Part shown: in pieces, positions 1 to 64,000 of the stretch
Numbering within the stretch: position 1 is the stretch's first letter
How the letters are laid out: each line of letters starts with the position of its first letter
Assembly (NCBI GenBank): GCA_015179125.1
Contig: WHVA01000034.1
Location: 62,001 to 126,000, forward strand
Length of the DNA stretch: 64,000 nt
Direction of reading: 5' to 3'
From: Gautieria morchelliformis
Lineage: Eukaryota > Basidiomycota > Agaricomycetes > Gomphales > Gomphaceae
The notes under the pieces: model-generated
Databases searched by the model: none
What the model was told of the DNA's origin: nothing
Seen by the model: only the letters and a program-made list of their open reading frames with translations
Made by a program: the position numbers and the translations under genes

Positions 1-890
1 ATCCGAAATACTTAGGATGGTAGTTTATCAGGGGCGCAACATATAAGTTGAAGCCGTTGTCCTTTCTAGTTCTGACCTCTGGGATTTCCGATATGTAACA
101 AAACACTGCGCTGTGTACCTCATGCCAATTTGGTACCTCATAGGGGCAAAAGAGAGACCATTTGCCGTTTTGTTATAAAAATGTCATGCTGCATAGGTGT
201 TAAGGAGGCCATTGTGAAAAACATGTCGAACTCACAAAAGGCTGTGGATCCGCAAAGCATAGAATCCCTTGTTCTAACTTCCTCTTTGCCATGGTTGTTC
301 CTCAAGTCAGGGAACTCGAATACTTTGGCATGCCATGCTCGACGAAGCACCTCCAATTGGCTCTCGTTCCCCTCAGAGGCAAGTGTGGCATGCATAGATG
401 TTCTCACGTTCTTGATGGCATACGGCGCGAGACGGCTCCAGTGGTTCGCCGTCGAGTTGGTCGTCACCATGAGGTGCAAGTTGGCGGCCTCAACCGTGTG
501 CCTGATGGACGTGAGTGCTGGGCACCTGGTGTAGCAGATATGCAGAGTCAGCACCCAAATTACAATGTGCAACGATTGACTCACCTGCTGCATTCTCCCC
601 ATCATTCACTTTGGCCCCACACTCCCTGGGATGCCCGTTCTGCCCCCCAGCTTCTGGGCTGCACGTTCCACCAATTTCAGCGCACAAGGCTCTTGTCAGC
701 TCATTCACCGTTCTTGTGACGTAACTTAAATGCCATGGGCTGCACAGAAAGGTTCAGTTGATATACTGAGACAGGGACATTTACGGAATAGCTGACATGA
801 CGGATGAGGTGGCTAGTGGTGGATGGTGTCAAGGTCGAGAGAAACCCGCAACACATCACGTGACCTGACACAGCATTGTTTTCAAGTGTG
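1..890. other. No recognisable gene
   Basis: Only short overlapping frames without any family signature are present on both strands. The longest, on the minus strand at 138-605, has no motif, membrane segment or coiled coil that I can recognise. I see no tRNA-like fold. It is treated as non-coding or relic sequence. Confidence 0.5.
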
Positions 891-902
891 ATGAAGTGAA
901 GG

Positions 903-1148
903 GGACATGGCCGGATTTGGATATGCTGGATATGGAAGTGAATGGGGCAGGGCCGTGTGTGGATGTGCTGGATGTGGAAGGAAGTGCATGGGGTGCGGAT
1001 GGGGCATGGCTGGATTTGGATATGCTGGATGTGGAAGTGAATGGTGTTCAGATGGGGCACGGCTGGATTTGGATGCACTGGATGTGGAAGTGAATGGGGT
1101 GCGAAAGGGGAATGGCCGGATTTGGATGCGCTGGAGGTGGAAGGCATG
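903..1148. repeat. Degenerate minisatellite, about 45-60 bp units
   Basis: A core resembling ggatttggatatgctgga followed by tgtggaagtgaatggggt recurs with starts near 913, 1012, 1074 and 1118, plus a shorter unit near 955. Spacing is irregular and units differ by small indels, so this is an old tandem array. Both strands stay open across it only because the units lack stop codons. The apparent Gly/Trp-rich and His/Pro-rich proteins there are artefacts of the repeat. Confidence 0.75.
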
Positions 1149-1900
1149 GAGTTGCAATTGAATGGAAGGATGAAAAAGGAGGTTGTTTTGATGGGATCAC
1201 CGGTGGTTTGATGACATCAACTGTAAAAGGAAATATTGCCCCATAGAGAATGGCACCCACCCCAATGCAGGCAGTTAACCGAGGGGCTTGGTAGGGCAGG
1301 ACAAGAGATTGGGAGGGCCTCATGCCTAAGATGAAAGCCTCTCCTGGTCCAGCAAGTCTGTTTTTGTCCTGACCCTGTGCCTTCCACATACCACTGTGCA
1401 GAGCAGGCTGAACAACTGTAAGGGCAACAATGAGGGTGCCATAGTGTAAGTCCAGGATCACTTCTCTAGTAACCCAATCCTTGCCTCTCCACCCTGAAGC
1501 ATTGCTGAGGCAATAAGGGCAATCAAACTTGCAGAAAAGCCCCTTTTGATATGTCTACAATATGCCAGAAGTTAAATTACAATGATAGCAGGACATGCAG
1601 TATCTGTGTGTCAATGAGTATTTGACCTGGCAAACTTATGGGGCCTCTCTGCACTGCATCCATGAAGTCCCATGCCCAAACTGGCTGAGATTAAGGTTTG
1701 TGGACCCCTCCCCAATGACGGCGGTATTCGCTGGCCACCACAAACCCAACCGAGACCAGGGTGGGACCCAGAATAAACATTCTAAGGGCGAGTTGAGTAT
1801 CCATCCATTTTCTAGTCTTGAGTCATGTCGAAACCCAGGCCCTGCAGCTGTACAAAGGATATTAGGAGATGTCGTCATGTTCCAACAAATAGAGATATCA
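1149..1900. other. No recognisable gene; 3' flank of the NLR gene
   Basis: No family match or splice-consistent frame is visible. The right part should contain the 3' UTR and polyadenylation region of the minus-strand NLR gene that ends at 1902. Confidence 0.4.
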
Positions 1901-1901
1901 G

Positions 1902-4900
1902 TTACTGACCATTCTGACCTTCGAATGGTGCTGAAATGGCCTCCCCGTTGTCTGCATTCCACACACGGATCGTGTTGTCATCCGACCCGGAGACGATGCG
2001 CTTGCCGTCGGGCGAGAACGCCACCGACGTGACGCTCCAGGTGTGGCCTTCGAATGGTGCTGAAATGGCCTCCCCGGCGTCTGCATTCCATACACGGATC
2101 GTGTTGTCACGAGACCCGGTGACGATGCGCTTGCCGTCGTGCGAGAACGCCACCGACGTGACCCAGTCGGTGTGGCCTTCGAATGGTGCTGAAATGGCCT
2201 CCCCGGTGTCTGCATTCCACACACGGATCGTGTTATCATCAGACCCGGAGACGATGCGCTTGCCGTCGTGCGAGAAGGCCACCGACGTGACCCAGTCGTT
2301 GTGGCCTTCGAATGGTGCTGAAATGGCCTCCCCGGTGTCTGCATTCCACAGACGGATCGTCTTGTCATTGGACCCGGAGACGATGCGCTTGCCGTCGGGC
2401 GAGAACGCCACCGACGTGACGCTCCAGGTGTGGCCTTCAAATGGTGCTGAAATGGCCTCCCCGGTGTCTGCATTCCACACACGGATCGTGTTGTCATTGG
2501 ACCCGGAGACAATGCGCTTGCCGTCGTGCGAGAACGCCACCGACGTGACCCACTCGGTGTGGCCTTCGAATGGGGCTGAAATGGCCTCCCCGGTGTCTGC
2601 ATTCCACACGCGGATCGTCCTGTCATCAGACCCGGAGACAATGCGCTTGCCGTCGTGCGAGAACGCCACCGACGTGACGCGGTCGGTGTGGCCTTCAAAT
2701 GGTGCTGAAATGGCCTCCCCGGTGTCTGCATTCCACACGCGGATCGTCTTGTCACCAGACCCGGAGACGATGCGCTTGCCGTCGTGCGAGAACGCCACCG
2801 ATATGACGGGGGCGGTGTGGCCTTCGAACGGTGCTGAAATGAGCTCCCCAGGGTCTGCATTCCACACACGGATCGTCTGGTCATGAGACGCGGAGACGAT
2901 GCGCTTGCCGTCGTGCGAGAAGGCCACCGATGTGACCCAGTCGGTGTGGCCTTCGAATGGTGCTGAAATGGCCTCCCCGGTGTCTGCATTCCACACACGG
3001 ATCGTCTTGTCACGAGACCCGGAGACGATGCGCTTGCCATCGTGCGAGAACGCCACCAACGTGACCAAGTCTGTGTGGCCTTCGAATGGCGCTGAAATGG
3101 CCTCCCCGGTGTTTGCATTCCACACACGGATCGTCTTGTCACCAGACCCGGAGACGATGCGCTTGCCGTCGTGCGAGAACGCCGCCGACGTGACCAAGTC
3201 TGTGTGGCCTTCGAATGGCGCTGAAATGGCGTCCCCGGTGTCTGCATTCCACACACGGATCGTCTTGTCCTCAGACCCGGAGACAATGCGCTTGCCGTCG
3301 TGCGAGAACGCCACCGACGTGACCCACAAGGTGTGGCCTTCGAATGGTGCTGAAATGGCCTCCCCGGTGTCTGCATTCCACACGCGGATCGTCCTGTCAT
3401 CAGACCCGGAGACGATGCGCTTGCCGTCGTGCGAGAACGCCACCGACGGGACGCTCGAGGTGTGGCCTTCGAATGGTGCGGAAATGGCCTCCCCGGTCTC
3501 TGCATTCCACACGCGGATCGTCCTGTCATCAGACCCGGAGACAATGCGCTTGCCGTCGTGCGAGAACGCCACCGACGTGACCCACTCAGTGTGGCCTTCA
3601 AATGGTGCTGAAATGGCTTCCCCGGTGTCTGCATTCCACACACGGATCGCCTTGTCATGAGACCCGGAGACGATGCGCTTGCCGTCTTGCGAGAACGCCA
3701 CCGACGTGACGCTCGAGGTGTGGCCTACCAGAACGGTTTGAATAGATGGCCACGTCGTCGCTTTCCCAGTCTCGACCTGTAGTAATCGCGGGAATCGTGG
3801 GAGGTAAGTCTCGCACAGTTTCGACCTTTCAGGTGCAAACGGGAGAGCCGACAAATAGAGATGGGGGGCACTCTGGGAGATTACACTCCCAAATGTATGT
3901 ACAAATTTGAGGGTATCCGCTGTGAATGCTGCAATGTCCTCATCCTGAAGTTCATTAGACTCACGTCGGAGCTCAAAACAACTCGGGCACTCACCTGACT
4001 CCAGTCCATTATTGACAAGAGCGCTGCTGAAGCATCGGGTACCTGCTTGATCAGACTCAAAACTTCCAGCCAGTAGAGTAGCTCAGTCTCGAAGAACTCC
4101 TTGACCTTTGCACCTATATCCGGTGTAAACTTGGTGTCGTGAACATGGTCCGCCCAAAAGCGACAAGAGTAGGAAAGTTGTGGGGATATATACTTCTTGG
4201 TCCGTATCGCCAAGTCGACAACGTCGTCGTTGCGCAGATGTGATGTTTCAAGCTGACAAATGTTGAAACGAAGTTCATCCTTCATCACGCGCAAGCATGA
4301 GAGTGGAAGGTCGTCATGGTGTGAAGATGCATCAGATGTATCGACGTAGAATGCTTCACTTCGGTTGTGATCTGTCAAGAAGTCACGAAAAGAAGTGTGC
4401 AGCAGATTGATTGTGCCAGATTCTTGAGAAGGAAGGCTCAGCAGAGCACCCATAGGTCCAACGATAAGTTGAACCTTGGTACCCGAGTTGCCGTCCTTGC
4501 ACAGTTCCTGCAGGGCAGACATCGAGAGTGGTTCTCTGGCAGTCAGGATGCAGCCCATCACCGAGCAAAAACGACCCTTAACCTTGTCCGTCAGGCCATC
4601 GCCATCCTCGAATATCTGCTTTAGAATACCGAGATACAGGCCATCCATCCCACGGAACTTCTCATCTAAAAGTTCCTCCAGTTGCTCAACAGGATCCCGA
4701 CCACCCTTCCCACCTCCTTGGACAAATCGACAAGCAGTGGACGCCCATTGAAAATGACCTTCAGATTTCTCGGCTAATAATCGACACCAGCGCTCGTCTG
4801 GCCATTTGCGCTTCAGGTCCGTAATGTCACCTAGTTCATGTTTTACAAAGCAGGCGACGTCATCGACAGGGTTCGGGTCAATATCACTTAGGGACACGGA

Positions 4901-7004
4901 CAGCACGTGCTCCTTCCCATGAAGGGCGCCCAGAATGTCTTCCTCGGCACGTGAAGTGATAAGAAGGCGGAGATTCGGCGGCAGTTCCGCAGCTTCCTTG
5001 CCAAGGACGGACAAAAGAGCGTGGCGAGATACCTGGTCTCCGCTCTCATCTAATGCATCAATGACGATCACCGTCGGTCCAACGGTGGTTAGGCCCTGGG
5101 AGGGATCCAGAATGAACCTCTTGAACTGCACACGAGGCGCGGATGTGGTCCGAAGGTCTCGCTTCTCCCGAACCACTTTCAATAACGATGCTCTGCGTGC
5201 TCGATCCAGATCGGCTAGACCACGAGCAATTGTGCTGAACACATATTTTGGGGAGCGTTCTGCCTGAAGCGCGCGGTCAAAACAATACGACGATCCGAGA
5301 CGTTTGAGCCCTTCAAATCGTCGAGCGACCTCGTGCGCAATCGCAGATTTGCCGGCACCCGCAACATCGTTCAATAAAAATATCCGGGGGGTGTCGTCGC
5401 TACCCTGGTTGGCCCAATTGCAGATCTCTTCAATAACTTTCTCGCGAGTACCCGGCAGACAGCCCTTTTCAGGATTGCAACCAGCTCCCTTTGTGTAGAG
5501 CATGTCATCAAGCAGAACTTCCTCGGCTGGTTGGAAGGTGTATTAGCCTCGGGAAAGGCCCAAAGTCAGAAAACTCACAGATGTCGCCGACGGCATCCAT
5601 AACACGTAGTACAGTGATTTCAGTATGAATCACGGCATGTTGTTCTAAATCCAGCTTCAGTTTATTGAAAGATTCCTGGTATTCTGTGACCTTGCTGTCG
5701 ACATCCGAGACTAGATTCTTCGCGGCTCTTTTCCCTGAACAAAGATCATCAGCCATGGCCACCTGACACAATGGGTCCAACATACAGAAGTCCTTGATTT
5801 TGGCATAGTCGCGGATGAAGTAACCGCACTCTACCGTCAGATTCGTCAAGGATATGATAATTTGCCTTTGCGATTCAATTTTCTTTAACGGCTCCGCCAA
5901 GTGGACGAACGCATAGGTGTCTCTAATAACCTTCGCCAGGCCATTGATGCTATCATCCCGGTACTTCTGAGCAATGATCGCCTACCCAACGTCAGATATG
6001 TCTATCAAGCTGGTGAATGTGATAGACCTACCTTGTGCGCAATAGAGAGGATAGACCATGCCATGTTTGCGTAAGGATGGAGCTAGAATCCAAACCGTGT
6101 GCATGAGATGACCTGGGAGACAGCCGACATTTGAACCATACCTCGGCGATCCCATCCACGATCTCCGTAAACAGCCTGATCTTTTCCAGAAGTGGATCCC
6201 AAGCCGCCGATATGGTTTCGAGGGTATTGACGGTGGAAGTGGCGGCATCGGCCCCAGGCCCTCCAATAACAAATGGGGACGGCACCGGGTTCATCTTATC
6301 GACCTCTTCCGTTCCCCTAACTGCCTCGTTCAACTGGGTGTCCCGCGCCTCGTCGGACGTCGCGAAAGACGAAATGGTGAACTCTAGGACAGTCTGAACC
6401 TCATGCGTCCTCCCTGCCTTATCTGATTTTTGCAGCTTGCGAGCAACGGCTGCTGTGTTCGATGATTACGCATGCATTCCGTCGATGAGCGAAAAGGACT
6501 GACCTCCAGTTGCTCCTTCTGCAAGCAGAAACTCAATGCTTTCCTTCGTACTGCCTATGAAATTATCAGGTCCGATGGTATGATGCCCATATACTTCAAT
6601 TTCCAACACAGAAGACCGAGTCAAGTTGAAGCTGTGGATGGATTTAAGATCACATTGAGACACTAACGCTGGAATTCACGCACAAATAGAATGGCTCATT
6701 CCACGAGACAGCATTTCCTCTCGCAGAAAACGTAGTCTTCTGAGGGGGGTCCTTATCGACGACGAGTTTCACGAAGAACTGACTGGGACGCTTGCCGAAC
6801 AGAGAGACACTGGGAAGGTGATCACATTTCAGGACTGTTGTCGATGGCCAAGAGTCAGCATACAATAGATAGCACAAACGGAAGGGTCTTTCCAGCAACT
6901 TTAATTCCTCCAGGAATACTTCGGGGTGGAGTGAACAGTTAGTTGGCTCTAGAGAAGCGATCGTGGGCTTACGGTGCTGTCACAGTGCCCTCAACGTTGT
7001 TCAT
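1902..7004 (-). CDS. NLR/STAND receptor: C2, NACHT ATPase, 14 WD40 repeats
   Basis: Predicted intracellular signalling ATPase of the fungal NACHT-WD40 type (HET-E/HNWD-like architecture), with roles known in the family for non-self recognition. Exons I can join in phase are 6973-7004 (ATG at 7002-7004), part of 6684-6918, 6504-6631, 6142-6452, 6032-6082, 5579-5981, 3995-5526 and 1902-3944. Introns are 50-59 bp with GT-AG ends. One splice inside 6684-6918 is unresolved. Order of domains: a C2-like segment (about 6504-6890), a helical region, then NACHT with P-loop DVAGAGKSA and Walker B VIVIDALDES (4.9-5.4 kb), a helical stretch, and 14 repeats of exactly 43 residues each from about 3722 to 1914. 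The frame is open from the C2 part to the stop. The last repeat ends abruptly in QNGQ and a stop. Ligand and partners are unknown. Confidence 0.85.
1914..3722 (-). repeat. 14 tandem 129-bp WD40-encoding repeats
   Basis: Each unit encodes 43 residues on the pattern HTxxVTSVAFSHDGKRIVSG, SxDxTIRVWNADTG, EAISAPFEG. Units are nearly identical in DNA except at a few codons: the two residues after HT, the residue before D in SxD, and the residue after that D. This pattern indicates recent unit exchange (concerted evolution) with diversity confined to the exposed face of the predicted beta-propeller. Because 129 is divisible by 3, antisense and other frames also stay open here. Those frames are shadows. 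Confidence 0.95.
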
Positions 7005-8200
7005 CCTGCGCAGTGTTCGAGGTGGGTGGTAGACGGAGAGAGACGACGTGAGGCGCTGCACGGCACTGCGTACCTGTAAATTGACTGGACCTGTAAATTG
7101 ACTTCGGACCCACTTGTTCCCGGCGTCAATGTGAAGCGCCCGTTCACCCTTCGTCCCCCGCGAACGTGTCCTTCTATGACCCCACAAGCAGCTGTCTTTA
7201 CGGGCGTTTCACGAACCAAATCCGGCCCCTTCCAAGCCTCAAACCTCAAAACGACTACGACAACTCCGCCTGGTAGCATCCCCACGAAACATAGCCCCTC
7301 CTAATGGTAGCTCCAGAAAGCCATCGCCCAATCGTCCGCGACGGAACAAGCTTCAACATGATTCACCACACTCGTCTCCAGTCCGTCTGGCAGTTCCGCA
7401 CTAACCCCGCACCTTCCAGCGCCGCGTTCTCCGTCCACTTCTCAGGCGACGAGTGGGTCCCAACGAGGCTCGGCGCAGATACTTATACGACACGCTCACC
7501 GCGCGGCACGAAACCGCGCGAAAGGTGGAACACAAATCAAATCCGTATATACATCGACCATGCCCATCCACGTCACCGTCCAATTCATATCGACCCTCCC
7601 GTCAGAAACGGAACCACCCCGCACGACAAGACGCGGGCTGTACGTGACTAGGCGTAGTTGAGTTGTCCAGTGTGCCGGCCATGTGGGGCCAGAGTCAGCA
7701 GAGGCTTGGGCAAGTTGGCACACGCACATCAACGCCCTGGCTTGGCATCGGAGTGACAAGGTCGAGTGCGCGGTCGTCCTCTGGGCGGAAGTTGGAAGTT
7801 GGGCGGGAGGGGCGGTGTGCACGCGTGCGGGTGCTGCTGTCGAGGAAAGTCGCTCGGGAGGGGGGACATGTCGTACTGCTGTGCCTCTCATGTCACACGC
7901 ACCTGCAGGCATCCATGTTACGCTCTCCTTTGTCTTATCTCTTGTTGTCTCCGGCGTTGACTCCAATCATAAAGCACCGCGCAAAGGCACTCTTTCACCT
8001 CGTCTCTCCCTCTGTCTCCCTTATGAGCGGCTGGGCGTTGTCGTCACACGCTCCCATCAGACGACCCTCCGAATCCCCTTCTTCGCCGGCGCGGGCGGGG
8101 GGTCTACTTTAGGGGTAGGACATCGCCCCGCTCCCATGACATATGCAAACTTCCACTCGTCTTTAATGGTGCTGGAAGGGACCTTTTCTCATGATGGTAG
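7005..8200. other. NLR 5' flank and GC-rich sequence without recognisable gene
   Basis: The first 150 bases upstream of the NLR start match the flank of the duplicated copy near 10.67-10.75 kb, so they belonged to the duplicated unit and probably hold its promoter. The rest (about 7.3-8.1 kb) is GC-rich with several short open frames on both strands. None has a motif or a consistent splice structure. Confidence 0.4.
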
Positions 8201-8206
8201 GAATGG

Positions 8207-8600
8207 GTGAGTCTGCACGGCCGTGTGAGGCTGTGCCTCGTTCTCCGCTATCTGCTGCCTCTGACCCTGCGCTTCATGCGACATTGCCCCCTTTCCAATG
8301 CAGCCTTTCCAGCCGTGGAAGCAGGCTTGGTTTTGGTATTGTCGAGTCCATGGACGACAATGTCATGCAGTATCTAGGGTGCGACTCTCTGCGGCCGTGT
8401 GTCCATCTCCGCTACCCCCTGCTTCTGTCCCGCGATCTGACCACGTATCTGGGAACACACTTAGCCCTTCAGACCGTGGAAGAAGCTTGGTCTGGAATAG
8501 TTAGTCCATTACACATCCAGGTCGTGCTGCATTTAGTGTGCGGCTCTGTGGCTGTTGGCCGTTTTCGATATCCCCTGCGCTCCGCCTCTCGCACAGCCTC
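8207..8600. repeat. Diverged tandem repeat, about 160-bp period
   Basis: Segments beginning near 8207, 8385 and 8535 share an order of motifs: cggccgtgt, then ctccgctat or ctccgctac, then tctgaccctgcg or ctgacc, then ccgtggaag, then aggcttggt or gaagcttggt. The units are strongly diverged. I see no coding function. Confidence 0.45.
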
Positions 8601-8639
8601 AGTACGTTCGCTTCGCAGTTAATGAACAGCTAATCCCAG

Positions 8640-9950
8640 CACCATTTGCTTGACTCCCTGATTAGGTGCACCGTGTCCCTGTTTGCCTTCTATTCAATGT
8701 AGCTGTTCGTATATATACTATGCTCGGGTCGATAGTCGCTTCCTGAAAAACATTTCCGCAAAATTGATTGTCTCGATTGGAGTCGAGCAATTCAGGTGTA
8801 CGTGCCAAGGCAAGCATCAGTTAGTACACTGCGCTCTTCGCTGTCGAGGACTACAATAGATGAGGTGCATATATAGTGGCGATGACGAAATTTGCGCACT
8901 AGGGTATGTACGAGCATTCACAATTAATTAAAGGAATTCAGAACGTCCTTCCGATGTCACGAAGAGCCAGAATTTAAATACGGATATGCCCCCGCAAATA
9001 GCAATTCCACACAGTCTGTATACGCCACATGATGCTTCGACGCAGAATGGATCTCAAGTAATATACATCTCGCGCAGCTAGTTTCACATACACATATCGA
9101 GGTCCTTGGGGCAAGTGCAATGGACCCCGTCACTTGTACACTTGTATACACATCGCAAAAAAAAACACACACGAAACTCTGGCACGAGGCGGCACGCGTG
9201 AAAACACCAACACAGAACGCGATTCAAACGCCCCAAAGGATAGTGATGTCATCCAAGGAAGAGATGGACGGGGCCACGCAGCAAGAACCGCAAATAACGC
9301 ATAGCGCTCCAGGCGGCGGCGTAGAAAAGGCGTCCTACGTCCCACATCCGACCATGCATATGAGAAACCACGAACGCAGAGGCAACAGCCTGGCCGCGAC
9401 CAAGAAGTTCGGCAAGTGATAAAATGAAGGCGAGGTGAACGCCAAACTTGAAAAAGTACAAAAGAAGATTCTTGGTCGAATATCGAAAGCAGGACTCACA
9501 AAAAGGGAACGCTCCTATCAAAAGCATCTTGCAATTCCTGAGGCATGTATCCCAACCAACGCAGTGTCCTCGATGCTCGACCGATGAAATCATTGAAGAA
9601 GATGGGTGGCATGTGAAATAGTTGCGGAACGTGGTCAGTTGTTTTCATCGAGTACGCTCGGACTTACTTGGCCGTAATAACCCGACACGGCGGCCGCAGA
9701 GGCGTTCCACCCCTCAAGTGTGCGTATGACACTACCACGAAGAAATAATACAACTGAGGCACGGCTCAACCACAGAAGAAGTGATGTGAGCATCTGTATC
9801 AGCCACTTTTGAACTCGGGGTAGGGCCTCAGTATGGGTAGCAATCGAGAGAGGCAAGCTGCGCAGGATCAGTGAAAAGCGTATGCATGCATGATATGCTG
9901 CTCCATTGTGCTTCGGACTCCAAGTAGACACAGACTCAGAACAGAGTCAC
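8640..9950. other. No recognisable gene
   Basis: Short frames occur on both strands, including hydrophobic-looking minus-strand stretches at 9249-9593 and 9635-9931. None joins across plausible introns or shows a family motif. The 9.6-9.95 kb part could be a decayed continuation of the NLR-like pseudogene next to it, but I could not align it to the intact gene. Confidence 0.35.
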
Positions 9951-9964
9951 GTATGGCGGGGTCA

Positions 9965-10755
9965 ATCTGGGTGGAGATCATTTCATCCACCACTTTCGTT
10001 CGGCGGGCTGCTTCGTTTAACTGGGCCTCCAGCGCCTCTCCGGACGTCGCGAAAGACGTGAGGATGGACTAGAGCATAGTTAGAACCTCATGCAGCTTGC
10101 CTGCCTTATCTGATTTTCGCACTTTGCGAGCAACGGCTGCTGTGTATGATGATTACGCGTGTATTCTGTGGATGAGCGAAAAGGACTGACCTGAAATTGC
10201 TCCATCTGCAAGCAGCCCTTCCTTCGCACCGCCTATTAGTCATTATGTGCGACGTACGATGCTCATATACTTCAATTTCCAACAGAAGACTCATTCAAGT
10301 GGAATTTGTGTATGGATTTAAGATCACATTGAGACAATAACACTGGAATTCAACGCACAAATAGAATCGCTCATTCCATGGGGCAGTGTTGCCCCTCGCA
10401 GCTAACGCAGTCTTCTGGATATCCTTATCGACAAAGAGTTTCACGAAACAGTGACTAGGACGCCTGCCGAAAACTGTGGCATTAGGAAGATGGTTGCATG
10501 TCAGGTCTATAGTCGATCGCTAAGAGTCAGCATACAATAGAAAGCATTTGTGATTGCTGCAGGAATACTTCGAGGTGGAGAGTGAACAGTTAGCTCACTC
10601 GAGAAGTGATCGTGGGCTTACGCTACTGTGCCTTTACATAACGTTGCCTTCAACATTGCTCATTGTTCGCCGTGTTCGAGGTGGGTGGTGAGAGGCGCCG
10701 CATGGCACTGCGTACTTCGGACCTGTTCACGGCGTCCAATTGAAGCGCGCCCAAA
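9965..10755 (-). pseudogene. Pseudogene copy of the NLR 5' end (C2 region)
   Basis: This is a diverged duplicate of the NLR gene from its 5' flank through the C2 exons to the start of the helical exon (compare 6290-7120). Matching blocks include the exon start after the second intron, the intron itself, and the segment around the C2 residues LEIEVY. The copied start region reads ATG AGC AAT GTT GAA GGC AAC GTT ATG TAA, so an in-frame stop falls inside the first exon after nine codons. Small deletions remove parts of the C2 exons. No NACHT or WD40 sequence follows: similarity fades at about 9965. Confidence 0.8.
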
Positions 10756-10946
10756 GCCTTTGGGGACAAACAAAAATAGAACGACGCACCTCCGAGTCAA
10801 GATTTTCTGCATACGCTCTAAGCTCTCGCACAGCACTATAAGGCAGAGTCGTTTGCTGGTCAAGCGACCCGAACTGCTGCTTTCCACAATTCGAAGTCGC
10901 TTCGAGGTCAGTTCACCTCAACGTCTTACACCATAATCCGTCCACG

Positions 10947-12190
10947 ATGTCTCCGACACCCACTTGTGGGTATGTCGACAAAGAGAGTCGGTTGAAAGAT
11001 ACCCACGCGCGAGGCTACCATTAATGTCATCAGGTTCCTTCACCTTCCCGATGCAGAGCCAACCGAACTCGTCCGTGTCCCTATACCCCTCCGGACGGAT
11101 AGACTCCCGCCCACTCTCCGACCGCCTTCAAGAGGATCTCTACCGAAGTCGCCACAATAAAGTGTGTCTGTGCCTCGTGTCGTGGATACAGCGCCGAATT
11201 AAAAGGAGTAGTAGGCCCCCCCTATATTGTCATGAACAAGGCGGAGGGCGTCCCACTGCACAAGTTGTGGGATGACATAGAGGACGAACAGCGCACTATC
11301 CTGCTCCAGCAGGTTTCCGACATACTCTTAGAACTTTCATTGCACCATTTCGACAAAATTGGGTCTTTGCTGGACGTCGAAGCTATAATAACCAGCTCCT
11401 CGCATGAGGGGTGGGTGATTGCCGAGAAACTTCCTATGGAGACTGGGGAGGATATCGAGCGTGTGCTCTCCTCTCGCGTTAGGGCTCATGCCACAGACTA
11501 TTGGATAACATATGCCAATGCTCGAATAGCGAGAGTTCACGAGGAGTGTGTCGGGACCGCAAGCAAATATTACCACTACGCGCAGTGTCGGCTCATTCGC
11601 TCATCCGGCCTTGTATGATACATTATTAGACGAGGCCGGATTTCCCCTTCTTCCATGTGAATTTCACATGCTGAACATCTTGGTCAAGGACGTGGGGGGC
11701 CAGCCCTGTATCGCGGCTTTCATTGACTGGGAGTTCTCCTGGACCTTTCCGACATCTAGCTTTGCACGGTATACTATTTCATCATCGATCATCCTTTCTG
11801 GGACGACGACGATCAACTGCGTCAACTGAATGTTCTAGATCGTGAAAGCTTCGACTCACTTTTCGCCAGGCGGAGGCCCGGGTCTACCCGAACAGCAGAT
11901 CAACGCTCACAGACACATTTTCATGCATCCAGCAAGGGAGTTTATCTCTTTGAATATGATATCCTTCGTTCTGCCTGATTTCTACCCACAGTTGCTCGAA
12001 CACGTGTGTGGACAGAATTCGCAGGGGATCTTGGTGGAATATCTGACTATGCTGTTGGGAACGCGGCTATTGAAGAGTACGAGGATGATCAGGAAGTATG
12101 GAAGGCAGTTGCGGGTTGTCCTGGGTGAACTGCTAACTAGCAACTTGGAGCGAGGGTTTTGTGCCACTGATACGGGGCCATATTGAGGGA
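10947..12190 (+). pseudogene. APH-type phosphotransferase pseudogene
   Basis: Pieces of a fungal aminoglycoside-phosphotransferase-like (APH/choline kinase-like) protein lie in order but in different frames. A strand upstream of 11232 reads YSAELKGVVGPPYIVMNKAE, the usual lobe-linker region, and continues to about 11550. A catalytic-loop-like FHMLNILVKD and IDWEFSW follow at 11670-11750 in another frame. C-terminal pieces (FEYDILRSA, then DFYPQLLEH, then EEYEDDQEVWKAV) follow at 11940-12110 with at least two more frame changes and a stop between the first two. One frame change near 11550 could be a very short intron; the later ones cannot. The true substrate of this family in fungi is generally unknown. 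Confidence 0.65.
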
Positions 12191-13613
12191 TTTCCCAAGG
12201 AAGGAACGGCACGCAAGTGGTTAGCAGATAGGGCCAAGTTAGAGGGACACGTCTAATAAGGTGGCCTAAGGAACCCTTGCGGGTTATGGCTCCCATAGTA
12301 ACAGGATATCACCAGAGGGCAAAGCATGAGTGTATTGCAATAAGCACCGCAACTCTACAAGTTCATGCCGCCGGTAGATAGAACATGTCGACCATGGCTA
12401 TGTGGTTGACGTCCCGACCCGCGTCCCCACCGTCACTCCCCGTCCACGAGCTACTAGAGGAACCATGGTGGGAAATTTCTCAAAAGTACTGTAGTTATCC
12501 TTATGCGTGAATTCTCGATAAAAAGATGAGCCGGGGGCTCATCATGATACCAGTATCCCCTCGTCCCCAACATTCAACACCCTGGAATGCCTCAGTTTTT
12601 CTAAGTTTTGCGCTTGGATTTCTAGTTGTCTGATATTAGCACTTCAATTTCTTCTTCGTCGACCAATTCCCAGAGGTGAGTTCATTTATTCCTACGACTC
12701 TGGGTTGCCGTTGTCATAATGCTGCTGTGGAGGTTTACGCTTCCCACCAGGCCCTCCAAGTTCCTCCTAGGAAATGTTTTGGATGTGCCACACAGCAGGA
12801 GTGGGTGACCTTCTCACAATGGGTGAAGCAATACGGTATATTTGATGATACTCTGCCAACGTCGCTCCCTTTCATCCCTCATGTCCTCAGACGATCTTGT
12901 CTATCTTAACATTCTTCGACAATCTACATAATCAGCTCTCTAGACATCGCTTATGAGTTGTTCGAAAAACGATCCTCAACTTTTTCTGATCGATATAAGA
13001 TTGAAATGGCCGCTGGCTTGTACATGTGCGAAATGAATGTCGCGATTTTTCGTGATACTAAACATGATGTAGAATGGGTTGGGATTGGCTTCTGACCTTC
13101 ATGCCTTACGGGGAGAAATGGGCGGGGGTAGCGCCGGGAGGCTCGCGTGGAGTGGGATGATGGGTAGCCGAGTCTGATGACCGACAACAGCCACGGCGGG
13201 ATATCAAAAAAAACAGTGTAGACCAACGGGATCGGGGCCACACGCGGCACGGATATAGGGTACAGTCACGAGGACGGTGTGGGAGGGCGCAACGACGGCA
13301 TGAGCACAACCCGCAACAAACAAGGACGGGGACGTACCGCTGTCAGACCTCGCGCACAGCTGCATGGGCCTCGCTCTCATGGGACGATGTGGCAGAGGCG
13401 ACGTGGGAGATGGAGGTGGAGACAGTGGCCGGGGCGGGGCCGGCGGGACGCGGGTGCATAGCGCAATGCAGACGAGGCCATGGAGGCGACGGAGGGCGGG
13501 CGGGGAGCCTGCGACAGACGGGGCGGAGGCGACGCTGGCTAGGGACGTGCGACGGGAGTTGATGGATGCGATCTGTGGGCGGGTGCGACGGGGGATGGGG
13601 CGGGTTGGAGGAT
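12191..13613. other. No recognisable gene; left flank of the LINE insertion
   Basis: 12.2-13.1 kb holds only short frames such as 12676-12909 without a known motif. 13.2-13.6 kb is GC-rich, with long open frames on both strands explained by base composition. The right end, up to 13613, is the original host sequence interrupted by the LINE: it continues after 16568. Confidence 0.4.
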
Positions 13614-13625
13614 ATCGGACTGGCG
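13614..13625. repeat. 12-bp target-site duplication, left copy (LINE)
   Basis: The sequence atcggactggcg is repeated exactly at 16557-16568, directly after the poly(A) tract. It is the footprint of target-primed reverse transcription of the LINE between the two copies. Confidence 0.85.
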
Positions 13626-14813
13626 CGCATGGCAGCCCTCCCCAAACCCCACCCGCTGCACAAGCCAATAAGGTCTTGCGCCCGCCGCCTAGTGAAGCGA
13701 CACCAATCCCCACTCCACTCCCTATACCACACCTTTCACATCGACCCCGACAACGTCGAAACCATAACGCCAGCTTCCCACGCACCAGACGCGCCAATCC
13801 TGTTCACAACCGACATAGCCGGCTCGAGGGAAGAATCCAAGGACAACGATCGAGTCGATGATGCAGACGCCAAAATATACACGGATGGATCGGGGATAGA
13901 AGGTAAGGCGGGCGCAGCGGCGGTGCTCTATAGGAACGGCAAACGGATCCGGGCCCTGCGATACCAGCTTGGCACGCTCAAAGACCACACCACGTACGAG
14001 GCCGAGGCAGTCGGGGTCACCCTAGCCTTGGAGATCCTAGCCCGCGAGCGGGGGGTAGGCTCGGCAACAGTGCTGCTCGACAACCAAGCAGTCGTCCAAT
14101 CCCTCGGACACGTCTACGCCAGGCCGGCCCAGCCCATACTCAGACAGGCCCACGACATGGCGAACCAAATATCAGCCCCGTCCCGCAGAAAACGCACCAA
14201 GATCAGAATTGCATGGATATCGGGGCACGATGATGTTGAGGGCAACGAAGAGGCGGACATAGAGGCGAGAAAGGCAGCAGAAGGAGACAACAGTCAGGCA
14301 AGTCTCCTCCCTGCCTACTTGAACCAGAGCACGCTACCGCGCAGCGTGGCTGCTGCGCGACAAGCCTTCAAAGCAGAGCTCCTACAAACGTGGAGAAACA
14401 AATGGATGACGTCGCCGCGCTATGCCCGCATGGCGCAAATAGACGACAAGCTCCCTGCGAGGACGTATTACAAGGCGCTAGCAGGATACACGAGAGCACA
14501 GCTTAGCCTAATCATCCAGTTGCCCACCGGGCATGCCCCCCTCAACAAACACCTCTGTCGGATCAAGAGGTCAACCACAGCGATGTGCCCAGCCTGCTCG
14601 AAGGCGGAAGAGACGGTCCACCACTTCCTCTTCGACTGCAGGGCGCACGAACATGCCCGGGTCGAGCTCCGGAGAAAACTAGGAAGGAAGTCCAAATCAT
14701 TAAAAGACCTACTAGGAGCACCGAAATCGATGGAAGCTTTGTTGGGATATGTTGCTAGGACAGGGCGGCTGAAGCCCACGTTCGGTGATGTCACCCCAAC
14801 CACAAAGTGTTGA
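13626..14813 (+). CDS. LINE ORF2 C-terminus: RNase H and Cys/His zinc motif
   Basis: Remnant of a non-LTR retrotransposon polyprotein. The RNase H domain shows its acidic residues in IYTDGSG, TYEAEAVG, LLDNQAVV and ISGHDDVEGNEEAD, so removal of RNA from the RNA-DNA hybrid is the inferred ancestral role. A C-terminal zinc motif CPACSKAEETVHHFLFDC follows at about 14587-14640, typical of Tad/I-group ORF2 ends. The frame is uninterrupted to the TGA at 14811-14813, but the protein has no genuine start because the element is 5' truncated. The ATG at 13629 is internal to ORF2. Expression is not expected. Confidence 0.85.
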   Translation, partial: RMAALPKPHPLHKPIRSCARRLVKRHQSPLHSLYHTFHIDPDNVETITPASHAPDAPILFTTDIAGSREESKDNDRVDDADAKIYTDGSGIEGKAGAAAVLYRNGKRIRALRYQLGTLKDHTTYEAEAVGVTLALEILARERGVGSATVLLDNQAVVQSLGHVYARPAQPILRQAHDMANQISAPSRRKRTKIRIAWISGHDDVEGNEEADIEARKAAEGDNSQASLLPAYLNQSTLPRSVAAARQAFKAELLQTWRNKWMTSPRYARMAQIDDKLPARTYYKALAGYTRAQLSLIIQLPTGHAPLNKHLCRIKRSTTAMCPACSKAEETVHHFLFDCRAHEHARVELRRKLGRKSKSLKDLLGAPKSMEALLGYVARTGRLKPTFGDVTPTTKC

Positions 14814-14936
14814 CCGCATGAATCACTCTGTTGGACAGGTAGACAGACACAATAGTCATCAGGGAAACCGCGCAGAAACTACCACCTATTGTAGTGATAT
14901 TATAATATATGAAATAGCAATCAGAGCTAAAACATC

Positions 14937-15085
14937 ATCCCAGAGCATGATAACAACGGGATACCCAACGGTAATGCGGCGGCCATGGGGTATCACGATG
15001 ATAACACCTGTCCGTAGGATAGCCATCGGGACCCATGGGCCGCCGCGATGGTCTGTACCGACCATGATTATCACCAGTGGTATTT
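14937..15085. repeat. Imperfect inverted repeat
   Basis: Arms of about 60 bp pair imperfectly around 15010. The strongest segments are gcggcggccatgg on the left and ccatgggccgccgc on the right. It lies within the LINE 3' region and could be a structured 3' UTR or a small inserted element. Confidence 0.35.
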
Positions 15086-15381
15086 AATAACGAAGAAATG
15101 ACCACCAAGATGGGCATGGAAGATATATATCAATAAAGTAAGTAGTGACTGTTACAATACACTACAGTATAGACACATGGACCCTCCAGACCTACTTCAA
15201 GGCTTCCAATTGCGCCCATACACAGTGTCACTTTTCAGCTCAAAACATCCATGTGCATTGGGAAATGTTGCTCTAATGAAGCGTCAGTCAATTCCCAGCA
15301 CACGCAACGGTTCACATACTCTTTCGACCATCTCAACCAGGCTTCGCGTCGCTGGACCATTCGCTCATGGCATAACAGGTC

Positions 15382-15453
15382 CAGTGGTAGCATGCGATTC
15401 TCGACCCCATATGAGTTCACTCATATGGGGAGGACAATCGCATGCTACCACTG
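15382..15453. repeat. 72-bp hairpin in the LINE 3' region
   Basis: An outer stem of 18 bp (cagtggtagcatgcgatt with its complement at the right end), a 5x5 internal loop, and an inner stem ccccatatgagt/actcatatgggg with a 2-base centre. Perfect stems of this length are unlikely by chance. It could be the core of a small foldback element or an RNA structure. Confidence 0.8.
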
Positions 15454-16556
15454 CAACCTGAAGTTGCGGAGGTAGCGGTGGATTGCATGGTTGGCGAGTG
15501 TGAACCGGCCCTCCTTTGAGGAGGATGGCGCATAGATGAGCTGTGCTTTGATCGGGAGCTTGATGATGAGGGCATGGTGGTTGTAATGAGGGGTTCGGGT
15601 ATAGAGAAAGAGACATGTCCCGTGTCCGACGCGGTCTTATAGGTCCTGACGTAAAGCGTCACGTGATACAGTAGTTTGAACTTGTGCCTTCCGGCACAAG
15701 GTCACGGCAGGAGGCGTTCATTTCCACGCAGGTCTCTCATCTCCAGGAGGACTACCTGGTGTACATGTATTAGTAGTAATATATGGGATGACTAAAAAGT
15801 CTCGAGATGTTTGGAAGTCGGGCGTGCCCCGGAATTGCAACAGTGATCATATATGAGCATAGTGAGGCCAGAAATATCCCTTAATCACGAGATATAAAGA
15901 TGTCACGCAGCTTTCCATGAACTAGCGCTATGAGACTAGAAGGCAATCTATTAGCATCGATCACCACAGTGCGTATTCCTGGGTCCGGTATGGCCATTGT
16001 CACCACATGTGACAATGTCACACCGGCGCCGCGCGGTTTGCCTGATGGTGCACAAGACACAGCTAGACTAAACGACCCTACCACACCCATACATCCAAGC
16101 ACCTCACGACTCGCGCTCGACTGGAACCGGACTCGACTCAGCAATAAGAATGGACAAGCCCCACACGGTGACCAAGGCGACCCACGCAACACCAACCGGA
16201 CGAACCCCACCTCTTATAATGCCTGCGGCGCTCCTTCCTGTCGTGCCAGCTGCTCCGGCGGCCGAGCACTTACTAAGCCAGACCCCAATCCCAAGACACA
16301 TCACAAACCGGAGAAGGAAAATGCCTTACCTCACAGACAGCAGGGGGCGATAAACACCTCCAGGAGGTGGGCCGGCGGGGGGAAGGCCCGTCGCCGGTGC
16401 AACCGTCCACACGAGGACGCAGGGGGCCGGGAGACCCAAGGAGCGAGGGGAAAGGCCCGTGCCCGCGTAGGTAGAATGTGTGTAACGACCATCATAGGCA
16501 AATGCCTGTGGTCGAATAAAATGACATGAAAAAAAAAAAAAAGAAAAAAAAAAAAA

Positions 16557-16568
16557 ATCGGACTGGCG
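16557..16568. repeat. 12-bp target-site duplication, right copy (LINE)
   Basis: Exact repeat of 13614-13625, immediately after the poly(A) tail. The first a may belong to the tail. Confidence 0.85.
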
Positions 16569-16975
16569 GAGATGAGGCATGGGGAAAGAAGGAAGTAGGC
16601 CATCACATAGTATGGGGCGGGTATGATCCACAGTTATGTTGTACAATTGTGGCGCATCATGCGGCAGCGGGCGTGGAAGAGAGAAGAGCTGCGAGACTGG
16701 TTGTGTATATAAATAGGCCTGTCCAGCCGCGTATCACAGCAGCACCCACACAGACACACCTCGGCCTCGGTCCTCTGCTCGCGCCGGACCACCAGTCGGC
16801 CTCCGCTCCCCACGTCCGGGAGTCTGGCGGGCAGTGAGGGTGCCTGGTACGTTCTACCGGAACCCTGGCACGTGTGCCTATGCATCACTGCTTCCCCACG
16901 TGACATGCATGCCAAGAACAGCGCTTCCCCATGCGACGCAGGCCAGTGCCCAGTATCTGGTGTGTACGCCCCTGG
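16569..16975. other. Host sequence between the LINE and the Ngaro element
   Basis: No gene is recognised. A TATA-like tatataaata begins at 16706, followed by a CA-rich stretch, which could be a relic promoter or the end of an unrelated LTR. Nothing downstream is clearly driven by it. Confidence 0.35.
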
Positions 16976-17014
16976 CTGGGTAGTTGAAGCGATGATGAGC
17001 GCAGCGAGTCGAAC
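16976..17014 (+). repeat. Ngaro A1 repeat, left part
   Basis: Matches the first 39 bases of A2 (25111-25149) with a single CpG difference (tcgaac versus tcaaac). The repeat is broken by the nested copia and continues at 19855. Confidence 0.9.
17010..17014. repeat. 5-bp target-site duplication, left copy (nested copia)
   Basis: cgaac precedes the left LTR. The partner after the right LTR (19850-19854) is tgaat, differing by two C-to-T changes. The uninterrupted A2 repeat reads caaac at the same place, which fixes the boundaries. Confidence 0.75.
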
Positions 17015-17227
17015 TGTTGAATAAACCGGCACTTCGGCATGCTGATGACGCGTATAGGACACAAAAGAGAGAACGGACAAAGGAGCGCAGTAAGATACAA
17101 GGAGCTATAGAACAAGGAACTTAATACAATTAGGATAGAACATGTATTTAGGACAGCGACTCTCGTCGCTGTCAGGACATCGAATCTACAGTCAAAACCC
17201 CATACTCTAATTCTACTTCGACCTATA
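17015..17227 (+). repeat. Left LTR, copia element 1
   Basis: Aligned with 19612-19849 it differs by one 25-bp indel and six substitutions. All six are transitions, and five are at CpG sites. Confidence 0.9.
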
Positions 17228-17239
17228 GGTTATGGGCCC
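17228..17239 (+). other. Primer binding site (half initiator-Met tRNA type)
   Basis: ggttatgggccc directly follows the LTR. It is complementary to the anticodon-arm segment (GGGCCCATAACC) of eukaryotic initiator-methionine tRNA, the internal half-tRNA priming known for Drosophila copia, rather than to the tRNA 3' end. Confidence 0.7.
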
Positions 17240-17297
17240 CGGCCGTAACTAATATCTATTATATCGAACTTCTACATCAGTAACAAATCGACCAACA

Positions 17298-18763
17298 ATG
17301 TCTCTTGCCGGCACAGTTAATACATACAGAGTTGACCCGCTGAATGGGGACAACTATGCCACATGGCACCGCCGCCTTGAATGGATCTTGGATGATCAAG
17401 AACTTTGGGACGTCACCAGCGGCACCGAGGCAGAACCAGAACCGGCCGATCCGAGGAGAGTAACAGCGGCAGAGAGACAGGTGATCGCTGAATGGAAGAA
17501 AAAGGACAAGAAGGCAAGGAAGGAAATTTGCTTGCGTATATCTGATGAACACCTGGTTTATATTGACCAATCCATGACAAGCAATGCTATCTGGACTAGG
17601 CTACAAGGCATATTCGAGTCTAAAGGAGCTGTCGGCATCGTCAATCTCTGCCGCGGCTTCTTTCGTACCTTTGCCGAGGATGGCGCCAATATGGAGGAAC
17701 ATATTCGAAAGCTTTGAGGGCTCAGACAAGAACTGAATGCCCATGGTCAATTGATTACAGATACTGATTTTTCAAGTACGCTACTTACCTCATTGCCGGA
17801 ATCTTGGTCCTCGTTTACCACCGCGGTCAACGCCGGCGGTATTGCAATATCGTCGGATGTCCTGATAGCCAGGATCCTGGATGAAGATCGGGCCCGACAT
17901 GCAGGATCGGGCCAACAGACGGTTCTTCGGACTCAGTCACGTGATGACGCAGGAGCCACGAAGTGAAAGTGCCATAACTGTGGAAAACTAGGGCACTACG
18001 TAAAAGATTGTTGGGCAAGAGGTGGAGGCAAAGAAGGCCAGGCACCTGCATGGTATAAATCAAAGGAAAATGACACTGTTAAGCAAGCCGAAGAAAAGGA
18101 TTTTGCGTTCATGGCAGATTATACGGATCCCATCTCTATTTCGGCATCAGACTGGCCTGCCGACTCAGCCGCAACCACGCACATCACCGTGACCGACACG
18201 ATTTCTCAACATTTATTGAAGAGATCTCCGTCGTTGACGGCATCAGCCCTGGCACTTCACTTAAGACCCAAGGACGAGGAACGATCCCCTTGGAATTCAA
18301 GCTCGGGACCGACACATTTACCATCGAGCTCAATGATGTAAAATATGCGCCCGAGGTACCCAACAACCTCATTAGTATAGGGCACCTCACCGATATTGGA
18401 CACACAGCTATGTTTACATCATCAGGTGTTACATTCAAATCGAAATGTGGAACTATTTTTGGAACAGGTACAAAGGTCGGGCGTATGTATCGGGCAACAT
18501 GTTGGAGGACAGGAAACAACAAGGAGATAGCTGTGCTCGAGGGGGAGGAATATGCAAAACATGAGCAACAGCCAGGGGGAGCGGAAACGAACGCAACGGC
18601 TGCAGATATGGTGGCCAATTCAGGTACACACACGGCCATGGCAACTGCCACGGAGACCGAAGCAGAAACCCCGGTTGATCGTCAGACAGGCCAGGATCAG
18701 ATTGCTATGTGCCCTGAACCAATGACCGGGCACTGCATGGCCAGCCGAATAAGAAGCTCTTGA
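17298..18763 (+). pseudogene. Copia gag and protease remnant
   Basis: The gag frame starts MSLAGTVNTYRVDPLNGDNY with the core YATWHRRLEWIL typical of Ty1/copia gag, and meets a TGA at 17715-17717. It then continues in the same region to a CCHC zinc knuckle CHNCGKLGHYVKDC at about 17970-18010, just after another in-frame TGA. A protease-like site WPADSAATTHIT follows at about 18153; the usual DSG is changed to DSA. The conserved C-terminal part of that domain (NDVKYAPEVPNNLISIGHL) runs at 18290-18500 in another frame. The frame ends at 18763. Several stops and shifts mean no intact polyprotein. Confidence 0.8.
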
Positions 18764-18785
18764 GCGAGTTCTTTCCTGCACGCCC

Positions 18786-19514
18786 GTGGGTAGAGGTTCC
18801 AAACACCATGACGAGCTCCTCGCTAGTCTCGAAGAGTTCTATGGAGACACATATAGACCCTCTGTGAGGCGTAAAAGGAGAAGAAAGCATAAGATCCTGA
18901 CCAAGGGTTGGAAAGCCATCCCAAAGCCCCCCGAAGGATATGAACCGCAACATGGGTCTATCGAGTTGGACAACCAGAGTTTCTCCCACATTGACATGCA
19001 GTGGGCACAGCAACACATCTGTGCTATTAATCAGGGATGCATGTGATTCGACATGAGCCTGCATGACAATGTTGCTATGGGTTTAGCAGGCAGGGGAAAG
19101 AACAAGACCACCATCGTAATTACTCACAATCTGTCCCAGATTGAATCTGCGGATTTCGGCTATCTGCTCAAAGAGGGGCGTGTTCTCGAGCAGGGATACC
19201 GCGGCGGTCTAGAGATGAATAAAGACGGCGAGTTTCGTGCCCTGGCAAATACCCAAAGACAAAGCGGATTCCCGGAGAAGCAGGAGCCTCAGTCGCTGGC
19301 AGCGGAGACTGAGCAAGAAGCTACGGTTGATGCGCTCCTTGATCAGTTGAACGATGATCTTGAGGAAATCACGAAAGCTGGATGGGCGTCTAGACACCAG
19401 AGCATCGGTGGTCTAACGCTCAGACCTCTCACTGGCACATGGATGTTTGATGTTCTTGCCGACATGACGCTAACTTTGTCCGCGAGAAAGCGCCCTCTAA
19501 CAAGGATTCGCTAA
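18786..19514 (+). pseudogene. Captured ABC transporter ATPase fragment, STE6-like
   Basis: In one frame, broken by a TGA at 19044-19046, lie two conserved pieces of an ABC nucleotide-binding domain: the Q-loop neighbourhood (SIELDNQSFSHIDMQWAQQH, then FDMSLHDNVAMGLAG) and the H-loop neighbourhood (KNKTTIVITHNLSQIESADF, then KEGRVLEQGYRGGLE). Walker A, the LSGGQ signature and Walker B are missing, so an internal deletion joins the two. The wording resembles fungal pheromone exporters of the STE6 group, but any MDR-type exporter could be the source. It lies inside a retroelement, so capture by reverse transcription is likely. Confidence 0.7.
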
Positions 19515-19598
19515 ATACGCCAGGTCGAAGGAAAAACCCAGTGGACTTAATGAAGAAAGGACTGGAAATGGGTCAACAAGGGAAGTTAGGGTTCGCCG

Positions 19599-19611
19599 AA
19601 GTGAGGGGGAG
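19599..19611 (+). other. Polypurine tract, copia element 1
   Basis: gaagtgaggggga runs directly into the right LTR, the expected primer site for plus-strand synthesis. Confidence 0.7.
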
Positions 19612-19849
19612 TGTTGAATAAACCGGCACTTTGGCATGCTGATGTAAGCCGATGACGCATGCGCTGATGACGCGTATAGGACACAAAAGAGAGAATGGAC
19701 AAAGGAGCGCAGTAAGATACAAGGAGCTATAGAACAAGGAACTTAATACAATTAGGATAGAACGTGTATTTAGGACAGCGACTCTCGTCACTGTCAGGAC
19801 ATCGAATCTACAGTTAAAACCCCGTACTCTAATTCTACTTCGACCTATA
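19612..19849 (+). repeat. Right LTR, copia element 1
   Basis: Partner of 17015-17227, with an additional 25 bp (a local duplication around gatgacgcatgcgctgatg). Confidence 0.9.
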
Positions 19850-19854
19850 TGAAT
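19850..19854. repeat. 5-bp target-site duplication, right copy (nested copia)
   Basis: tgaat, corresponding to cgaac at 17010-17014 after two C-to-T transitions. Confidence 0.7.
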
Positions 19855-19991
19855 GCTCCAACCGAGCTGATTAAGGTAGCTGAAGTAAGCTCTCTCTATA
19901 AATAACAAACCCGTGATTTCGCACCGTCACTCTTGCCTTTCGCCTCCATCTACCTACCCTGCTCCAGTAAGGCTTAGGCAAATTTTCTCTC
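19855..19991 (+). repeat. Ngaro A1 repeat, right part, with TATA box
   Basis: Continues the A1 repeat after the nested copia and matches 25150-25286. A TATAAAT at 19897-19903 (25192-25198 in A2) suggests that A1 carries the element promoter; insertion of the copia immediately upstream may alter it. Confidence 0.85.
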
Positions 19992-19996
19992 GACTC

Positions 19997-21511
19997 ATGG
20001 CCCCACCGTTGTACCCTAGCGGCTCCACGGGACACCCAGAACCACCGACACCGTCTGGGGCGACACCGACGTCATCATCTACGCCTAGACACCCTAACCC
20101 CAGTGCTCCCTCTAACGCCACTCCTGGGAACATGGCCCCCCAGACCTCGAACCCGGGACCCTCGACTGCGGCACTGTCGCCCAGGTCATCTATCAGAAGG
20201 CCGACCGTCCCACGTAACACCGGCCAACGCACGAGAAGACCGACACCCAGCGAGATCCTAGACCAAATCAACGGCCTTATCCCAGCTAGGAATGCCATCA
20301 GGGTCGGGCGTCGCGCGGGCAACAAGCCCAACGTTTCCGAGGACGAAGACATATTGACCGGGGCCGACCTCACCGCCATATACCCGCAGCCACAACCACT
20401 AAACCCCACGCAACCCACCCCTCTGCCTCCGCTCCCCGTTATACCCGCAACCGGCAATCTGGGACAACCAACCCCTACCGCCCAATCCCAGCTTACCATC
20501 CCAATGACGTCCGCTCAAACAGCCACTGCACCGCCGACCTCAACCATTCTTACACCCACGTACGCCTTTTGCGACCCCGACACGGATGCTAACACCCAGC
20601 AACCCAACAATCACACTATCCCCACACAACTCGTCGCCATGGTCAGAGCTCGCGCATACATCCCTCTTTCATTCTTCCTGAGGGAGAGCATGGACCGGAT
20701 CAGGCACGAGCTCGACCTAAAAACCACCAAGTCAATGACTAAGTCGATACGCCTGATCAACCCATCCAATTTCATCGATGAAAAACAACTGGATTTCACC
20801 TTGTTTAGTGAAGCTTACCATAACTTTATCAGATGCCTCGAGCTATGCATAGCCCCCGGCTCCAAGCTCCCACTCGCCTGGGCCGATCATTTCAATCACT
20901 GCAGCACCGATCCGCGCATGAAATCAGCATTCAAAACCTTCTTATACATGGATATCAAGATGCGCCAGCAACTATTTGACAAGCCGTTCTCACCTGACAC
21001 ACGTAGCGCAGAATATTCGGACGCATGGCTTCTGGCGGACAGGGAGGTAAACGAGGAAAGGGTAGCGGACATGATAAAAGCTTCGGTCCGCTCAGAAATG
21101 GTGGTACACCCACGCGCACAGCCCAACAGAAACGCTTTCAGATACCAACCCTACAGCACCCCCGGCCCCGGGGATGCAGGCACGTCGCGTTATGGCGGCG
21201 GTCAGCCCCAAGCGCCCTTTCAGGCCAAGGCAGAGCATGAGACGAGGCCGAAGCTCTGCCTCAAATGTGGCCTCAGCGACGCTCATATCTCCATCCAGTG
21301 CACCTCCACCTCCCTGCATGGCCACCCTGACCGCAAATCAAACGTCATGGCCAAAGAGAAGAAACTCTTCTACAACACCGATTCCGCACCTGTCTGCTTC
21401 AAATTCAACCTCACTGGTGCATGCACCGCTACCACCGAAGGACACCCACCCCACCGCTGCACCCTATGCCTCGCTGGTTCTCATGGGGCAGTCCGCTGCC
21501 CTAGGATTTGA
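19997..21511 (+). CDS. Ngaro ORF1, gag-like protein
   Basis: Putative nucleocapsid-like protein of the YR element. The N-terminal third is Pro/Thr/Ser-rich and probably disordered. The middle contains helical segments (RARAYIPLSFFLRESMDRIR). The C-terminus is Cys/His-rich: LCLKCGLSDAHISIQC, then CFKFNLTGACTATTEGHPPH, then HRCTLCLAGSHGAVRCPRI, consistent with zinc binding. The frame is open upstream to 19913, but that part lies in the A1 repeat, so the ATG at 19997 is the more likely start. The stop at 21509-21511 overlaps the beginning of the RT frame (ATG at 21483). Confidence 0.75.
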   Translation: MAPPLYPSGSTGHPEPPTPSGATPTSSSTPRHPNPSAPSNATPGNMAPQTSNPGPSTAALSPRSSIRRPTVPRNTGQRTRRPTPSEILDQINGLIPARNAIRVGRRAGNKPNVSEDEDILTGADLTAIYPQPQPLNPTQPTPLPPLPVIPATGNLGQPTPTAQSQLTIPMTSAQTATAPPTSTILTPTYAFCDPDTDANTQQPNNHTIPTQLVAMVRARAYIPLSFFLRESMDRIRHELDLKTTKSMTKSIRLINPSNFIDEKQLDFTLFSEAYHNFIRCLELCIAPGSKLPLAWADHFNHCSTDPRMKSAFKTFLYMDIKMRQQLFDKPFSPDTRSAEYSDAWLLADREVNEERVADMIKASVRSEMVVHPRAQPNRNAFRYQPYSTPGPGDAGTSRYGGGQPQAPFQAKAEHETRPKLCLKCGLSDAHISIQCTSTSLHGHPDRKSNVMAKEKKLFYNTDSAPVCFKFNLTGACTATTEGHPPHRCTLCLAGSHGAVRCPRI

Positions 21512-23466
21512 ACGATTCAAGATCGTCACACCGTACATAGCCGCTGCTTTTCACCAGTCACTAGAACACTTCAACCTCACCAACTTATACCCCAACATTG
21601 TACTAGATATCACCCAGGGCTCCCCGATTGGCACTCCGCCCACCCTCACCGAGACTTTTATTCCCCCGAACATGAAATCTGCACTAGACAAACCAGACTT
21701 AATAGATGAGCACATACAAGAAGAAATCACGGCCGGTCGCATCACAGGTCAGTTCACGATCGAAGAAGCACACACCATTTTTGGAGGCCACTTCCGGACC
21801 TCCCCTCTGGGTCTTGTCGAGAAAGAACCCGGCTCAGACAAATGGAGGCTCATCAGGAACACCTCAAAAAGGGATTCGCATGGCACAGCAGTCAACGATA
21901 TGCTTGACTCCGATGACTTCCCAACACGTTGGGGCTCAGCATGGCTTGTAGCTCAATACGTGAGTACCAGCCATTTTAACACCACCATCATATCACATCA
22001 CGCGCCATCCACACATCACACAACACGCACAAGCCACACACCACCACACAACCACACACACTGTGACCATGCTCACACTCTCACACCATCCAGCACATAC
22101 CAACCACGCACACGTGCACTCACTCGGCGCCACCACCCACCGTTCATCTCATCCACATCTCACCTCACACACCATCCCGTCGCACACCATGCTGATGAAC
22201 GTTCATCCCACAGCTCGCCACAGCCCCACTCGGCACCCAGGCAGCCTGCCTAGACCTGCAGAAAGCCTATCGGACGTGCCCCGTCCTACCTGCACACAAG
22301 CGCTACATGGCCATATCATGGCATGATGGCATTTACATCGATCACGTCCTCCCGTTCGGGCTGGCTACAGCCGGTGGTATACAAGGGACGATTGCAGATG
22401 CCATCATAGACATACTGGGTGGCCATGGCGTCAAAACAATCTTCCGTTGGGTGGATGACGTTCTACCCATGTGCGAGCCTGCTGGTGCTCTCACACACCC
22501 AGACACACCCACCCCTTTCCCACACACGCGTGATGAGAGCGCCTTTACATATGACATCGATCTAAAAACAATCACGAATGCAACCGACCCGCTGGGGGTA
22601 CCATGGCACCCCATGAGCACCAAGGGGCACGATTTCTCATTCACGGCGGAATACGTCGGCTTCACATGGGATTTAGCGACCCGCACGGTCGCGATACCTG
22701 AGCACAAATGCATCAAATACCTCGGCCATGTCATTTCATACACATCAGGCTACAAGGCCCAACTACTCCCAACCATGAAACTACTAGGCACATTGCAGCA
22801 CGTCACCTTCGTCCACATCCTGGGCCGATCATTCCTACCCGCCCTTGCAGACTCCATACCGAAGTTTGTAGCCAACAAGTACGCTTGGCGCTTCATAGAC
22901 AGGCACGTCCGCCTTGATCTCGAATGGTGGAAAGACACACTCCACATCCCCAACCTCTCCTGCTCGCTGCTCCCACGTGCCACTGTGGACAGTGATCTTT
23001 GGGTCGACACTTCGACCTCCTGGGGCGTGGGCCTCACGGTCAGGGACAGTTGGGCCACCTGGCGCCTCTTAAAGAAATTTTAAAATTATTTAATTTCATG
23101 TTGCTGGGCTGGAACAGGGACGGGCGAGACATCGGCTGGGCAGAAACCGTAGGCGTCGAAATCGCAGCCCTCTGGATCCATGCCCAGGGCATCACCGACT
23201 TGCATGTGCGTGTAAACAGCGACAATACGGGCGTCATATTTGCCCTTGTGAGAGGCCGCTCACGCAACCCACAGCGCAACGCATCCATCCGCCGTATCTC
23301 CATCCTCCTCGCACTGACCAATGTCACGATCGACACAAAATACGTACCGTCCATGGAGAACAGGGCGGATCTCGTGTCTCGCGGTGAGATGGGTCCACCC
23401 GACACGCGTCTCCACATCCCGTTCTCCCTCCCCAGGGAGCTCACTCCTTTCCTCACACATGCTTAG
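21483..23466 (+). CDS. Ngaro reverse transcriptase and RNase H, intron-containing
   Basis: DIRS/Ngaro-type polymerase. Exon 1 (21483-21959) has GGHFRTSPLGLVEKEPGSDK and WRLIRN of the RT fingers. Exon 2 starts at 22214 with LATAPLGTQAACLDLQKAYR (the first catalytic Asp) and continues to the FRWVDDVLPM box. RNase H follows, with DLWVDTSTSWG, VGVEIAALW and VNSDNTGVIF, and ends at 23464-23466. Between WRLL and GWNRDGRD (about 23070-23100) an AT-rich insertion of about 32-35 bp shifts the frame, so the RNase H part is out of phase with the RT. Gag overlaps the 5' end, and the recombinase ORF overlaps the 3' end by 8 bases. Confidence 0.8.
21960..22213 (+). other. Spliceosomal-type intron in the RT ORF
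   Basis: Starts gtgagt and ends catcccacag. Removing the 254 bases joins WGSAWLVAQY to LATAPLGTQAA in phase and restores the RT core. The sequence is CA-rich, low-complexity and without coding similarity, unlike the exons on either side. It is longer than the 48-62 bp introns of the host-type genes here. Confidence 0.7.
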
Positions 23467-24733
23467 ACGACGGGAGATTTTGGCTGCGCACTGTGCCAGC
23501 CCGCCACGTGCAGGAGAGGAGCTGACCAACAACACCTCCTTACCGCAACCTGCACGACGATGTAAGCCGCGAGTGTCACCTGACCCCAACAATTTTCTTG
23601 CCCCATCCCAGTTCCGCCCTCATGTCCTTGCTGCTGATCGTGCCACATCATGGCGAACCCCATATTCTATTGAACAAAGTTTAATATCACATTCTGCTTT
23701 CCCTCCTGAGCACATGGCGCAAATGCGTGAGGTCTGTTCCAACGCCGTAGTCAGAGGCACCCGTCAGGGCTGGGGCGCCGGTATCTTAAGGTTCAACCAA
23801 TATTGCGATTCCATCGCACTACCTGAAAGAGACCACATGCCCGCCTCAGAAGTACTCCTAGCACTCTTTGTGACCAATTGCAGGGCTGGCTCCATAAGTG
23901 AGTCCTGCATTTCAACCTGGCTCGCCGGCCTGCACCGGTGGCACCAACTCAATGATGCCCCTTGGCACAGTGGCGGCCTCCTAACCCTAGCCAAGAGAGG
24001 AGCGGCTACCGCGGCGCCACCATCATCCACACGCAAAGCCCGCAACCCAGTCACACTGGCACACATCAACTTCTTACGTGACAACTTGAACCTCACTAAT
24101 TCCTTCGATGCAGCTGTCTTCGCCATGGCATCTATGGCCTTCTGGGCCTGCTGCCGCCTGGGAGAGCTGACGATACCGTCGCACAATGCATTCGACCCTG
24201 CCACGCATGTATCACGCTCCACATCCATCACCTGCGGTGTCGCTAAACAAAGCCGTCACTTCACAACCATTCACATTCCTTTCACCAAGACCAAAGGCCC
24301 CCACGGAGATGACTTACAGCTGATCGACATCACTGAACGCAGCAACCCCATCGTAGCCTTTGAGCATCACCTGGCATGCAACACCTCTGTCCCCCCACAT
24401 GCCCCCCTCTTCGCATTCGAAACAGCGGATGGCGGCTGGGCGCCCATGACCAAACAGTGGTTCATGGAGCGTTGCAACAAGGTATGGTCCACTGGCACTT
24501 TCAATGCCGTCCTAGGTCATAGCTTCAGGATCGGCGGAACATCGCACCTGCTGCTCTTGGGGATCGATCCGTGGATCGTCATGGTCATCGGCAGATGGTC
24601 GTCAATGGCATTTCTGCTATACTGGAGACAGATAGAGGAGATTCTACCCAATTTCATTAGCGAGTCCTTCGAATCGGTAGCATCACTTACATCTTGCATG
24701 TCCCATCTCCGCCAGAACCTCCGTCTAACTTAA
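23459..24733 (+). CDS. Ngaro tyrosine recombinase
   Basis: A 425-residue frame with no interruptions. Catalytic signature residues are visible: Arg in WACCRLGELTIPSH, the HxxR box in LGHSFRIGGTSHLL, the Trp in IGRWSSMAFL, and the nucleophilic Tyr in LLYWRQIEEI. The N-terminal half contains the core-binding helices (RGTRQGWGAGILRFNQYCDS). It would join the circular DNA copy to the genome through site-specific recombination, which explains the lack of target duplication. The ATG at 23459 overlaps the RNase H stop (atgcttag). Similar fungal proteins are often annotated as DNA breaking-rejoining enzymes. Confidence 0.85.
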   Translation: MLRRREILAAHCASPPRAGEELTNNTSLPQPARRCKPRVSPDPNNFLAPSQFRPHVLAADRATSWRTPYSIEQSLISHSAFPPEHMAQMREVCSNAVVRGTRQGWGAGILRFNQYCDSIALPERDHMPASEVLLALFVTNCRAGSISESCISTWLAGLHRWHQLNDAPWHSGGLLTLAKRGAATAAPPSSTRKARNPVTLAHINFLRDNLNLTNSFDAAVFAMASMAFWACCRLGELTIPSHNAFDPATHVSRSTSITCGVAKQSRHFTTIHIPFTKTKGPHGDDLQLIDITERSNPIVAFEHHLACNTSVPPHAPLFAFETADGGWAPMTKQWFMERCNKVWSTGTFNAVLGHSFRIGGTSHLLLLGIDPWIVMVIGRWSSMAFLLYWRQIEEILPNFISESFESVASLTSCMSHLRQNLRLT

Positions 24734-24836
24734 TACAACTTTCCTTGAACTTCTCGCCCTTCATCGTTCACACCCCATTAGGGGGTCGCGAGCATGGCAG
24801 GCATACTCACGGTCCGCTGCTAAGCATCGGATTAAA

Positions 24837-25110
24837 GGGTGGTGGTATAGCCTGCCACGTCCTCGCGCTCGAGGCTCGTCGGCCTCTGACGCATTCCGAC
24901 ACAACACGTCATGGTATGGACGTGTTGTGGGTTGCACGCCCGCAGGGAGCTGCAACCAGGAGTTCCCGCCTTCCCGGCTAACTCCTGCGGATATCGCCTC
25001 CGGCCGACGAATCCCTCTGCCCCCATATTCGGCGGAAACACCTAACCTCCAGGTTGGTCTAGGTGTTTGCTGCCGCCCTTCCTCCCGTGATTCAAATACC
25101 CATTAATCAG
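24837..25110 (+). repeat. Ngaro B1 repeat
   Basis: 274 bp, aligned without net indel to B2. Contains an 11-bp-stem hairpin (cacaacacgtc ... gacgtgttgtg). Differences from B2 are mostly C/T and G/A. Confidence 0.9.
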
Positions 25111-25286
25111 CTGGGTAGTTGAAGCGATGATGAGCGCAGCGAGTCAAACGCTCCAACCGGGCTGATTAAGGTAGCTGAAGTAAGCTCTCTCTATAAATAA
25201 CAAACCCGTGATTTCGCACCATCACTCTTGCCTTTCGCCTCCATCTACCTACCCTGCTCCAGTGAGGCTTAGGCAAATTTTCTCTC
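25111..25286 (+). repeat. Ngaro A2 repeat (uninterrupted)
   Basis: 176 bp. Contains the empty form of the site into which the copia element jumped in A1 (gagtcaaacgctccaacc). Confidence 0.9.
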
Positions 25287-25323
25287 CCCTCCCTCCGCTC
25301 CCTATTTCCGCTCCCAGCGCTTT

Positions 25324-25597
25324 GGGTGGTGGTATAGCCTGCCACGTCCTTGCGCTCGAGGCTCGTCGGCCTCTGACACGTTCCGACACAACACGTCATG
25401 GTATGGACGTGTTGTGGGTTGCACGCCCGCAGGGACCTGCAACCGGGAGTTCCCGCCTTCCCGGCTAACTCCCACGGATATCGCCTCCGGCCGACGAATC
25501 CCTCTGCCCCCATATTCGGCGGAAACACCTAACCTCCAGGTTGGTCTAGGTGTTTGCCGCTGCCCTTCCTCCCGTGATTCAAATACCCATTAATCAG
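25324..25597 (+). repeat. Ngaro B2 repeat
   Basis: 274 bp, partner of B1, separated from A2 by a 37-bp pyrimidine-rich spacer. Its end (cattaatcag) marks the right end of the element. Confidence 0.9.
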
Positions 25598-26740
25598 CCG
25601 CTTCCACAGACTCAGGTCCGACTTCATCCTCATTCAATAGAAGTGTTGTCCTCCGACCCACCCGCATCGCCAGCCTCCTGGCTCTCAATGTCATTGCCCA
25701 CCAATTCCGCGAAGCCCAGCCCCACGTGCCCAATGGCAGCTCTCACGCTCACCCCCGGTCATTGGCGATCTGTGCGCCACCCAGCCACTCCCTGATCCAC
25801 CAGTGAATAGTTGAGTTACCGTGCGCAGTCCCTGCCCTTGAATACCCACCTAACACGTCCCGACCCACTCACGTGCGGTCGGAGGACCGTGAAAGCAACG
25901 AAGAAAGCAAGGTTATGACCTCATTGTTTGGTACCACGTTCGCTCCTGTGTCCCAAGTCAAGGGCTTGGATGGAGATGAAGTCATCTCTTTTGTGTTCTC
26001 TGTGCGTCTAATGTCTCCTTTTCTGACTCGCCGACACAAAATTTTGCAACGTAGGATCTGTCTGTACGAACTCAAGGCCTGTGGGTAAAGCCAACTTCAT
26101 ATTCAAAGGACGTGGGGCGCCGATAATAACCAACTTCTATATAGGTGCGTATTACGTTACCGAATCTTCGACATTCAGGTACGTGTTGACGTTCATCCCG
26201 GGGACGATCTTTTTTTTTTTTTTTTGTTCTCCAATTTATGTCTTTTGGGGCCGGGCCCTATGTAAGACGAGGCATACATGGGGACGATCTTGATGCCAGA
26301 CTATTGTCCCAGTCGTATGGAAAAGACATTCCTGTTCTCGCACAACACTATAGTGACCCCTACGACATCTACTCCACTACAGAGTGCGTAGTTGTGCGAT
26401 ATCTCGTGAAGGTAGTACTCAGGGCTCTTTCCCGCATGTTTCCAGGTTTCCGTGCGTCAACAGAGCTCACGAAGGTTCACTTTTAATGATTACGTGTGGT
26501 TCTGTGACGTATTCTGGTGCCCAGCACAGCATCTCTCTCGTTACGGAGTCCGTGTCAATCTTCGTGAGTCTGAGCAGAAGCGGAAGGCAGTTGAGCCGCC
26601 TGCTGTAGAGCCCAAAGATCAGCCAGCAGAAAGTTCGTCTCTATTGAGGTCCGGACATGGAACCTAAATTAACGCTGAAGTCACATCATGTACACTGTGT
26701 TTCATTAGCAATGATTCCAATATTTGCTTGGTTGTGCGAA
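25598..26740. other. Unrecognised, partly coding-like sequence
   Basis: Plus-strand frames at 26238-26486 and 26452-26667 read like degraded protein (PYDIYSTTECVVVRYLVKVV, DYVWFCDVFWCPAQHLSRYG) in two frames, but I do not recognise the family. A tiny retroposed insert at 26212-26279 interrupts it. Confidence 0.35.
26212..26279 (-). mobile_element. 68-bp truncated retroposon with poly(A) and 12-bp duplication
   Basis: The insert begins with a run of t (poly(A) on the minus strand) and ends at 26279. It is flanked by identical ggggacgatctt at 26200-26211 and 26280-26291. The 12-bp duplication and the tail match the LINE insertion at 13.6-16.6 kb, so LINE machinery is the likely source. Confidence 0.7.
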
Positions 26741-26900
26741 TTTTTTAGAATGCTGGTGATTCGTCCCTGTTGCGCCCGGGGCTTTTGAGGGCTTGGGCTC
26801 CCCAAAATTGAAGCCCGGCCCAGGGAGGGCACCCCGGCCACAGGCCATCATCCATGGACACGTCACTGATGCGTCCATGGACGCTTAACCCTAAGAGACC
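26740..26900. repeat. GGGCTTGGGC-type repeat, left member
   Basis: Contains gggcttgggctccccaaaattgaagcccgg and gtccatggac followed by aaccctaag. A related sequence in inverted orientation lies at 29340-29470. The two could be the ends of one decayed element of about 2.7 kb or separate copies of a short repeat. Confidence 0.35.
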
Positions 26901-27077
26901 ACAAGGGTCCATAGGAACCCCCATGTCCAAACACCATGTTTCCATGCCGCAGAAACTGCTCCTATCCCCCTTGCTGTTCAAGGAGGTCACAAATGCCTAC
27001 ATCCACAATCGACGCAGCAGCAGCATCGCCTTCCAACGGTACGCTAGCGCTGAGGCTCACAACCACCAGCCCGGTGT

Positions 27078-27336
27078 ACCCTCCTCGTCTTGGAGCGCCC
27101 TTGCACGTCTCTTCTGGCTGCTGGCATCATAAAGTAAGTGTCTCATTGCTCCACACTGCCGCCTTCACTGAACACTCGCGTCTCCCCCTTTTCCACTTGT
27201 GGACACATGCAGCACAGCGTACCCTCCTCCTTGGATCTGGCTTCCACATTTTGACATGTATGCCTCGTTGCTCCACATCGCCGCCTTCGCTGAACACTCG
27301 TGTCTCCCCCTCTTCCGCTCATGGACACATGCAGTG
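27078..27336. repeat. Two-unit tandem duplication, about 118-bp offset
   Basis: The block attgctccacactgccgcct ... tggacacatgcag at about 27148-27213 recurs at about 27267-27335 with scattered changes, each preceded by a gtaccctcctc motif (27078 and 27219). Confidence 0.65.
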
Positions 27337-27429
27337 ACGCCAGCGGCAGCATCGTTTGGTAAATTGGTGTGCGGGACTGTGTTAGGATGGGAGGGGTGTG
27401 GCCTGGCCTGGTCTACTGTGGGAAGGCGG

Positions 27430-28290
27430 CAGAGATTGGAGGACTGTTTCTATTACTACTTCTATCAGGACAGATCGATCGAGTTTGAGGTGAGGCTGTC
27501 AGGTATACTCAATGTTCATGCGCTCACAGCCAGGGAGTCCGCGGCACCACATGCTACTCAAGTCGCTCCTCATATAGGAGCGCAATATCACCAGGATTTG
27601 TTCTCTGTCCGTATCTATCCAATGGTGGATGGTCTTCACAACAGTGGCATTGAGTCCGACACTGTGCCTCTCCCGAACGCTCCAACGGGCTCTGTGGATA
27701 ATTGGGCTGGAAATGCTCTCATTATGCAAGAGCGCACACTCCGCACGACGCTAGAGGCGCCAGAGATGATGACTTTGCCAAAGATAGACGTTGGAGTATC
27801 GTAAATTTCTCCCCCATACATCATGCCAGCGGTAAACCAATGGGCTATGTCTTGGGATACAAAGGTGCCACCACCACGCTGCTTGCGGCGCCAGGGTCGT
27901 GGGTCATCAGACGTGCCATGTTTGCGGGGAAAAGTCTATGAGTTGTAAAGGATCGAGATGATGGACTTAGTGGCAGGATGTGGCCCACGGGACAATGTCC
28001 CGCAGACAACGGACCCACCTAGTGATTCAGTGGAGAAGTGGGCCAATGAAGAAGAGAGCATTGGTGATGATGATATCTTACTGTTCGTCACAATGGGTGC
28101 GTGCTCTGGGGGTCTAATCCAGTTCTTCGTCTGACGATGGCTCAATTTAGGTGTCAACCATATTCCTAGACCTGAAGATTGGCCAGTGTATGTATTCGTA
28201 TTCTTATCCTTACCTACCATACCTAGCCTCACTCCCTTTTAGGATGCCAGTTTAGCATGTGAGGCTCGCCTTCATGGGGATTAGCGTGAG
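27430..28290 (+). pseudogene. Copper amine oxidase C-terminal pseudogene
   Basis: The C-terminal catalytic domain of a peroxisomal-type copper amine oxidase (oxidative deamination of primary amines) is readable in pieces: FYQDRSIEFEVRLSGIL, then AQYHQDLFSVRIYPMVDGLH with a copper-ligand-like His, then DRRWSIVNFSPIHHASGKP, then GVNHIPRPEDWPV. Introns are kept (28097-28150 and 28188-28242), so this is a DNA copy, not a retrocopy. The N-terminus is missing. The Asn-Tyr-(Asp/Glu)-Tyr cofactor motif expected just upstream of FYQD is not intact. Frameshifts occur near 27740-27790, a stop near 27940, and the usual MPVEH reads MPV-stop. Confidence 0.75.
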
Positions 28291-28299
28291 TGAATGCAC

Positions 28300-29900
28300 T
28301 ACCTTCTTATTATTTTAATTGACCTGTAATCAAGGGTCATCGAATTACAGCCATTTGTCGCCGTCCTTGTGAACAGATTCCACCTGGAAATTGGAGTTCT
28401 AGGACTACAAACTTTGGAACTTGAAGGCCGGATGCAACATCGTTGTGGTAACTATGTCTGGGCCCAGGCCGGCACTTGGCTGATAAGTCTGTGTTCATCA
28501 CCATGACATCAGTCCTACACATATATATCACGCCTGCTAGACACAGTGCTGGCAGTGAAATTCCCGTCAGCAAAGCGTTCATGTCTGGATTCTTTCGTAT
28601 GTGTCCTTTCAACAATGTCTTCCAGTAGGTATGTTTTAGCATGTTTTGCAACATTTTGAACATGTACCATAGGAATATTTGATGGCAAGAAGAGATAAAA
28701 ACATGTGTTATTAGAGTCCGGTTCAACACTAGTCTGCTCGCAACAATTCCTTGTGGAATGTAAGGTGCCTTCTCCAGGTCTGAGCATATGGAGATGTTCC
28801 TGAGTCTGATCCTGCTCATGTTTGACATCCACCTCCTTGCGTGCAACTCCACCGATGACTGGAAAGTGAATGACACGTAAATATAGCTCTGTAAAATGGT
28901 TTCCATTGTATGGGTCCGTGAGACGCCATCCATTCTTGCACCATAGGAACAGTGGCAAGCGGCGAGAGCATGTCTAAAAAAGATATTTCTGTCCATCAGC
29001 TCAAGCCCTCACAACTGCAACGTTCTCGCCAGGATAGAGCTCATTTAGTGTCTTGATAATTCAAGCTTTTGGCTGGTTCCATTTTATTTGCTTGCAAAGG
29101 TGTTGGATAAAATCAACAAAAGTGACAAGCTGTTCAAAGCTGGCAGCTTCAAGGAGACCAAGATTTTCCACACTAACCAGTGAAAATAGGTTTGAAATAT
29201 CACTAGAGTATATATATACAAACAGCGGAGCAATTCGTGCCACGGTAAGCTTAGGAGCGTGCTCGTCGTGGCCGGCGATGAGTCCATATGAGACATTGTG
29301 GGCCCTAGGCCCACAGTCAACTATATTACTTAATGGATTCTAGGGTTTGTCCATGGACATGTCCGCAGACCGGCGCTCCCCATGGCTGGGGCGTTCTGGC
29401 CCAGGACGAGGGCTCGGGCCAGGCTCGGGCTCGGCTGGGCTAAAGCCCAGGCCTGTGAGGGAGGGAATTTTTCAATAAATGTACATATGGTAGATATTTA
29501 CAGCTCGTTGCATGACATAAGGCGCGCGCCTTTTCTGAGTTTGAAAAAAATACCTACCTTGCGAGTGCAATTGTGAGCTCAATTCTACTTCGAATAGCAT
29601 GATTTTTTGGTACAATGACTCCACAAAAAATAAGCAACAAGCCTCATATTTGTATTCATGCAATTGAACACTATAAAATTTTCATCTTTTGTACATCGCT
29701 GGACACATGCTAGAATCCCCCCTCCTTGTGACCCAGTTCCATGATGAATCGAAATGACGCGCCTTGAGTGGCTTGCTTGTCACGCTCGACCAGCAAACGC
29801 TCTATGTCTTCAAAGGCAGCTGAAAAGTAGTGTTTTGCCATCTTTCCACAGTATCATACGTCATACATGTACATAACCTAGGGAGGCCCGCTATGCTACA
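28300..29900. other. No recognised gene
   Basis: A 219-codon minus-strand frame (28337-28996) and an overlapping one (28515-28958) look like fragments of one degenerate protein, but I do not recognise it. 29.34-29.47 kb holds the inverted GGGCT-rich repeat. A 44-codon minus-strand frame lies at about 29708-29842, downstream of the Tc1 gene; I could not splice it on. Confidence 0.35.
29340..29470. repeat. GGGCTTGGGC-type repeat, right member (inverted)
   Basis: Holds tccatggacatgtcc and ctcgggctcggctgggctaaagcccaggcc. Its reverse complement resembles 26770-26890. Confidence 0.35.
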
Positions 29901-29911
29901 TGTCTACAAAG

Positions 29912-31084
29912 CTATACATACCCTGAGTCATGAAACCACCCATGTGCATGTTTTAGTGTAACTTTATTGAGTGCTTCATAGAGAAAGAGATATGGCTTAT
30001 CGGCCTCACCACTCGCAATTTTGGCATGAAATCTTGCCCCATGCCGCCGGATATATGCTTTCACAAATGAAAAGCACTCCTCTATAGGGTTGAAGTCAGG
30101 TGAGTATGGTGGTAAATATAGAAGCTTGATGCCCCTAGGAAGTTGTTAGAAGTCTAGCACATGTGACATCGGAAATCGCTTACTTAGCATCGCACATTTC
30201 CTCAACCCCTTCAACATGGTGTATGGAACAGTTGTCAATCACCAGGACACCTCTCGGTTGCGGATACGGATTCATCTCTTCGAGCAACCCTTCAAGCCAT
30301 GACTTGAAAAGGTCGCCGTTGAATGAACCGCGAACTATCTGGCAGTGGAGGATGCCATCTAACGTGATCGCAGGAAGTACAGAATATCTGTAATATCTGT
30401 GAGGAAGAAGTGGACATTCTATAGAGCTAGTGCCTACCGATCCCCTCTTTGAAAATACGATTTTTTCCTAGCGCGTTTTCCCTTGAAGGCACGACCCATT
30501 GTGCGATAGGTGGTATGAAGATTCACCGCACTTTCGTCACCAAAGACCAGTCGCGAAGGGTCTTCTTGGCCTATTCTATACGCAAAATAATCCCGAGTAT
30601 CTTGGCAGCGCTCTGCAGCCACTTTAGAGAGCTAAAACACCGTAAGTACACAAATATGGCAAGTGGGCTCCAAACTTACCTTCTTGGAAGTAATGCCAAG
30701 CAGCTTTAGAGTCCTTTGAACTGTAGATATTGACACAATAATATTGCGTCGCTCAAAGAGTTCATCGACGATTTCATCCAGGTAGATGTCCGGGTTTTGA
30801 TCAAGCAGAGCAATAAGGACATTGACAGCATCTGAATCAAGGAGGGGAGTCTTTCCAGGCCTTGCATATGACCTAGGATCTCGTACTGCATCGCCGATCT
30901 CATTGTATACCTGTAAGACGCGTTGAACAACCCGGAGTGACATATTCAGGTTCTCAGCGATTCCTGACGGTGGCTTCTGAAGCGTGTGGCGCTGATAGAC
31001 GACTAGCTGTTTGACTTCTTTACAATAGCGATTACAATGCCTGACCTGACTGGTTGCATCGTATTCGGTGTCACCGTCTAACAT
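29912..31084 (-). CDS. Tc1/mariner-type DD34E transposase, four exons
   Basis: Cut-and-paste transposase. Exons 30680-31084, 30438-30631, 30184-30387 and 29912-30134 join in phase through introns of 48, 50 and 49 bp into 341 codons and a stop, the normal family size. N-terminal helix-turn-helix segments (GIAENLNMSLRVVQRVLQVY, IVSISTVQRTLKLLGI) are followed by the catalytic domain: first Asp in LVFGDESAVN, second in GVLVIDNCSIHH, Glu in YSPDFNPIEECFS with 34 residues between the last two. RYSVLPAITLDG between the catalytic boxes is typical. No stop or frameshift is seen. Terminal inverted repeats were not found by eye, so mobility is unproven. Confidence 0.85.
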
Positions 31085-31139
31085 GATGCGGAGGAAAGCG
31101 ACTGTTGCCACGTGATGGACCTGGTGCCACGTGACGGAC

Positions 31140-31660
31140 CAACTAGCTAGCACCCTCGGTAGATGACTAGACGTTTATTGAAAGCCTCAATCATGACTCT
31201 CGAGCTGGTGAGAGCTCCTTCATCATTGCTTTGTCACAAAGAAATATTTACAGCTTGCACAGGACAGCAACGGACTCTACATGTGCTGTCTAAGGGAAGA
31301 GATCTATTTCTCTCGGTGCATGGGCACCGAACCTGGCATACCAAGCACGGCGTCGCGCACATATGAGGTGATGGGCTCCAGGATGGAGTTGTTCTTTTGG
31401 AAGAAACTTCCTGTGGGGAACTCGAACAGAAATCGACGTACACGCTCTCGAACGATCGCTTTATGTTGGTGATACCATGGCTACTACCACCAATTAATTA
31501 TCCGTGCTCAACTTGGTTGAGGATGACATAGATGCATCGTGCGATGAATTTGGGGAGAAAGGACGTGATGGACAGGAGGAAAGCGGACTTAGTTTCGAGC
31601 GGGGGGGTGGCGACGTTGTGGAGTGTGGGGTAGATTCGGCAGGGTTGTTTGATGTGCCTC
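31140..31660. other. No recognised gene
   Basis: Upstream flank of the Tc1 transposase gene. Two copies of a cacgtgatggacc-like motif occur at about 31110-31140. No coding signature. Confidence 0.35.
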
Positions 31661-31663
31661 TGC

Positions 31664-33201
31664 TCACGCCGCCGCCAGGGCTGGTGTCATTGCCGGGGTT
31701 GTGTGTATTCGAGCTTGCGTTGCCAGCATTGGAATTCGCGTTGGCTTTGCCGTGGCTGCTGACATTGGAAGCCACGCATTCACACTAGACCACGTAGGTG
31801 CGCGCAAAGGCGTTTGGGGTGCAGGTGCTGATGCTGATGCTGCCGAAGCCGCACCAGCCGGGGCGACGGAACCAGGACGCGAGATCGACCCACCCGAGCG
31901 CATCGACATGGCACGCGCCGAACGCACCTGCGGTGGAGATGAACCAGATGACGCAGAGGGGGGAGAGGGTGCGGAGGGTGCAGATAGCGCAGATGTTGGT
32001 TTCGGCGGCGTGCTGCTGTTGCGGGTGGGCCTGGACGTTGGGCTGGACGTCGAGTGCGATACCGGGGGAACTGGCGCGTCCACCTCCATGTCCACATCGC
32101 CCACACCGCCCTCCCCATCCCTTTCCCCATCCCCACCCTCATTCTCGTCCCCGTCCATGTTCACGTCCTTAGCACCAGCATGCGCCGGCGACTCCTTGGA
32201 ACATGTACCTCCCACCATACCATCCGCGAGACGCATCCCAGGCCTCTTTCTCTTGTGACTTTCGCGCGTGAGGGAGACGTCGTTGATAGCTCGATGCGTA
32301 TCTTCGAGGTCAAGGGTGCGCAAAAATATGGAATCTGTTCCCTCAATCTCTTGTATCACGGTGCGAAAGCGTCTGTCCAGGCTGAATTTATTGATCCCGC
32401 CTTCTTCTGAAAGCGATATGGTCAACCAGGATGGGATGCGAGCACAATGCCACAATGGCCTTGTTGTAACGGCATACCACATGGGAAGAGACACCTGCAA
32501 CATTGTCAGCTTGAGTCAGTTAGTCGGGAATGAGAATTGTACAATGTGAGAGGGCTCCTTGGGGGATACATATATATTACTTAGATCAAGGTCAGCCAAG
32601 CTCAAGGAAAATGGTTGAAGTTCAGGATTGTCGTCATCGAGGCCATTGCATCCCCGAATGGCGTTAGAAAGAAGCATCATACTGCGCTCGGCGGTAAATA
32701 TTGCGTCCTCAACATCTCTTTGGTAATTGTCAGACATATTCTGTGTAGACTGAGTTCGGGCGCACAGCTCTCGCTGAGCGCAGGCGAGGAAGTATTCCTG
32801 AGCTGTTGAGAACGGACCTCTGTCCAGCTGTAGCTTATTGCGTCCATCTATGTAAAATGGCGGGCGTACAATTGGCCCGACGTGAAAATCATCTGAATTC
32901 GATGAAAATAAACTCCCAATGGCGTCGAAACGATGCCGAAAGAGCTTGATAGTCCAACGAGCTACTTGAGCAACAAGATCTTCCTGTTCGGAGCCCGTGA
33001 GGCTCGAAAAGATCATTGCTAGTTTGATGCCAGGGATCTATAAGATTTGTAGTTTTCAGAGGGTGAGGTATGTGAGATGTTGATACGAACCTTCTCTAAT
33101 AACATATGCACTCCCAGCGGATGTCCTGCGACTAAATTAAGGTGAAGCACCCGGGACACAGGGATCGATGTTTTTCTAGCCAGATAGTTCATCGTGGCCA
33201 C
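31664..33201 (-). pseudogene. APH-type kinase, 3' exons, separated from 5' exon by inversion
   Basis: Exons 33091-33201 (VATMNYLARKTSIPVSRVLH, LLEK), 32543-33037 (IPGIKLAMIFSS ... PFSLSLADLDLSNIYV) and up to 32494 downward (VSLPMWYAVTTRPLWHC) splice in phase through introns 33038-33090 and 32495-32542. Two catalytic elements are damaged: the loop reads LADLD where the family has HADLD or HGDL, and the metal-binding IIDW segment expected after SHI is absent. The last exon runs into a long Asp/Gly- then Ser/Pro-rich tail (32.2-31.7 kb) unlike the family. The acceptor at 33202-33204 is now preceded by exons of ribosomal protein L4; the native N-terminal exon lies inverted at 34499-34595. Confidence 0.75.
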
Positions 33202-33203
33202 CT

Positions 33204-33213
33204 ACAAAGCTCG
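33204..33213. repeat. Inversion breakpoint microhomology, left
   Basis: acaaagctcg, the reverse complement of cgagctttgt at 34629-34638. It lies in the intron just before the APH exon at 33201. Confidence 0.8.
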
Positions 33214-33248
33214 AAACATGAATATACAACCAATTAACGCTCACGTAC

Positions 33249-33419
33249 TGTGCACTTGCTGCACGACATCGAGACGAATGGGGGCAGTGAAAACTGCAGG
33301 CAGGGTAAGAGAGGTCGAAGCCTCTGTGGCAGAACATGCGTCAGAAGCAAGCCCTCAGCAAATGTCTTCTACTGACCACCAGACCCGGTACGAACAGTGA
33401 CTGTGGGACAAGAGGCCAT
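33249..33419 (-). pseudogene. RPL4: Ribosomal protein L4, exons 1-2, inverted
   Basis: ATG at 33417-33419 opens MASCPTVTVRTGSG (exon 33377-33419). A 53-bp intron (33324-33376) leads to exon 33249-33323, EASTSLTLPAVFTAPIRLDV, ending VVQQVH plus one base before a gtacgt donor. This is the conserved N-terminus of eukaryotic uL4. The continuation (K-SIAKNKRQ...) is not downstream on this strand but on the plus strand from 34646, and the phases fit exactly: the single base A plus AG gives the Lys codon. On this strand the donor now faces the APH acceptor at 33202-33204, in the wrong phase. Confidence 0.85.
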
Positions 33420-34498
33420 TTATGAGTTCTGTGGGTTGCTATTGCGCATTAGCCGTATTGTTATTTGGGGCTCGGTGCTACCTGACTTACTGCAAACCGA
33501 TGCGCACTTCCTTGAGGTCTTGAAGTTGTGAGAAAAACTTAGCTTTCAGTTCAGCAGTTGCTTGACCCACATGCCTGGCTCACTCCGCACTACTCGGCGC
33601 CTTGCTATTCTGCTGAACAGGCAATGGCTAACTTCTACCGCTTATAATTCTGCTATTCACAAATGCGACAAAATATTCGATATAGTCCAATTTTCCTGCT
33701 GAGACTCGGGTTCAGAAGACCTTCTTATGAGCATGCTGTCCTGACAGATGAATTTTGATTTCGTCAACCTCACTGCCACTAGTGACTACAACTGATCCAT
33801 ATTGGGCGTTCGAATGCCTTTATATACGGCCTATTCTCCTATACGGTGGTGTCTAGCGTATCCACCCTAGCCGTTAAGACATCCGAGTCTGTCCAGTCGC
33901 GGCGAAGGAGTCAAACTACCAAGTGCATCACAGCTTGCTCCGTCATCCCCACGAACAAACCACCTGCTACTCGGGCGCTCTGAAAACATGCACAGGGCCC
34001 CGTATTAACGCGAACAGCTATGGGCAGCTATGGGCTCTAACTATCAGGTTGCCTATGTTTCTGAACGGCAGCGTCGAACAAGTTCGTACTGTGTTCTCAA
34101 CCACATTTCTCCAGCTAGGACATGTGCTTATGTCTTGTCATTTCTACATGGCACTTGGGTGCCGATTTGAATCAATAGCCATGTGGGTGGCATGTGGCCA
34201 ACATGCGTACTCACTTACCTCACATCGATAACCATCATATCGCCTTCTTCTCTTGCTCACATATCATAAATGGCGTACACTCTGCCTGCTCTGGGGATAA
34301 ACTTTGAGGCTTTAAAGAGGCGGTCTTCGACAATATTGGCGTTGAGATGACAGAGTTGGAACTAGTGGGGAAGAGTAAGTCCTGCTGTCCAAGTCATAAT
34401 GAAGGGACAAAGGGCTTCCACTGAATCTGTGACACAGACGAGTATTGCAAGGTCTGATCCATATATTTTAATCCGGGCAATGTTTCTTATTGGAAATA
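33420..34498. other. Inverted intergenic region between L4 and APH 5' ends
   Basis: Probably the former shared promoter region of the divergent APH and L4 genes, now in inverted orientation. It also contains degraded first APH exon sequence: MAYTLPALGINFEALKRRSS at about 34270 and VEMTELELVG at about 34343. No other gene seen. Confidence 0.5.
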
Positions 34499-34595
34499 GA
34501 CAATCAACGTTACTCTTGCGGACGGGAAAGATATCATAGCTCGTATTCAGTCCTCATCTTTGCCGAGTTATGTTATAGAATCTGAGGTGGGCAAA
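34499..34595 (+). pseudogene. APH-type kinase N-terminal exon, inverted
   Basis: Reads TINVTLADGKDIIARIQSSS, LPSYVIESE, the beta-hairpin of the N-lobe of fungal APH-type kinases. ESE|GTGGGC ends the exon in phase 0, which fits VATMNYLARK at 33201 on the other strand (family consensus SEVATM). On this strand it is now followed by the L4 acceptor at 34645. Confidence 0.75.
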
Positions 34596-34628
34596 GTCGT
34601 CCTCTGCCTGCAATGAAATGCACCCTGA

Positions 34629-34638
34629 CGAGCTTTGT
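34629..34638. repeat. Inversion breakpoint microhomology, right
   Basis: cgagctttgt, inverted partner of 33204-33213. It lies in the intron just before L4 exon 3. Confidence 0.8.
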
Positions 34639-34645
34639 TTGACAG

Positions 34646-35796
<1,151 letters not shown>

Positions 35797-36556
35797 AATA
35801 CTCTGATACGATTTGAACATGCGTCTTATGTCCTATACCTAGTCATGCCCCCAACATGCGTTTAGGTGCTGATCTATGATCATTAAGTGCGGCAACAAAG
35901 AGACGTTTTTTTGGCGGAGAACGGTGCTCTTAACGAGCAGGTTGCTCACCGTTACTGCATTGCAGACTCCTGCTAGAGGCTGCACAATAGTCACTGAGGC
36001 TCGTTTTGGCATTGTGCAAGTTTCTGCCTAGTGTCGTCATTGAATCTGACGCGCACATGGGTCGTCTTCCCCTTATACAGTAATATAATTCTATGCTCTG
36101 TCCTCTTCACAACCAGCGACAGGGTCATTTTACGCCAGTGCCACCCACATACATAGCCATTGCTCAGCTCATCCCAAACGAAATCCTCCTTCAGTTCGTC
36201 TTCTGAAAGCTCTCATTGCAGCTCGTGGGGTCAGTCAACATTGGCGATAGCCTACTTATTAGTAACTCGGGGGTCGTGGCGTCTACACCAGAACACGTAT
36301 GTTGCAGGCGGCTGACAGGCTTCATTTCTGAATAAGGGGTGATGCATCGCCAACTTTCCACAGACAGTGTATTGTCATTTGCAGAAGAGACAACGAGGGT
36401 GTAAGAGCATATATAGTGAGATGGGCGTCAATGGATAAGCCGAAGAATGTCCTGAAAGACTGTGCATTGAAAGGATCAGTATCTTTATGAATACAAAAGG
36501 CTCCAATGCGAAAGATGAGAACATAGTTGACTCAATCGCCGAATCTGTGAAGCAAT
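35797..36556. other. No recognised gene
   Basis: Only short frames and no motif. It separates the L4 relic from the Serinc relic. Confidence 0.4.
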
Positions 36557-36557
36557 G

Positions 36558-37270
36558 CTAAAGCCTCTCGTCAAGCATATGGATATGAAACTTGACTGAC
36601 CGATCTGGCATGAGCACCGGAGCGACGAGGCTCCAAATATAAAGCACCATGCAAACCCAGCTGGACACGACACGCATCCATATGGCCGGCTTGGAGCGGC
36701 CAATGTAGAAGTTGGGCTCCTTTCCCGGATCTCCTTCAGTCGCCTTGAGGACTTGCCTGGAATATTGTGAGGATATTTTAACAGCGCGCAAGATGATCGA
36801 CATACCAATCCGTGAGTAACATTGCTACGTACATGGCACCCATCAAAAATATGGCATGGAACCATGCATACTACAATGTAAATTTGTCGTCAAATGTCAC
36901 ACAATAGAAATTTGGCAGCAAACCACACATTATAACGAGTGCCAGTACATTCATCGTCTCGTTCCTCCCCCGCAATGCCGTCATCTTCATCTTCAACATC
37001 CTCCTCATCCAGAGCAGATGCAGGGATGGCACCCGCCCCAACCGCCACCAAAAGTGCTTGATACCTTGGCGTCTCGGTCCTCGACAGCTGGGATGTGATC
37101 AACGTGACACCGCCATCAGAAGCCATATCATTCGTGAATTGGATCGCACCCTTTTTGTGCCTACCAACAAGGGCTTGGCTCTGTGTTGCGGCGTGGCTGG
37201 CCTCTTGCACGGCAGGATGAACGCAAATGATGGTGATAATACAAAGGGAGAGATTGAAGGAAATGAAAGA
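36558..37270 (-). pseudogene. Serinc/TMS1 membrane protein pseudogene
   Basis: C-terminal half of a Serinc-family protein (multi-pass membrane protein linked to serine-derived lipids). Pieces: SFNLSLCIITIICVHPAVQE (about 37250-37190), AATQSQALVGRHKKGAIQ, the acidic loop ALDEEDVEDEDDG, CTGTRYN, then after an intron YAWFHAIFLMGAMYVAMLLTDW and, after another (36757-36805), GRSKPAIWMRVVSSWVCMVLYIWSLVAPVLMPDR with a stop at 36558. The usual segment between PAVQE and AATQS, with several membrane helices, is missing, so there is an internal deletion. The N-terminal half is absent. Confidence 0.75.
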
Positions 37271-37364
37271 ATCGATTGAGGGTACACCTGTCACTGGCGA
37301 AGAATCCATACATGACACCTGTGCAGCTCCACAACTGGCTGGTTGTTGGTGACAAATGTGAGCC

Positions 37365-37500
37365 GCAGCGTGAGCTCGACGAAGTTATCGGTGCTGATCG
37401 GCTCCCTACCTTTGAGGACCGCGACAGCCTTCCGTATATGAATGCTGTTTGCAAGGAAATACAAAGGTGCCCAACCTTGGCAAAACCTGTCATAATGATG
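37365..37500 (+). pseudogene. Cytochrome P450 K-helix fragment
   Basis: About 40 codons read QRELDEVIGADRLPTFEDRD and SLPYMNAVCKEIQR, the J'-K helix region of fungal CYPs with an ExxR-like E-I-Q-R. Nothing of the heme-binding loop or N-terminus is nearby. It is a short captured scrap next to the Serinc relic on the opposite strand. Confidence 0.75.
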
Positions 37501-37571
37501 AGTTAGTATGAGGTGAGGCAAAAATTATCTTCTTCCCACGCCAAACGCTATCGCCAAAAATCTCCTCCAGC

Positions 37572-39152
37572 ATGACTAAAACCAGGCCTTCTCGAAAGGG
37601 CAAAGACGAGCCTGCAGCAAAAGAAGCTGCAGGCAAGTCTGGCAAGCGCAAGGCGGTCGGGAGTCCAGAACCCATGGAGCCTGAGAGGAGGGAATCAACT
37701 CGGCCGAAGAAAACTGTTAGACTCGATGAAGCCCTCAATACAATACGCCAGATCAGTCGCAACGTTGAATACTCAACTGAAGAAGACTCTGATTTCATTC
37801 CACATGAAACCGTTGAGGCTGTCAGCGACACCAAGTCTATCGCAGATGTGTCAATTCAGAGCACAGACGAGCTGGAACCTCCAGCGAAAGTGTCGAGGGG
37901 CAAGGGGAGGCCGAAAGGGTTGTCTGTGAAGAAGGTGTTAACCATTTGCAGTGAGTAAATAAAACTTCGACAGATTGATCAGTGTACTGACCGTCCTCAT
38001 TTAGCACTGGCGGTTATTGTACCTGATGGCCGTTCCAACTCAGGCGGTTCCCAGCAACTTACCATGAAGTCATCAACACCATGCAGTAGCTATAAGCATG
38101 ATTCATGAAGCAATGGGCTGTACTGGCGTAAAAGTGAAGCCGGAGGGGAAATACCTAGCGTACTCTGTGAAGGGGCTCGGCGGTAAAGGCATTAGCCTCA
38201 AGATGATGGGATCGGCGGACTGGATCACAATGCAGGAACATATCAAAACTTTGATCAAGAAGGATGATGAAATCATCACCGTGACCCTTGTTGTTGATAA
38301 GAAGGTATGCATATATCATGACATCATTTCAAACGCCGAGATTCACATCCTAAATATAGTACATGGAAGCACTTCGAAAGGAACTCGCACCTGTACCTGG
38401 TGGCAAACGAGGAAAAGTAGCCCATTTAGATCTTAGTGGCAATGCTACTGGTGGAAATGCGGCAGATTCCTTTGAAGAAGCTGAGCAACAATGCTTGAAG
38501 ACCCTGAAGCTTGGTATGAGATGCCAGACCTGTGTCCCGGGGAAGTATTGCAAGAGAAATGACATTGGTGCCCATGTTTGTTTCACCATGCCCCAGTTGA
38601 GCGCATGGGCACGCGCTCTGGTAAGTCTTCTTGGATAGCTACCGGACTGGCTAATAAATTTATTCATAGACTAATGAGGCACCCGGGGTTGATTATTCCT
38701 ATCCACCAAGGGGGGCGCTATTCCAGGACTTTTATATGAAACGGCCTGCGGGTACCAAACAAACGACGGCACCACATGATCTCACGCAAATGGCCGCATC
38801 TAATTCTCTTCAGAGTAATCTCCTGACTCTTTTATTGGGCATGGCCGCCGGAGCCGCACAGCCGGGACCAGTCACCACCCCTATTATCCCGATGCAAGAT
38901 ATATACAGGAACATTATCTATCCAGATATCGCGGCCTTTCTTGGCAAGGTAATTGAAGATACGCCACTTCGTGCCGAGCCCTTGAAGGGTCTCTGCACCA
39001 GTCTAGCAAACCAAGACTTTTACACTATTGATGAGATTGCCGAAGAGACCGAGGAGTGGTTCCGAAGTGACCCTTATAACCTCACGGCCGGTAATGCAAG
39101 GTTTGTTGTCAACATACTTAGGGCAGGTATGACAACGGCTCAGAGTGGATAA
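37572..39152 (+). CDS. Unknown five-exon gene, 455 aa, AT-hook-like segment
   Basis: Exons 37572-37950, 38005-38031, 38087-38304, 38360-38620 and 38670-39152 join in phase to 455 codons and TAA. The second intron uses a weak donor (gttcca); the others are canonical. The N-terminal 130 residues are charged and Lys/Arg/Pro-rich, with an AT-hook-like RGKGRPKG near residue 117, suggesting DNA or chromatin binding. A middle domain holds HEAMGCTGVKVKP and a Cys cluster CQTCVPGKYCKRNDIGAHVC that could bind zinc. The C-terminus is helical (YPDIAAFLGKVIEDTPLRAE, EEWFRSDPYNLTAGNARFVV). I do not recognise the family. Unlike its neighbours it shows no stop or shift. Confidence 0.65.
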
Positions 39153-39182
39153 CTTACTCACAATCCGCTATACTACATGTTT

Positions 39183-40520
<1,338 letters not shown>

Positions 40521-40525
40521 CCGAA

Positions 40526-42465
40526 ATGACTGGACATAGCACGCCCAAGGGCAAGAAAGCAAAGTTGTCAACGGGTCAGAAAACTTTACACAGCTTTTTC
40601 CGTTCTCCTTCCTTGAAGAGCCCAGAAGACCAGGGAAGTACAGCGGAAATGCAGGACCGTGAATTGGTTGAACTATTGGCACGAAAGGACAGAATTGATG
40701 TGGAGATTACCAAACGTTTAGAAGCCTCGTGGCAGAATACTCGTGCCAGCAGCAGCGGTAGGAACACGACTGACGCCATCGAGGTAGATTTAGACCAGGT
40801 CTCCAGCGGCAACACGGATGGCACAACATCAGTGTCAACTATTATACCTGGGATGTCACAAACACATCCTCGTGATCACGTTGCGTCGGGGTCCAAGCTA
40901 CCTGAACAGACATTCTTGTCTACAGTTTCTCCCCTCATCGATGTGAACCCAATCTTCCACCTCTTTGAGATCCCTGGACCTATGTGTAGACCCAGCAACG
41001 TTCGCGGTCAACAGTAATCCCCCTTGGTCACCACTCACACAGACCCCATATTCTTTCCTCGTTCAGGCTCTTTCAACCCTCTCACAGACGCGCTCTCGAA
41101 TTTTAATCCTCAACACACTGACAAATTACCTCTGCTTGATATCACTTTATGACCCTCCATCTCTTCTTCCGTCCCTTTATCTCTTGTCAAACACACTTGC
41201 CCCTCCTTATCTCTCAGTAGAACTCGGATTGGGAGTGATCATCATTTCCTGATCGATCCAGCAAGTATCCGGTCTGACTTCTGCTGCCCTGAGTAAACTT
41301 TACAGATCACTGGGCGATCCAGGGGACGTCGCTTTCGCTGCAAAATCGTCCGTGCGGACTTTGATTCCTCATTCAGCTCTTACCGTCCTTGGTGTGTATG
41401 GCACCATGCTAAAGATTTCTCGGGCGCAGGGTCAGGGTGCAGCCAAAATCAAGCAATCGCTTGTTGAAAAATTACTTCTATCTGCTAAGGGCGAAGAATC
41501 TCGGTATCTCGTTCGCACGCTTTGCCAAAACCTCCGAGTGGGTGCAGTAAGGTAAGTCAATTGCCATTGAATTGAAACAGACTTTACTGGCATTCAAGAA
41601 AACAATCATTTCGGCCTTAGCGCGTGCCATGGTCTTTCCTCCTCTGGACCCATCGGTGTCTAAGCATTCCAAGTGGCATGCCTCTCCTGAGCTGCTTGAA
41701 AATGTTCAACCCATGACTTCCAATGGAAAGAAAAAAATCTGTGGTAGATCCTGCTCGTCAGGAGCTAATAGAAATATTTGCAAATGCCGAGGCCTTGGTC
41801 AAACTGCTTTGTGCAACATCCTAATTTAGACAATATCGCAGCGGCGCTCCTATAGGTAGGGTTAGAAGGGCTAGCTGAACGTGTCCCCTTGGCTGTGGGT
41901 ACGTGCTCCGGAGTGACCATGGCGTCATTGTCCCTCTTTCCTAATTCTTGTAGGTGTACCTCGTCATCCAACCTTAGGATCTCCCATGCGTTCTTTGGAT
42001 GAGGTGTACGAATGACTTAATGAACAGCCCTTCGTGGCAGAATACAAGTATGATGGGCAGAGGGCTCAGTTGCATGCCTCATGAGGTTTGGATGGTACTT
42101 TGACCGTGAAGATTTTTTCTCGGCATCTTGAGGACATGACGGACAAGGTTTGTAGCCTCGGATAAAATCAACCCACTGCGATTTAACACACCCTACGACA
42201 CCTAGTATCCGGACGTCATTGCCTTAACAGAACAACTTTTCGCATTGCATCCTGAGCTATCTTCCTTTATTGTGGATGCCAAATTTGTCCCGTTCGACAT
42301 GAAGACAGGTGGACTAAAATCCTTTCAAGAGCTTTCACAGAGAGCCCATAAGGACGTACGACTTGAAGATGTGACTGTGGCCGTCTGTCTATTCATTTAC
42401 GAACTCATGTATCTCGACGTTGGATCCAGGACGGAGACAAGGAGAGTTGCGAGACGAAGACACTA
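40526..42465 (+). pseudogene. CDC9: DNA ligase I pseudogene, N-terminal to adenylation domain
   Basis: The first frame (40526-41017) has a PIP box QKTLHSFF near the N-terminus, for PCNA binding. The DNA-binding domain follows with LSQTRSRILILNTLTNYLCL, PSLYLLSNTLAPPYLSVELG and GEESRYLVRTLCQNLRVGAV in several frames. The adenylation motif EYKYDGQRAQLHA with its catalytic Lys lies at about 42040-42075, followed by a stop. FIVDAKFVPFDMKTGGLKSF and FQELSQRAHKDVRLEDV then run to about 42400. The OB domain is missing. Multiple frame changes and at least one stop exceed what introns can explain. Confidence 0.8.
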
Positions 42466-42469
42466 GTGA

Positions 42470-43700
42470 TGTCGACGACGAGCAGGGACTTCGAACGCTG
42501 AGATACAAAGACCCGTAAGCAGTGCGTGGGGCTAGTATGCACTCTGCAAATGTGTGGCTGACAGAGATCAAGTAAGCGTTCATCCGTAATAAGAAAACGT
42601 ACAAAGTATATCTGCCCCAGCTCCCAATAATGACTTAGGTCGCATACACTAAACTCAATAATGGAAAGTATCCAAGTCGATAAACCGACACGGTCATCAG
42701 CGAGCATTCAGCGTCAGCACCAGGCTAGACTAAGCTAGACTCACAACACCGGTCATACCCCCTCAGACATTTGCCCCGCTTGACGGCCACACCCACCCGA
42801 TGAAATACCATAATATCCGTAGCCCAACTACAGCTCCAACGATAAGTACGAGGAGACAGTACTGCTTGAGCGAACCTGTGCTCCCGAATGCATGTGCGGC
42901 TCGCTGCGACGACTGGGCAAGGGAGCCAGCAAATGTAGTGAAAGTTTTCCCTTGTTTGAAGGGGGATGTGAGGGAAACAGTGGGAATACTGAATGGCGTC
43001 GCTGTCGCTTACCGTTTCGTCCAATGTGGAGTTCTGCCGCTCAACATCATCATAAATATCTGTTGTTACATGACGCCAGCATCAGTGCAATGCACCTCAT
43101 ACAACTTGAAGCATTAGGTGACACACACGCCTCTCAATGTGCGGATTTTGGAGTGCAGTGTGTCCAGTTGTTGGTCATTCTGCAATTCGTGGCGGCGGCA
43201 CGAGAGGAACCCATTGGTATTCAAGCTCCGAATATGTACACCTGCGTTTACTAGCACCATACTTACTGTAATGGACTCTCTGCTCTAGTGCTGCTCCGGC
43301 CTCCCTGGCTGCTGTCTCTGTGGCCTAATCGTCCAATTTTGCTATCAAGCTACTAATTATCGAGATGCAGGTTTACAATAGCTGCGACGGGTGGCTTCGG
43401 CTAGCGTGATTCATTTTCAGAACACCAGGCCTATCGGAAATGATAGAATGTATAGTGTCTATCAAATACTTTGGAGTCTTGCCTAGAATTATCCGACCTG
43501 GATAGCCATCTGAAAATTTCTCCACAATTGCCATAGAATTTCACAACATGCATGGTTTATGTCGGAGTGGGTGGCTGAGTGTATTTAGAAAGTCGTTACG
43601 CATGGTATGTCTTTACCCCCTGAATTCGTGGCTAATGATTCAGGATACGGGTGCGTTTTATACTCCCCTTTTGTCAGGTCTAGCTCTAATAGTTAGTTTT
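42470..43700. other. No recognised gene
   Basis: Short frames on both strands, none with a motif I can name. Confidence 0.4.
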
Positions 43701-43717
43701 ATTTAGAGCACCTGCTC

Positions 43718-44070
43718 GTGCATACGCTACCCAACCACCAGCCTATCGCCGATAGTTTCCGCACACTGCTATGTGCTACACTTCTGCAACCATCTGCTAT
43801 CTTGCCAGCACTTTGGTACATAGGCCGCTTCCCCTTCTTTTTCAGCGTCTTCACCTACAATTCTAAGTCCCAAAGCAAGGAGTTTAAGTTTCGTCGGGAA
43901 CTTCTTGGTGAAGGGTCCCAAGGTTCAGGCTTGGAACGAACGAGACTGCTGTTATAGGCGTGCGCATGCACCATTTCGACTGCTTCTCCTTGGCGTTATG
44001 CTTGCCAACAAGTGGCTCGATGACAATACGTTTTCTAACAAGACATGGTGTGTTATTTTGCTGTGAGGGC
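43718..44070 (+). pseudogene. Cyclin-box fragment (Pcl/PHO80-like)
   Basis: In two frames: an N-terminal piece PSAILPALWYIGRFPFFF and, at about 43918-44060, AHAPFRLLLLGVMLANKWLD followed by DNTFSNKTW, which is the core of the N-terminal cyclin fold. The helices between them are disordered by a frame change. Only about 100 residues remain. It could come from any cyclin of the Pcl/PHO80 group. Confidence 0.6.
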
Positions 44071-44140
44071 AACACTAATGACGAAGCCACAACCAAAGAT
44101 ACTCAAGGAGATAAGAGCCGATACTAGGACAATGACCAAC

Positions 44141-44220
44141 TGTGTAGTGGGTATCCTCAGGTTATAACTCTACCAATGATAGATACATGGGGACTTGCCT
44201 GTGTAGTGGGTATCCTCAGA
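44141..44220. repeat. 20-bp direct repeat, 60-bp spacing
   Basis: tgtgtagtgggtatcctcag occurs at 44141-44160 and 44201-44220. Confidence 0.85.
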
Positions 44221-44289
44221 GATCAAGCTGAAGAAACGCCACCACACGGGCTACAGTCTTATAGCGCTGGCAAGGCTTACATAATAGGG

Positions 44290-44447
44290 GAGACGGAAAC
44301 TTGTAGAAGGTTATGGAAAGTGATGGAAGGTCATGGAATGTGACATGTGGCGGGAGGTGACATGTGACAGAAGGTGATGGAAGGTTATGGAAACTGATGG
44401 AAGGTGACGGAAACTGATGGAAGGAAATAGAAACTTGTGGAAGGAAA
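44290..44447. repeat. Short-unit minisatellite (GGAAGGTGATGGAAAC type)
   Basis: Degenerate 10-15 bp purine-rich units such as atggaaggttatggaaactg recur for about 150 bp. Confidence 0.8.
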
Positions 44448-44585
44448 CGCGTGAACCCTGACGTTTGCCTTGCCTCTCTAGTCTAGTCTAGTATGTTTGA
44501 CCACATCAATAGGCGTCAAGTATCTGGTGTTCCCATGCGTGTGCTGAACAGGCTCGAGAGCCTTGGTCTTGATCTTCTTTCACAT

Positions 44586-45128
44586 GACTTGTTGATGCTT
44601 CCCCAGCGTGGGAACAATGGCTTGACCACATGCAGATCTACCATCGTTCCTTTGCGCCGTACCCCGAACCCATCGGACCTCCGAAAGATACACTGCACAT
44701 CATCATTCGTCGCATGATCGAGGACCTCATCCTTGCTGGTTCGCCACCGATGACCACTGGAGTCCTTCCTGAACCTGTTTTCCTCGGACTGGAAGAGCGT
44801 AAGAAGGAACGTGAGTGAGAACGGCTCGTCAAGGAGCAGGTCAAACTCCTTGATCTTGACCTCGATGAAGACGGACCTCTCAGAGAACAATACCTGGCAA
44901 AGAAGCCCAGGACGGCCGATCGGCTCGAGGGAGATAGGAAGGCGATTGAGCATATGACGAAGGGGCTTCCACCACCAGCTGAATGGTGTCCTGCCGCCGA
45001 TCCGCCGATCCACCGCGCGAGGCCAACCTATCAAGCTGTACAGAGACCACCGCGTGCCCCCGTCTTAGCTCATGCGAACGCGCACGTTCCTGAGACCGTG
45101 TTACACCTTCAGCAAGCTAATGGGTAGT
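44586..45128 (+). CDS. Unknown charged protein fragment
   Basis: One frame reads SPAWEQWLDHMQIYHRSFAP, ILAGSPPMTTGVLPEPVFLG and LDLDLDEDGPLREQYLAKKP, and ends at a TAG at 45126-45128, interrupted once by TGA at 44816-44818 (GAACGTGAGTGAG, which could instead be an intron donor). Composition is even and protein-like, with a Lys/Glu-rich helix. I do not recognise the family, and no convincing start is visible. It may be a pseudogene or the last exon of one. Confidence 0.4.
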
Positions 45129-45129
45129 T

Positions 45130-45990
45130 TAACTCATTGCCATATGTGTGCGCACCGTGCGGGACAGACCCCTCATTGCGATATGCATGTGCGACGTCCT
45201 CCGGCTTGTGGCCGTAAACTGGACATATTCATCTCCGTCCTTTCGAGTATTGGGTTTCTTGTCTGCTGTCCAAAGTGTAACTTACTCATGTATATCAAGC
45301 CAGTGAAACCATCAGCTTCTAAATCCTGATACTATTTACATTGGGAGGTGTCATACAGTGCATGTGTTGTGCTCAGTCCCACAAGCGTGCCTGGGCCTGC
45401 ATGAGGCCACGTCCAGTCTGTGCTGGGGGGTTTGCATGCCCCTTGTTGTCAGTCTGCATGTGGTTTGGGAACACCTGCCTGTGGAAGGTTTAGTATTTGT
45501 TCTGAGTGATAATAGCACATGCACTTGTTCCACCAGAGCAGGATAGCATCATGATCCTTGGCCGTCGCATCTTCATTCACGCAGGTAATTAGTCCGCAGT
45601 AAAAGGTGTAGAAATCAAAAGTGTGCCCGTCGCCCCTAGGTCGAAATCTGGTCTAGCAGGTGTGTACTTCGAGATTGTTCTCAAAGGCTCAAAAGCGCAT
45701 CTTTGGAGAGTGCATGTTTTTGGTGTGGAATGGAAGCACTGCAGGATTTGCACATTCCTGTGAGGCAACGGTGGATGATAAGGGTGGAGTGAGGCTGGCT
45801 GGTTCTGGGACCTGTTCCATAATTTGGGCATGGGCCATGGTCTCCATGCAATCAGAGGACTTGTGATGGCTGTCATCATAAAAGTACTCTGACAACATCT
45901 TAAAAGGTTTCGCCACCAGTCTAAGCATCATAATATCTTTTCTCGACAGAGTTCATAGGAACAACAATGCGCAATAGCATTTAGCAATGG
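45130..45990. other. No recognised gene
   Basis: Mixed short frames. The right end borders the Harbinger element. Confidence 0.4.
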
Positions 45991-45998
45991 TAATAGAC

Positions 45999-46022
45999 AA
46001 TATTAGTTTGTAATATATATTA
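45999..46022 (+). repeat. Candidate terminal inverted repeat, left
   Basis: aatattagtttgtaatatat followed by atta pairs with 48851-48875 (tacaaactaatat core). The true end may lie slightly further out. Confidence 0.5.
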
Positions 46023-46081
46023 ATTGCGGAGTATGCCAAATTGCTAAATCTATCCTACAGGCGTGTGAGAAAATATTAGCA

Positions 46082-47282
46082 ATGTCACATCCACTCCAGC
46101 CCACACCCACGCATCCATGCCAGCCCACCACCACGTCACATGTGAGTATGCAGCCAATCCCGCCCGCTGCCTTTTATAACACCCCTAGCACTCCAATCGC
46201 GTCACAAGCAGGTGGGATTGAGGAAAGGCTCAGTCCCGCCCTTTTCTCTAACGCTACTAATGCGCCCCATCCACCGGCTGTCGCCCTCTCCCTCATTACC
46301 TCGGTCGCTGCACCCCCTAGCAGACCTCACGAGTCATCAAACACCGGGTTGGACGCATCAGGTGTGCTAGGGTCACAACCCATATCTTCACGCAAGGCAC
46401 CTGAAGCCTTTTCTTTGCATGACCTCGACCAACTCCGCGCTGTGATCGAGGTCAACCCGTACATGGCACCACGGGCAAAGCTGGGTGAAGATTGGAAAGA
46501 AGTGGCCAGGCGCGTGCAAGAGAGTGGGTCTTTCCTGAACTGTGAGCCGGACACACTCAAGAACAAGGTGGCATCCCTGCTCGCTCGGGTGGAGGTGCGT
46601 CCTAGCATAATTATTTTTATCTTTGCACGCTGACTAGAAGAGAGTAGGGGGGAAAAAAGAAGACTCCCTGGTCTGCTCTTGGTAAAGAGTGGGAGCGCAA
46701 TCCAGCCCTGTTCGCCTCGCTCTCAGGTAAGCTGGATGCCGTGCAGCATCTCCAGTTGGAGGTGAAAGGGACCAGGGAGGAGCAGAAGGAGTGCGAAAAA
46801 CAGGTGAGTGAAGGGCTTTGTTCATGATATTTATTGGCTACTAACTATCTAATCAATAGGCTCAGAACGCGGCGAAGGATGCAGGAGAGACTATGCGAGA
46901 CGCCATGGTGAGATGCCAGCGACCTAGGCCGAAGCGAGGACACTCCCCATCTCCATCGGTTGGGATTTCTGAGAAGGAGAATGATGGGAGTCAATTGGCG
47001 AGCATATCTGGGCCAGATATGCATGAGAGCTTGGGACGGAAATGTTCCTGTGTGGGAGGGAGGCGGAGGACTGAAACTACATGACTGGTCGAGCTCCTGG
47101 AGGAAGCACGTGCAGAGGCATGCAAGATGCATGAAGAGGACCGCAAGATGCGTGAGGCACAACTTGAGGAGGAGAGGAAGGCATGCCAGGCTCTCCTTGA
47201 GGAGACACGTCGTGCGAATGACCAGCAGGGGAGGACAAGCACAGCGCTCCTGGATATCTTGCGGCAGGGGCTCCTTAATTAG
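46082..47282 (+). CDS. Harbinger Myb/SANT-like protein
   Basis: Second protein of PIF/Harbinger elements, which in the family helps the transposase bind DNA or enter the nucleus. The Pro/Ser/Thr-rich N-terminus is followed by a trihelix-like domain LDQLRAVIEVNPYMAPRAKL, WKEVARRVQESGSF, TLKNKVASLLARVE. An intron starting at 46595 leads to KKTPWSALGKEWERNPALFA, then a coiled-coil segment (REEQKECEKQ) and a C-terminal helix MREAQLEEERKACQALLEET ending at TAG 47280-47282. A TGA in frame near 47082 (RRTETT-stop-LVELLEEA) suggests decay or an undetected intron. Confidence 0.65.
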
Positions 47283-47464
47283 TTTGAGATGCCTCACTTG
47301 CAAAGTATTGTTTTCTTGGCCCAAAAATTTGTTTTCATGACAAATTTGACAAAAAAAAATGTTTTCTTAAAAAAAAAAAAAAAAAGACCTAAAAATTGTT
47401 TGTTGGCTCTACAAACAGGGACAGGGGTGGCATACATGCATAAACTGCTAGATAACATGACTAT

Positions 47465-48780
47465 TCATGGAAGTATTGTTGGAGGAAAGGGGGAGGACAT
47501 GAATAACGAAGAGAAGTCTGATTCAGCTCCAAGCACGAATGTGCGTTTGTGAGGAGAACACCAATGCAGTACATGGTGCCACATGCATTCCCCCATATCT
47601 TGTGCTTCCAAAAGGCCTGGAGGAATGGCCAATCTTGCAAAACAAGGCCGAAGCCGTGCTCTATGGATCCGTACCCCACCCATTGCCGTGTTCCATGCCC
47701 ATTGTTCTGTGGTAAGCGCATTCATGGTGTAATATGGACTCATGATAAAGGGGCTCACCCCATAAGCTGAATCACCATACACCTGGAAATAACAATCCCC
47801 GGGTGCATCCCCTTCCCATGACCCAGGCTGAATCGCATACCGCTCGAGATGCTGGAGCAGTGAGCTTTCCTTCAGGACTCCAGCATCGTTCTGTGGGGCC
47901 CTGTATGGGCCAGCTAGATGTGGAATCAACTCATTGGGGACGACAACCCCCTGAAACTTCATGCCATGACATTTCTTGTAACCGGTGTATGTAAGCTCCT
48001 GATACATCCCTGGCCGGCACGTCTGCCGGATCGTGCAATCGATGAAGCTGAAGACGCTGCGACAGGGTGCTCCAAAATTGTAAAGGGCATCAGCGTACTC
48101 ACCCAGCTTCTCCGGGGACAAAAGGCCATGCCGGTCCCAGTCAAGGAGAAAGCCCCACTGGGCATCGAAGACAGAGGCCATCTTGTTGGTGATTTGGGAG
48201 ATAGTGGACTGAGGACGGTGGTAATTCGTGGATAAGGACCACTGGTCCTCTGGGCTCCGCAGGCGTGCACAAAGAAGTGAGATCACCTCGAGGGCACTTG
48301 CATGGCTTCCAGAGGCTGTGATGAGAGGTTTTGGGAGTTGCAAAAGATCCGCAAGGAGCTGAAGTTCCCCTGCTGTAAACCTAATGTGGTTTTTGTGAGT
48401 TTGTTCAAGCATTCACATGTAGTGTATACTCACCTGAACCTCCAGATGCACTCGGCCTCACTCATCTGCCGGAGGTACTCCGGCGTTATCCGCTCGCCCC
48501 CCTGTTCAGGGTGTGGGACCACATTGGGCAAAGAACTGCAGATGACTGAGATGGAGAGTGTGTCGTCAGGGGTCAGGTCATCGGTCGGTTCAGCAGTTGT
48601 GGTGCCAGAGGGGTGAATTCCAGAGCCAGGAGTATGTCGTTGCAGGAGGAGGAGGGGCACAACAGTGGCAAGAGAAGAGTCTTTCCCTGGTGGAGGTTGA
48701 CAGAAGGCATAAGGAGAGCAGCGAGGATGGAGCAGCGTGTTCGGAATATATGGTCCTAAACACGTGTCAGTCACGTGCAT
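47465..48780 (-). CDS. PIF/Harbinger DDE transposase
   Basis: Exon 1 (48434 to about 48780, start uncertain, ATG at 48778-48780) ends ECIWRFR. A 53-bp intron (48381-48433) joins it in phase to FTAGELQLLADLLQLPKP, and the frame continues to 47465. Catalytic residues: Asp in VFSFIDCTIRQTCRPG, Asp in YFQVYGDSAYGVSPF, Glu in LTTEQWAWNTAMGGVRI, matching the DDE_Tnp_4 order. The N-terminal YHRPQSTISQITN region is a helix-turn-helix candidate. The frame carries no stops, so the protein may be intact. A 17-a homopolymer at about 47369-47385 lies between the two convergent genes. Confidence 0.8.
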
Positions 48781-48850
48781 CTAATAACTGTGGGAAAGGT
48801 TATTTCCCTGGGCGGCAATATTATTGTACGATAATCTCATATTATCGTAT

Positions 48851-48875
48851 ATAATATATACTACAAACTAATATA
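48851..48875 (-). repeat. Candidate terminal inverted repeat, right
   Basis: ataatatatactacaaacta and following bases; inverted partner of 45999-46022. Confidence 0.5.
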
Positions 48876-48879
48876 CTCT

Positions 48880-49110
48880 AATGGAGTTGGGCAATAATGA
48901 TGAATATTTGAGCAATAATGACATGCATGCAGTATTGAGTGAATCGGCTTCTATGATGATAAGAAATAATGAGTGATAGAAAGATAAAGACCACACTCAG
49001 TCATTGATAATAGGAGGATAATCATAATGGTTATGTAATACAGCATATATGAGTATATAATACAAGCCTGGCCTGCGCTTTGCTCCGGCCTGGATGTAAT
49101 GGACATGGAA
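48880..49110. other. AT-rich spacer
   Basis: AT-rich sequence with repeated gcaataatga words at 48890-48930. No gene. Confidence 0.4.
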
Positions 49111-49111
49111 A

Positions 49112-49806
49112 TCATAGAATTATTTCATCACAGACAATATTTTCAGTACAGTCCTTGCCTGATGGAAAGCGAACTCGAACATCATCTCTATGATGCACAT
49201 GTGACAAAGTGGTATACAGTTGACCATGGGAGAAAACAGGAGTGGAAAGATCTATGGCCACACGATCAAGGGTAAGACCTTGACAGCTATTGAAGGTAGT
49301 CGTATATGCAGGTGACAGAGGGAATTGCTTGCGGAGAAGTGTGTGGCCTGTAGAGGGAAACAAAGAGGTGAATGTGATGCGGGGAAGGAGGATGTTTTCA
49401 TTGTCAACGTAGTTTATACCTGCATGGACACGGAGGGCATTGATAGTCACGAGGTTTTTTCCTAAGTGAGTGACAACCACTCTACAGTTCTTGACCAAGC
49501 CACGCGCGACGGAAAAATTGCGCATTATGCGATATAGAGCACCTAGGTGGATGGAGAGGGAGTGGCATGGCAAACCAGGAGGAGTTTGGTGGGCAATATA
49601 GTCAAGGATTGGTTGTGGTGATAGGACATTGGCATCTTCAGTTTCTTTAATAGAGTTGGCTGAGGTATATGTGTGTTTGGGAGTGTTCAAGCGGTGAAGG
49701 CATATGGATTTATACATGTCACATTGAGCATTTGTGGGTGCAAGGATGGAATGTGTGAGGCATTGAGCTGCATTAGCCAATATATGGGAAGGAAAGACAA
49801 AGTCGA
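49112..49806 (-). pseudogene. Helitron PIF1-like helicase, C-terminal fragment
   Basis: One open frame covers helicase motifs of Helitron RepHel proteins: LAPTNAQCDMYKSICLHRL, SPQPILDYIAHQTPPGLPCH, RGLVKNCRVVVTHLG, motif V TFNSCQGLTLDRVAIDL and motif VI HGQLYTTLSHVHHRDDVRV. The N-terminal helicase motifs and Rep domain are absent: the sequence is cut at 49807 by the left LTR of the copia element, within a segment reading DFVFPSHI. The family differs in sequence from the Helitron at 57-63 kb. Confidence 0.8.
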
Positions 49807-50216
49807 TGTTGGGTGCATTTATGCTCCTGCACCAAAATCAAGCATAATGTATTCAATTTATTTCACTCCCTATCTCTCCATTTCATTTTGTTATTTCTAT
49901 TTTTACAAGCGGCTGCACCCAGCGGAGTTTGAAATGACTTGACACGCGAGCTCTTGAGCACTAAAGGGCCGGGTGCACGTATATGCCTTCTGAGACAGGA
50001 TAGTGCTCCTCTCTCAGTGACAATAAATTCACTGAGAGAGGCGAGTAGGATTCTTTATATTTTCATAGCATGTTGACTGAAAATCATGTAGTGAATTTGA
50101 TTCTAGGTATTGTATTAATATAACAGTGACTATAAATTCACTGAGAGAGTGAATTTGATTCTGGCTTTCTAAGAACTCTACCAAACCTTCCCTGCCATAA
50201 CCCCTAGTTGCTAACA
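49807..50216 (+). repeat. Left LTR, copia element 2 (410 bp)
   Basis: Lacks an internal block of about 79 bp present in the right LTR (about 54520-54610). Contains the hairpin ctctctcagtga ... tcactgagagag at 50009-50040, with half of it repeated again about 100 bp later. Confidence 0.9.
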
Positions 50217-50218
50217 AG

Positions 50219-50230
50219 GGTTATGGGCCC
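50219..50230 (+). other. Primer binding site (half initiator-Met tRNA type)
   Basis: ggttatgggccc, the same internal initiator-tRNA complement as at 17228, two bases after the LTR. A gag ATG at 50223 falls inside it. Confidence 0.7.
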
Positions 50231-51143
50231 TGCAGACACTTCGCAGAAGCTTTTGGGTGTGGAGAAGCTTGCAACAGATGGAAGTAAATGGCCTCTGTGG
50301 CGAGCTACTCTCACAAGTTATTTTGAGTCCAAAAATCTACTCAGGCATATAGAAGGGAGAGCCATTCGACCTCCTGATCCTCCAGTCATGCCCCCAGGCC
50401 ATATTCTTACAGAAGCTGAGGAAACTCAGATAGAGAAGGCTTAGGAGAAGCTGGAGAAGTATCTTGCCAGAGAAGGACAGGCAAAAACCCAAATAATTGT
50501 CTCAGTGTCAGAGTCACTAGCTCTGATGCTACAGAAGAAGCATACAGCAAAAGAAGTCTGGGATGCATTGGTCAATGAGATGACCAAAAAGCCCAAGATG
50601 GTCCTCACCAACCTACAGAGACAGCTTCGCAGTATGAGGTGTCCTGAGGATGGAGACTTGAGAGATCACTTAGACAAGGCCCAAGACCTCTATGCTCGTC
50701 TTAATGAGATGGGAGCCAGAATTTCTGAAGGAGAGTTCACGGATATTATCCTTGCATCACTTTCACCCTCTTATGAGGCAGTTATGAATGCCCTTACCAC
50801 GTCGCTTGAAGAATGTGGAATGCCCTTAGTGCCTGATGATATTATCAGAGTACTAAAGGCTCAATATGACAGGAGAAAGACTCTCAATATTTCACAAGAA
50901 GGGCAGGCATTTATTGGTTCATCTACGAAAGGGCAGAAGAGCCAGAAAGACCCGAAGGTGCCTACATGCACTAATTGCCACAATCCTGGACATGCTATCG
51001 AGAATTGCTGGGCTAAAGGAGGTGGTAAAGAAGGCCAGGGGCCATGTCAGAAGAAGAAAGCGAAAGCCAAAAAAAGAAGGGCAAAGCCAAGGCGAATGTT
51101 GCCGAAGAAGTGTCTTCTGAGGAGGATGAGAGTGGTAGTCTAG
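50223..51143 (+). pseudogene. Copia gag
   Basis: Reads MGPADTSQKLLGVEKLATDG, SKWPLWRATLTSYFESKNLL, then a TAG at 50442-50444, then the rest of the gag core (LMLQKKHTAKEVWDALVNEM, DLRDHLDKAQDLYARLNEMG) and a CCHC knuckle CTNCHNPGHAIENC at about 50970-51010. Gag would package the element RNA. The stop separates the N-terminal 70 residues from the remainder. Confidence 0.85.
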
Positions 51144-51676
51144 CCGCTTTCGCCAATTTTGACTGCTCCAATTTGAGTAGTCTATCCTTGGACACTGTTG
51201 TTATCCTCGACACTGGAACGACCGCGCATATGACCCCTCACAAGAATTTATTGAGGGATTACAGTCCATTCTCACAACCTCGCACAATTTGTGCAGCCAA
51301 CAAAGGCACTTTTGATGCCTTAGGTTCAGGCTCACTCGTGCTATCTAACAAGGTTGGAGATAAGACTGTGAACATTACATTGAAGGATACGTTCTACGTG
51401 CCAAAAATGGCTGTTACCCTCATCTCGATCGGCCGGTGCGATGATGCAGGCTATAACACTCAAATAGCCGATCAGAAATGCACAATATCCAATCGTAAAG
51501 GCAGGATATTGATGCAAGCACCGAAGCTGAATGGCTTATATCGATTTGACTTACAACACACAAGTGCCGAAGCGCATATATGCGCATCAGCCATGGAGAT
51601 ACATCAGAAAATGGGGCACATTTCACAAAAGTCCCTACAGCATTTGCTCAACCGGTGGCATGATATTAGGCATTGA
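51044..51676 (+). pseudogene. Copia protease and GAG-pre-integrase domain
   Basis: A frame offset from gag holds the aspartic protease site VVILDTGTTAHMTPH and the downstream NITLKDTFYVPKMAVTLISI segment, then the pre-integrase zinc half-site EIHQKMGHISQKSLQHLL. A frameshift near 51650 separates it from the integrase. Confidence 0.85.
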
Positions 51677-52250
51677 ATTGAGCTCAAAAGGTGACAAGGT
51701 TGTTTGCGATGCGTGCATTCAAGCGAAGATTGCACGTAAATCACTTCCTCAGGAACCCAGAAGCCGATCTTCAAAATTCGGTGACAGAATTTATTCTGAT
51801 GTCTGGGGACCAGCGAGACACTCCACAATTGACAAGAAATCCTATTATGTGTCTGTCATCGATGACTACTCAAGGGAATCAGTTATCTATTTGATGGCAA
51901 ACAAATCGGAAGCATTTTCAAAATACAAACTCTATGAGGCTTTGATGCTTCGACAGAGGAATGTGCACATCAAAGCACTTGTTTCCGACAGAGGGGGCGA
52001 ATATACAAGCTCGGAATTTGAACAGCATTTAGCCAAGCAAGGCACGAAGCATAGGTTAACCGTACACGACACCCCAGAGTCAAATGGTGTTGCTGAACGT
52101 TTAAACCGAACTCTAGTTGAAAGAGCTCGTGCCATGCTATTGAAATCAAGTCTTCCTAAGACTCTATGGGGCATGCAATTTTGCACGCCAACTATCTTAG
52201 GAATCGGACACACACAAGAGCTTTGCCAGACAAAACCCCTTTCGAAATGA
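51650..52250 (+). pseudogene. Copia integrase
   Basis: CDACIQAKIARKS completes the HHCC zinc finger. Catalytic residues follow: Asp in RIYSDVWGPARHS, Asp in ALVSDRGGEYTSSEF and Glu in SNGVAERLNRTLVERARAML. The frame is lost after LWGMQFCTP near 52190. Confidence 0.85.
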
Positions 52251-52814
52251 TCCATCACGAGAAACCGAACCTGAAGGACATACACTGTGGGGAACTGAAG
52301 TCTACGTTAAAGTCAAAGAGGGAAACAAATAGCAGCCCGTGCCAAAAGAGCTCGGTGGATAGGAATCTCTGGACAGAGCCATGGTCACTGCATCTACTGG
52401 CCTGACTCTCAGAAGGTTTCTGTCGAGCAGGAATGTTATATTTGACGCACAGATGAAGGGGGGCAAAGCTCCAATCATTTCTATTGAAGAGTCACAGCTA
52501 CCTACGTCCAGAAAAGTGATACAGGCCATTTCGGCGCCAGCACCTATGCCTAGTCGCTTAGTCAGCAAGGAGGCAAAGATCGAGGAAATTGATGATAATG
52601 AACCAGAGGAACATCTTGAAGAGCTGCAACCCAGTCAGACTGTTGATGTCAGACCTAAAGAAGCTGCTCCAACAAGGAGAAGCGAGAGGATCCGTCAGCA
52701 GCAGGAGCGCCGGCCCCAAGTGGTCCCGTAACAAGATCTCAAGCTAAGAGACATGCTGGTGCAGACATCACTACACTAGCTTACGAGGACATTGAGGACC
52801 ATCAAGACAAATTA

Positions 52815-53590
52815 TTGAACAAGATTTATCCTCTGAAACTGACGGCATCAGTGATTATAACCTTGCCATCAGTACACTTTCGACCTCCGATCAAAACAAA
52901 GATAAGTGCTGCCGGATTTGAATCAGACGAGCCTAGCAATGCAGATGAAGCCTTAAATGATCCTATGTGGAAAGCATCGATGGATAAAGAGTACAAGGTG
53001 CTACTCGACAAAGGTGTATGGGAAGTGGTTAAACCACCTCCTGGGGAAATATTGTCGGAAATAGATGGGTATTCCTCTGGAAACGCAATCCAGAAGGTGA
53101 ACCCATTACACCTAGATCGAGGATGGTCGCCCAAGGCTTTACACAAAGTTTTGGAGTCGACTACAATGAAACCTATGCACCTGTTGCTCGGATGACTTCC
53201 TTACGGATTATATGTGCCATTGCTGCCAGGAACAACTGGCCTATTCACCAAATGGATGTGGACAGTGCGTATTTGAATGCTACACTGCCAGAACCTATTT
53301 ACATGAGACAGCCGTATGGATATGAGACCGGAGACAAAGATGATGTCCTCCTGCTGAAGAAAGCACTTTACGGCCTCAAACAGTCTGGAAGGGAATGGTA
53401 CAAATGTCTGAGTGGTGAATTTCTCAAGTTAGGATTCACTAAATCAGCTTCGGATGGAGCTGTATTTTGCAGACGTGGACCGAGAGGGCATGCGATTATT
53501 GCAACGGCAGTAGATGACCTCACTATCACAGCTGAGAGTCAACCAATCCTCGATGGGGTAAAGCATGACCTTGCCCAGTTTTCAGTATGA
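52815..53590 (+). pseudogene. Copia reverse transcriptase, N-terminal and palm
   Basis: DPMWKASMDKEYKVLLDKGV and WEVVKPP open the RT region (52815-53050). After a frameshift near 53100, VAQGFTQSFGVDYNETYAPV, QMDVDSAYLNATLPEPIYM and LKKALYGLKQSGREWYKC continue. The catalytic box reads ATAVDDLTI, so the usual YVDD Tyr is Ala. Another shift occurs near 53580. Confidence 0.85.
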
Positions 53591-54464
53591 AAGACTAGGC
53601 GAGATTCACTGGCTTTTGAACCTCAAAATCGAAAGAGATTGGAATAACAAATCGATTGCAATATCACAAGCCGCATACATCCAGAAAATCATCAAAAAAT
53701 TCAATCTGGATGATGCCAAAACATTTTCCACACCTCTCGACCCAGCCGTTAAATTATCCAGACACCAATGCCCTTCTACAGATGAAGACAAACAGAAGAT
53801 GTCAAGAATTCCATACAGACAAGCGATAGGATCATTGATGTGGGCAGCTGTAGCCACTCGACCAGACATTGCATTCGCAGTGTCATTACTTTCTCAATTC
53901 CTCGAAAACCCAGGTCCAACACATTGGCATGCAGTCAAATGTGTCTTTAAATATCTGAAAGGCACGATGGACTACAAATTGACACTTGGGAAAAATCGAG
54001 ACGGCCTCATTGGGTATTCAGATGCGGATTGGGCTTCACAAGAGCACAGGCACTCATACTCGGCTTATATTTTTCAGATTGATGGAGGGACAGTATCATG
54101 GAGTTGTCAAAAACAATCCATCGTAGCCCTATCATCAACTGAAGCCGAATTCGTTGCCCTGACTCATGCGAGCAAAGAAGCCTTATGGATGCGCCACTTT
54201 ATTTCTGAAGTGTTCCAACCACTGAATTGTCCCATCAAACTTTATTCAGACAATCAATCAGCCATTGCCATTGTCTATGGCACTCAACAACACACGAGGA
54301 CCAAGCATTTCGACATTAGATTATATTTCATCCGAGATATAGTCGAAGATGAAGAAATTAAGCTTGTGTACCTACCAACGGAACACATGCTAGCCGATCT
54401 TCTCACTAAAGGACTTCCTAGTCCTAGAGTGAGAATCCTCAACAAGAGAATCGGAATATATTAA
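53565..54464 (+). pseudogene. Copia RT connection and RNase H
   Basis: Starts in the overlap with the RT frame at GEIHWLLNLKIERDWNNKSI and includes PYRQAIGSLMWAAVATRPDI. RNase H residues appear in LIGYSDADWASQEHRHSYSA, SSTEAEFVALTHASKEALWM, LYSDNQSAIAIVYGTQQHTR and EHMLADLLTKGLP. Open to the stop at 54462-54464, just before the purine tract. Confidence 0.9.
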
Positions 54465-54465
54465 G

Positions 54466-54477
54466 CTTGAGGGGGCG
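54466..54477 (+). other. Polypurine tract, copia element 2
   Basis: cttgagggggcg directly precedes the right LTR. Confidence 0.7.
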
Positions 54478-54966
54478 TGTTGGGTGCATTTATGCTCCTG
54501 CACCAAAATCAAGCATAATATGTTCGATTTACTGTATGGTGTTCCAATTCTTTCTCACATTGTTCTTGTACCATGCATTCATTTCTCTGATTATTTTCGA
54601 AATTTTCGGGTCACTCCCTATCTCTCCATTTCATTCTGTTATTCCTATTTTCACAGGCGGCTGCACCCAGCGGAGTTTGAAATGACTTCGACGCGCGAGC
54701 CCTTGGGCGCTAAAGGGCCGGGTGCATGTATATGCCTTCTGAGACAGGATTGTACTCCTCTCTCAGTGACAATAAATTCACTGAGAGAGGCGAGTAGTAT
54801 TCTTTGTATTTTCATAGCAGGTTGACTGAAAATCATGTAGTACATTTGATTCTAGGTATTGTATTAATATATCAGTGACAATAAATTCACTGAGAGAGTA
54901 CATTTGATTCTAGCTTTCTAAGAACTCTACCGAACCTTCCCTGCCATAGCCCCTGAGTTGCTAACA
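54478..54966 (+). repeat. Right LTR, copia element 2 (489 bp)
   Basis: Complete form of the LTR. The hairpin ctctctcagtga ... tcactgagagag lies at about 54757-54788. Confidence 0.9.
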
Positions 54967-55190
54967 GACCACCTTGCGTTCTCATCGTTGCGCGTGATGA
55001 AGGATGAACTTTGTTTCGACATTTGTCAGCTTGAAACTTCACATCTGCGCAACGACGATGTTGTCGACTTGGAGATACGGACCAAGAAGTATATATCCTC
55101 ACAACTTTCCTACTCTTGCCTCTTTTGGGCCGACCATGTTCATGCCACCACCTTTACGGCGGGTATAGGTGCAAAGGTCAAGGAGTTAGC
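54967..55190 (+). pseudogene. NLR helical-region fragment
   Basis: SLRVMKDELCFDICQLETSH, LRNDDVVDLEIRTKKYISSQ and LSYSCLFWADHVHATTFTAG match the region after the NACHT domain of the NLR at about 4110-4330 (minus) with few changes. The fragment begins exactly at the right LTR and fades after AKVKE. It is one of three traces of this receptor family in the window. Confidence 0.85.
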
Positions 55191-55565
55191 ACACGAGGAC
55201 TTGATGATGACAGGCATCGCAGTGGAAAGTCGGATCTATGCAGAAGGTGACTTACGATTCACACGCAATACATTTTCTAAAGATCATTCATGTTTAAACG
55301 AGTGGGGCATGATTCAGAACAGTGATGTTCTTGAATTCTCGTCCAAATCAGTGCCGTGGATATATTAGCGATCACTCATCCTAGATCCACTGATGGACGC
55401 CTTAGCTTATAGCTGGATGAGAGTCAGCGATTCGTGTGAGGTGCAACAGAAGCACACGAAGGCTTGATGATAGTGAAGGCAGTGGAAAGTCGGAACCATC
55501 CAGAGGGTGACTTACGATTTGCACGTAATACATTTTCTAAAGATCACTGTTTACATAAATAGGGT
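55190..55565. repeat. Direct repeat of about 115 bp, 260-bp offset
   Basis: The segment gcacacgaggacttgatgat ... acattttctaaagatca at about 55190-55285 recurs at about 55450-55545 with small changes. Confidence 0.7.
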
Positions 55566-57250
55566 AGACTGTCTGAGTCCGGCTAGTTAATCACAGTACG
55601 AACCACGACCTGTATCCCATAACTAGTCACTTGAGGAGTCAGTCACCGCGTTTTATGGGTTAGTATTTGTAGATCAAGTCCTCATGAACCCATAAAAATG
55701 TAGCATTATCTACACATAATTGAAGGTATCCTTGTATGGTCTCTGGTTTGAGTATGTCAGCACAGTTGAATGTTTGAATACCCCAGACTGAACCAGAATC
55801 CGACCGAACTTCAGTACTTGGGCCAGTGGATCGCATCGAGAATCCCCAACGAGGTCAGTCATCTAAATATCTTTAAATATCTCTAAATTAGCCAAGCACT
55901 TATCACAGATCGGTCTTCGAACACCCCATAATAACAAAACGTTGCTGCAAGCACATATATTCATCCTAAAGCAACACCATGCCCTTCCAAGGGCTTATAT
56001 GCCTGCAACATATAGAACAAAGTTTTAATACGGTAAGCTAAGTCCCCTTGCTCGTCAAGGGCTCTGGGTCTGGGATGTCTAAAATTGTGGGAATTCTGAC
56101 AATTTAACCGACATTCCTCCGTGTATTACGTGTATTAAGCTATCGCCAGATAATCGGCTTCGCACCTTGTTTTGTCACGTGCCTGTGCACGCTTCTGTGA
56201 GACATGGCCTGACTGCTTTCACCGCTAGTCTGAGTCTCTTGTGCTCTTGATTGGTGCTGTGCCACCCTGACTCTCTGTCACTAGTCTCTCTGCACGGCTT
56301 CGGTGTCTGGGCGCAAATCCTGCTGTATGTCTCCTTCGCTTTGTGTCCCTCCTTGCTCTCACCCTGATCAAGTCTTCCATTGTCGTGCATGGTTGCATTA
56401 TGCTATATGACCACTCATACGCCTCGGCATCTGTCTCAGATATCTCACGTCCGCCGCCTGTGCACTTTTCGGTCAGACACGGCCTCTGTTGATTTGCTCA
56501 ACTCCGCACTGAGTCAGGGGCCTATTCTGCTCTTGATTTGCGCAGCTCCTCGATCTCCCTTTACCTTTTCCAAACTTTGATGGCCCTGGTCTCTCTAGAC
56601 CTGTATAAATGTCTCCTTAGGTCTCAGTGTACATTTGCGTCGTTTTTGCCCAAACGCTGCTGTACGTCATCCCCACTTATTGACCCCCCTTGTACCCTCT
56701 CTGACCGTGTCTTACATTACCTTGCATGTTAAGATTCTATCTCCTCCCGGATTCATGCACTCTATCTCTTATTCCTCTGCGCCTGATGATCCGACCCAGC
56801 CTGCGCCTCCCGTTCTTTTTCAGTCCACCTCGCCGTCGTTCGTTGACGCTCTCATTTTTGTCGACTTGCGCGCCCTGAACCATCACTTACGGTCTTTAAC
56901 CCCCCACCTCATTTGTGTGAAGCTGCTCCGCATTCCTCGCTCATTGTGCACCTGTTGTCCATGTCGCATGATCATTTCCGGGCTCGAGATGCAATGCCGC
57001 GGACCTGTACATGCGCACAGAGTCGTGCTCGCTTGATGTAACATACTTGTTGTTGCTAGTTGATGCTCACGGCGTATGTCATGCATGGGCCCATATACAT
57101 TGTTTGTGTGAAATTCTCCAGCTACAGAGCTGTTTCCCTGATCCTCTGCTTTCCTATGGGGCGTCCGTCCGTTTTGGGTCTCTGAGCGCTAATTCTGTCC
57201 TTCCCCACCGCTACTGCCTCTCTCACCAACTGCTAGTCATGAAAATAAGT
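55566..57250. other. No recognised gene; pyrimidine-rich 56.2-57.2 kb
   Basis: 55.6-56.1 kb is AT-rich. 56.2-57.2 kb is Ser/Pro/Leu-coding in plus frames only because of its pyrimidine bias. The 3' end of the minus-strand Helitron should lie within or just below this stretch, but I could not fix its CTRR terminus and hairpin. Confidence 0.4.
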
Positions 57251-57253
57251 TAC

Positions 57254-58735
57254 CTATGTTTGTATGTGCCCTTGGTTGTTTCTGATATGTTCGTTGCGTT
57301 CCTCCCACGACGCCGTCGTCTCAATATCCAGCTTCTCCAACCGCTCATCCTCCAACTGCAAAAATTCACTTGGATGCTGGGTAGTTGTTGAAATCACGTA
57401 GTAAACGAATCGTTTCTGATCCTGAGCTTCTTGACAGCGCGACATATGCGTTGAACGGTGTTAATCCCCCTGTTGGGGAGTGGCGATGTCGACGATGACG
57501 CAGGGCAATGTCTGTCCTTGGGATCTGTAATCGGTGAAAGCGTAAGCAGCGGTCAATGGAAGTTGTCTTCTGGTTACAGTCTTCGGAGTTTTCCCTATTA
57601 GGATTGTGAACGTTTTCTGTATTGGCACGATGGGTACGACTCATTCTGCTAATCCTGGCAGCGTTGCCGCTTTCGTTCGGTGTAACTTGACTAGCACGTA
57701 AGCCGGTGGATATTTCAGCTGTTTCATCACCTCACTGTTGGCAATGCTAGGTTCTCGCTCGTCCAGAACAATGCCCACCACCTCACCTCGGGCACCGTTT
57801 GCGATATCCAGCTCAGTGTGGACATTGAAGGTCACCATGACTTGGACATCTGCAGGTAATGCACCCTTACCCGAATGCCCCTCTCCTTCGCGCCCTGATT
57901 TGCTGCTAGTGGCTGCATATTTTTCGGCTAGTGTCAATGATCGCGCTCGAATGGTGTCTTCTGCATGACTGGAGAACAACCGGTTTCCTGTTTTCTTACA
58001 ATGCTGCTGAACAGCTGCCTCATTCCACAGAACACGCACTGCATGCCTAGGTGTCACAAGAATGGCATCCTTCCATGGTGCAGCAGAAACATCAACCCCG
58101 GACGTCTCCTGATTTGTTAAAACAAGAGACTGCAATAGATGCAGGTGAGTCTCCTTGCAACGACCATGTCGTGCATGCTGAAGCAACTCTTGCCAATCAG
58201 GGTCCGTTACGCGTACCTGTCTGCGCAGGCGGACGACTGTCTTGAACTGTTCGTATATCATCCTTCCATTCACCTCATCTTCGGTATCCTTTGCCAGATT
58301 TATTGGCCAATATAACGGTGCTGATTTCTGTCCTGCAACAGGTGGAAACTGATGCAAATCTCCCAAAATTATTATGTTGACACCTCCAAACACGCTGCTC
58401 TCTCCAGCCAGGCTACTTTGTGCCTTCGCTTTAGCAATGATCTGACTCAATTTTGCCAACAAATCACGGGACACCATTGATATCTCATCTATGATGAGAT
58501 ATCGCACATGTGCCCAGTAAGCCGTTAACTTCTTCTGTGCCTCGGCTGACTGCTGCCTCCCATTGCGTGGCAGCATACTGACGGTGTGTAATGTGCTACC
58601 ACCAATGATTGAGGCAGCAATTCCTGTATACGTGGCCTTAACTAGCCAGTTCCGCATGGTGTGTGCGGAGAAATCGTCTGTAACCATTTGGATCACTTTG
58701 GATTTACCTACACCACCTTCTCCCAGGATATGCAT
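57254..58735 (-). pseudogene. Helitron PIF1-like helicase domain
   Basis: ATP-dependent 5'-3' helicase of the RepHel protein. Walker A LGEGGVGKSKVIQM at about 58700-58735, Walker B YLIIDEISMVSRDL, motif III IILGDLHQFPPVAG and VVRLRRQVRVTDPDWQELL are in one frame down to 57641. Motif V/VI pieces (GGLTPFNAYVALSRSSGSET) continue in a second frame at 57366-57644, and the tail HPSEFLQLEDERLEKLD in a third to 57254. The two shifts disrupt the last quarter of the helicase. Confidence 0.85.
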
Positions 58736-60250
58736 GAGAAGCTGCGGGGGACAGTGCCCGGCAAGGGTCTCGCCAAGATGCCAATGAATGATGTCAAAAG
58801 CCCGTTGTGCTCGACGAAAAGGCTTGAAGGATCGACACTGGTGAGCTCTTCTGCTGCAGGGCCGTCATCTGGCATAAGCGCAACGGACGCGTTCTGATGA
58901 CGGTGATTATTCAGGTCCATGGTGCTCAAAACATCACCGTTATCGTCATATGCGCCAACACGACCTGGAATGGCTGCGCTGGACATTTGGCGGTGATTGG
59001 CATCTTGCACCAATGCTTCCTGCCATGCCACTAACTGCCCTAGCTCACAGCCGCTTGCGGGGGCAACTTTCCCTTCTTCGGAGACGTTCCATGCCCCGTT
59101 ATTGCTTGGGAAGATGCGAGCTGACTTCGCCACCTCGAGCGCACGACGTGCATGCTCAACCTCTCGCCAAGGTCTCTGGGCTGCAATCATGTGCTCAATG
59201 TCTTCTTCGGTGAGCTGAACCTGCTGTTGCACGTCACCGGTGCCTGCATCCTCACTCATGATAGACATGTTGTCGTCCCCATCATCGGCCCTCCCTCCAA
59301 CATTATCAACACCTGCCTCTTGGTCCTTCTTCTGCCGTGACTTGTCTGCCGTGTCGCCGCAATCATAATAATAATGGATTCCTGCCATGATGTCGTGTAT
59401 TCGCTTAGGTGCGGTTGCTGTAAATTTCTCAAATGCTGTCTCCCAACTTTCATCCCCTCTAATGAGCTCCGTAAGCCTGCGCCACGGGTTGAGCAGCGCA
59501 AGCATACTTGCGCAATACAAAGCGTGCGTATCCGCATCGTCTCTTCGGGGAAAGAACCCGCCTATAACATTAGGTAATGTGTTGTGACCTTGTGTGCGTA
59601 CAACACGGCGAACCTTGCCACTCCTGGGATGACCTGGAAGATATTCTGCACAGTCATTCTTTGGCCATCCTCTTTTGGGTGTCTGCGCAACATGTGCATC
59701 TCCTTCGACAGTAGATGCTGAACTGCGATTGCATTGCTCCTCCTCAGAAATGGGTTCCTCGTATGTGTTCACAATGAAGAACAAAAAACTCAGGTCCTCC
59801 AGCTCTTCGCCCCGATACTGATAGTCCACAACTTGCGACTTAGCCGTCATTCTACCGCTGGGGGTAAACTCCAACGTTAGTGTCTCACGGTCCTACATCC
59901 TCGTCAGCTTGTCCACCTTATGTTTTTTTTTACACGGAACCTCGTTGCCCGTGTCATCAACAAGGCCTCGGCTTCCCTCAGGATCATCAACAGCTGGCAA
60001 TGCAGCAGGGTTACCTGGTGCTACGCTGGTACTTTCATGGTCATTATTACACGAACATGAATGAGACCGAATGACCAACTGACTTGGTGTTAGGTGACCG
60101 CTTGAGTGCAGGGTACTCCTTTACTAACGCACTCTCAACGCTGGACCAATACAACGGCACATATTTGTGAGATTTCAGTGCGTCCCCCCATCCCATCAGG
60201 TAAGAGATGACCTGCGGTGCTGAGGGTTCTTGTTCTGTATTTAGGGCATT
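58708..60250 (-). pseudogene. Helitron linker between Rep and helicase
   Basis: Frame 58708-59874 includes LEDLSFLFFIVNTYEEPI, RTQGHNTLPNVIGGFFPRRD and DDADTHALYCASMLALLNPW, typical of the region between Rep and helicase in RepHel proteins. Upstream, MGWGDALKSHKYVPLYWSSV (about 60190) follows the Rep domain. A TGA in the palindrome agggcatttcatgccct (60243-60259) and frame changes near 60000-60100 and 58750 separate it from its neighbours. Confidence 0.7.
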
Positions 60251-61860
60251 TCATGCCCTGAAAATGAGCAACCTGTTCCTCTCTCGAACGTCATGAAGAT
60301 AACTCGTATCTGCATGATGATAGGCAAACACCTTGGCAAGCAGCGCCGACCTATTGTGAGACTTGTTCTGCTTCTTGGTTTGGTAACTTGTAATATACCA
60401 CCCACAGTCCTTTGTTTCTGCTCCATTGGTAAGGAGTTTGGCATCACGGTTGCATCGCAGCGATGGCATGACACCCGGTATCCAATTATTCAGATAACCG
60501 TAGCTGCGTCGCGATGCCCATTCACCGCTGGGATGAATTACATCGTCATCGGCTATAGGCCATGGTGCACGACGTTTGCATACTAGCCTGGCCCACTTAT
60601 TGAACCGTAGGCAAGTCTGCCGCTTGCACATGTGCACTTGCTGTGACCGAGCTAACCGCAACTCAAGGTTGTTCAACTGGGCATCATAATCAACAGCATC
60701 CGGATGTGGTGGTCGCATGTACGCCAGATCAGGCTCTCGTCGAATGGCCTTGATGTCCTCGTCTGAAGATAATGCGTCTAGATGGGACCTGATGTTCGCG
60801 CGAATATACGACTGCACTTGTGCACGGAATGCCTCAGTGGATAGCAACCAGTGCATCTCATCCACCGTAGGTGCATCATGCAGCCACATAATCATATGGA
60901 GGTGGAGAGTCCCATGTCCTTGGGCCTCAACTACCCCAAAATATCCACTGACACGGCCCAGGATTCCCATCTGCGAGACAACGTGACCACGGCTGATCCG
61001 TATGCCGAACAATGTCTCTAGCATGGTACGACACATGAAATGGAAAAATCTGGCTGCTGCATAAGGGTTGTGCACCACGTTGAGAGCTCGTGTCACTGCA
61101 CAGGGCCCTGCAGTACGGATGAAATTGTCCATATCAATTTCCTCTCCAGCTAATATTTGAACAATGGGATCATGAATGTCGCAGTAGTTCCATGTTGTCC
61201 ACAGTGTAGGGGGATTGAGGAACAACGTTGTCAACCAGATTTGACTGTGGTAGCTGGCATGCATCTGGTCGGAACCCATGATCCGTGCGCCCATAGCAAA
61301 TATATGCTTCTTTAGGAGCCGCAGGCGGGGATCACTAAGTGGCTGATTTGATTCTTCCTCAACATGCGCTTGGTGAATATCTGGAGGAGTGATCATTGAC
61401 AAAGTGTGAGCATCTGCCTCAAAATTCCGACGTCGCATCTGCAAGCGAGCAGAACGAAGTCCTTGGCGTTTCTGCTCCATGCCAAACGTCACAAAAGGGA
61501 ATGTGTGGTGTGTTGCAAACCGACGATCATAATATTGCAGGCACCACCGAATGTGATCAGGAAAGCTGACATGGCGAGGACGTTCAGACTCAATGCACCC
61601 GACACCGTATGGCCACAGGCATGGGAAAGCTGCCACGAGAGGATTGCGTCCATGTGACTCTGCCTGGTCACCGGGTCGAGGGCGGCCAAATTCATTCACA
61701 GCTTGCTTGCCGTGACGTACAGCGTACCCACCCTCATCTCCAGGATTCTGTATGTTCGCAAGTGCATACAACATAAGCTCAGTCGTCGACACGTTGCTGA
61801 GATCTGTATTGAAACACCCCAGCGCCTGCAAAGGAATCACATCGGGATCTGACAATTCCT
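60251..61860 (-). CDS. Helitron-like Rep (HUH) domain
   Basis: Rolling-circle initiator part. After the intron 61861-61922 the exon runs through LQALGCFNTDLSNVSTTELM, RCLWPYGVG-like segments and HGRNPLVAAFPCLWPYGVGC. The HUH motif is EAQGHGTLHLHMIMWLHD (about 60885-60940), and the catalytic Tyr region is DCGWYITSYQTKKQNKSH (about 60355-60410), with two Tyr four residues apart. Cys-rich MCKRQTCLRFNKWARLVC could bind zinc. The frame is open over more than 530 codons to the TGA near 60251. Confidence 0.85.
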
Positions 61861-61922
61861 CTACAAATAGGGTTGGTGTCACTCAGAAACAAACTGGTGT
61901 GAGATGACGTACCTGCGCTAGC

Positions 61923-63295
61923 CAAAGGTCCCTCACCATATTCATCATCTGTTACAATGGCTCTAGGAGGAACAACTGTATCTAATTCTGACAAGATCAA
62001 CCGTTAAAACAGGCAGAAACTTGTCCGATTATGTCACATACCCGTCCACGCGCCCCATCAGCATCGCTAGGAGGAACATATGTCTCGCGCTCCCTGTCTA
62101 CTAGCCCTGGATCATCCTCTTGACGAAAGTTTGCCAGAATCTCATCTGGGACACCATCGACAGGGAGGGATTGTAAGCGATCTTCTGAGATCGCGACATC
62201 GTGGTACATGGCATTGTTTGCTCTCAACCACAACAAAGCCTCAAGAACGGCTGCCCGGAAAACACGGAAAGTGTTACTAAGCCAACATTTAGGTACAGTC
62301 CCAACCCCAATGAACGTGACTGCGATGACCGATGCCAGAATTTGTGCAGGGCGAGGCATCAGATCACCCTCCAACATGCGCACAATGTCCGGCATGTTGA
62401 GCGCGTACGTTGTGACATTGCCCGCCAAGCCCCGCTGCAACGTATCTGGGTCTCCAGGACTCCCATTCTTGGGAAAGAGCTTGAAGACAAAGCAACGTGG
62501 ATAATGGAAAGCCACCAGCATTTGCTTGGGAATGGTGAGTTGACGGAGTTGAAGAGGGACACGGCCAATCCACATCTGATTCGCAAGGGCCAGCGAAGGG
62601 ACCTTGTTCTTGACCAGCGCACCTGTGCAATCATAACAAAACCAGCCAGAGACATTCAGCCCACCCATCGATGGATGAATGAGGTACTCTTTGATGAGCA
62701 GTAAGCCCTCATAGGAATCATGGGCTGGGTGAGGCTGAGAAGGTCGAAGGAGGTCCACATTGACCACGTCTTGCAAACTGCGCAACTCCCCTTCATAAGC
62801 CCACAAACGTCGGGCACAAGCCACACAAACAGACTCCTGCACGCCCTGGTTGCTAGTGGCATCATAGAACTGCCATTGGCAATGGTGAACTTCACGGGCA
62901 GTGGGCAGCAACATAAAGTTGGCGGCGTTTGATGAATAGCTATCAGCGCCATCCGCAACCCTGTGTGACGTCCTACTCTGCACATCGGACTCGACATCTC
63001 TCTTCCTTTTCCTCGAGGTTGATGCTCCCTTAAGCTGCACCGCTGCCCTGAGAGCATCCCGCAGCTCACCCGTGAAAGCCGATGCCTCCCTAACCAGCAC
63101 TTCTTTGCTATGGTGTGCAGCCCGTGTGAAGTGTGTCCTTGGAATAACGTCGAAGATATCAGAGATAGTGAGCTGGCGAAGGGTAGACTCCCAGGGATCC
63201 ATACTCAGGATCCACAGAGGATCTCCTAACACCAAGCTTCGTATAAAAAAAAACCATATCACCCGATGACCAGGCTTGCATGGCCGGCCACTCAT
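61923..63295 (-). CDS. Helitron N-terminal region (DUF6570-like)
   Basis: N-terminal exon(s) of the RepHel protein. The frame is open from 63295, but the ATG at 63200-63202 (MDPWESTLRQLTISDIFDVI) is a more natural start. Features: a nuclear-signal-like SRKRKRD, a Cys pair VCVACARRLWAYEGEL, WFCYDCTGALVKNKVPSLAL, ANQMWIGRVPLQLRQLTIPK and FVFKLFPKNG, the conserved core of this domain in fungal Helitrons. It splices at 62042/61987 and 61923/61860 to the Rep domain. Confidence 0.75.
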
Positions 63296-63729
63296 AATGT
63301 TGTTTTACCCGCGCTGCTCGGGTGACCACTTGCTACAGGTGACTTGCCATGATCGATAATGTCTGATAACACTCACCCCGATCGCTGCTTTAAGGCAAAA
63401 AAGGAAACATTAATACCCACATGGGCAGGGCCCATGGCACTACAGATATGATACCAACGCATGTGTGAGTCTGTCTCAGAATCAGAAGGTGAGCATTGGG
63501 TCACATTGCCATCCTTTAGTTTCCTACTGTAAAACACCACGATGTGCGCAGACAAGGACACCTATACAACAACCAAGGAAAGGGCTTCTGCTGCCTTGGC
63601 GTCCGAACGTACCGGACTACTAGATGGCCCTGAACATATAATGTCTCAGGTGACATGGCGTGCTTGGCTCGTAACGGATGTACAAATAACGTGTTTCTAC
63701 CCTCAAACCTCACCCAATAGTATCCTACT
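63296..63729. other. 5' flank of the Helitron; no gene
   Basis: Should contain the Helitron 5' end. Short frames only. Confidence 0.4.
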
Positions 63730-64000
63730 ATGGTGGACAAGACCACCCATCAATCACAGAACAATGCGAGGCCTCGCACTCCTCCACAGGCCAAGTTTCC
63801 CTGCGATGCAGCCGCCATCATGAGGAAACTCACAGACCTGGGCTACTACCTTGGTCATGGCGACATTGCCATGAAGGTCGCATTTATAGCTGGTGGTCGC
63901 ATGGGTGACCGTTTGGTAGCTCACGACGATGTTAACGACTCACAGCCGGAAGAGGTGCGCCTATCCTTGGTGGGCGAGGTCTCCCGTGATGGTGCCTGGC
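63730..64000 (+). CDS. Partial unknown protein, runs off the window
   Basis: The ATG at 63730 opens 90 codons without a stop to the window edge: MVDKTTHQSQNNARPRTPPQ, then CDAAAIMRKLTDLGYYLGHG and IAMKVAFIAGGRMGDRLVAH. Composition is protein-like. I do not recognise the family. The position just upstream of the Helitron on the opposite strand leaves open whether it is host or transposon-derived. Confidence 0.45.
   Translation, partial: MVDKTTHQSQNNARPRTPPQAKFPCDAAAIMRKLTDLGYYLGHGDIAMKVAFIAGGRMGDRLVAHDDVNDSQPEEVRLSLVGEVSRDGAW

Follow-up and report, generated by a model that had tools for sequence, protein, structure and literature searches.

The L4/APH-like locus in the window

The window, a 64,000-nucleotide stretch of contig C382 (403843 bp) from the 122-Mb Gautieria morchelliformis genome, holds near its middle the exons of a ribosomal protein L4 gene and of an APH-like gene, followed by a piece of Serinc (Table 1). 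L4 was recognised by Pfam PF00573 (E 1.4e-9) on the ORF at 34835-35281, and the APH pieces of the window, scanned alone, gave no APH match in Pfam. Both genes are complete on another contig, C836, where the Serinc frame also appears to continue. L4 there encodes 370 aa, 100% identical to the public protein P0047, with PF00573 (E 1.3e-38) and PF14374 (E 6.1e-31) both above cut-off, and its neighbour encodes a full-length protein of 436 aa. The first 364 of these 436 residues match PF01636 with 20.4 bits (E 4.8e-4), under the Pfam cut-off of 23.2, and some of the 45 database relatives listed for the protein (the best, from Ramaria rubella, reaching 78% across 85% of the query) bear PF01636, for which reason we use the name APH-like. 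Since no Gautieria protein is among those 45, the gene model on C836 comes from the present analysis only.

Table 1. Positions of the locus, its exons, its breakpoints and its carrier unit within the window
Feature	Position	Strand	Remark
Repeated mosaic unit bearing the L4/APH copy	29498..45647		collinear parts in C226 and C451
Sharp left terminus, TTACAGCTC.TTGCATGACATAAGG..., palindrome GGCGCGCGCC	29498..29712
Foreign piece joined to truncated APH	31615..32270	-	best match besides C226/C451: C704:287437-288117 (91%)
APH - L4 - Serinc piece	32273..37323		matches C836:18363-24141
APH-like exon 6, truncated at 32273	32273..32495	-
APH-like exon 5	32543..33037	-
APH-like exon 4, now lying after L4 exon 2	33091..33201	-	counted by hand
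Inverted segment: L4 exons 1-2, intergenic region, APH exons 1-3	33204..34638		copy alignments
Left breakpoint, where 10-mer CGAGCTTTGT from L4 intron 2 meets APH-intron acceptor AG|GTGGCC	33204..33213	-
L4 exon 2, cut off from exons 3-6	33249..33323	-
L4 exon 1	33377..33419	-	counted by hand
APH-like exon 1	34270..34374	+	exons 1-3 together 34270-34586
APH-like microexon 2, 14 nt	34438..34451	+
APH-like exon 3, now lying before L4 exon 3	34500..34586	+
Right breakpoint: duplicated 10-mer CGAGCTTTGT between APH intron (...CCTGAC) and L4 acceptor (TTTGACAG)	34629..34638	+
L4 exon 3	34646..34788	+	exons 3-6 together 34646-35795
L4 exon 4	34841..35408	+
L4 exon 5	35462..35651	+
L4 exon 6	35704..35795	+

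In the window each gene has lost its own 5' exons to the other. On the minus strand L4 exons 1-2 lead into APH exon 4, and on the plus strand APH exons 1-3 lead into L4 exons 3-6. The first-pass annotation had read this order as a 1.4-kb inversion within a formerly divergent pair, with both breakpoints in introns (intron 2 of L4 and one intron of APH), and comparison with the rest of the genome confirms it. The divergent pair occurs four times (in the window and on C451, C226 and C836), and the remaining three copies, about 96% identical, are all uninverted: the same neighbours flank the segment at 33204-34629 in the orientation opposite to that of the window (3/3), and within this genome the L4 and APH exons of all three stand with their own partners, so that a refuting case named beforehand for relatives does not arise among them. 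The alignments of the copies place both breakpoints in the predicted introns, and the splice phases claimed for the restored L4 and APH genes hold. The inversion of about 1.43 kb is thus real in the assembly, is confined to the window copy and is the derived state. The reverse polarity, with the window order ancestral, was rejected because the open C836 copy is uninverted and the duplication of a 10-mer at the breakpoints is exclusive to the window.

The proposed reciprocal exchange of promoters and first exons stands as anatomy only, the 5' exons having been swapped together with the intergenic region, and both hybrid introns retain GT and AG, but direct splicing across either hybrid junction would break the frame.

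Breakpoint sequences and the probable mechanism of the flip

Both junctions can be read against the uninverted arrangement. In C836, C451 and C226 the L4 intron reads CATGTTT[C/T]GAGCTTTGTTTGACAG and the APH intron reads CACCCTGACTTAGTTGTAGG, and the window junctions read CATGTTTCGAGCTTTGT|AGG and CCCTGAC|GAGCTTTGTTTGACAG, with a 4-bp microhomology (TTGT) at the left one. The 10-mer that marks both breakpoints in inverted orientation has no further occurrence in the window. It is single in the C836 stretch, single in the form GAGCTTTGT in the C451 and C226 stretches, and does not occur in any of the three APH introns, which read CTTAGTTGT instead. The window copy has therefore duplicated 5-10 bp of L4 intron 2 in inverted orientation and lost 4-9 bp of the APH intron. 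The duplicated piece stems from one ancestral breakpoint, and its second copy is missing from the uninverted loci. The breakpoint alignments consist of intron sequence only; neither breakpoint bears a transposon or a long inverted repeat.

Homologous recombination usually requires lengths far above ten bases. That the breakpoints share an inverted 10-mer, as noted earlier, is true of the window, but the 10-mer was not there before the flip and was copied from the L4 intron. Recombination between inverted 10-mers pre-existing in the two introns, possibly in a reversible manner, would account for the pair now seen at the breakpoints, yet the APH intron of every uninverted copy is without it, which contradicts such a pair unless the lineage of the window copy alone had gained the 10-mer there before the flip, and ten bases fall far short of the usual length; we find this reading scarcely credible. 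Because the uninverted APH introns lack the 10-mer, the pair most plausibly resulted from the flip instead of causing it.

The duplicated L4-intron bases, the loss from the APH intron and the 4-bp microhomology together fit a staggered double-strand break that was filled in and end-joined. We infer that two double-strand breaks, in L4 intron 2 and in the APH intron, struck the C382 copy only, that the break in L4 was staggered, and that the 1.43-kb middle piece was rejoined backwards through end joining, in which case fill-in would have duplicated the 5-10 bp of L4 intron as the 4-9 bp of APH intron were lost. The outcome would be two hybrid, frame-shifted pseudogenes with their promoters and first exons exchanged.

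Four near-identical copies are a classic setting for misassembly, and the 1.4-kb piece might have been misoriented in a repeat-rich region. However, a misoriented piece among intact copies would be expected to end in letters that those copies also have, whereas both junctions hold sequence missing from all three other copies. With up to two mismatches allowed, the left hybrid junction occurs at one place genome-wide, the window copy. The uninverted APH junction occurs at three (C226, C451 and C836); the right hybrid junction was compared against these three copies alone. Substitutions private to the window copy, moreover, lie both within the flipped piece (16) and outside it (25 and 13). An assembly artefact is on this evidence highly improbable.

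The staggered-break inversion favoured here has counterparts in Drosophila, where, in the available excerpts of the reports, both ends of the inverted arrangement, and of no other, carry oppositely oriented copies of a breakpoint piece (PMC5080602, PMC3355041) and where inversion O8 took its duplicated piece from one ancestral breakpoint alone (PMC5080602). The window flip resembles O8 in this origin of the duplication. It differs in scale, being a 1.43-kb flip with 5-10 bp duplicated as opposed to a chromosomal inversion with gene-sized segments, and in having affected a fungal duplicate that was already dead.

Decay of the copies and the order of events

Judged from the reading frames, the window locus is a duplicate and the copy still open is that on C836. 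The window L4 has the make-up of an unprocessed RPL4 pseudogene, with its introns kept, several lesions and an open parent elsewhere. Other lesions had been noted before in both genes. A +GA frameshift in L4 exon 4 (about 35157-35164) is common to the window, C451 and both tandem C226 copies, and the APH truncation is common to the window, C451 and C226 and absent from C836. By contrast with these, a TAA stop in L4 exon 3 (34675-34677, C>A) and a 4-bp deletion in L4 exon 5 occur in the window copy only, and a 1-bp deletion in its APH-like exon 1 is in none of the other three. Because the +GA and the APH truncation are shared with C451 and C226 and the flip is in the window alone, both genes were dead before the flip, which largely settles an order of events that the first-pass annotation had left open.

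The coding changes in L4 of the copies look unconstrained. When private changes were polarised by the majority of the four copies, without outgroup DNA and with the C226 row crossing a tandem duplication, the private L4 substitutions numbered 1 N/2 S in C836, 6 N/3 S in C451, 15 N plus a stop/5 S in the window and 13 N plus 2 stops/0 S in C226; APH gave no contrast (6 N/6 S in C836 versus 9/5, 7/4 and 4/5 in the others). CpG-to-TpG/CpA changes made up 27/54 of the private changes in the window, 24/45 in C226, 21/40 in C451 and 4/43 in C836. This decay is of the type described in an excerpt on Basidiomycota repeats, in which C-to-T changes are concentrated at CpG (PMC4352252), here on gene cargo and with the open parent nearly spared. 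As the four copies diverge from one another in a nearly star-like pattern, the clade of window, C451 and C226 rests on common indels and junctions, with few common substitutions.

Ploidy or haplotypes were not kept as a simple cause of the four copies, in view of data from the left flank and from a control gene. The stretch at 26.8-29.0 kb, which lies 3 kb to the left and contains a Cu amine oxidase ORF, has numerous matches, none of them on C226 among the matches listed (40 of 53 candidates scored). The control, the ribosomal gene L2, has no comparable quartet of near-identical copies, those on C249, C1 and C802 matching one another at 86-90% and that on C1048 matching none of them.

A public protein from the window contig, P0140 (310 aa), is a chimeric APH-L4 model: it starts with MTELELVGK from the last 28 bases of APH-like exon 1 and continues in L4 exon 3, the join fitting an AG at 34677-34678 that was made by the same C>A change as the TAA stop. 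This public model, its matching join and the GT and AG of the hybrid introns would suit functional hybrid genes, in which an L4 fragment is driven by the promoter and start of APH (P0140) and APH by the L4 promoter. Against such genes, P0140 requires introns of 35 and 20 nt (35150-35184 and 35529-35548) to cross the frameshifts and substitutes 10 other residues for the first 51 of L4, and to this are added the frame shift at the direct junctions and the seemingly unconstrained L4 changes; we consider working hybrid genes most improbable. It is likewise very unlikely that the flip and the in-phase AG from the C>A change gave rise to a young transcribed APH-L4 fusion with an exchanged half-promoter, and that both hybrid RNAs could act on the C836 pair, e.g. 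as small RNAs.

The repeated unit and the probable carrier

The pseudogene copy lies in a repeated mosaic unit of 16-18 kb. The window unit is cut off at 45647, a position rejected as its right end because C226, C451 and C448 run on together past there. C448 holds a relative of the right part of the unit, with no matches to the L4, APH or Serinc probes listed there, and the C226 copy has an 11.6-kb inversion of its own, a second rearrangement of the gene cargo. The left terminus (211-215 bp) was found 13 times in the genome, and the flanks read at 6 of these sites are unrelated. The C226 unit has it at either end in inverted orientation (C226:217243 and 235141, 211 bp, 95%), the window keeps the left end alone, and the left end in C451 lies beyond the contig. 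A Helitron had been considered as the carrier, given the hairpin-like left terminus and a Helitron in the window at 57.6-63.3 kb, and was dropped because C226 bears one terminus inverted at both ends.

These termini suggest that the L4/APH copy is probably transduplicated cargo of a terminal-inverted-repeat transposon. No target-site duplication was found at the C226 ends (...AACATCATG / GGATTGTGT...), the sole complete unit read. A transposase-like HTH ORF within the unit (30632-31174) had all its matches under Pfam cut-offs, 6 further ORFs scanned inside the unit gave no transposase, and DDE_Tnp_4 at 47465-48412 lies outside it; none was linked to the unit ends. The missing target-site duplication and transposase, and the fact that neither the window nor C451 shows the two ends, would suit a segmental duplication of the ordinary kind, or copying induced by a break, with the terminal repeats stemming from unrelated insertions. 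We view this as possible but rather doubtful, since the terminus is sharp at its 13 places with differing flanks at the read sites and flanks the C226 unit on either side in inverted orientation, and since C448 holds a relative of the right part that lacks listed matches to the cargo probes. The choice between these origins bears on the copy alone and leaves the inversion unaffected.

With a transposon as the probable carrier, the divergent APH-like/L4 pair and the neighbouring Serinc would have been copied into the mosaic unit, where APH would have lost its 3' end and L4 gained the +GA, and the unit would then have reached three or more sites (C382, C451 and C226). We have high confidence in the account as a whole, which leads from the open C836 pair through mosaic copy, decay and spread to a staggered-break flip in C382 only.

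A partial parallel is offered by Dothideomycetes, in which, according to the excerpts at hand, hAT transposons transduplicate histone H3 and in P. fijiensis the original H3 is intact as the copies decay through C-to-T mutation (PMC6710886, PMC3538342). Here, too, a housekeeping gene was copied as part of a repeated element bounded by terminal inverted repeats. In contrast to the H3-carrying hAT elements, the cargo, present in few copies, is an intron-containing 5-kb stretch of genomic DNA with three adjacent genes, the terminal repeats are of 211 bp, decay is at CpG rather than CpA, the host is a basidiomycete, and no hAT hallmark or target-site duplication was found. The Helitrons of Pleurotus ostreatus, as excerpted, also hold gene-like cargo and were concluded not to capture host gene fragments (PMC4289320); they resemble the present unit as basidiomycete mobile elements with such cargo, and the window itself contains a Helitron, but the unit differs in its inverted ends in C226. 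Our literature search, which covered the sources in part, returned no account of an inverted L4/APH copy.

The locus is a well-explained rearrangement of a pseudogene copy. It also carries a warning for databases, as the entry 'ribosomal protein L4 domain-containing protein' for this dead and flipped copy is really an APH-L4 chimera stitched across frameshifts. Because the before-state persists three times in one genome, the cut positions, the bases copied or lost and most of the succession of events can be traced at the level of single bases, which makes this an unusually complete case of an apparent end-joining inversion at the 1.4-kb scale in a fungus. Taken with the 11.6-kb inversion in C226, the window flip indicates that unselected gene cargo has been rearranged more than once.

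Copies of the locus and order of lesions

Searching the 122-Mb Gautieria morchelliformis genome (1113 contigs) with probes for the ribosomal protein L4 gene (411 bp), the APH-like kinase gene (APH, 521 bp) and the neighbouring Serinc gene (561 bp), we recovered with each probe an identical set of four loci, and no others: on the window contig (C382, of which the window covers 62001-126000), C836, C451 and C226. The public L4 proteins of this fungus, named among ectomycorrhizal fungi in PMC7550596, come from these same contigs. Two L4 matches were obtained on C226 because 641 bp of L4 is tandemly repeated there, and a family search for L4 added solely C160, a full-length match in a single frame. 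In the C836 copy the six L4 exons give an unbroken protein of 370 aa, with which the public protein P0047 shows 100% identity along its length. The seven exons of the APH-like gene there give a protein of 436 aa, with 45 relatives listed, Ramaria rubella best and none under Gautieria.

Three lesions are common to the window, C451 and C226: a frameshift in L4 exon 4 (GAGAGA for GAGA), the truncation of APH, where the adjoining sequence has its best other match on C704, and a gap of ~190 bp in Serinc, taken as a deletion because the frame continues in C836. These shared lesions are older than the inversion described below, which is limited to the window copy. Found only in the window are two lesions of L4, a TAA in exon 3 and a loss of 4 bp in exon 5, and one of APH, where exon 1 lacks 1 bp; C451 carries another, distinct 1-bp deletion in the same APH exon. 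As pairwise divergences among the four copies (1.8-3.9%) are almost star-like, the grouping of window, C451 and C226 rests on shared indels and junctions.

Coordinates of features (window positions unless a contig or sequence handle is named)
Feature	Position	Remark
NPHP3_N/AAA-type NTPase ORF and WD40 run	1902-4082 and 3881-5542	weak NACHT match; adjoins WD40 run of ~14 repeats, each ~129 bp, ~90% identical among themselves
Copper amine oxidase ORF stretch	26800-29000	many 90-94% partial copies (C192, C715, C219, C892, C500, others); apparently another amplified gene fragment
Left end of unit	29498	sharp terminus
114-bp repeat	31502-31615	adjoins seam of gene-fragment mosaic
APH truncation	32273	alike in window, C451, C226
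APH-L4-Serinc piece	32273-37323	inside unit common to window, C226, C451
1.43-kb inversion	33204-34638	window copy only
P0140 model	34347-35792	public "ribosomal protein L4 domain-containing protein"; APH-L4 chimera
112-bp repeat	37361-37472	adjoins seam of gene-fragment mosaic
Stretch of ~410 bp	44054-44463	TTTGC-like ends; 212 bp match C155 (L055:3006-3216, 98%)
Helitron-type ORFs	57641-63304	PIF1-like helicase, Helitron_like_N, DUF6570
Terminus, 211-215 bp, with palindrome GGCGCGCGCC	L055-L057; C226:217243, 235141	marks repeated family of genome
Tandem duplication in L4	C226:222656-223938	641 bp, repeats 97.5% identical
11.6-kb inversion	C226:220231-232144	window 32491-44053

Breakpoints of the 1.43-kb inversion

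The inversion as such, observed in the first-pass annotation, is confirmed by a reverse-orientation BLAST match of 33204-34629 in all three other copies and by the junctions read in the sequence; the separate pieces on either side match the window at 93-98%. In C836, C451 and C226, L4 intron 2 reads ...CATGTTT(C/T)GAGCTTTGTTTGACAG and the APH intron ...CACCCTGACTTAGTTGTAGG, whereas the window junctions (slashes) read ...CATGTTTCGAGCTTTGT/AGG and ...CCCTGAC/GAGCTTTGTTTGACAG, and the L4-intron stretch (C)GAGCT(TTGT) therefore now stands at both ends. The duplicated stretch measures 5 to 10 bp, a range set by where one assigns the 4-bp microhomology TTGT and the single C, and the APH intron has lost at least TTAG (4 bp) and at most CTTAGTTGT (9 bp). 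Allowing up to two mismatches, the left hybrid junction occurs at one place genome-wide and the ancestral APH junction at three.

On the basis of this junction comparison and these counts, the inverted 10-mer that had been proposed as a shared feature of both breakpoints is instead a scar of the event, L4-intron sequence having been copied to both ends. The proposed exchange of exons by inversion stands, but in a locus that is a dead pseudogene copy. In Drosophila, an inverted duplication confined to the inverted arrangement is described as a sign of staggered double-strand breaks (PMC5080602). Simple misassembly as the source of the inversion appears unlikely, because the junction letters are found in none of the other three copies.

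Hybrid junctions and decay

Both hybrid introns (47 and 59 nt) carry GT and AG. The L4 side ends in phase 1 and the APH side starts in phase 0; the predicted L4-APH product runs ...VHSGHDELSG to a stop, and the predicted APH-L4 product ...ESERASPRTRG..., with 37 residues between ESE and the stop. P0140 starts with MTELELVGK-T-VSVKAGH, corresponding to APH exon 1 (34347-34374) joined to 34679, with exon limits inferred from protein-to-DNA matching. The AG beside this join and the TAA stop both come from one C>A change, and the model crosses two L4 frameshifts through "introns" of 35 and 20 nt. In our reading, P0140 is an artefact of gene prediction at a dead locus.

Private changes per copy (L4 over all 371 codons, stop codon included; APH over 273 of 437 codons; CpG, changes to TpG/CpA among private changes)
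Copy	L4 non-synonymous	L4 synonymous	L4 stops	APH non-synonymous	APH synonymous	CpG
C836	1	2		6	6	4/43
Window	15	5	1	9	5	27/54
C226 (L4 least certain)	13	0	2	4	5	24/45
C451	6	3		7	4	21/40

The contrast between copies in L4 is not seen in APH; the L4 numbers of C226 are the least certain because that row crosses its tandem duplication. C836 shows 43 differences from all three others; at ten of them it has CpG and they have TpG or CpA. Polarised by majority among the four copies, this pattern is as CpG decay of repeated DNA, known in basidiomycetes (PMC4352252), would give.

Carrier unit and a second inversion

Besides the gene piece, the unit contains the 112-bp and 114-bp dispersed repeats, each present at a minimum of some 25 to 35 genomic places among the matches listed, and a piece matching C1042, C432 and C359. 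Its left terminus recurs at 13 places on 12 contigs (from 15 rows, two matches of ~50 bases left out), and the flanks differ between all six distinct sites read. On C226 a unit of 17.9 kb is bounded by the terminus on either side, in inverted orientation (211 bp, 95%), and inspection of this one complete unit revealed no target-site duplication. C448 holds the unit's right-hand part, ordered as in the window, and no match to the L4, APH or Serinc probes was listed there. We read the unit as a probable transduplication by a terminal-inverted-repeat element, similar in outcome to what PMC6710886 and PMC3538342 describe in Dothideomycetes, where hAT elements carry histone H3.

Compared with the window, C226 carries an 11.6-kb inversion whose ends share 4-5 bp (ACAC/GGTGT) and of which one breakpoint lies at an APH exon boundary; the ~410-bp window stretch is absent at the same place in C226, C451 and C448. 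With the window inversion, two of the three dead copies are therefore differently inverted, as expected for unselected sequence. The 1.43-kb inversion is derived, late and mechanistically readable, an event of a known kind in a pseudogene copy.

Follow-up and report, generated by a model that had tools for sequence, protein, structure and literature searches.

In Drosophila subobscura, the passages of PMC5080602 on inversion O8 describe a duplicated sequence that stands at both ends when the arrangement is inverted but corresponds to only one breakpoint of the standard form, and attribute it to staggered double-strand breaks. The inversion described here resembles O4, O8 and others covered in those passages in that the inverted duplication is found only in the inverted arrangement. 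It differs from them in setting: the Drosophila inversions are polymorphic and chromosomal and have gene-containing duplications, whereas the present one is 1.4 kb long, has a 10-bp duplication and lies in fungal DNA that is likely dead.

Two fungal systems are close to this locus in another respect. In Pseudocercospora fijiensis and its relatives, according to the parts of PMC6710886 on histone H3, the gene was transduplicated by a hAT element, and here too a DNA transposon seems to have captured and multiplied a housekeeping gene. The Pseudocercospora case involves hundreds of copies, whereas ours involves a Tc1/mariner-like element, a 5-kb intron-containing stretch with several genes, and three copies; unlike there, CpG-type decay took place in a basidiomycete and was followed by an inversion. 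Transduplication as defined for Pyrenophora tritici-repentis includes a Tc1/mariner element with an extra ORF (PMC3538342, in its account of these elements). Similar to that element, ours has extra sequence between terminal repeats of the Tc1/mariner superfamily and has been multiplied, but the Pyrenophora family has 46 members, 31 of them almost identical, while the copies here are few, diverged and rearranged.

The pattern of the carrier appears to fit transduplication, and we place the case among known kinds, namely a staggered-break inversion and a transposon transduplication. What it offers is an inversion resolved to the base pair, with the uninverted state, the intact donor and the sister copies all within one genome, so that what caused a small inversion can be separated from what followed from it.

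Four copies of the L4/APH pair

Gautieria morchelliformis, a gomphalean fungus, was included in a mycorrhizal-genome survey, as the species part of PMC7550596 indicates. Among the matches listed in the open literature, titles and abstract openings revealed no publication on this locus; one paper mentions the species alongside transposable elements. The stretch of DNA analysed, here called the window, is 64 kb long and belongs to contig C382 of a 122-Mb draft assembly in 1113 contigs. A search of a plasmid collection returned 0 matches, and an Rfam scan of the window found nothing.

The L4/APH pair was found at four loci in a search of the host contigs: the window, C836, C451 (where the copy begins at the contig end) and C226. 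Block-wise identity between the copies is 95.5-98.3%, with the inverted stretch resembling each of the other three a little more than most of the flanking blocks do. C836 is the native locus. Because intact L4, APH and Serinc genes sit there, we rejected the window as the native locus, and its copy is derived. The three derived loci (window, C451 and C226), with the donor C836 separate from them, amount to copies at several sites, as in transduplication.

The C836 L4 gene is built of six exons (43, 75, 143, 566, 194 and 92 nt) separated by five introns of 52-53 nt, and its reading frame spans 370 codons up to the stop. The protein it encodes is the same as the public protein model P0001, matches PF00573 and PF14374 as well as the solved 60S L4 chain 8esq_C (query residues 2-353), and is identical to the Sphaerobolus protein at 325 of 370 residues. 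A PF00573 search of the host genome gave nine matches, eight at the four L4/APH loci and one at C160. A second cytosolic L4 elsewhere was rejected: the sole extra match is a 260-aa single-ORF L4, unlike the cytosolic protein, and from its look we take it to be mitochondrial.

The exons of the C836 APH gene measure 106, 14, 87, 111, 498 and 279 nt and are followed by a seventh, which was recognised after alignment with the Ramaria and Sphaerobolus homologues; a six-exon model stops early without it. The reading frame of the gene stays open through exon 7, and both homologues can be aligned to it. In Sphaerobolus SS14 the public proteins for L4 and APH come from contigs that differ in length (570480 and 1732546). 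Since it scores 20.4 bits against PF01636, below the curated cut-off of 23.2, "APH" is a family-level name. The C836 Serinc ORF is 378 aa long. In the window the exons are distributed over both strands as follows.

33377..33419, minus strand: L4 exon 1, relocated to this strand
33249..33323, minus strand: L4 exon 2, relocated to this strand, ending in phase 1
34646..34788, plus strand: L4 exon 3, with a nonsense change at codon 50 found only in the window
34841..35408, plus strand: L4 exon 4, with a 2-bp insertion common to the derived copies (frameshift at aa 194)
35462..35651, plus strand: L4 exon 5, with a 4-bp deletion relative to C836
35704..35795, plus strand: L4 exon 6
34270..34374, plus strand: APH exon 1, relocated to this strand, with a 1-nt deletion
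34438..34451, plus strand: APH exon 2 (14 nt)
34500..34586, plus strand: APH exon 3, ending in phase 0
33091..33201, minus strand: APH exon 4, starting in phase 0
32544..33037, minus strand: APH exon 5, with a codon deletion common to all derived copies
32273..32494, minus strand: APH exon 6, cut at 32273, with the 3' end and exon 7 absent from all derived copies

This layout, with L4 exons 1-2 on the minus strand and 3-6 on the plus strand, and with APH exons 1-3 on the plus strand and the rest on the minus strand (33201 down to 32273), is as given in the preliminary description, and so are the splice phases (L4 exons 2 and 3 split a codon 1/2, APH exons 3 and 4 meet in phase 0). The APH N-terminal exon that it placed on the plus strand is present there but consists of three separate exons, whose lengths in C836 are 106, 14 and 87 nt.

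Shared and private lesions

With C836 as reference, all four derived copies of exon 4, those of the window and C451 and both tandem pieces in C226, have the 2-bp insertion at L4 codon 194. The APH codon deletion is found at three of three derived loci, the residue being kept in the Ramaria and Sphaerobolus homologues, and the APH sequence beyond 32273 is gone from all three. Other lesions belong to single copies: the window alone has the nonsense change at Y50 of L4, lacks 4 bp in L4 exon 5 and lacks 1 nt in APH exon 1; C451 has its own 1-nt deletion in APH exon 1, three codons from that of the window; and C226 has its own nonsense codon at Q59. Because the L4 frameshift and the APH truncation are shared by all derived copies, L4 and APH were very likely already dead when the inversion seen only in the window occurred. 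Compared with C836, the window L4 has 19 missense, 7 silent and one nonsense change, and at 15 of the 19 missense sites C836 agrees with Sphaerobolus.

Divergence was counted over 4322 gap-free alignment columns (98 of 4420 were dropped). Private changes number 67 in the window, 53 in C451, 54 in C226 and 51 in C836, and C>T or G>A makes up 46, 36, 37 and 12 of these, respectively; 33, 27, 30 and 5 of them are at CpG. The private changes of C836 include 26 that read as T>C or A>G against the other copies, which is what earlier C>T decay common to the derived copies would produce. CpG is one dinucleotide signature of C-to-T mutation in fungal transposons, as stated in the part of PMC4352252 that treats them.

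The 22 columns that divide the copies two against two split 9/8/5, a star-like pattern; the three copies therefore diverged nearly together, and the order of events rests on shared lesions rather than on a tree. It had been noted earlier that both genes carry other lesions, with the order left open. The lesions are indeed present, and those common to the derived copies now point to capture, then lesions, then multiplication, then inversion, the L4 frameshift having presumably arisen before the copies parted.

The inversion, its junctions and its predicted products

When positions 33205-34640 of the window were used as query, four matches were obtained in the host genome, the window itself on the plus strand and C836, C451 and C226 all on the minus strand at 96-97%. 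The flanks of these three copies match on the plus strand, opposite to the inner segment. All three other copies are thus uninverted, and the window carries the derived state. The preliminary description had proposed a 1.4-kb inversion of a divergent L4/APH pair and a search for a strain with the uninverted order; that order is found in C836, C451 and C226, in the same genome. The inversion comprises the following features.

33204..34638, no strand: segment whose orientation is opposite to that in the three other copies, both scar 10-mers included
33204..33213, minus strand: left junction scar, an inverted second copy of CGAGCTTTGT, with 4-bp microhomology (ACAA) to the APH-intron side and about 5 bp (CTAAG) lost
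34629..34638, plus strand: right junction, the 10-mer CGAGCTTTGT at its original position in L4 intron 2

Where the order is uninverted, APH intron 3 reads CCTACAA-CTAAG-TCAGGG around the left break, and L4 intron 2 reads ATGTTT-[C/T]GAGCTTTGT-TTGACAG around the right one. The corresponding window sequences are CCTACAA-AGCTCG-AAACAT at the left junction and CCCTGA-CGAGCTTTGT-TTGACAG at the right. The joins are ambiguous over ACAA (4 bp) at one junction and C (1 bp) at the other, and about five bases (CTAAG) are missing at the left break. Both ancestral breakpoints lie in introns of 52-53 nt that share just these 4 bp and 1 bp at the break sites, with no recombinable repeat. That both are intronic, in APH intron 3 and L4 intron 2, agrees with the preliminary description; under random placement in the two gene spans (six-exon APH model) the chance of this is about 0.04, and we treat it as coincidence.

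CGAGCTTTGT has exactly two occurrences in the 64-kb window, on opposite strands (mean in shuffled sequence 0.07, n=100; two matches in 1 of 100). In the stretches fetched from C836, C451 and C226 (23000, 14000 and 26000 bases), the 10-mer, with C or T as its first base, is single and on the L4 side only; the APH side of these three uninverted copies has no 10-mer. Since it is single in each uninverted copy, its duplication was made by the inversion event. The shared inverted 10-mer claimed earlier is therefore real in that it stands twice in the window, but it is not a pre-existing repeat: the "shared repeat" at the breakpoints turns out to be a scar. An inverted duplication at both junctions, single in the ancestral state and with no ancestral repeat pair, is what a staggered-break inversion leaves.

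We consider it probable that the inverted 1.4-kb segment was flipped through rejoining of staggered breaks, in an L4/APH pair likely copied by a transposon and very likely already dead. A break staggered by some 6-10 nt in L4 intron 2 would have been filled in, the break in APH intron 3 would have been trimmed, and the broken ends would have been joined with the 4-bp and 1-bp microhomologies. By comparison with the other copies, only the window copy is inverted, with the 10-mer duplicated and about 5 bp absent at the other break.

Template switching during replication, in which the fork jumps to the opposite strand and back, fits nearly as well, because the duplication is just 10 bp long and 4 of these may be microhomology. 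Such events also leave microhomology, short duplications and losses, and the ACAA (4-bp) and 1-bp microhomologies, the short duplication and the short loss are all present here. A 1.4-kb flip with no other changes at its ends would, however, be the simplest product of end joining, and the junctions seem to hold no positive sign of a replication error; we regard template switching as possible but rather unlikely.

One of the near-identical copies might also have been joined in the wrong orientation during assembly. The draft assembly comprises 1113 contigs, the copies are as alike as 95.5-98.3% by block, and the genomes of the survey were sequenced by Illumina, PacBio or both (methods portion of PMC7550596). 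A 10-bp inverted duplication with a loss of about 5 bp is nevertheless not expected from assembler error, and the inverted stretch is about equally close to C451, C226 and C836 (97.4, 97.9 and 97.6%), which makes a misassembly very improbable.

The inversion gave rise to two chimeric introns.

33202..33248, minus strand: chimeric intron of 47 nt, GT-AG, with the L4 intron-2 donor and the APH intron-3 acceptor
34587..34645, plus strand: chimeric intron of 59 nt, GT-AG, with the APH intron-3 donor and the L4 intron-2 acceptor

Both introns keep GT-AG and are of normal length, yet the phases clash and the predicted mRNAs would therefore be out of frame. Splicing of L4 exons 1-2 to APH is predicted to reach a stop after VHSGHDELSG, and splicing of APH exon 3 to L4 exon 3 would place L4 out of frame. 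In-frame reading is left to a single model with very short introns, P0094, a public "L4" model of 310 aa that starts MTELELVGK, takes nine codons from APH exon 1 (34347-34374) and joins L4 at 34679. P0094 requires introns of 35 and 20 nt to get past the frameshifts, whereas all five introns in the intact L4 gene have 52-53 nt. Such introns are implausible, and P0094 is most simply read as a gene-finder construct.

It could be supposed that functional native genes were hit and that working reciprocal chimeras were made, as the canonical ends of the two introns (47 and 59 nt) and the existence of P0094, nine APH codons followed by L4, would suggest. Against this stand the L4 frameshift and APH truncation common to all derived copies, the phase clash on both sides together with the 1-nt deletion in the window APH exon 1, the lesion-excising introns of P0094, and the 19 missense and one nonsense changes of the window L4, with 15 of the 19 missense sites identical in C836 and Sphaerobolus. 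We hold working chimeras to be extremely unlikely, and a functional promoter swap was rejected on the shared lesions and the frame clash. The reciprocal promoter and first-exon exchange that had been put forward earlier is not supported as one that acted on working genes and gave a product, for the same reasons, namely the shared L4 frameshift, the truncated APH and canonical chimeras that are out of frame. That the bidirectional promoter region, once flipped, drives a genuine gene of nine APH codons and L4, as in P0094, is just as doubtful; if true, a dead gene pair carried by a transposon would have become a new, expressed gene through one small inversion. The public "L4" models P0004, P0005 and P0094 should be used with caution, as they derive from decayed copies and one of them spans an inversion junction. 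Also extremely unlikely is a pre-existing inverted 10-mer repeat through which homologous or microhomology recombination flipped the segment, which was rejected: although the 10-mers flank the inversion in inverted orientation today, all three uninverted copies have the 10-mer once, on the L4 side only, in the fetched stretches.

The putative carrier transposon

The captured segment lies within a longer stretch of the window that resembles an element in C226.

29498..29707, plus strand: left terminal inverted repeat of the carrier (about 211 bp)
29912..31174, minus strand: broken pieces of a Tc1/mariner-type transposase (HTH, DDE_3)
29498..45647, plus strand: stretch in common, piecewise, with the C226 element copy
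31615..32273, minus strand: fragment matching C704 (a 752-aa ORF there) at 92%, joined to the truncated APH
32273..37323, plus strand: segment captured from C836 (APH truncated at its 3' end, L4, intergenic DNA and truncated Serinc)

Positions 32273-37323 match C836 in collinear pieces, with some DNA only in C836. At 32273 the segment ends inside APH and at 37323 inside Serinc, and the direction of copying was therefore from C836 to the derived loci. From these borders we infer that a 5-kb stretch of C836 with APH, L4, the intergenic DNA and part of Serinc entered a Tc1/mariner-like element, which truncated APH and Serinc. The segment now sits at three further sites (C382, which is the window, C451 and C226) that differ mostly by C-to-T changes, mainly at CpG. 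The element also holds pieces from other sources: a P450 shard at 37362-37473 occurs also in C257, C139 and C433; 37472-39951 is shared with C432, at 87-91%, and with others; and pieces of 114, 40 and 152 bp from one family lie at 31502, 37323 and 39950, the 114-bp piece (31502) having matches in at least 34 other places.

Members of the Tc1/mariner superfamily have a DDE transposase of the DDE_3 type and a TA target. In the homologous stretch of the window, a Pfam scan found DDE_3 in three pieces, two of them over the cut-off, and HTH_Tnp_Tc3_2 below the cut-off. The C226 unit (217243-235141) spans 17.9 kb, TIRs included, and is bounded by inverted ends of about 211 bp, 95% alike, that enclose the L4/APH segment. 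Host genes are thus found between terminal inverted repeats with a transposase, as in transduplication, the ends being those of C226 and the transposase that of the homologous stretch in the window. Terminal repeats like those of the carrier recur in the genome, and the five that were read at base level have two kinds of interior.

When the joined C226 flanks were used as query, a related unoccupied site was found at C226:274039-274238, matching over all 202 bases at 85%, although the right flank of the query is a common repeat with dozens of matching places. The ends of the C226 element abut TA on both sides, and the related empty site (85%) has TG there. Because this unoccupied site was found, it is most likely that the 17.9-kb unit moved in one piece. 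Such movement is best shown for C226 alone, because in the window no second terminal repeat of the carrier was found and C451 starts at a contig end; among the best 25 of 33 inverted-repeat pairs flanking the window element, the top one measured 25 nt at 80%. A Tc1/mariner-like transposon likely captured and multiplied the L4/APH stretch, an indication that a ribosomal-protein locus has been amplified by a transposon in a basidiomycete.

C226 has in addition its own inversion, 11.6 kb long and equivalent to 32491-44053 in the window, as well as a tandem duplication within L4. It is C226 that is derived at 32491, because the window, C451 and C836 are continuous there; the other end was compared with the window only. 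Two of the three derived copies, the window and C226, have therefore undergone independent inversions.

Rearranged copies in other contigs

The sister copy of the element in contig C226 (220231-232144; loci L033 and L047) carries an 11.6-kb inversion, equivalent to window 32491-44053, which arose independently of the window inversion. A tandem duplication of about 640 bp lies within the L4 copy of this contig, and a stretch of the window of about 400 bp, around 44054-44463, found no match in the C226 copy. A related element is present in contig C432 (7370-12402, L062), where the blocks equivalent to window 37472-39951 and 29497-31496 are adjacent and in a different relative orientation from that of the window. 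This differing arrangement points to an older rearrangement between element forms.

Repeat-family pieces and public L4 models

Three short stretches of the window (31502-31615, 37323-37362 and 39950-40101) are collinear parts of a single repeated family, whose interior stretches are replaced by the captured DNA; the first of them matched at least 34 further places in the genome. The public G. morchelliformis L4 protein models P0004, P0005 and P0094 were derived from decayed copies, and P0094 spans the inversion junction.

Other features of the window

A strong GC skew (-0.20 to -0.27) extends over 6 kb at 20001-26000, together with long plus-strand ORFs; a Pfam scan of two ORFs in this stretch (19889-21511 and 23318-24733) gave no match. 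At 1918-3726, within long minus-strand ORFs, lies a tandem array of 14 units of 129 bp, 91% alike. The array looks like a repeat-domain gene that was amplified recently, and the unit length suggests a WD40-like domain. Further features were as follows.

45990-47400, repeat with dozens of genome matches, adjoining the DDE_Tnp_4 ORF
47465-48412, minus strand, DDE_Tnp_4 transposase ORF
57641-63304, minus strand, Helitron-type ORFs (PIF1 helicase, Helitron_like_N, DUF6570)

The first two are found immediately to the right of the end point of the element copy.
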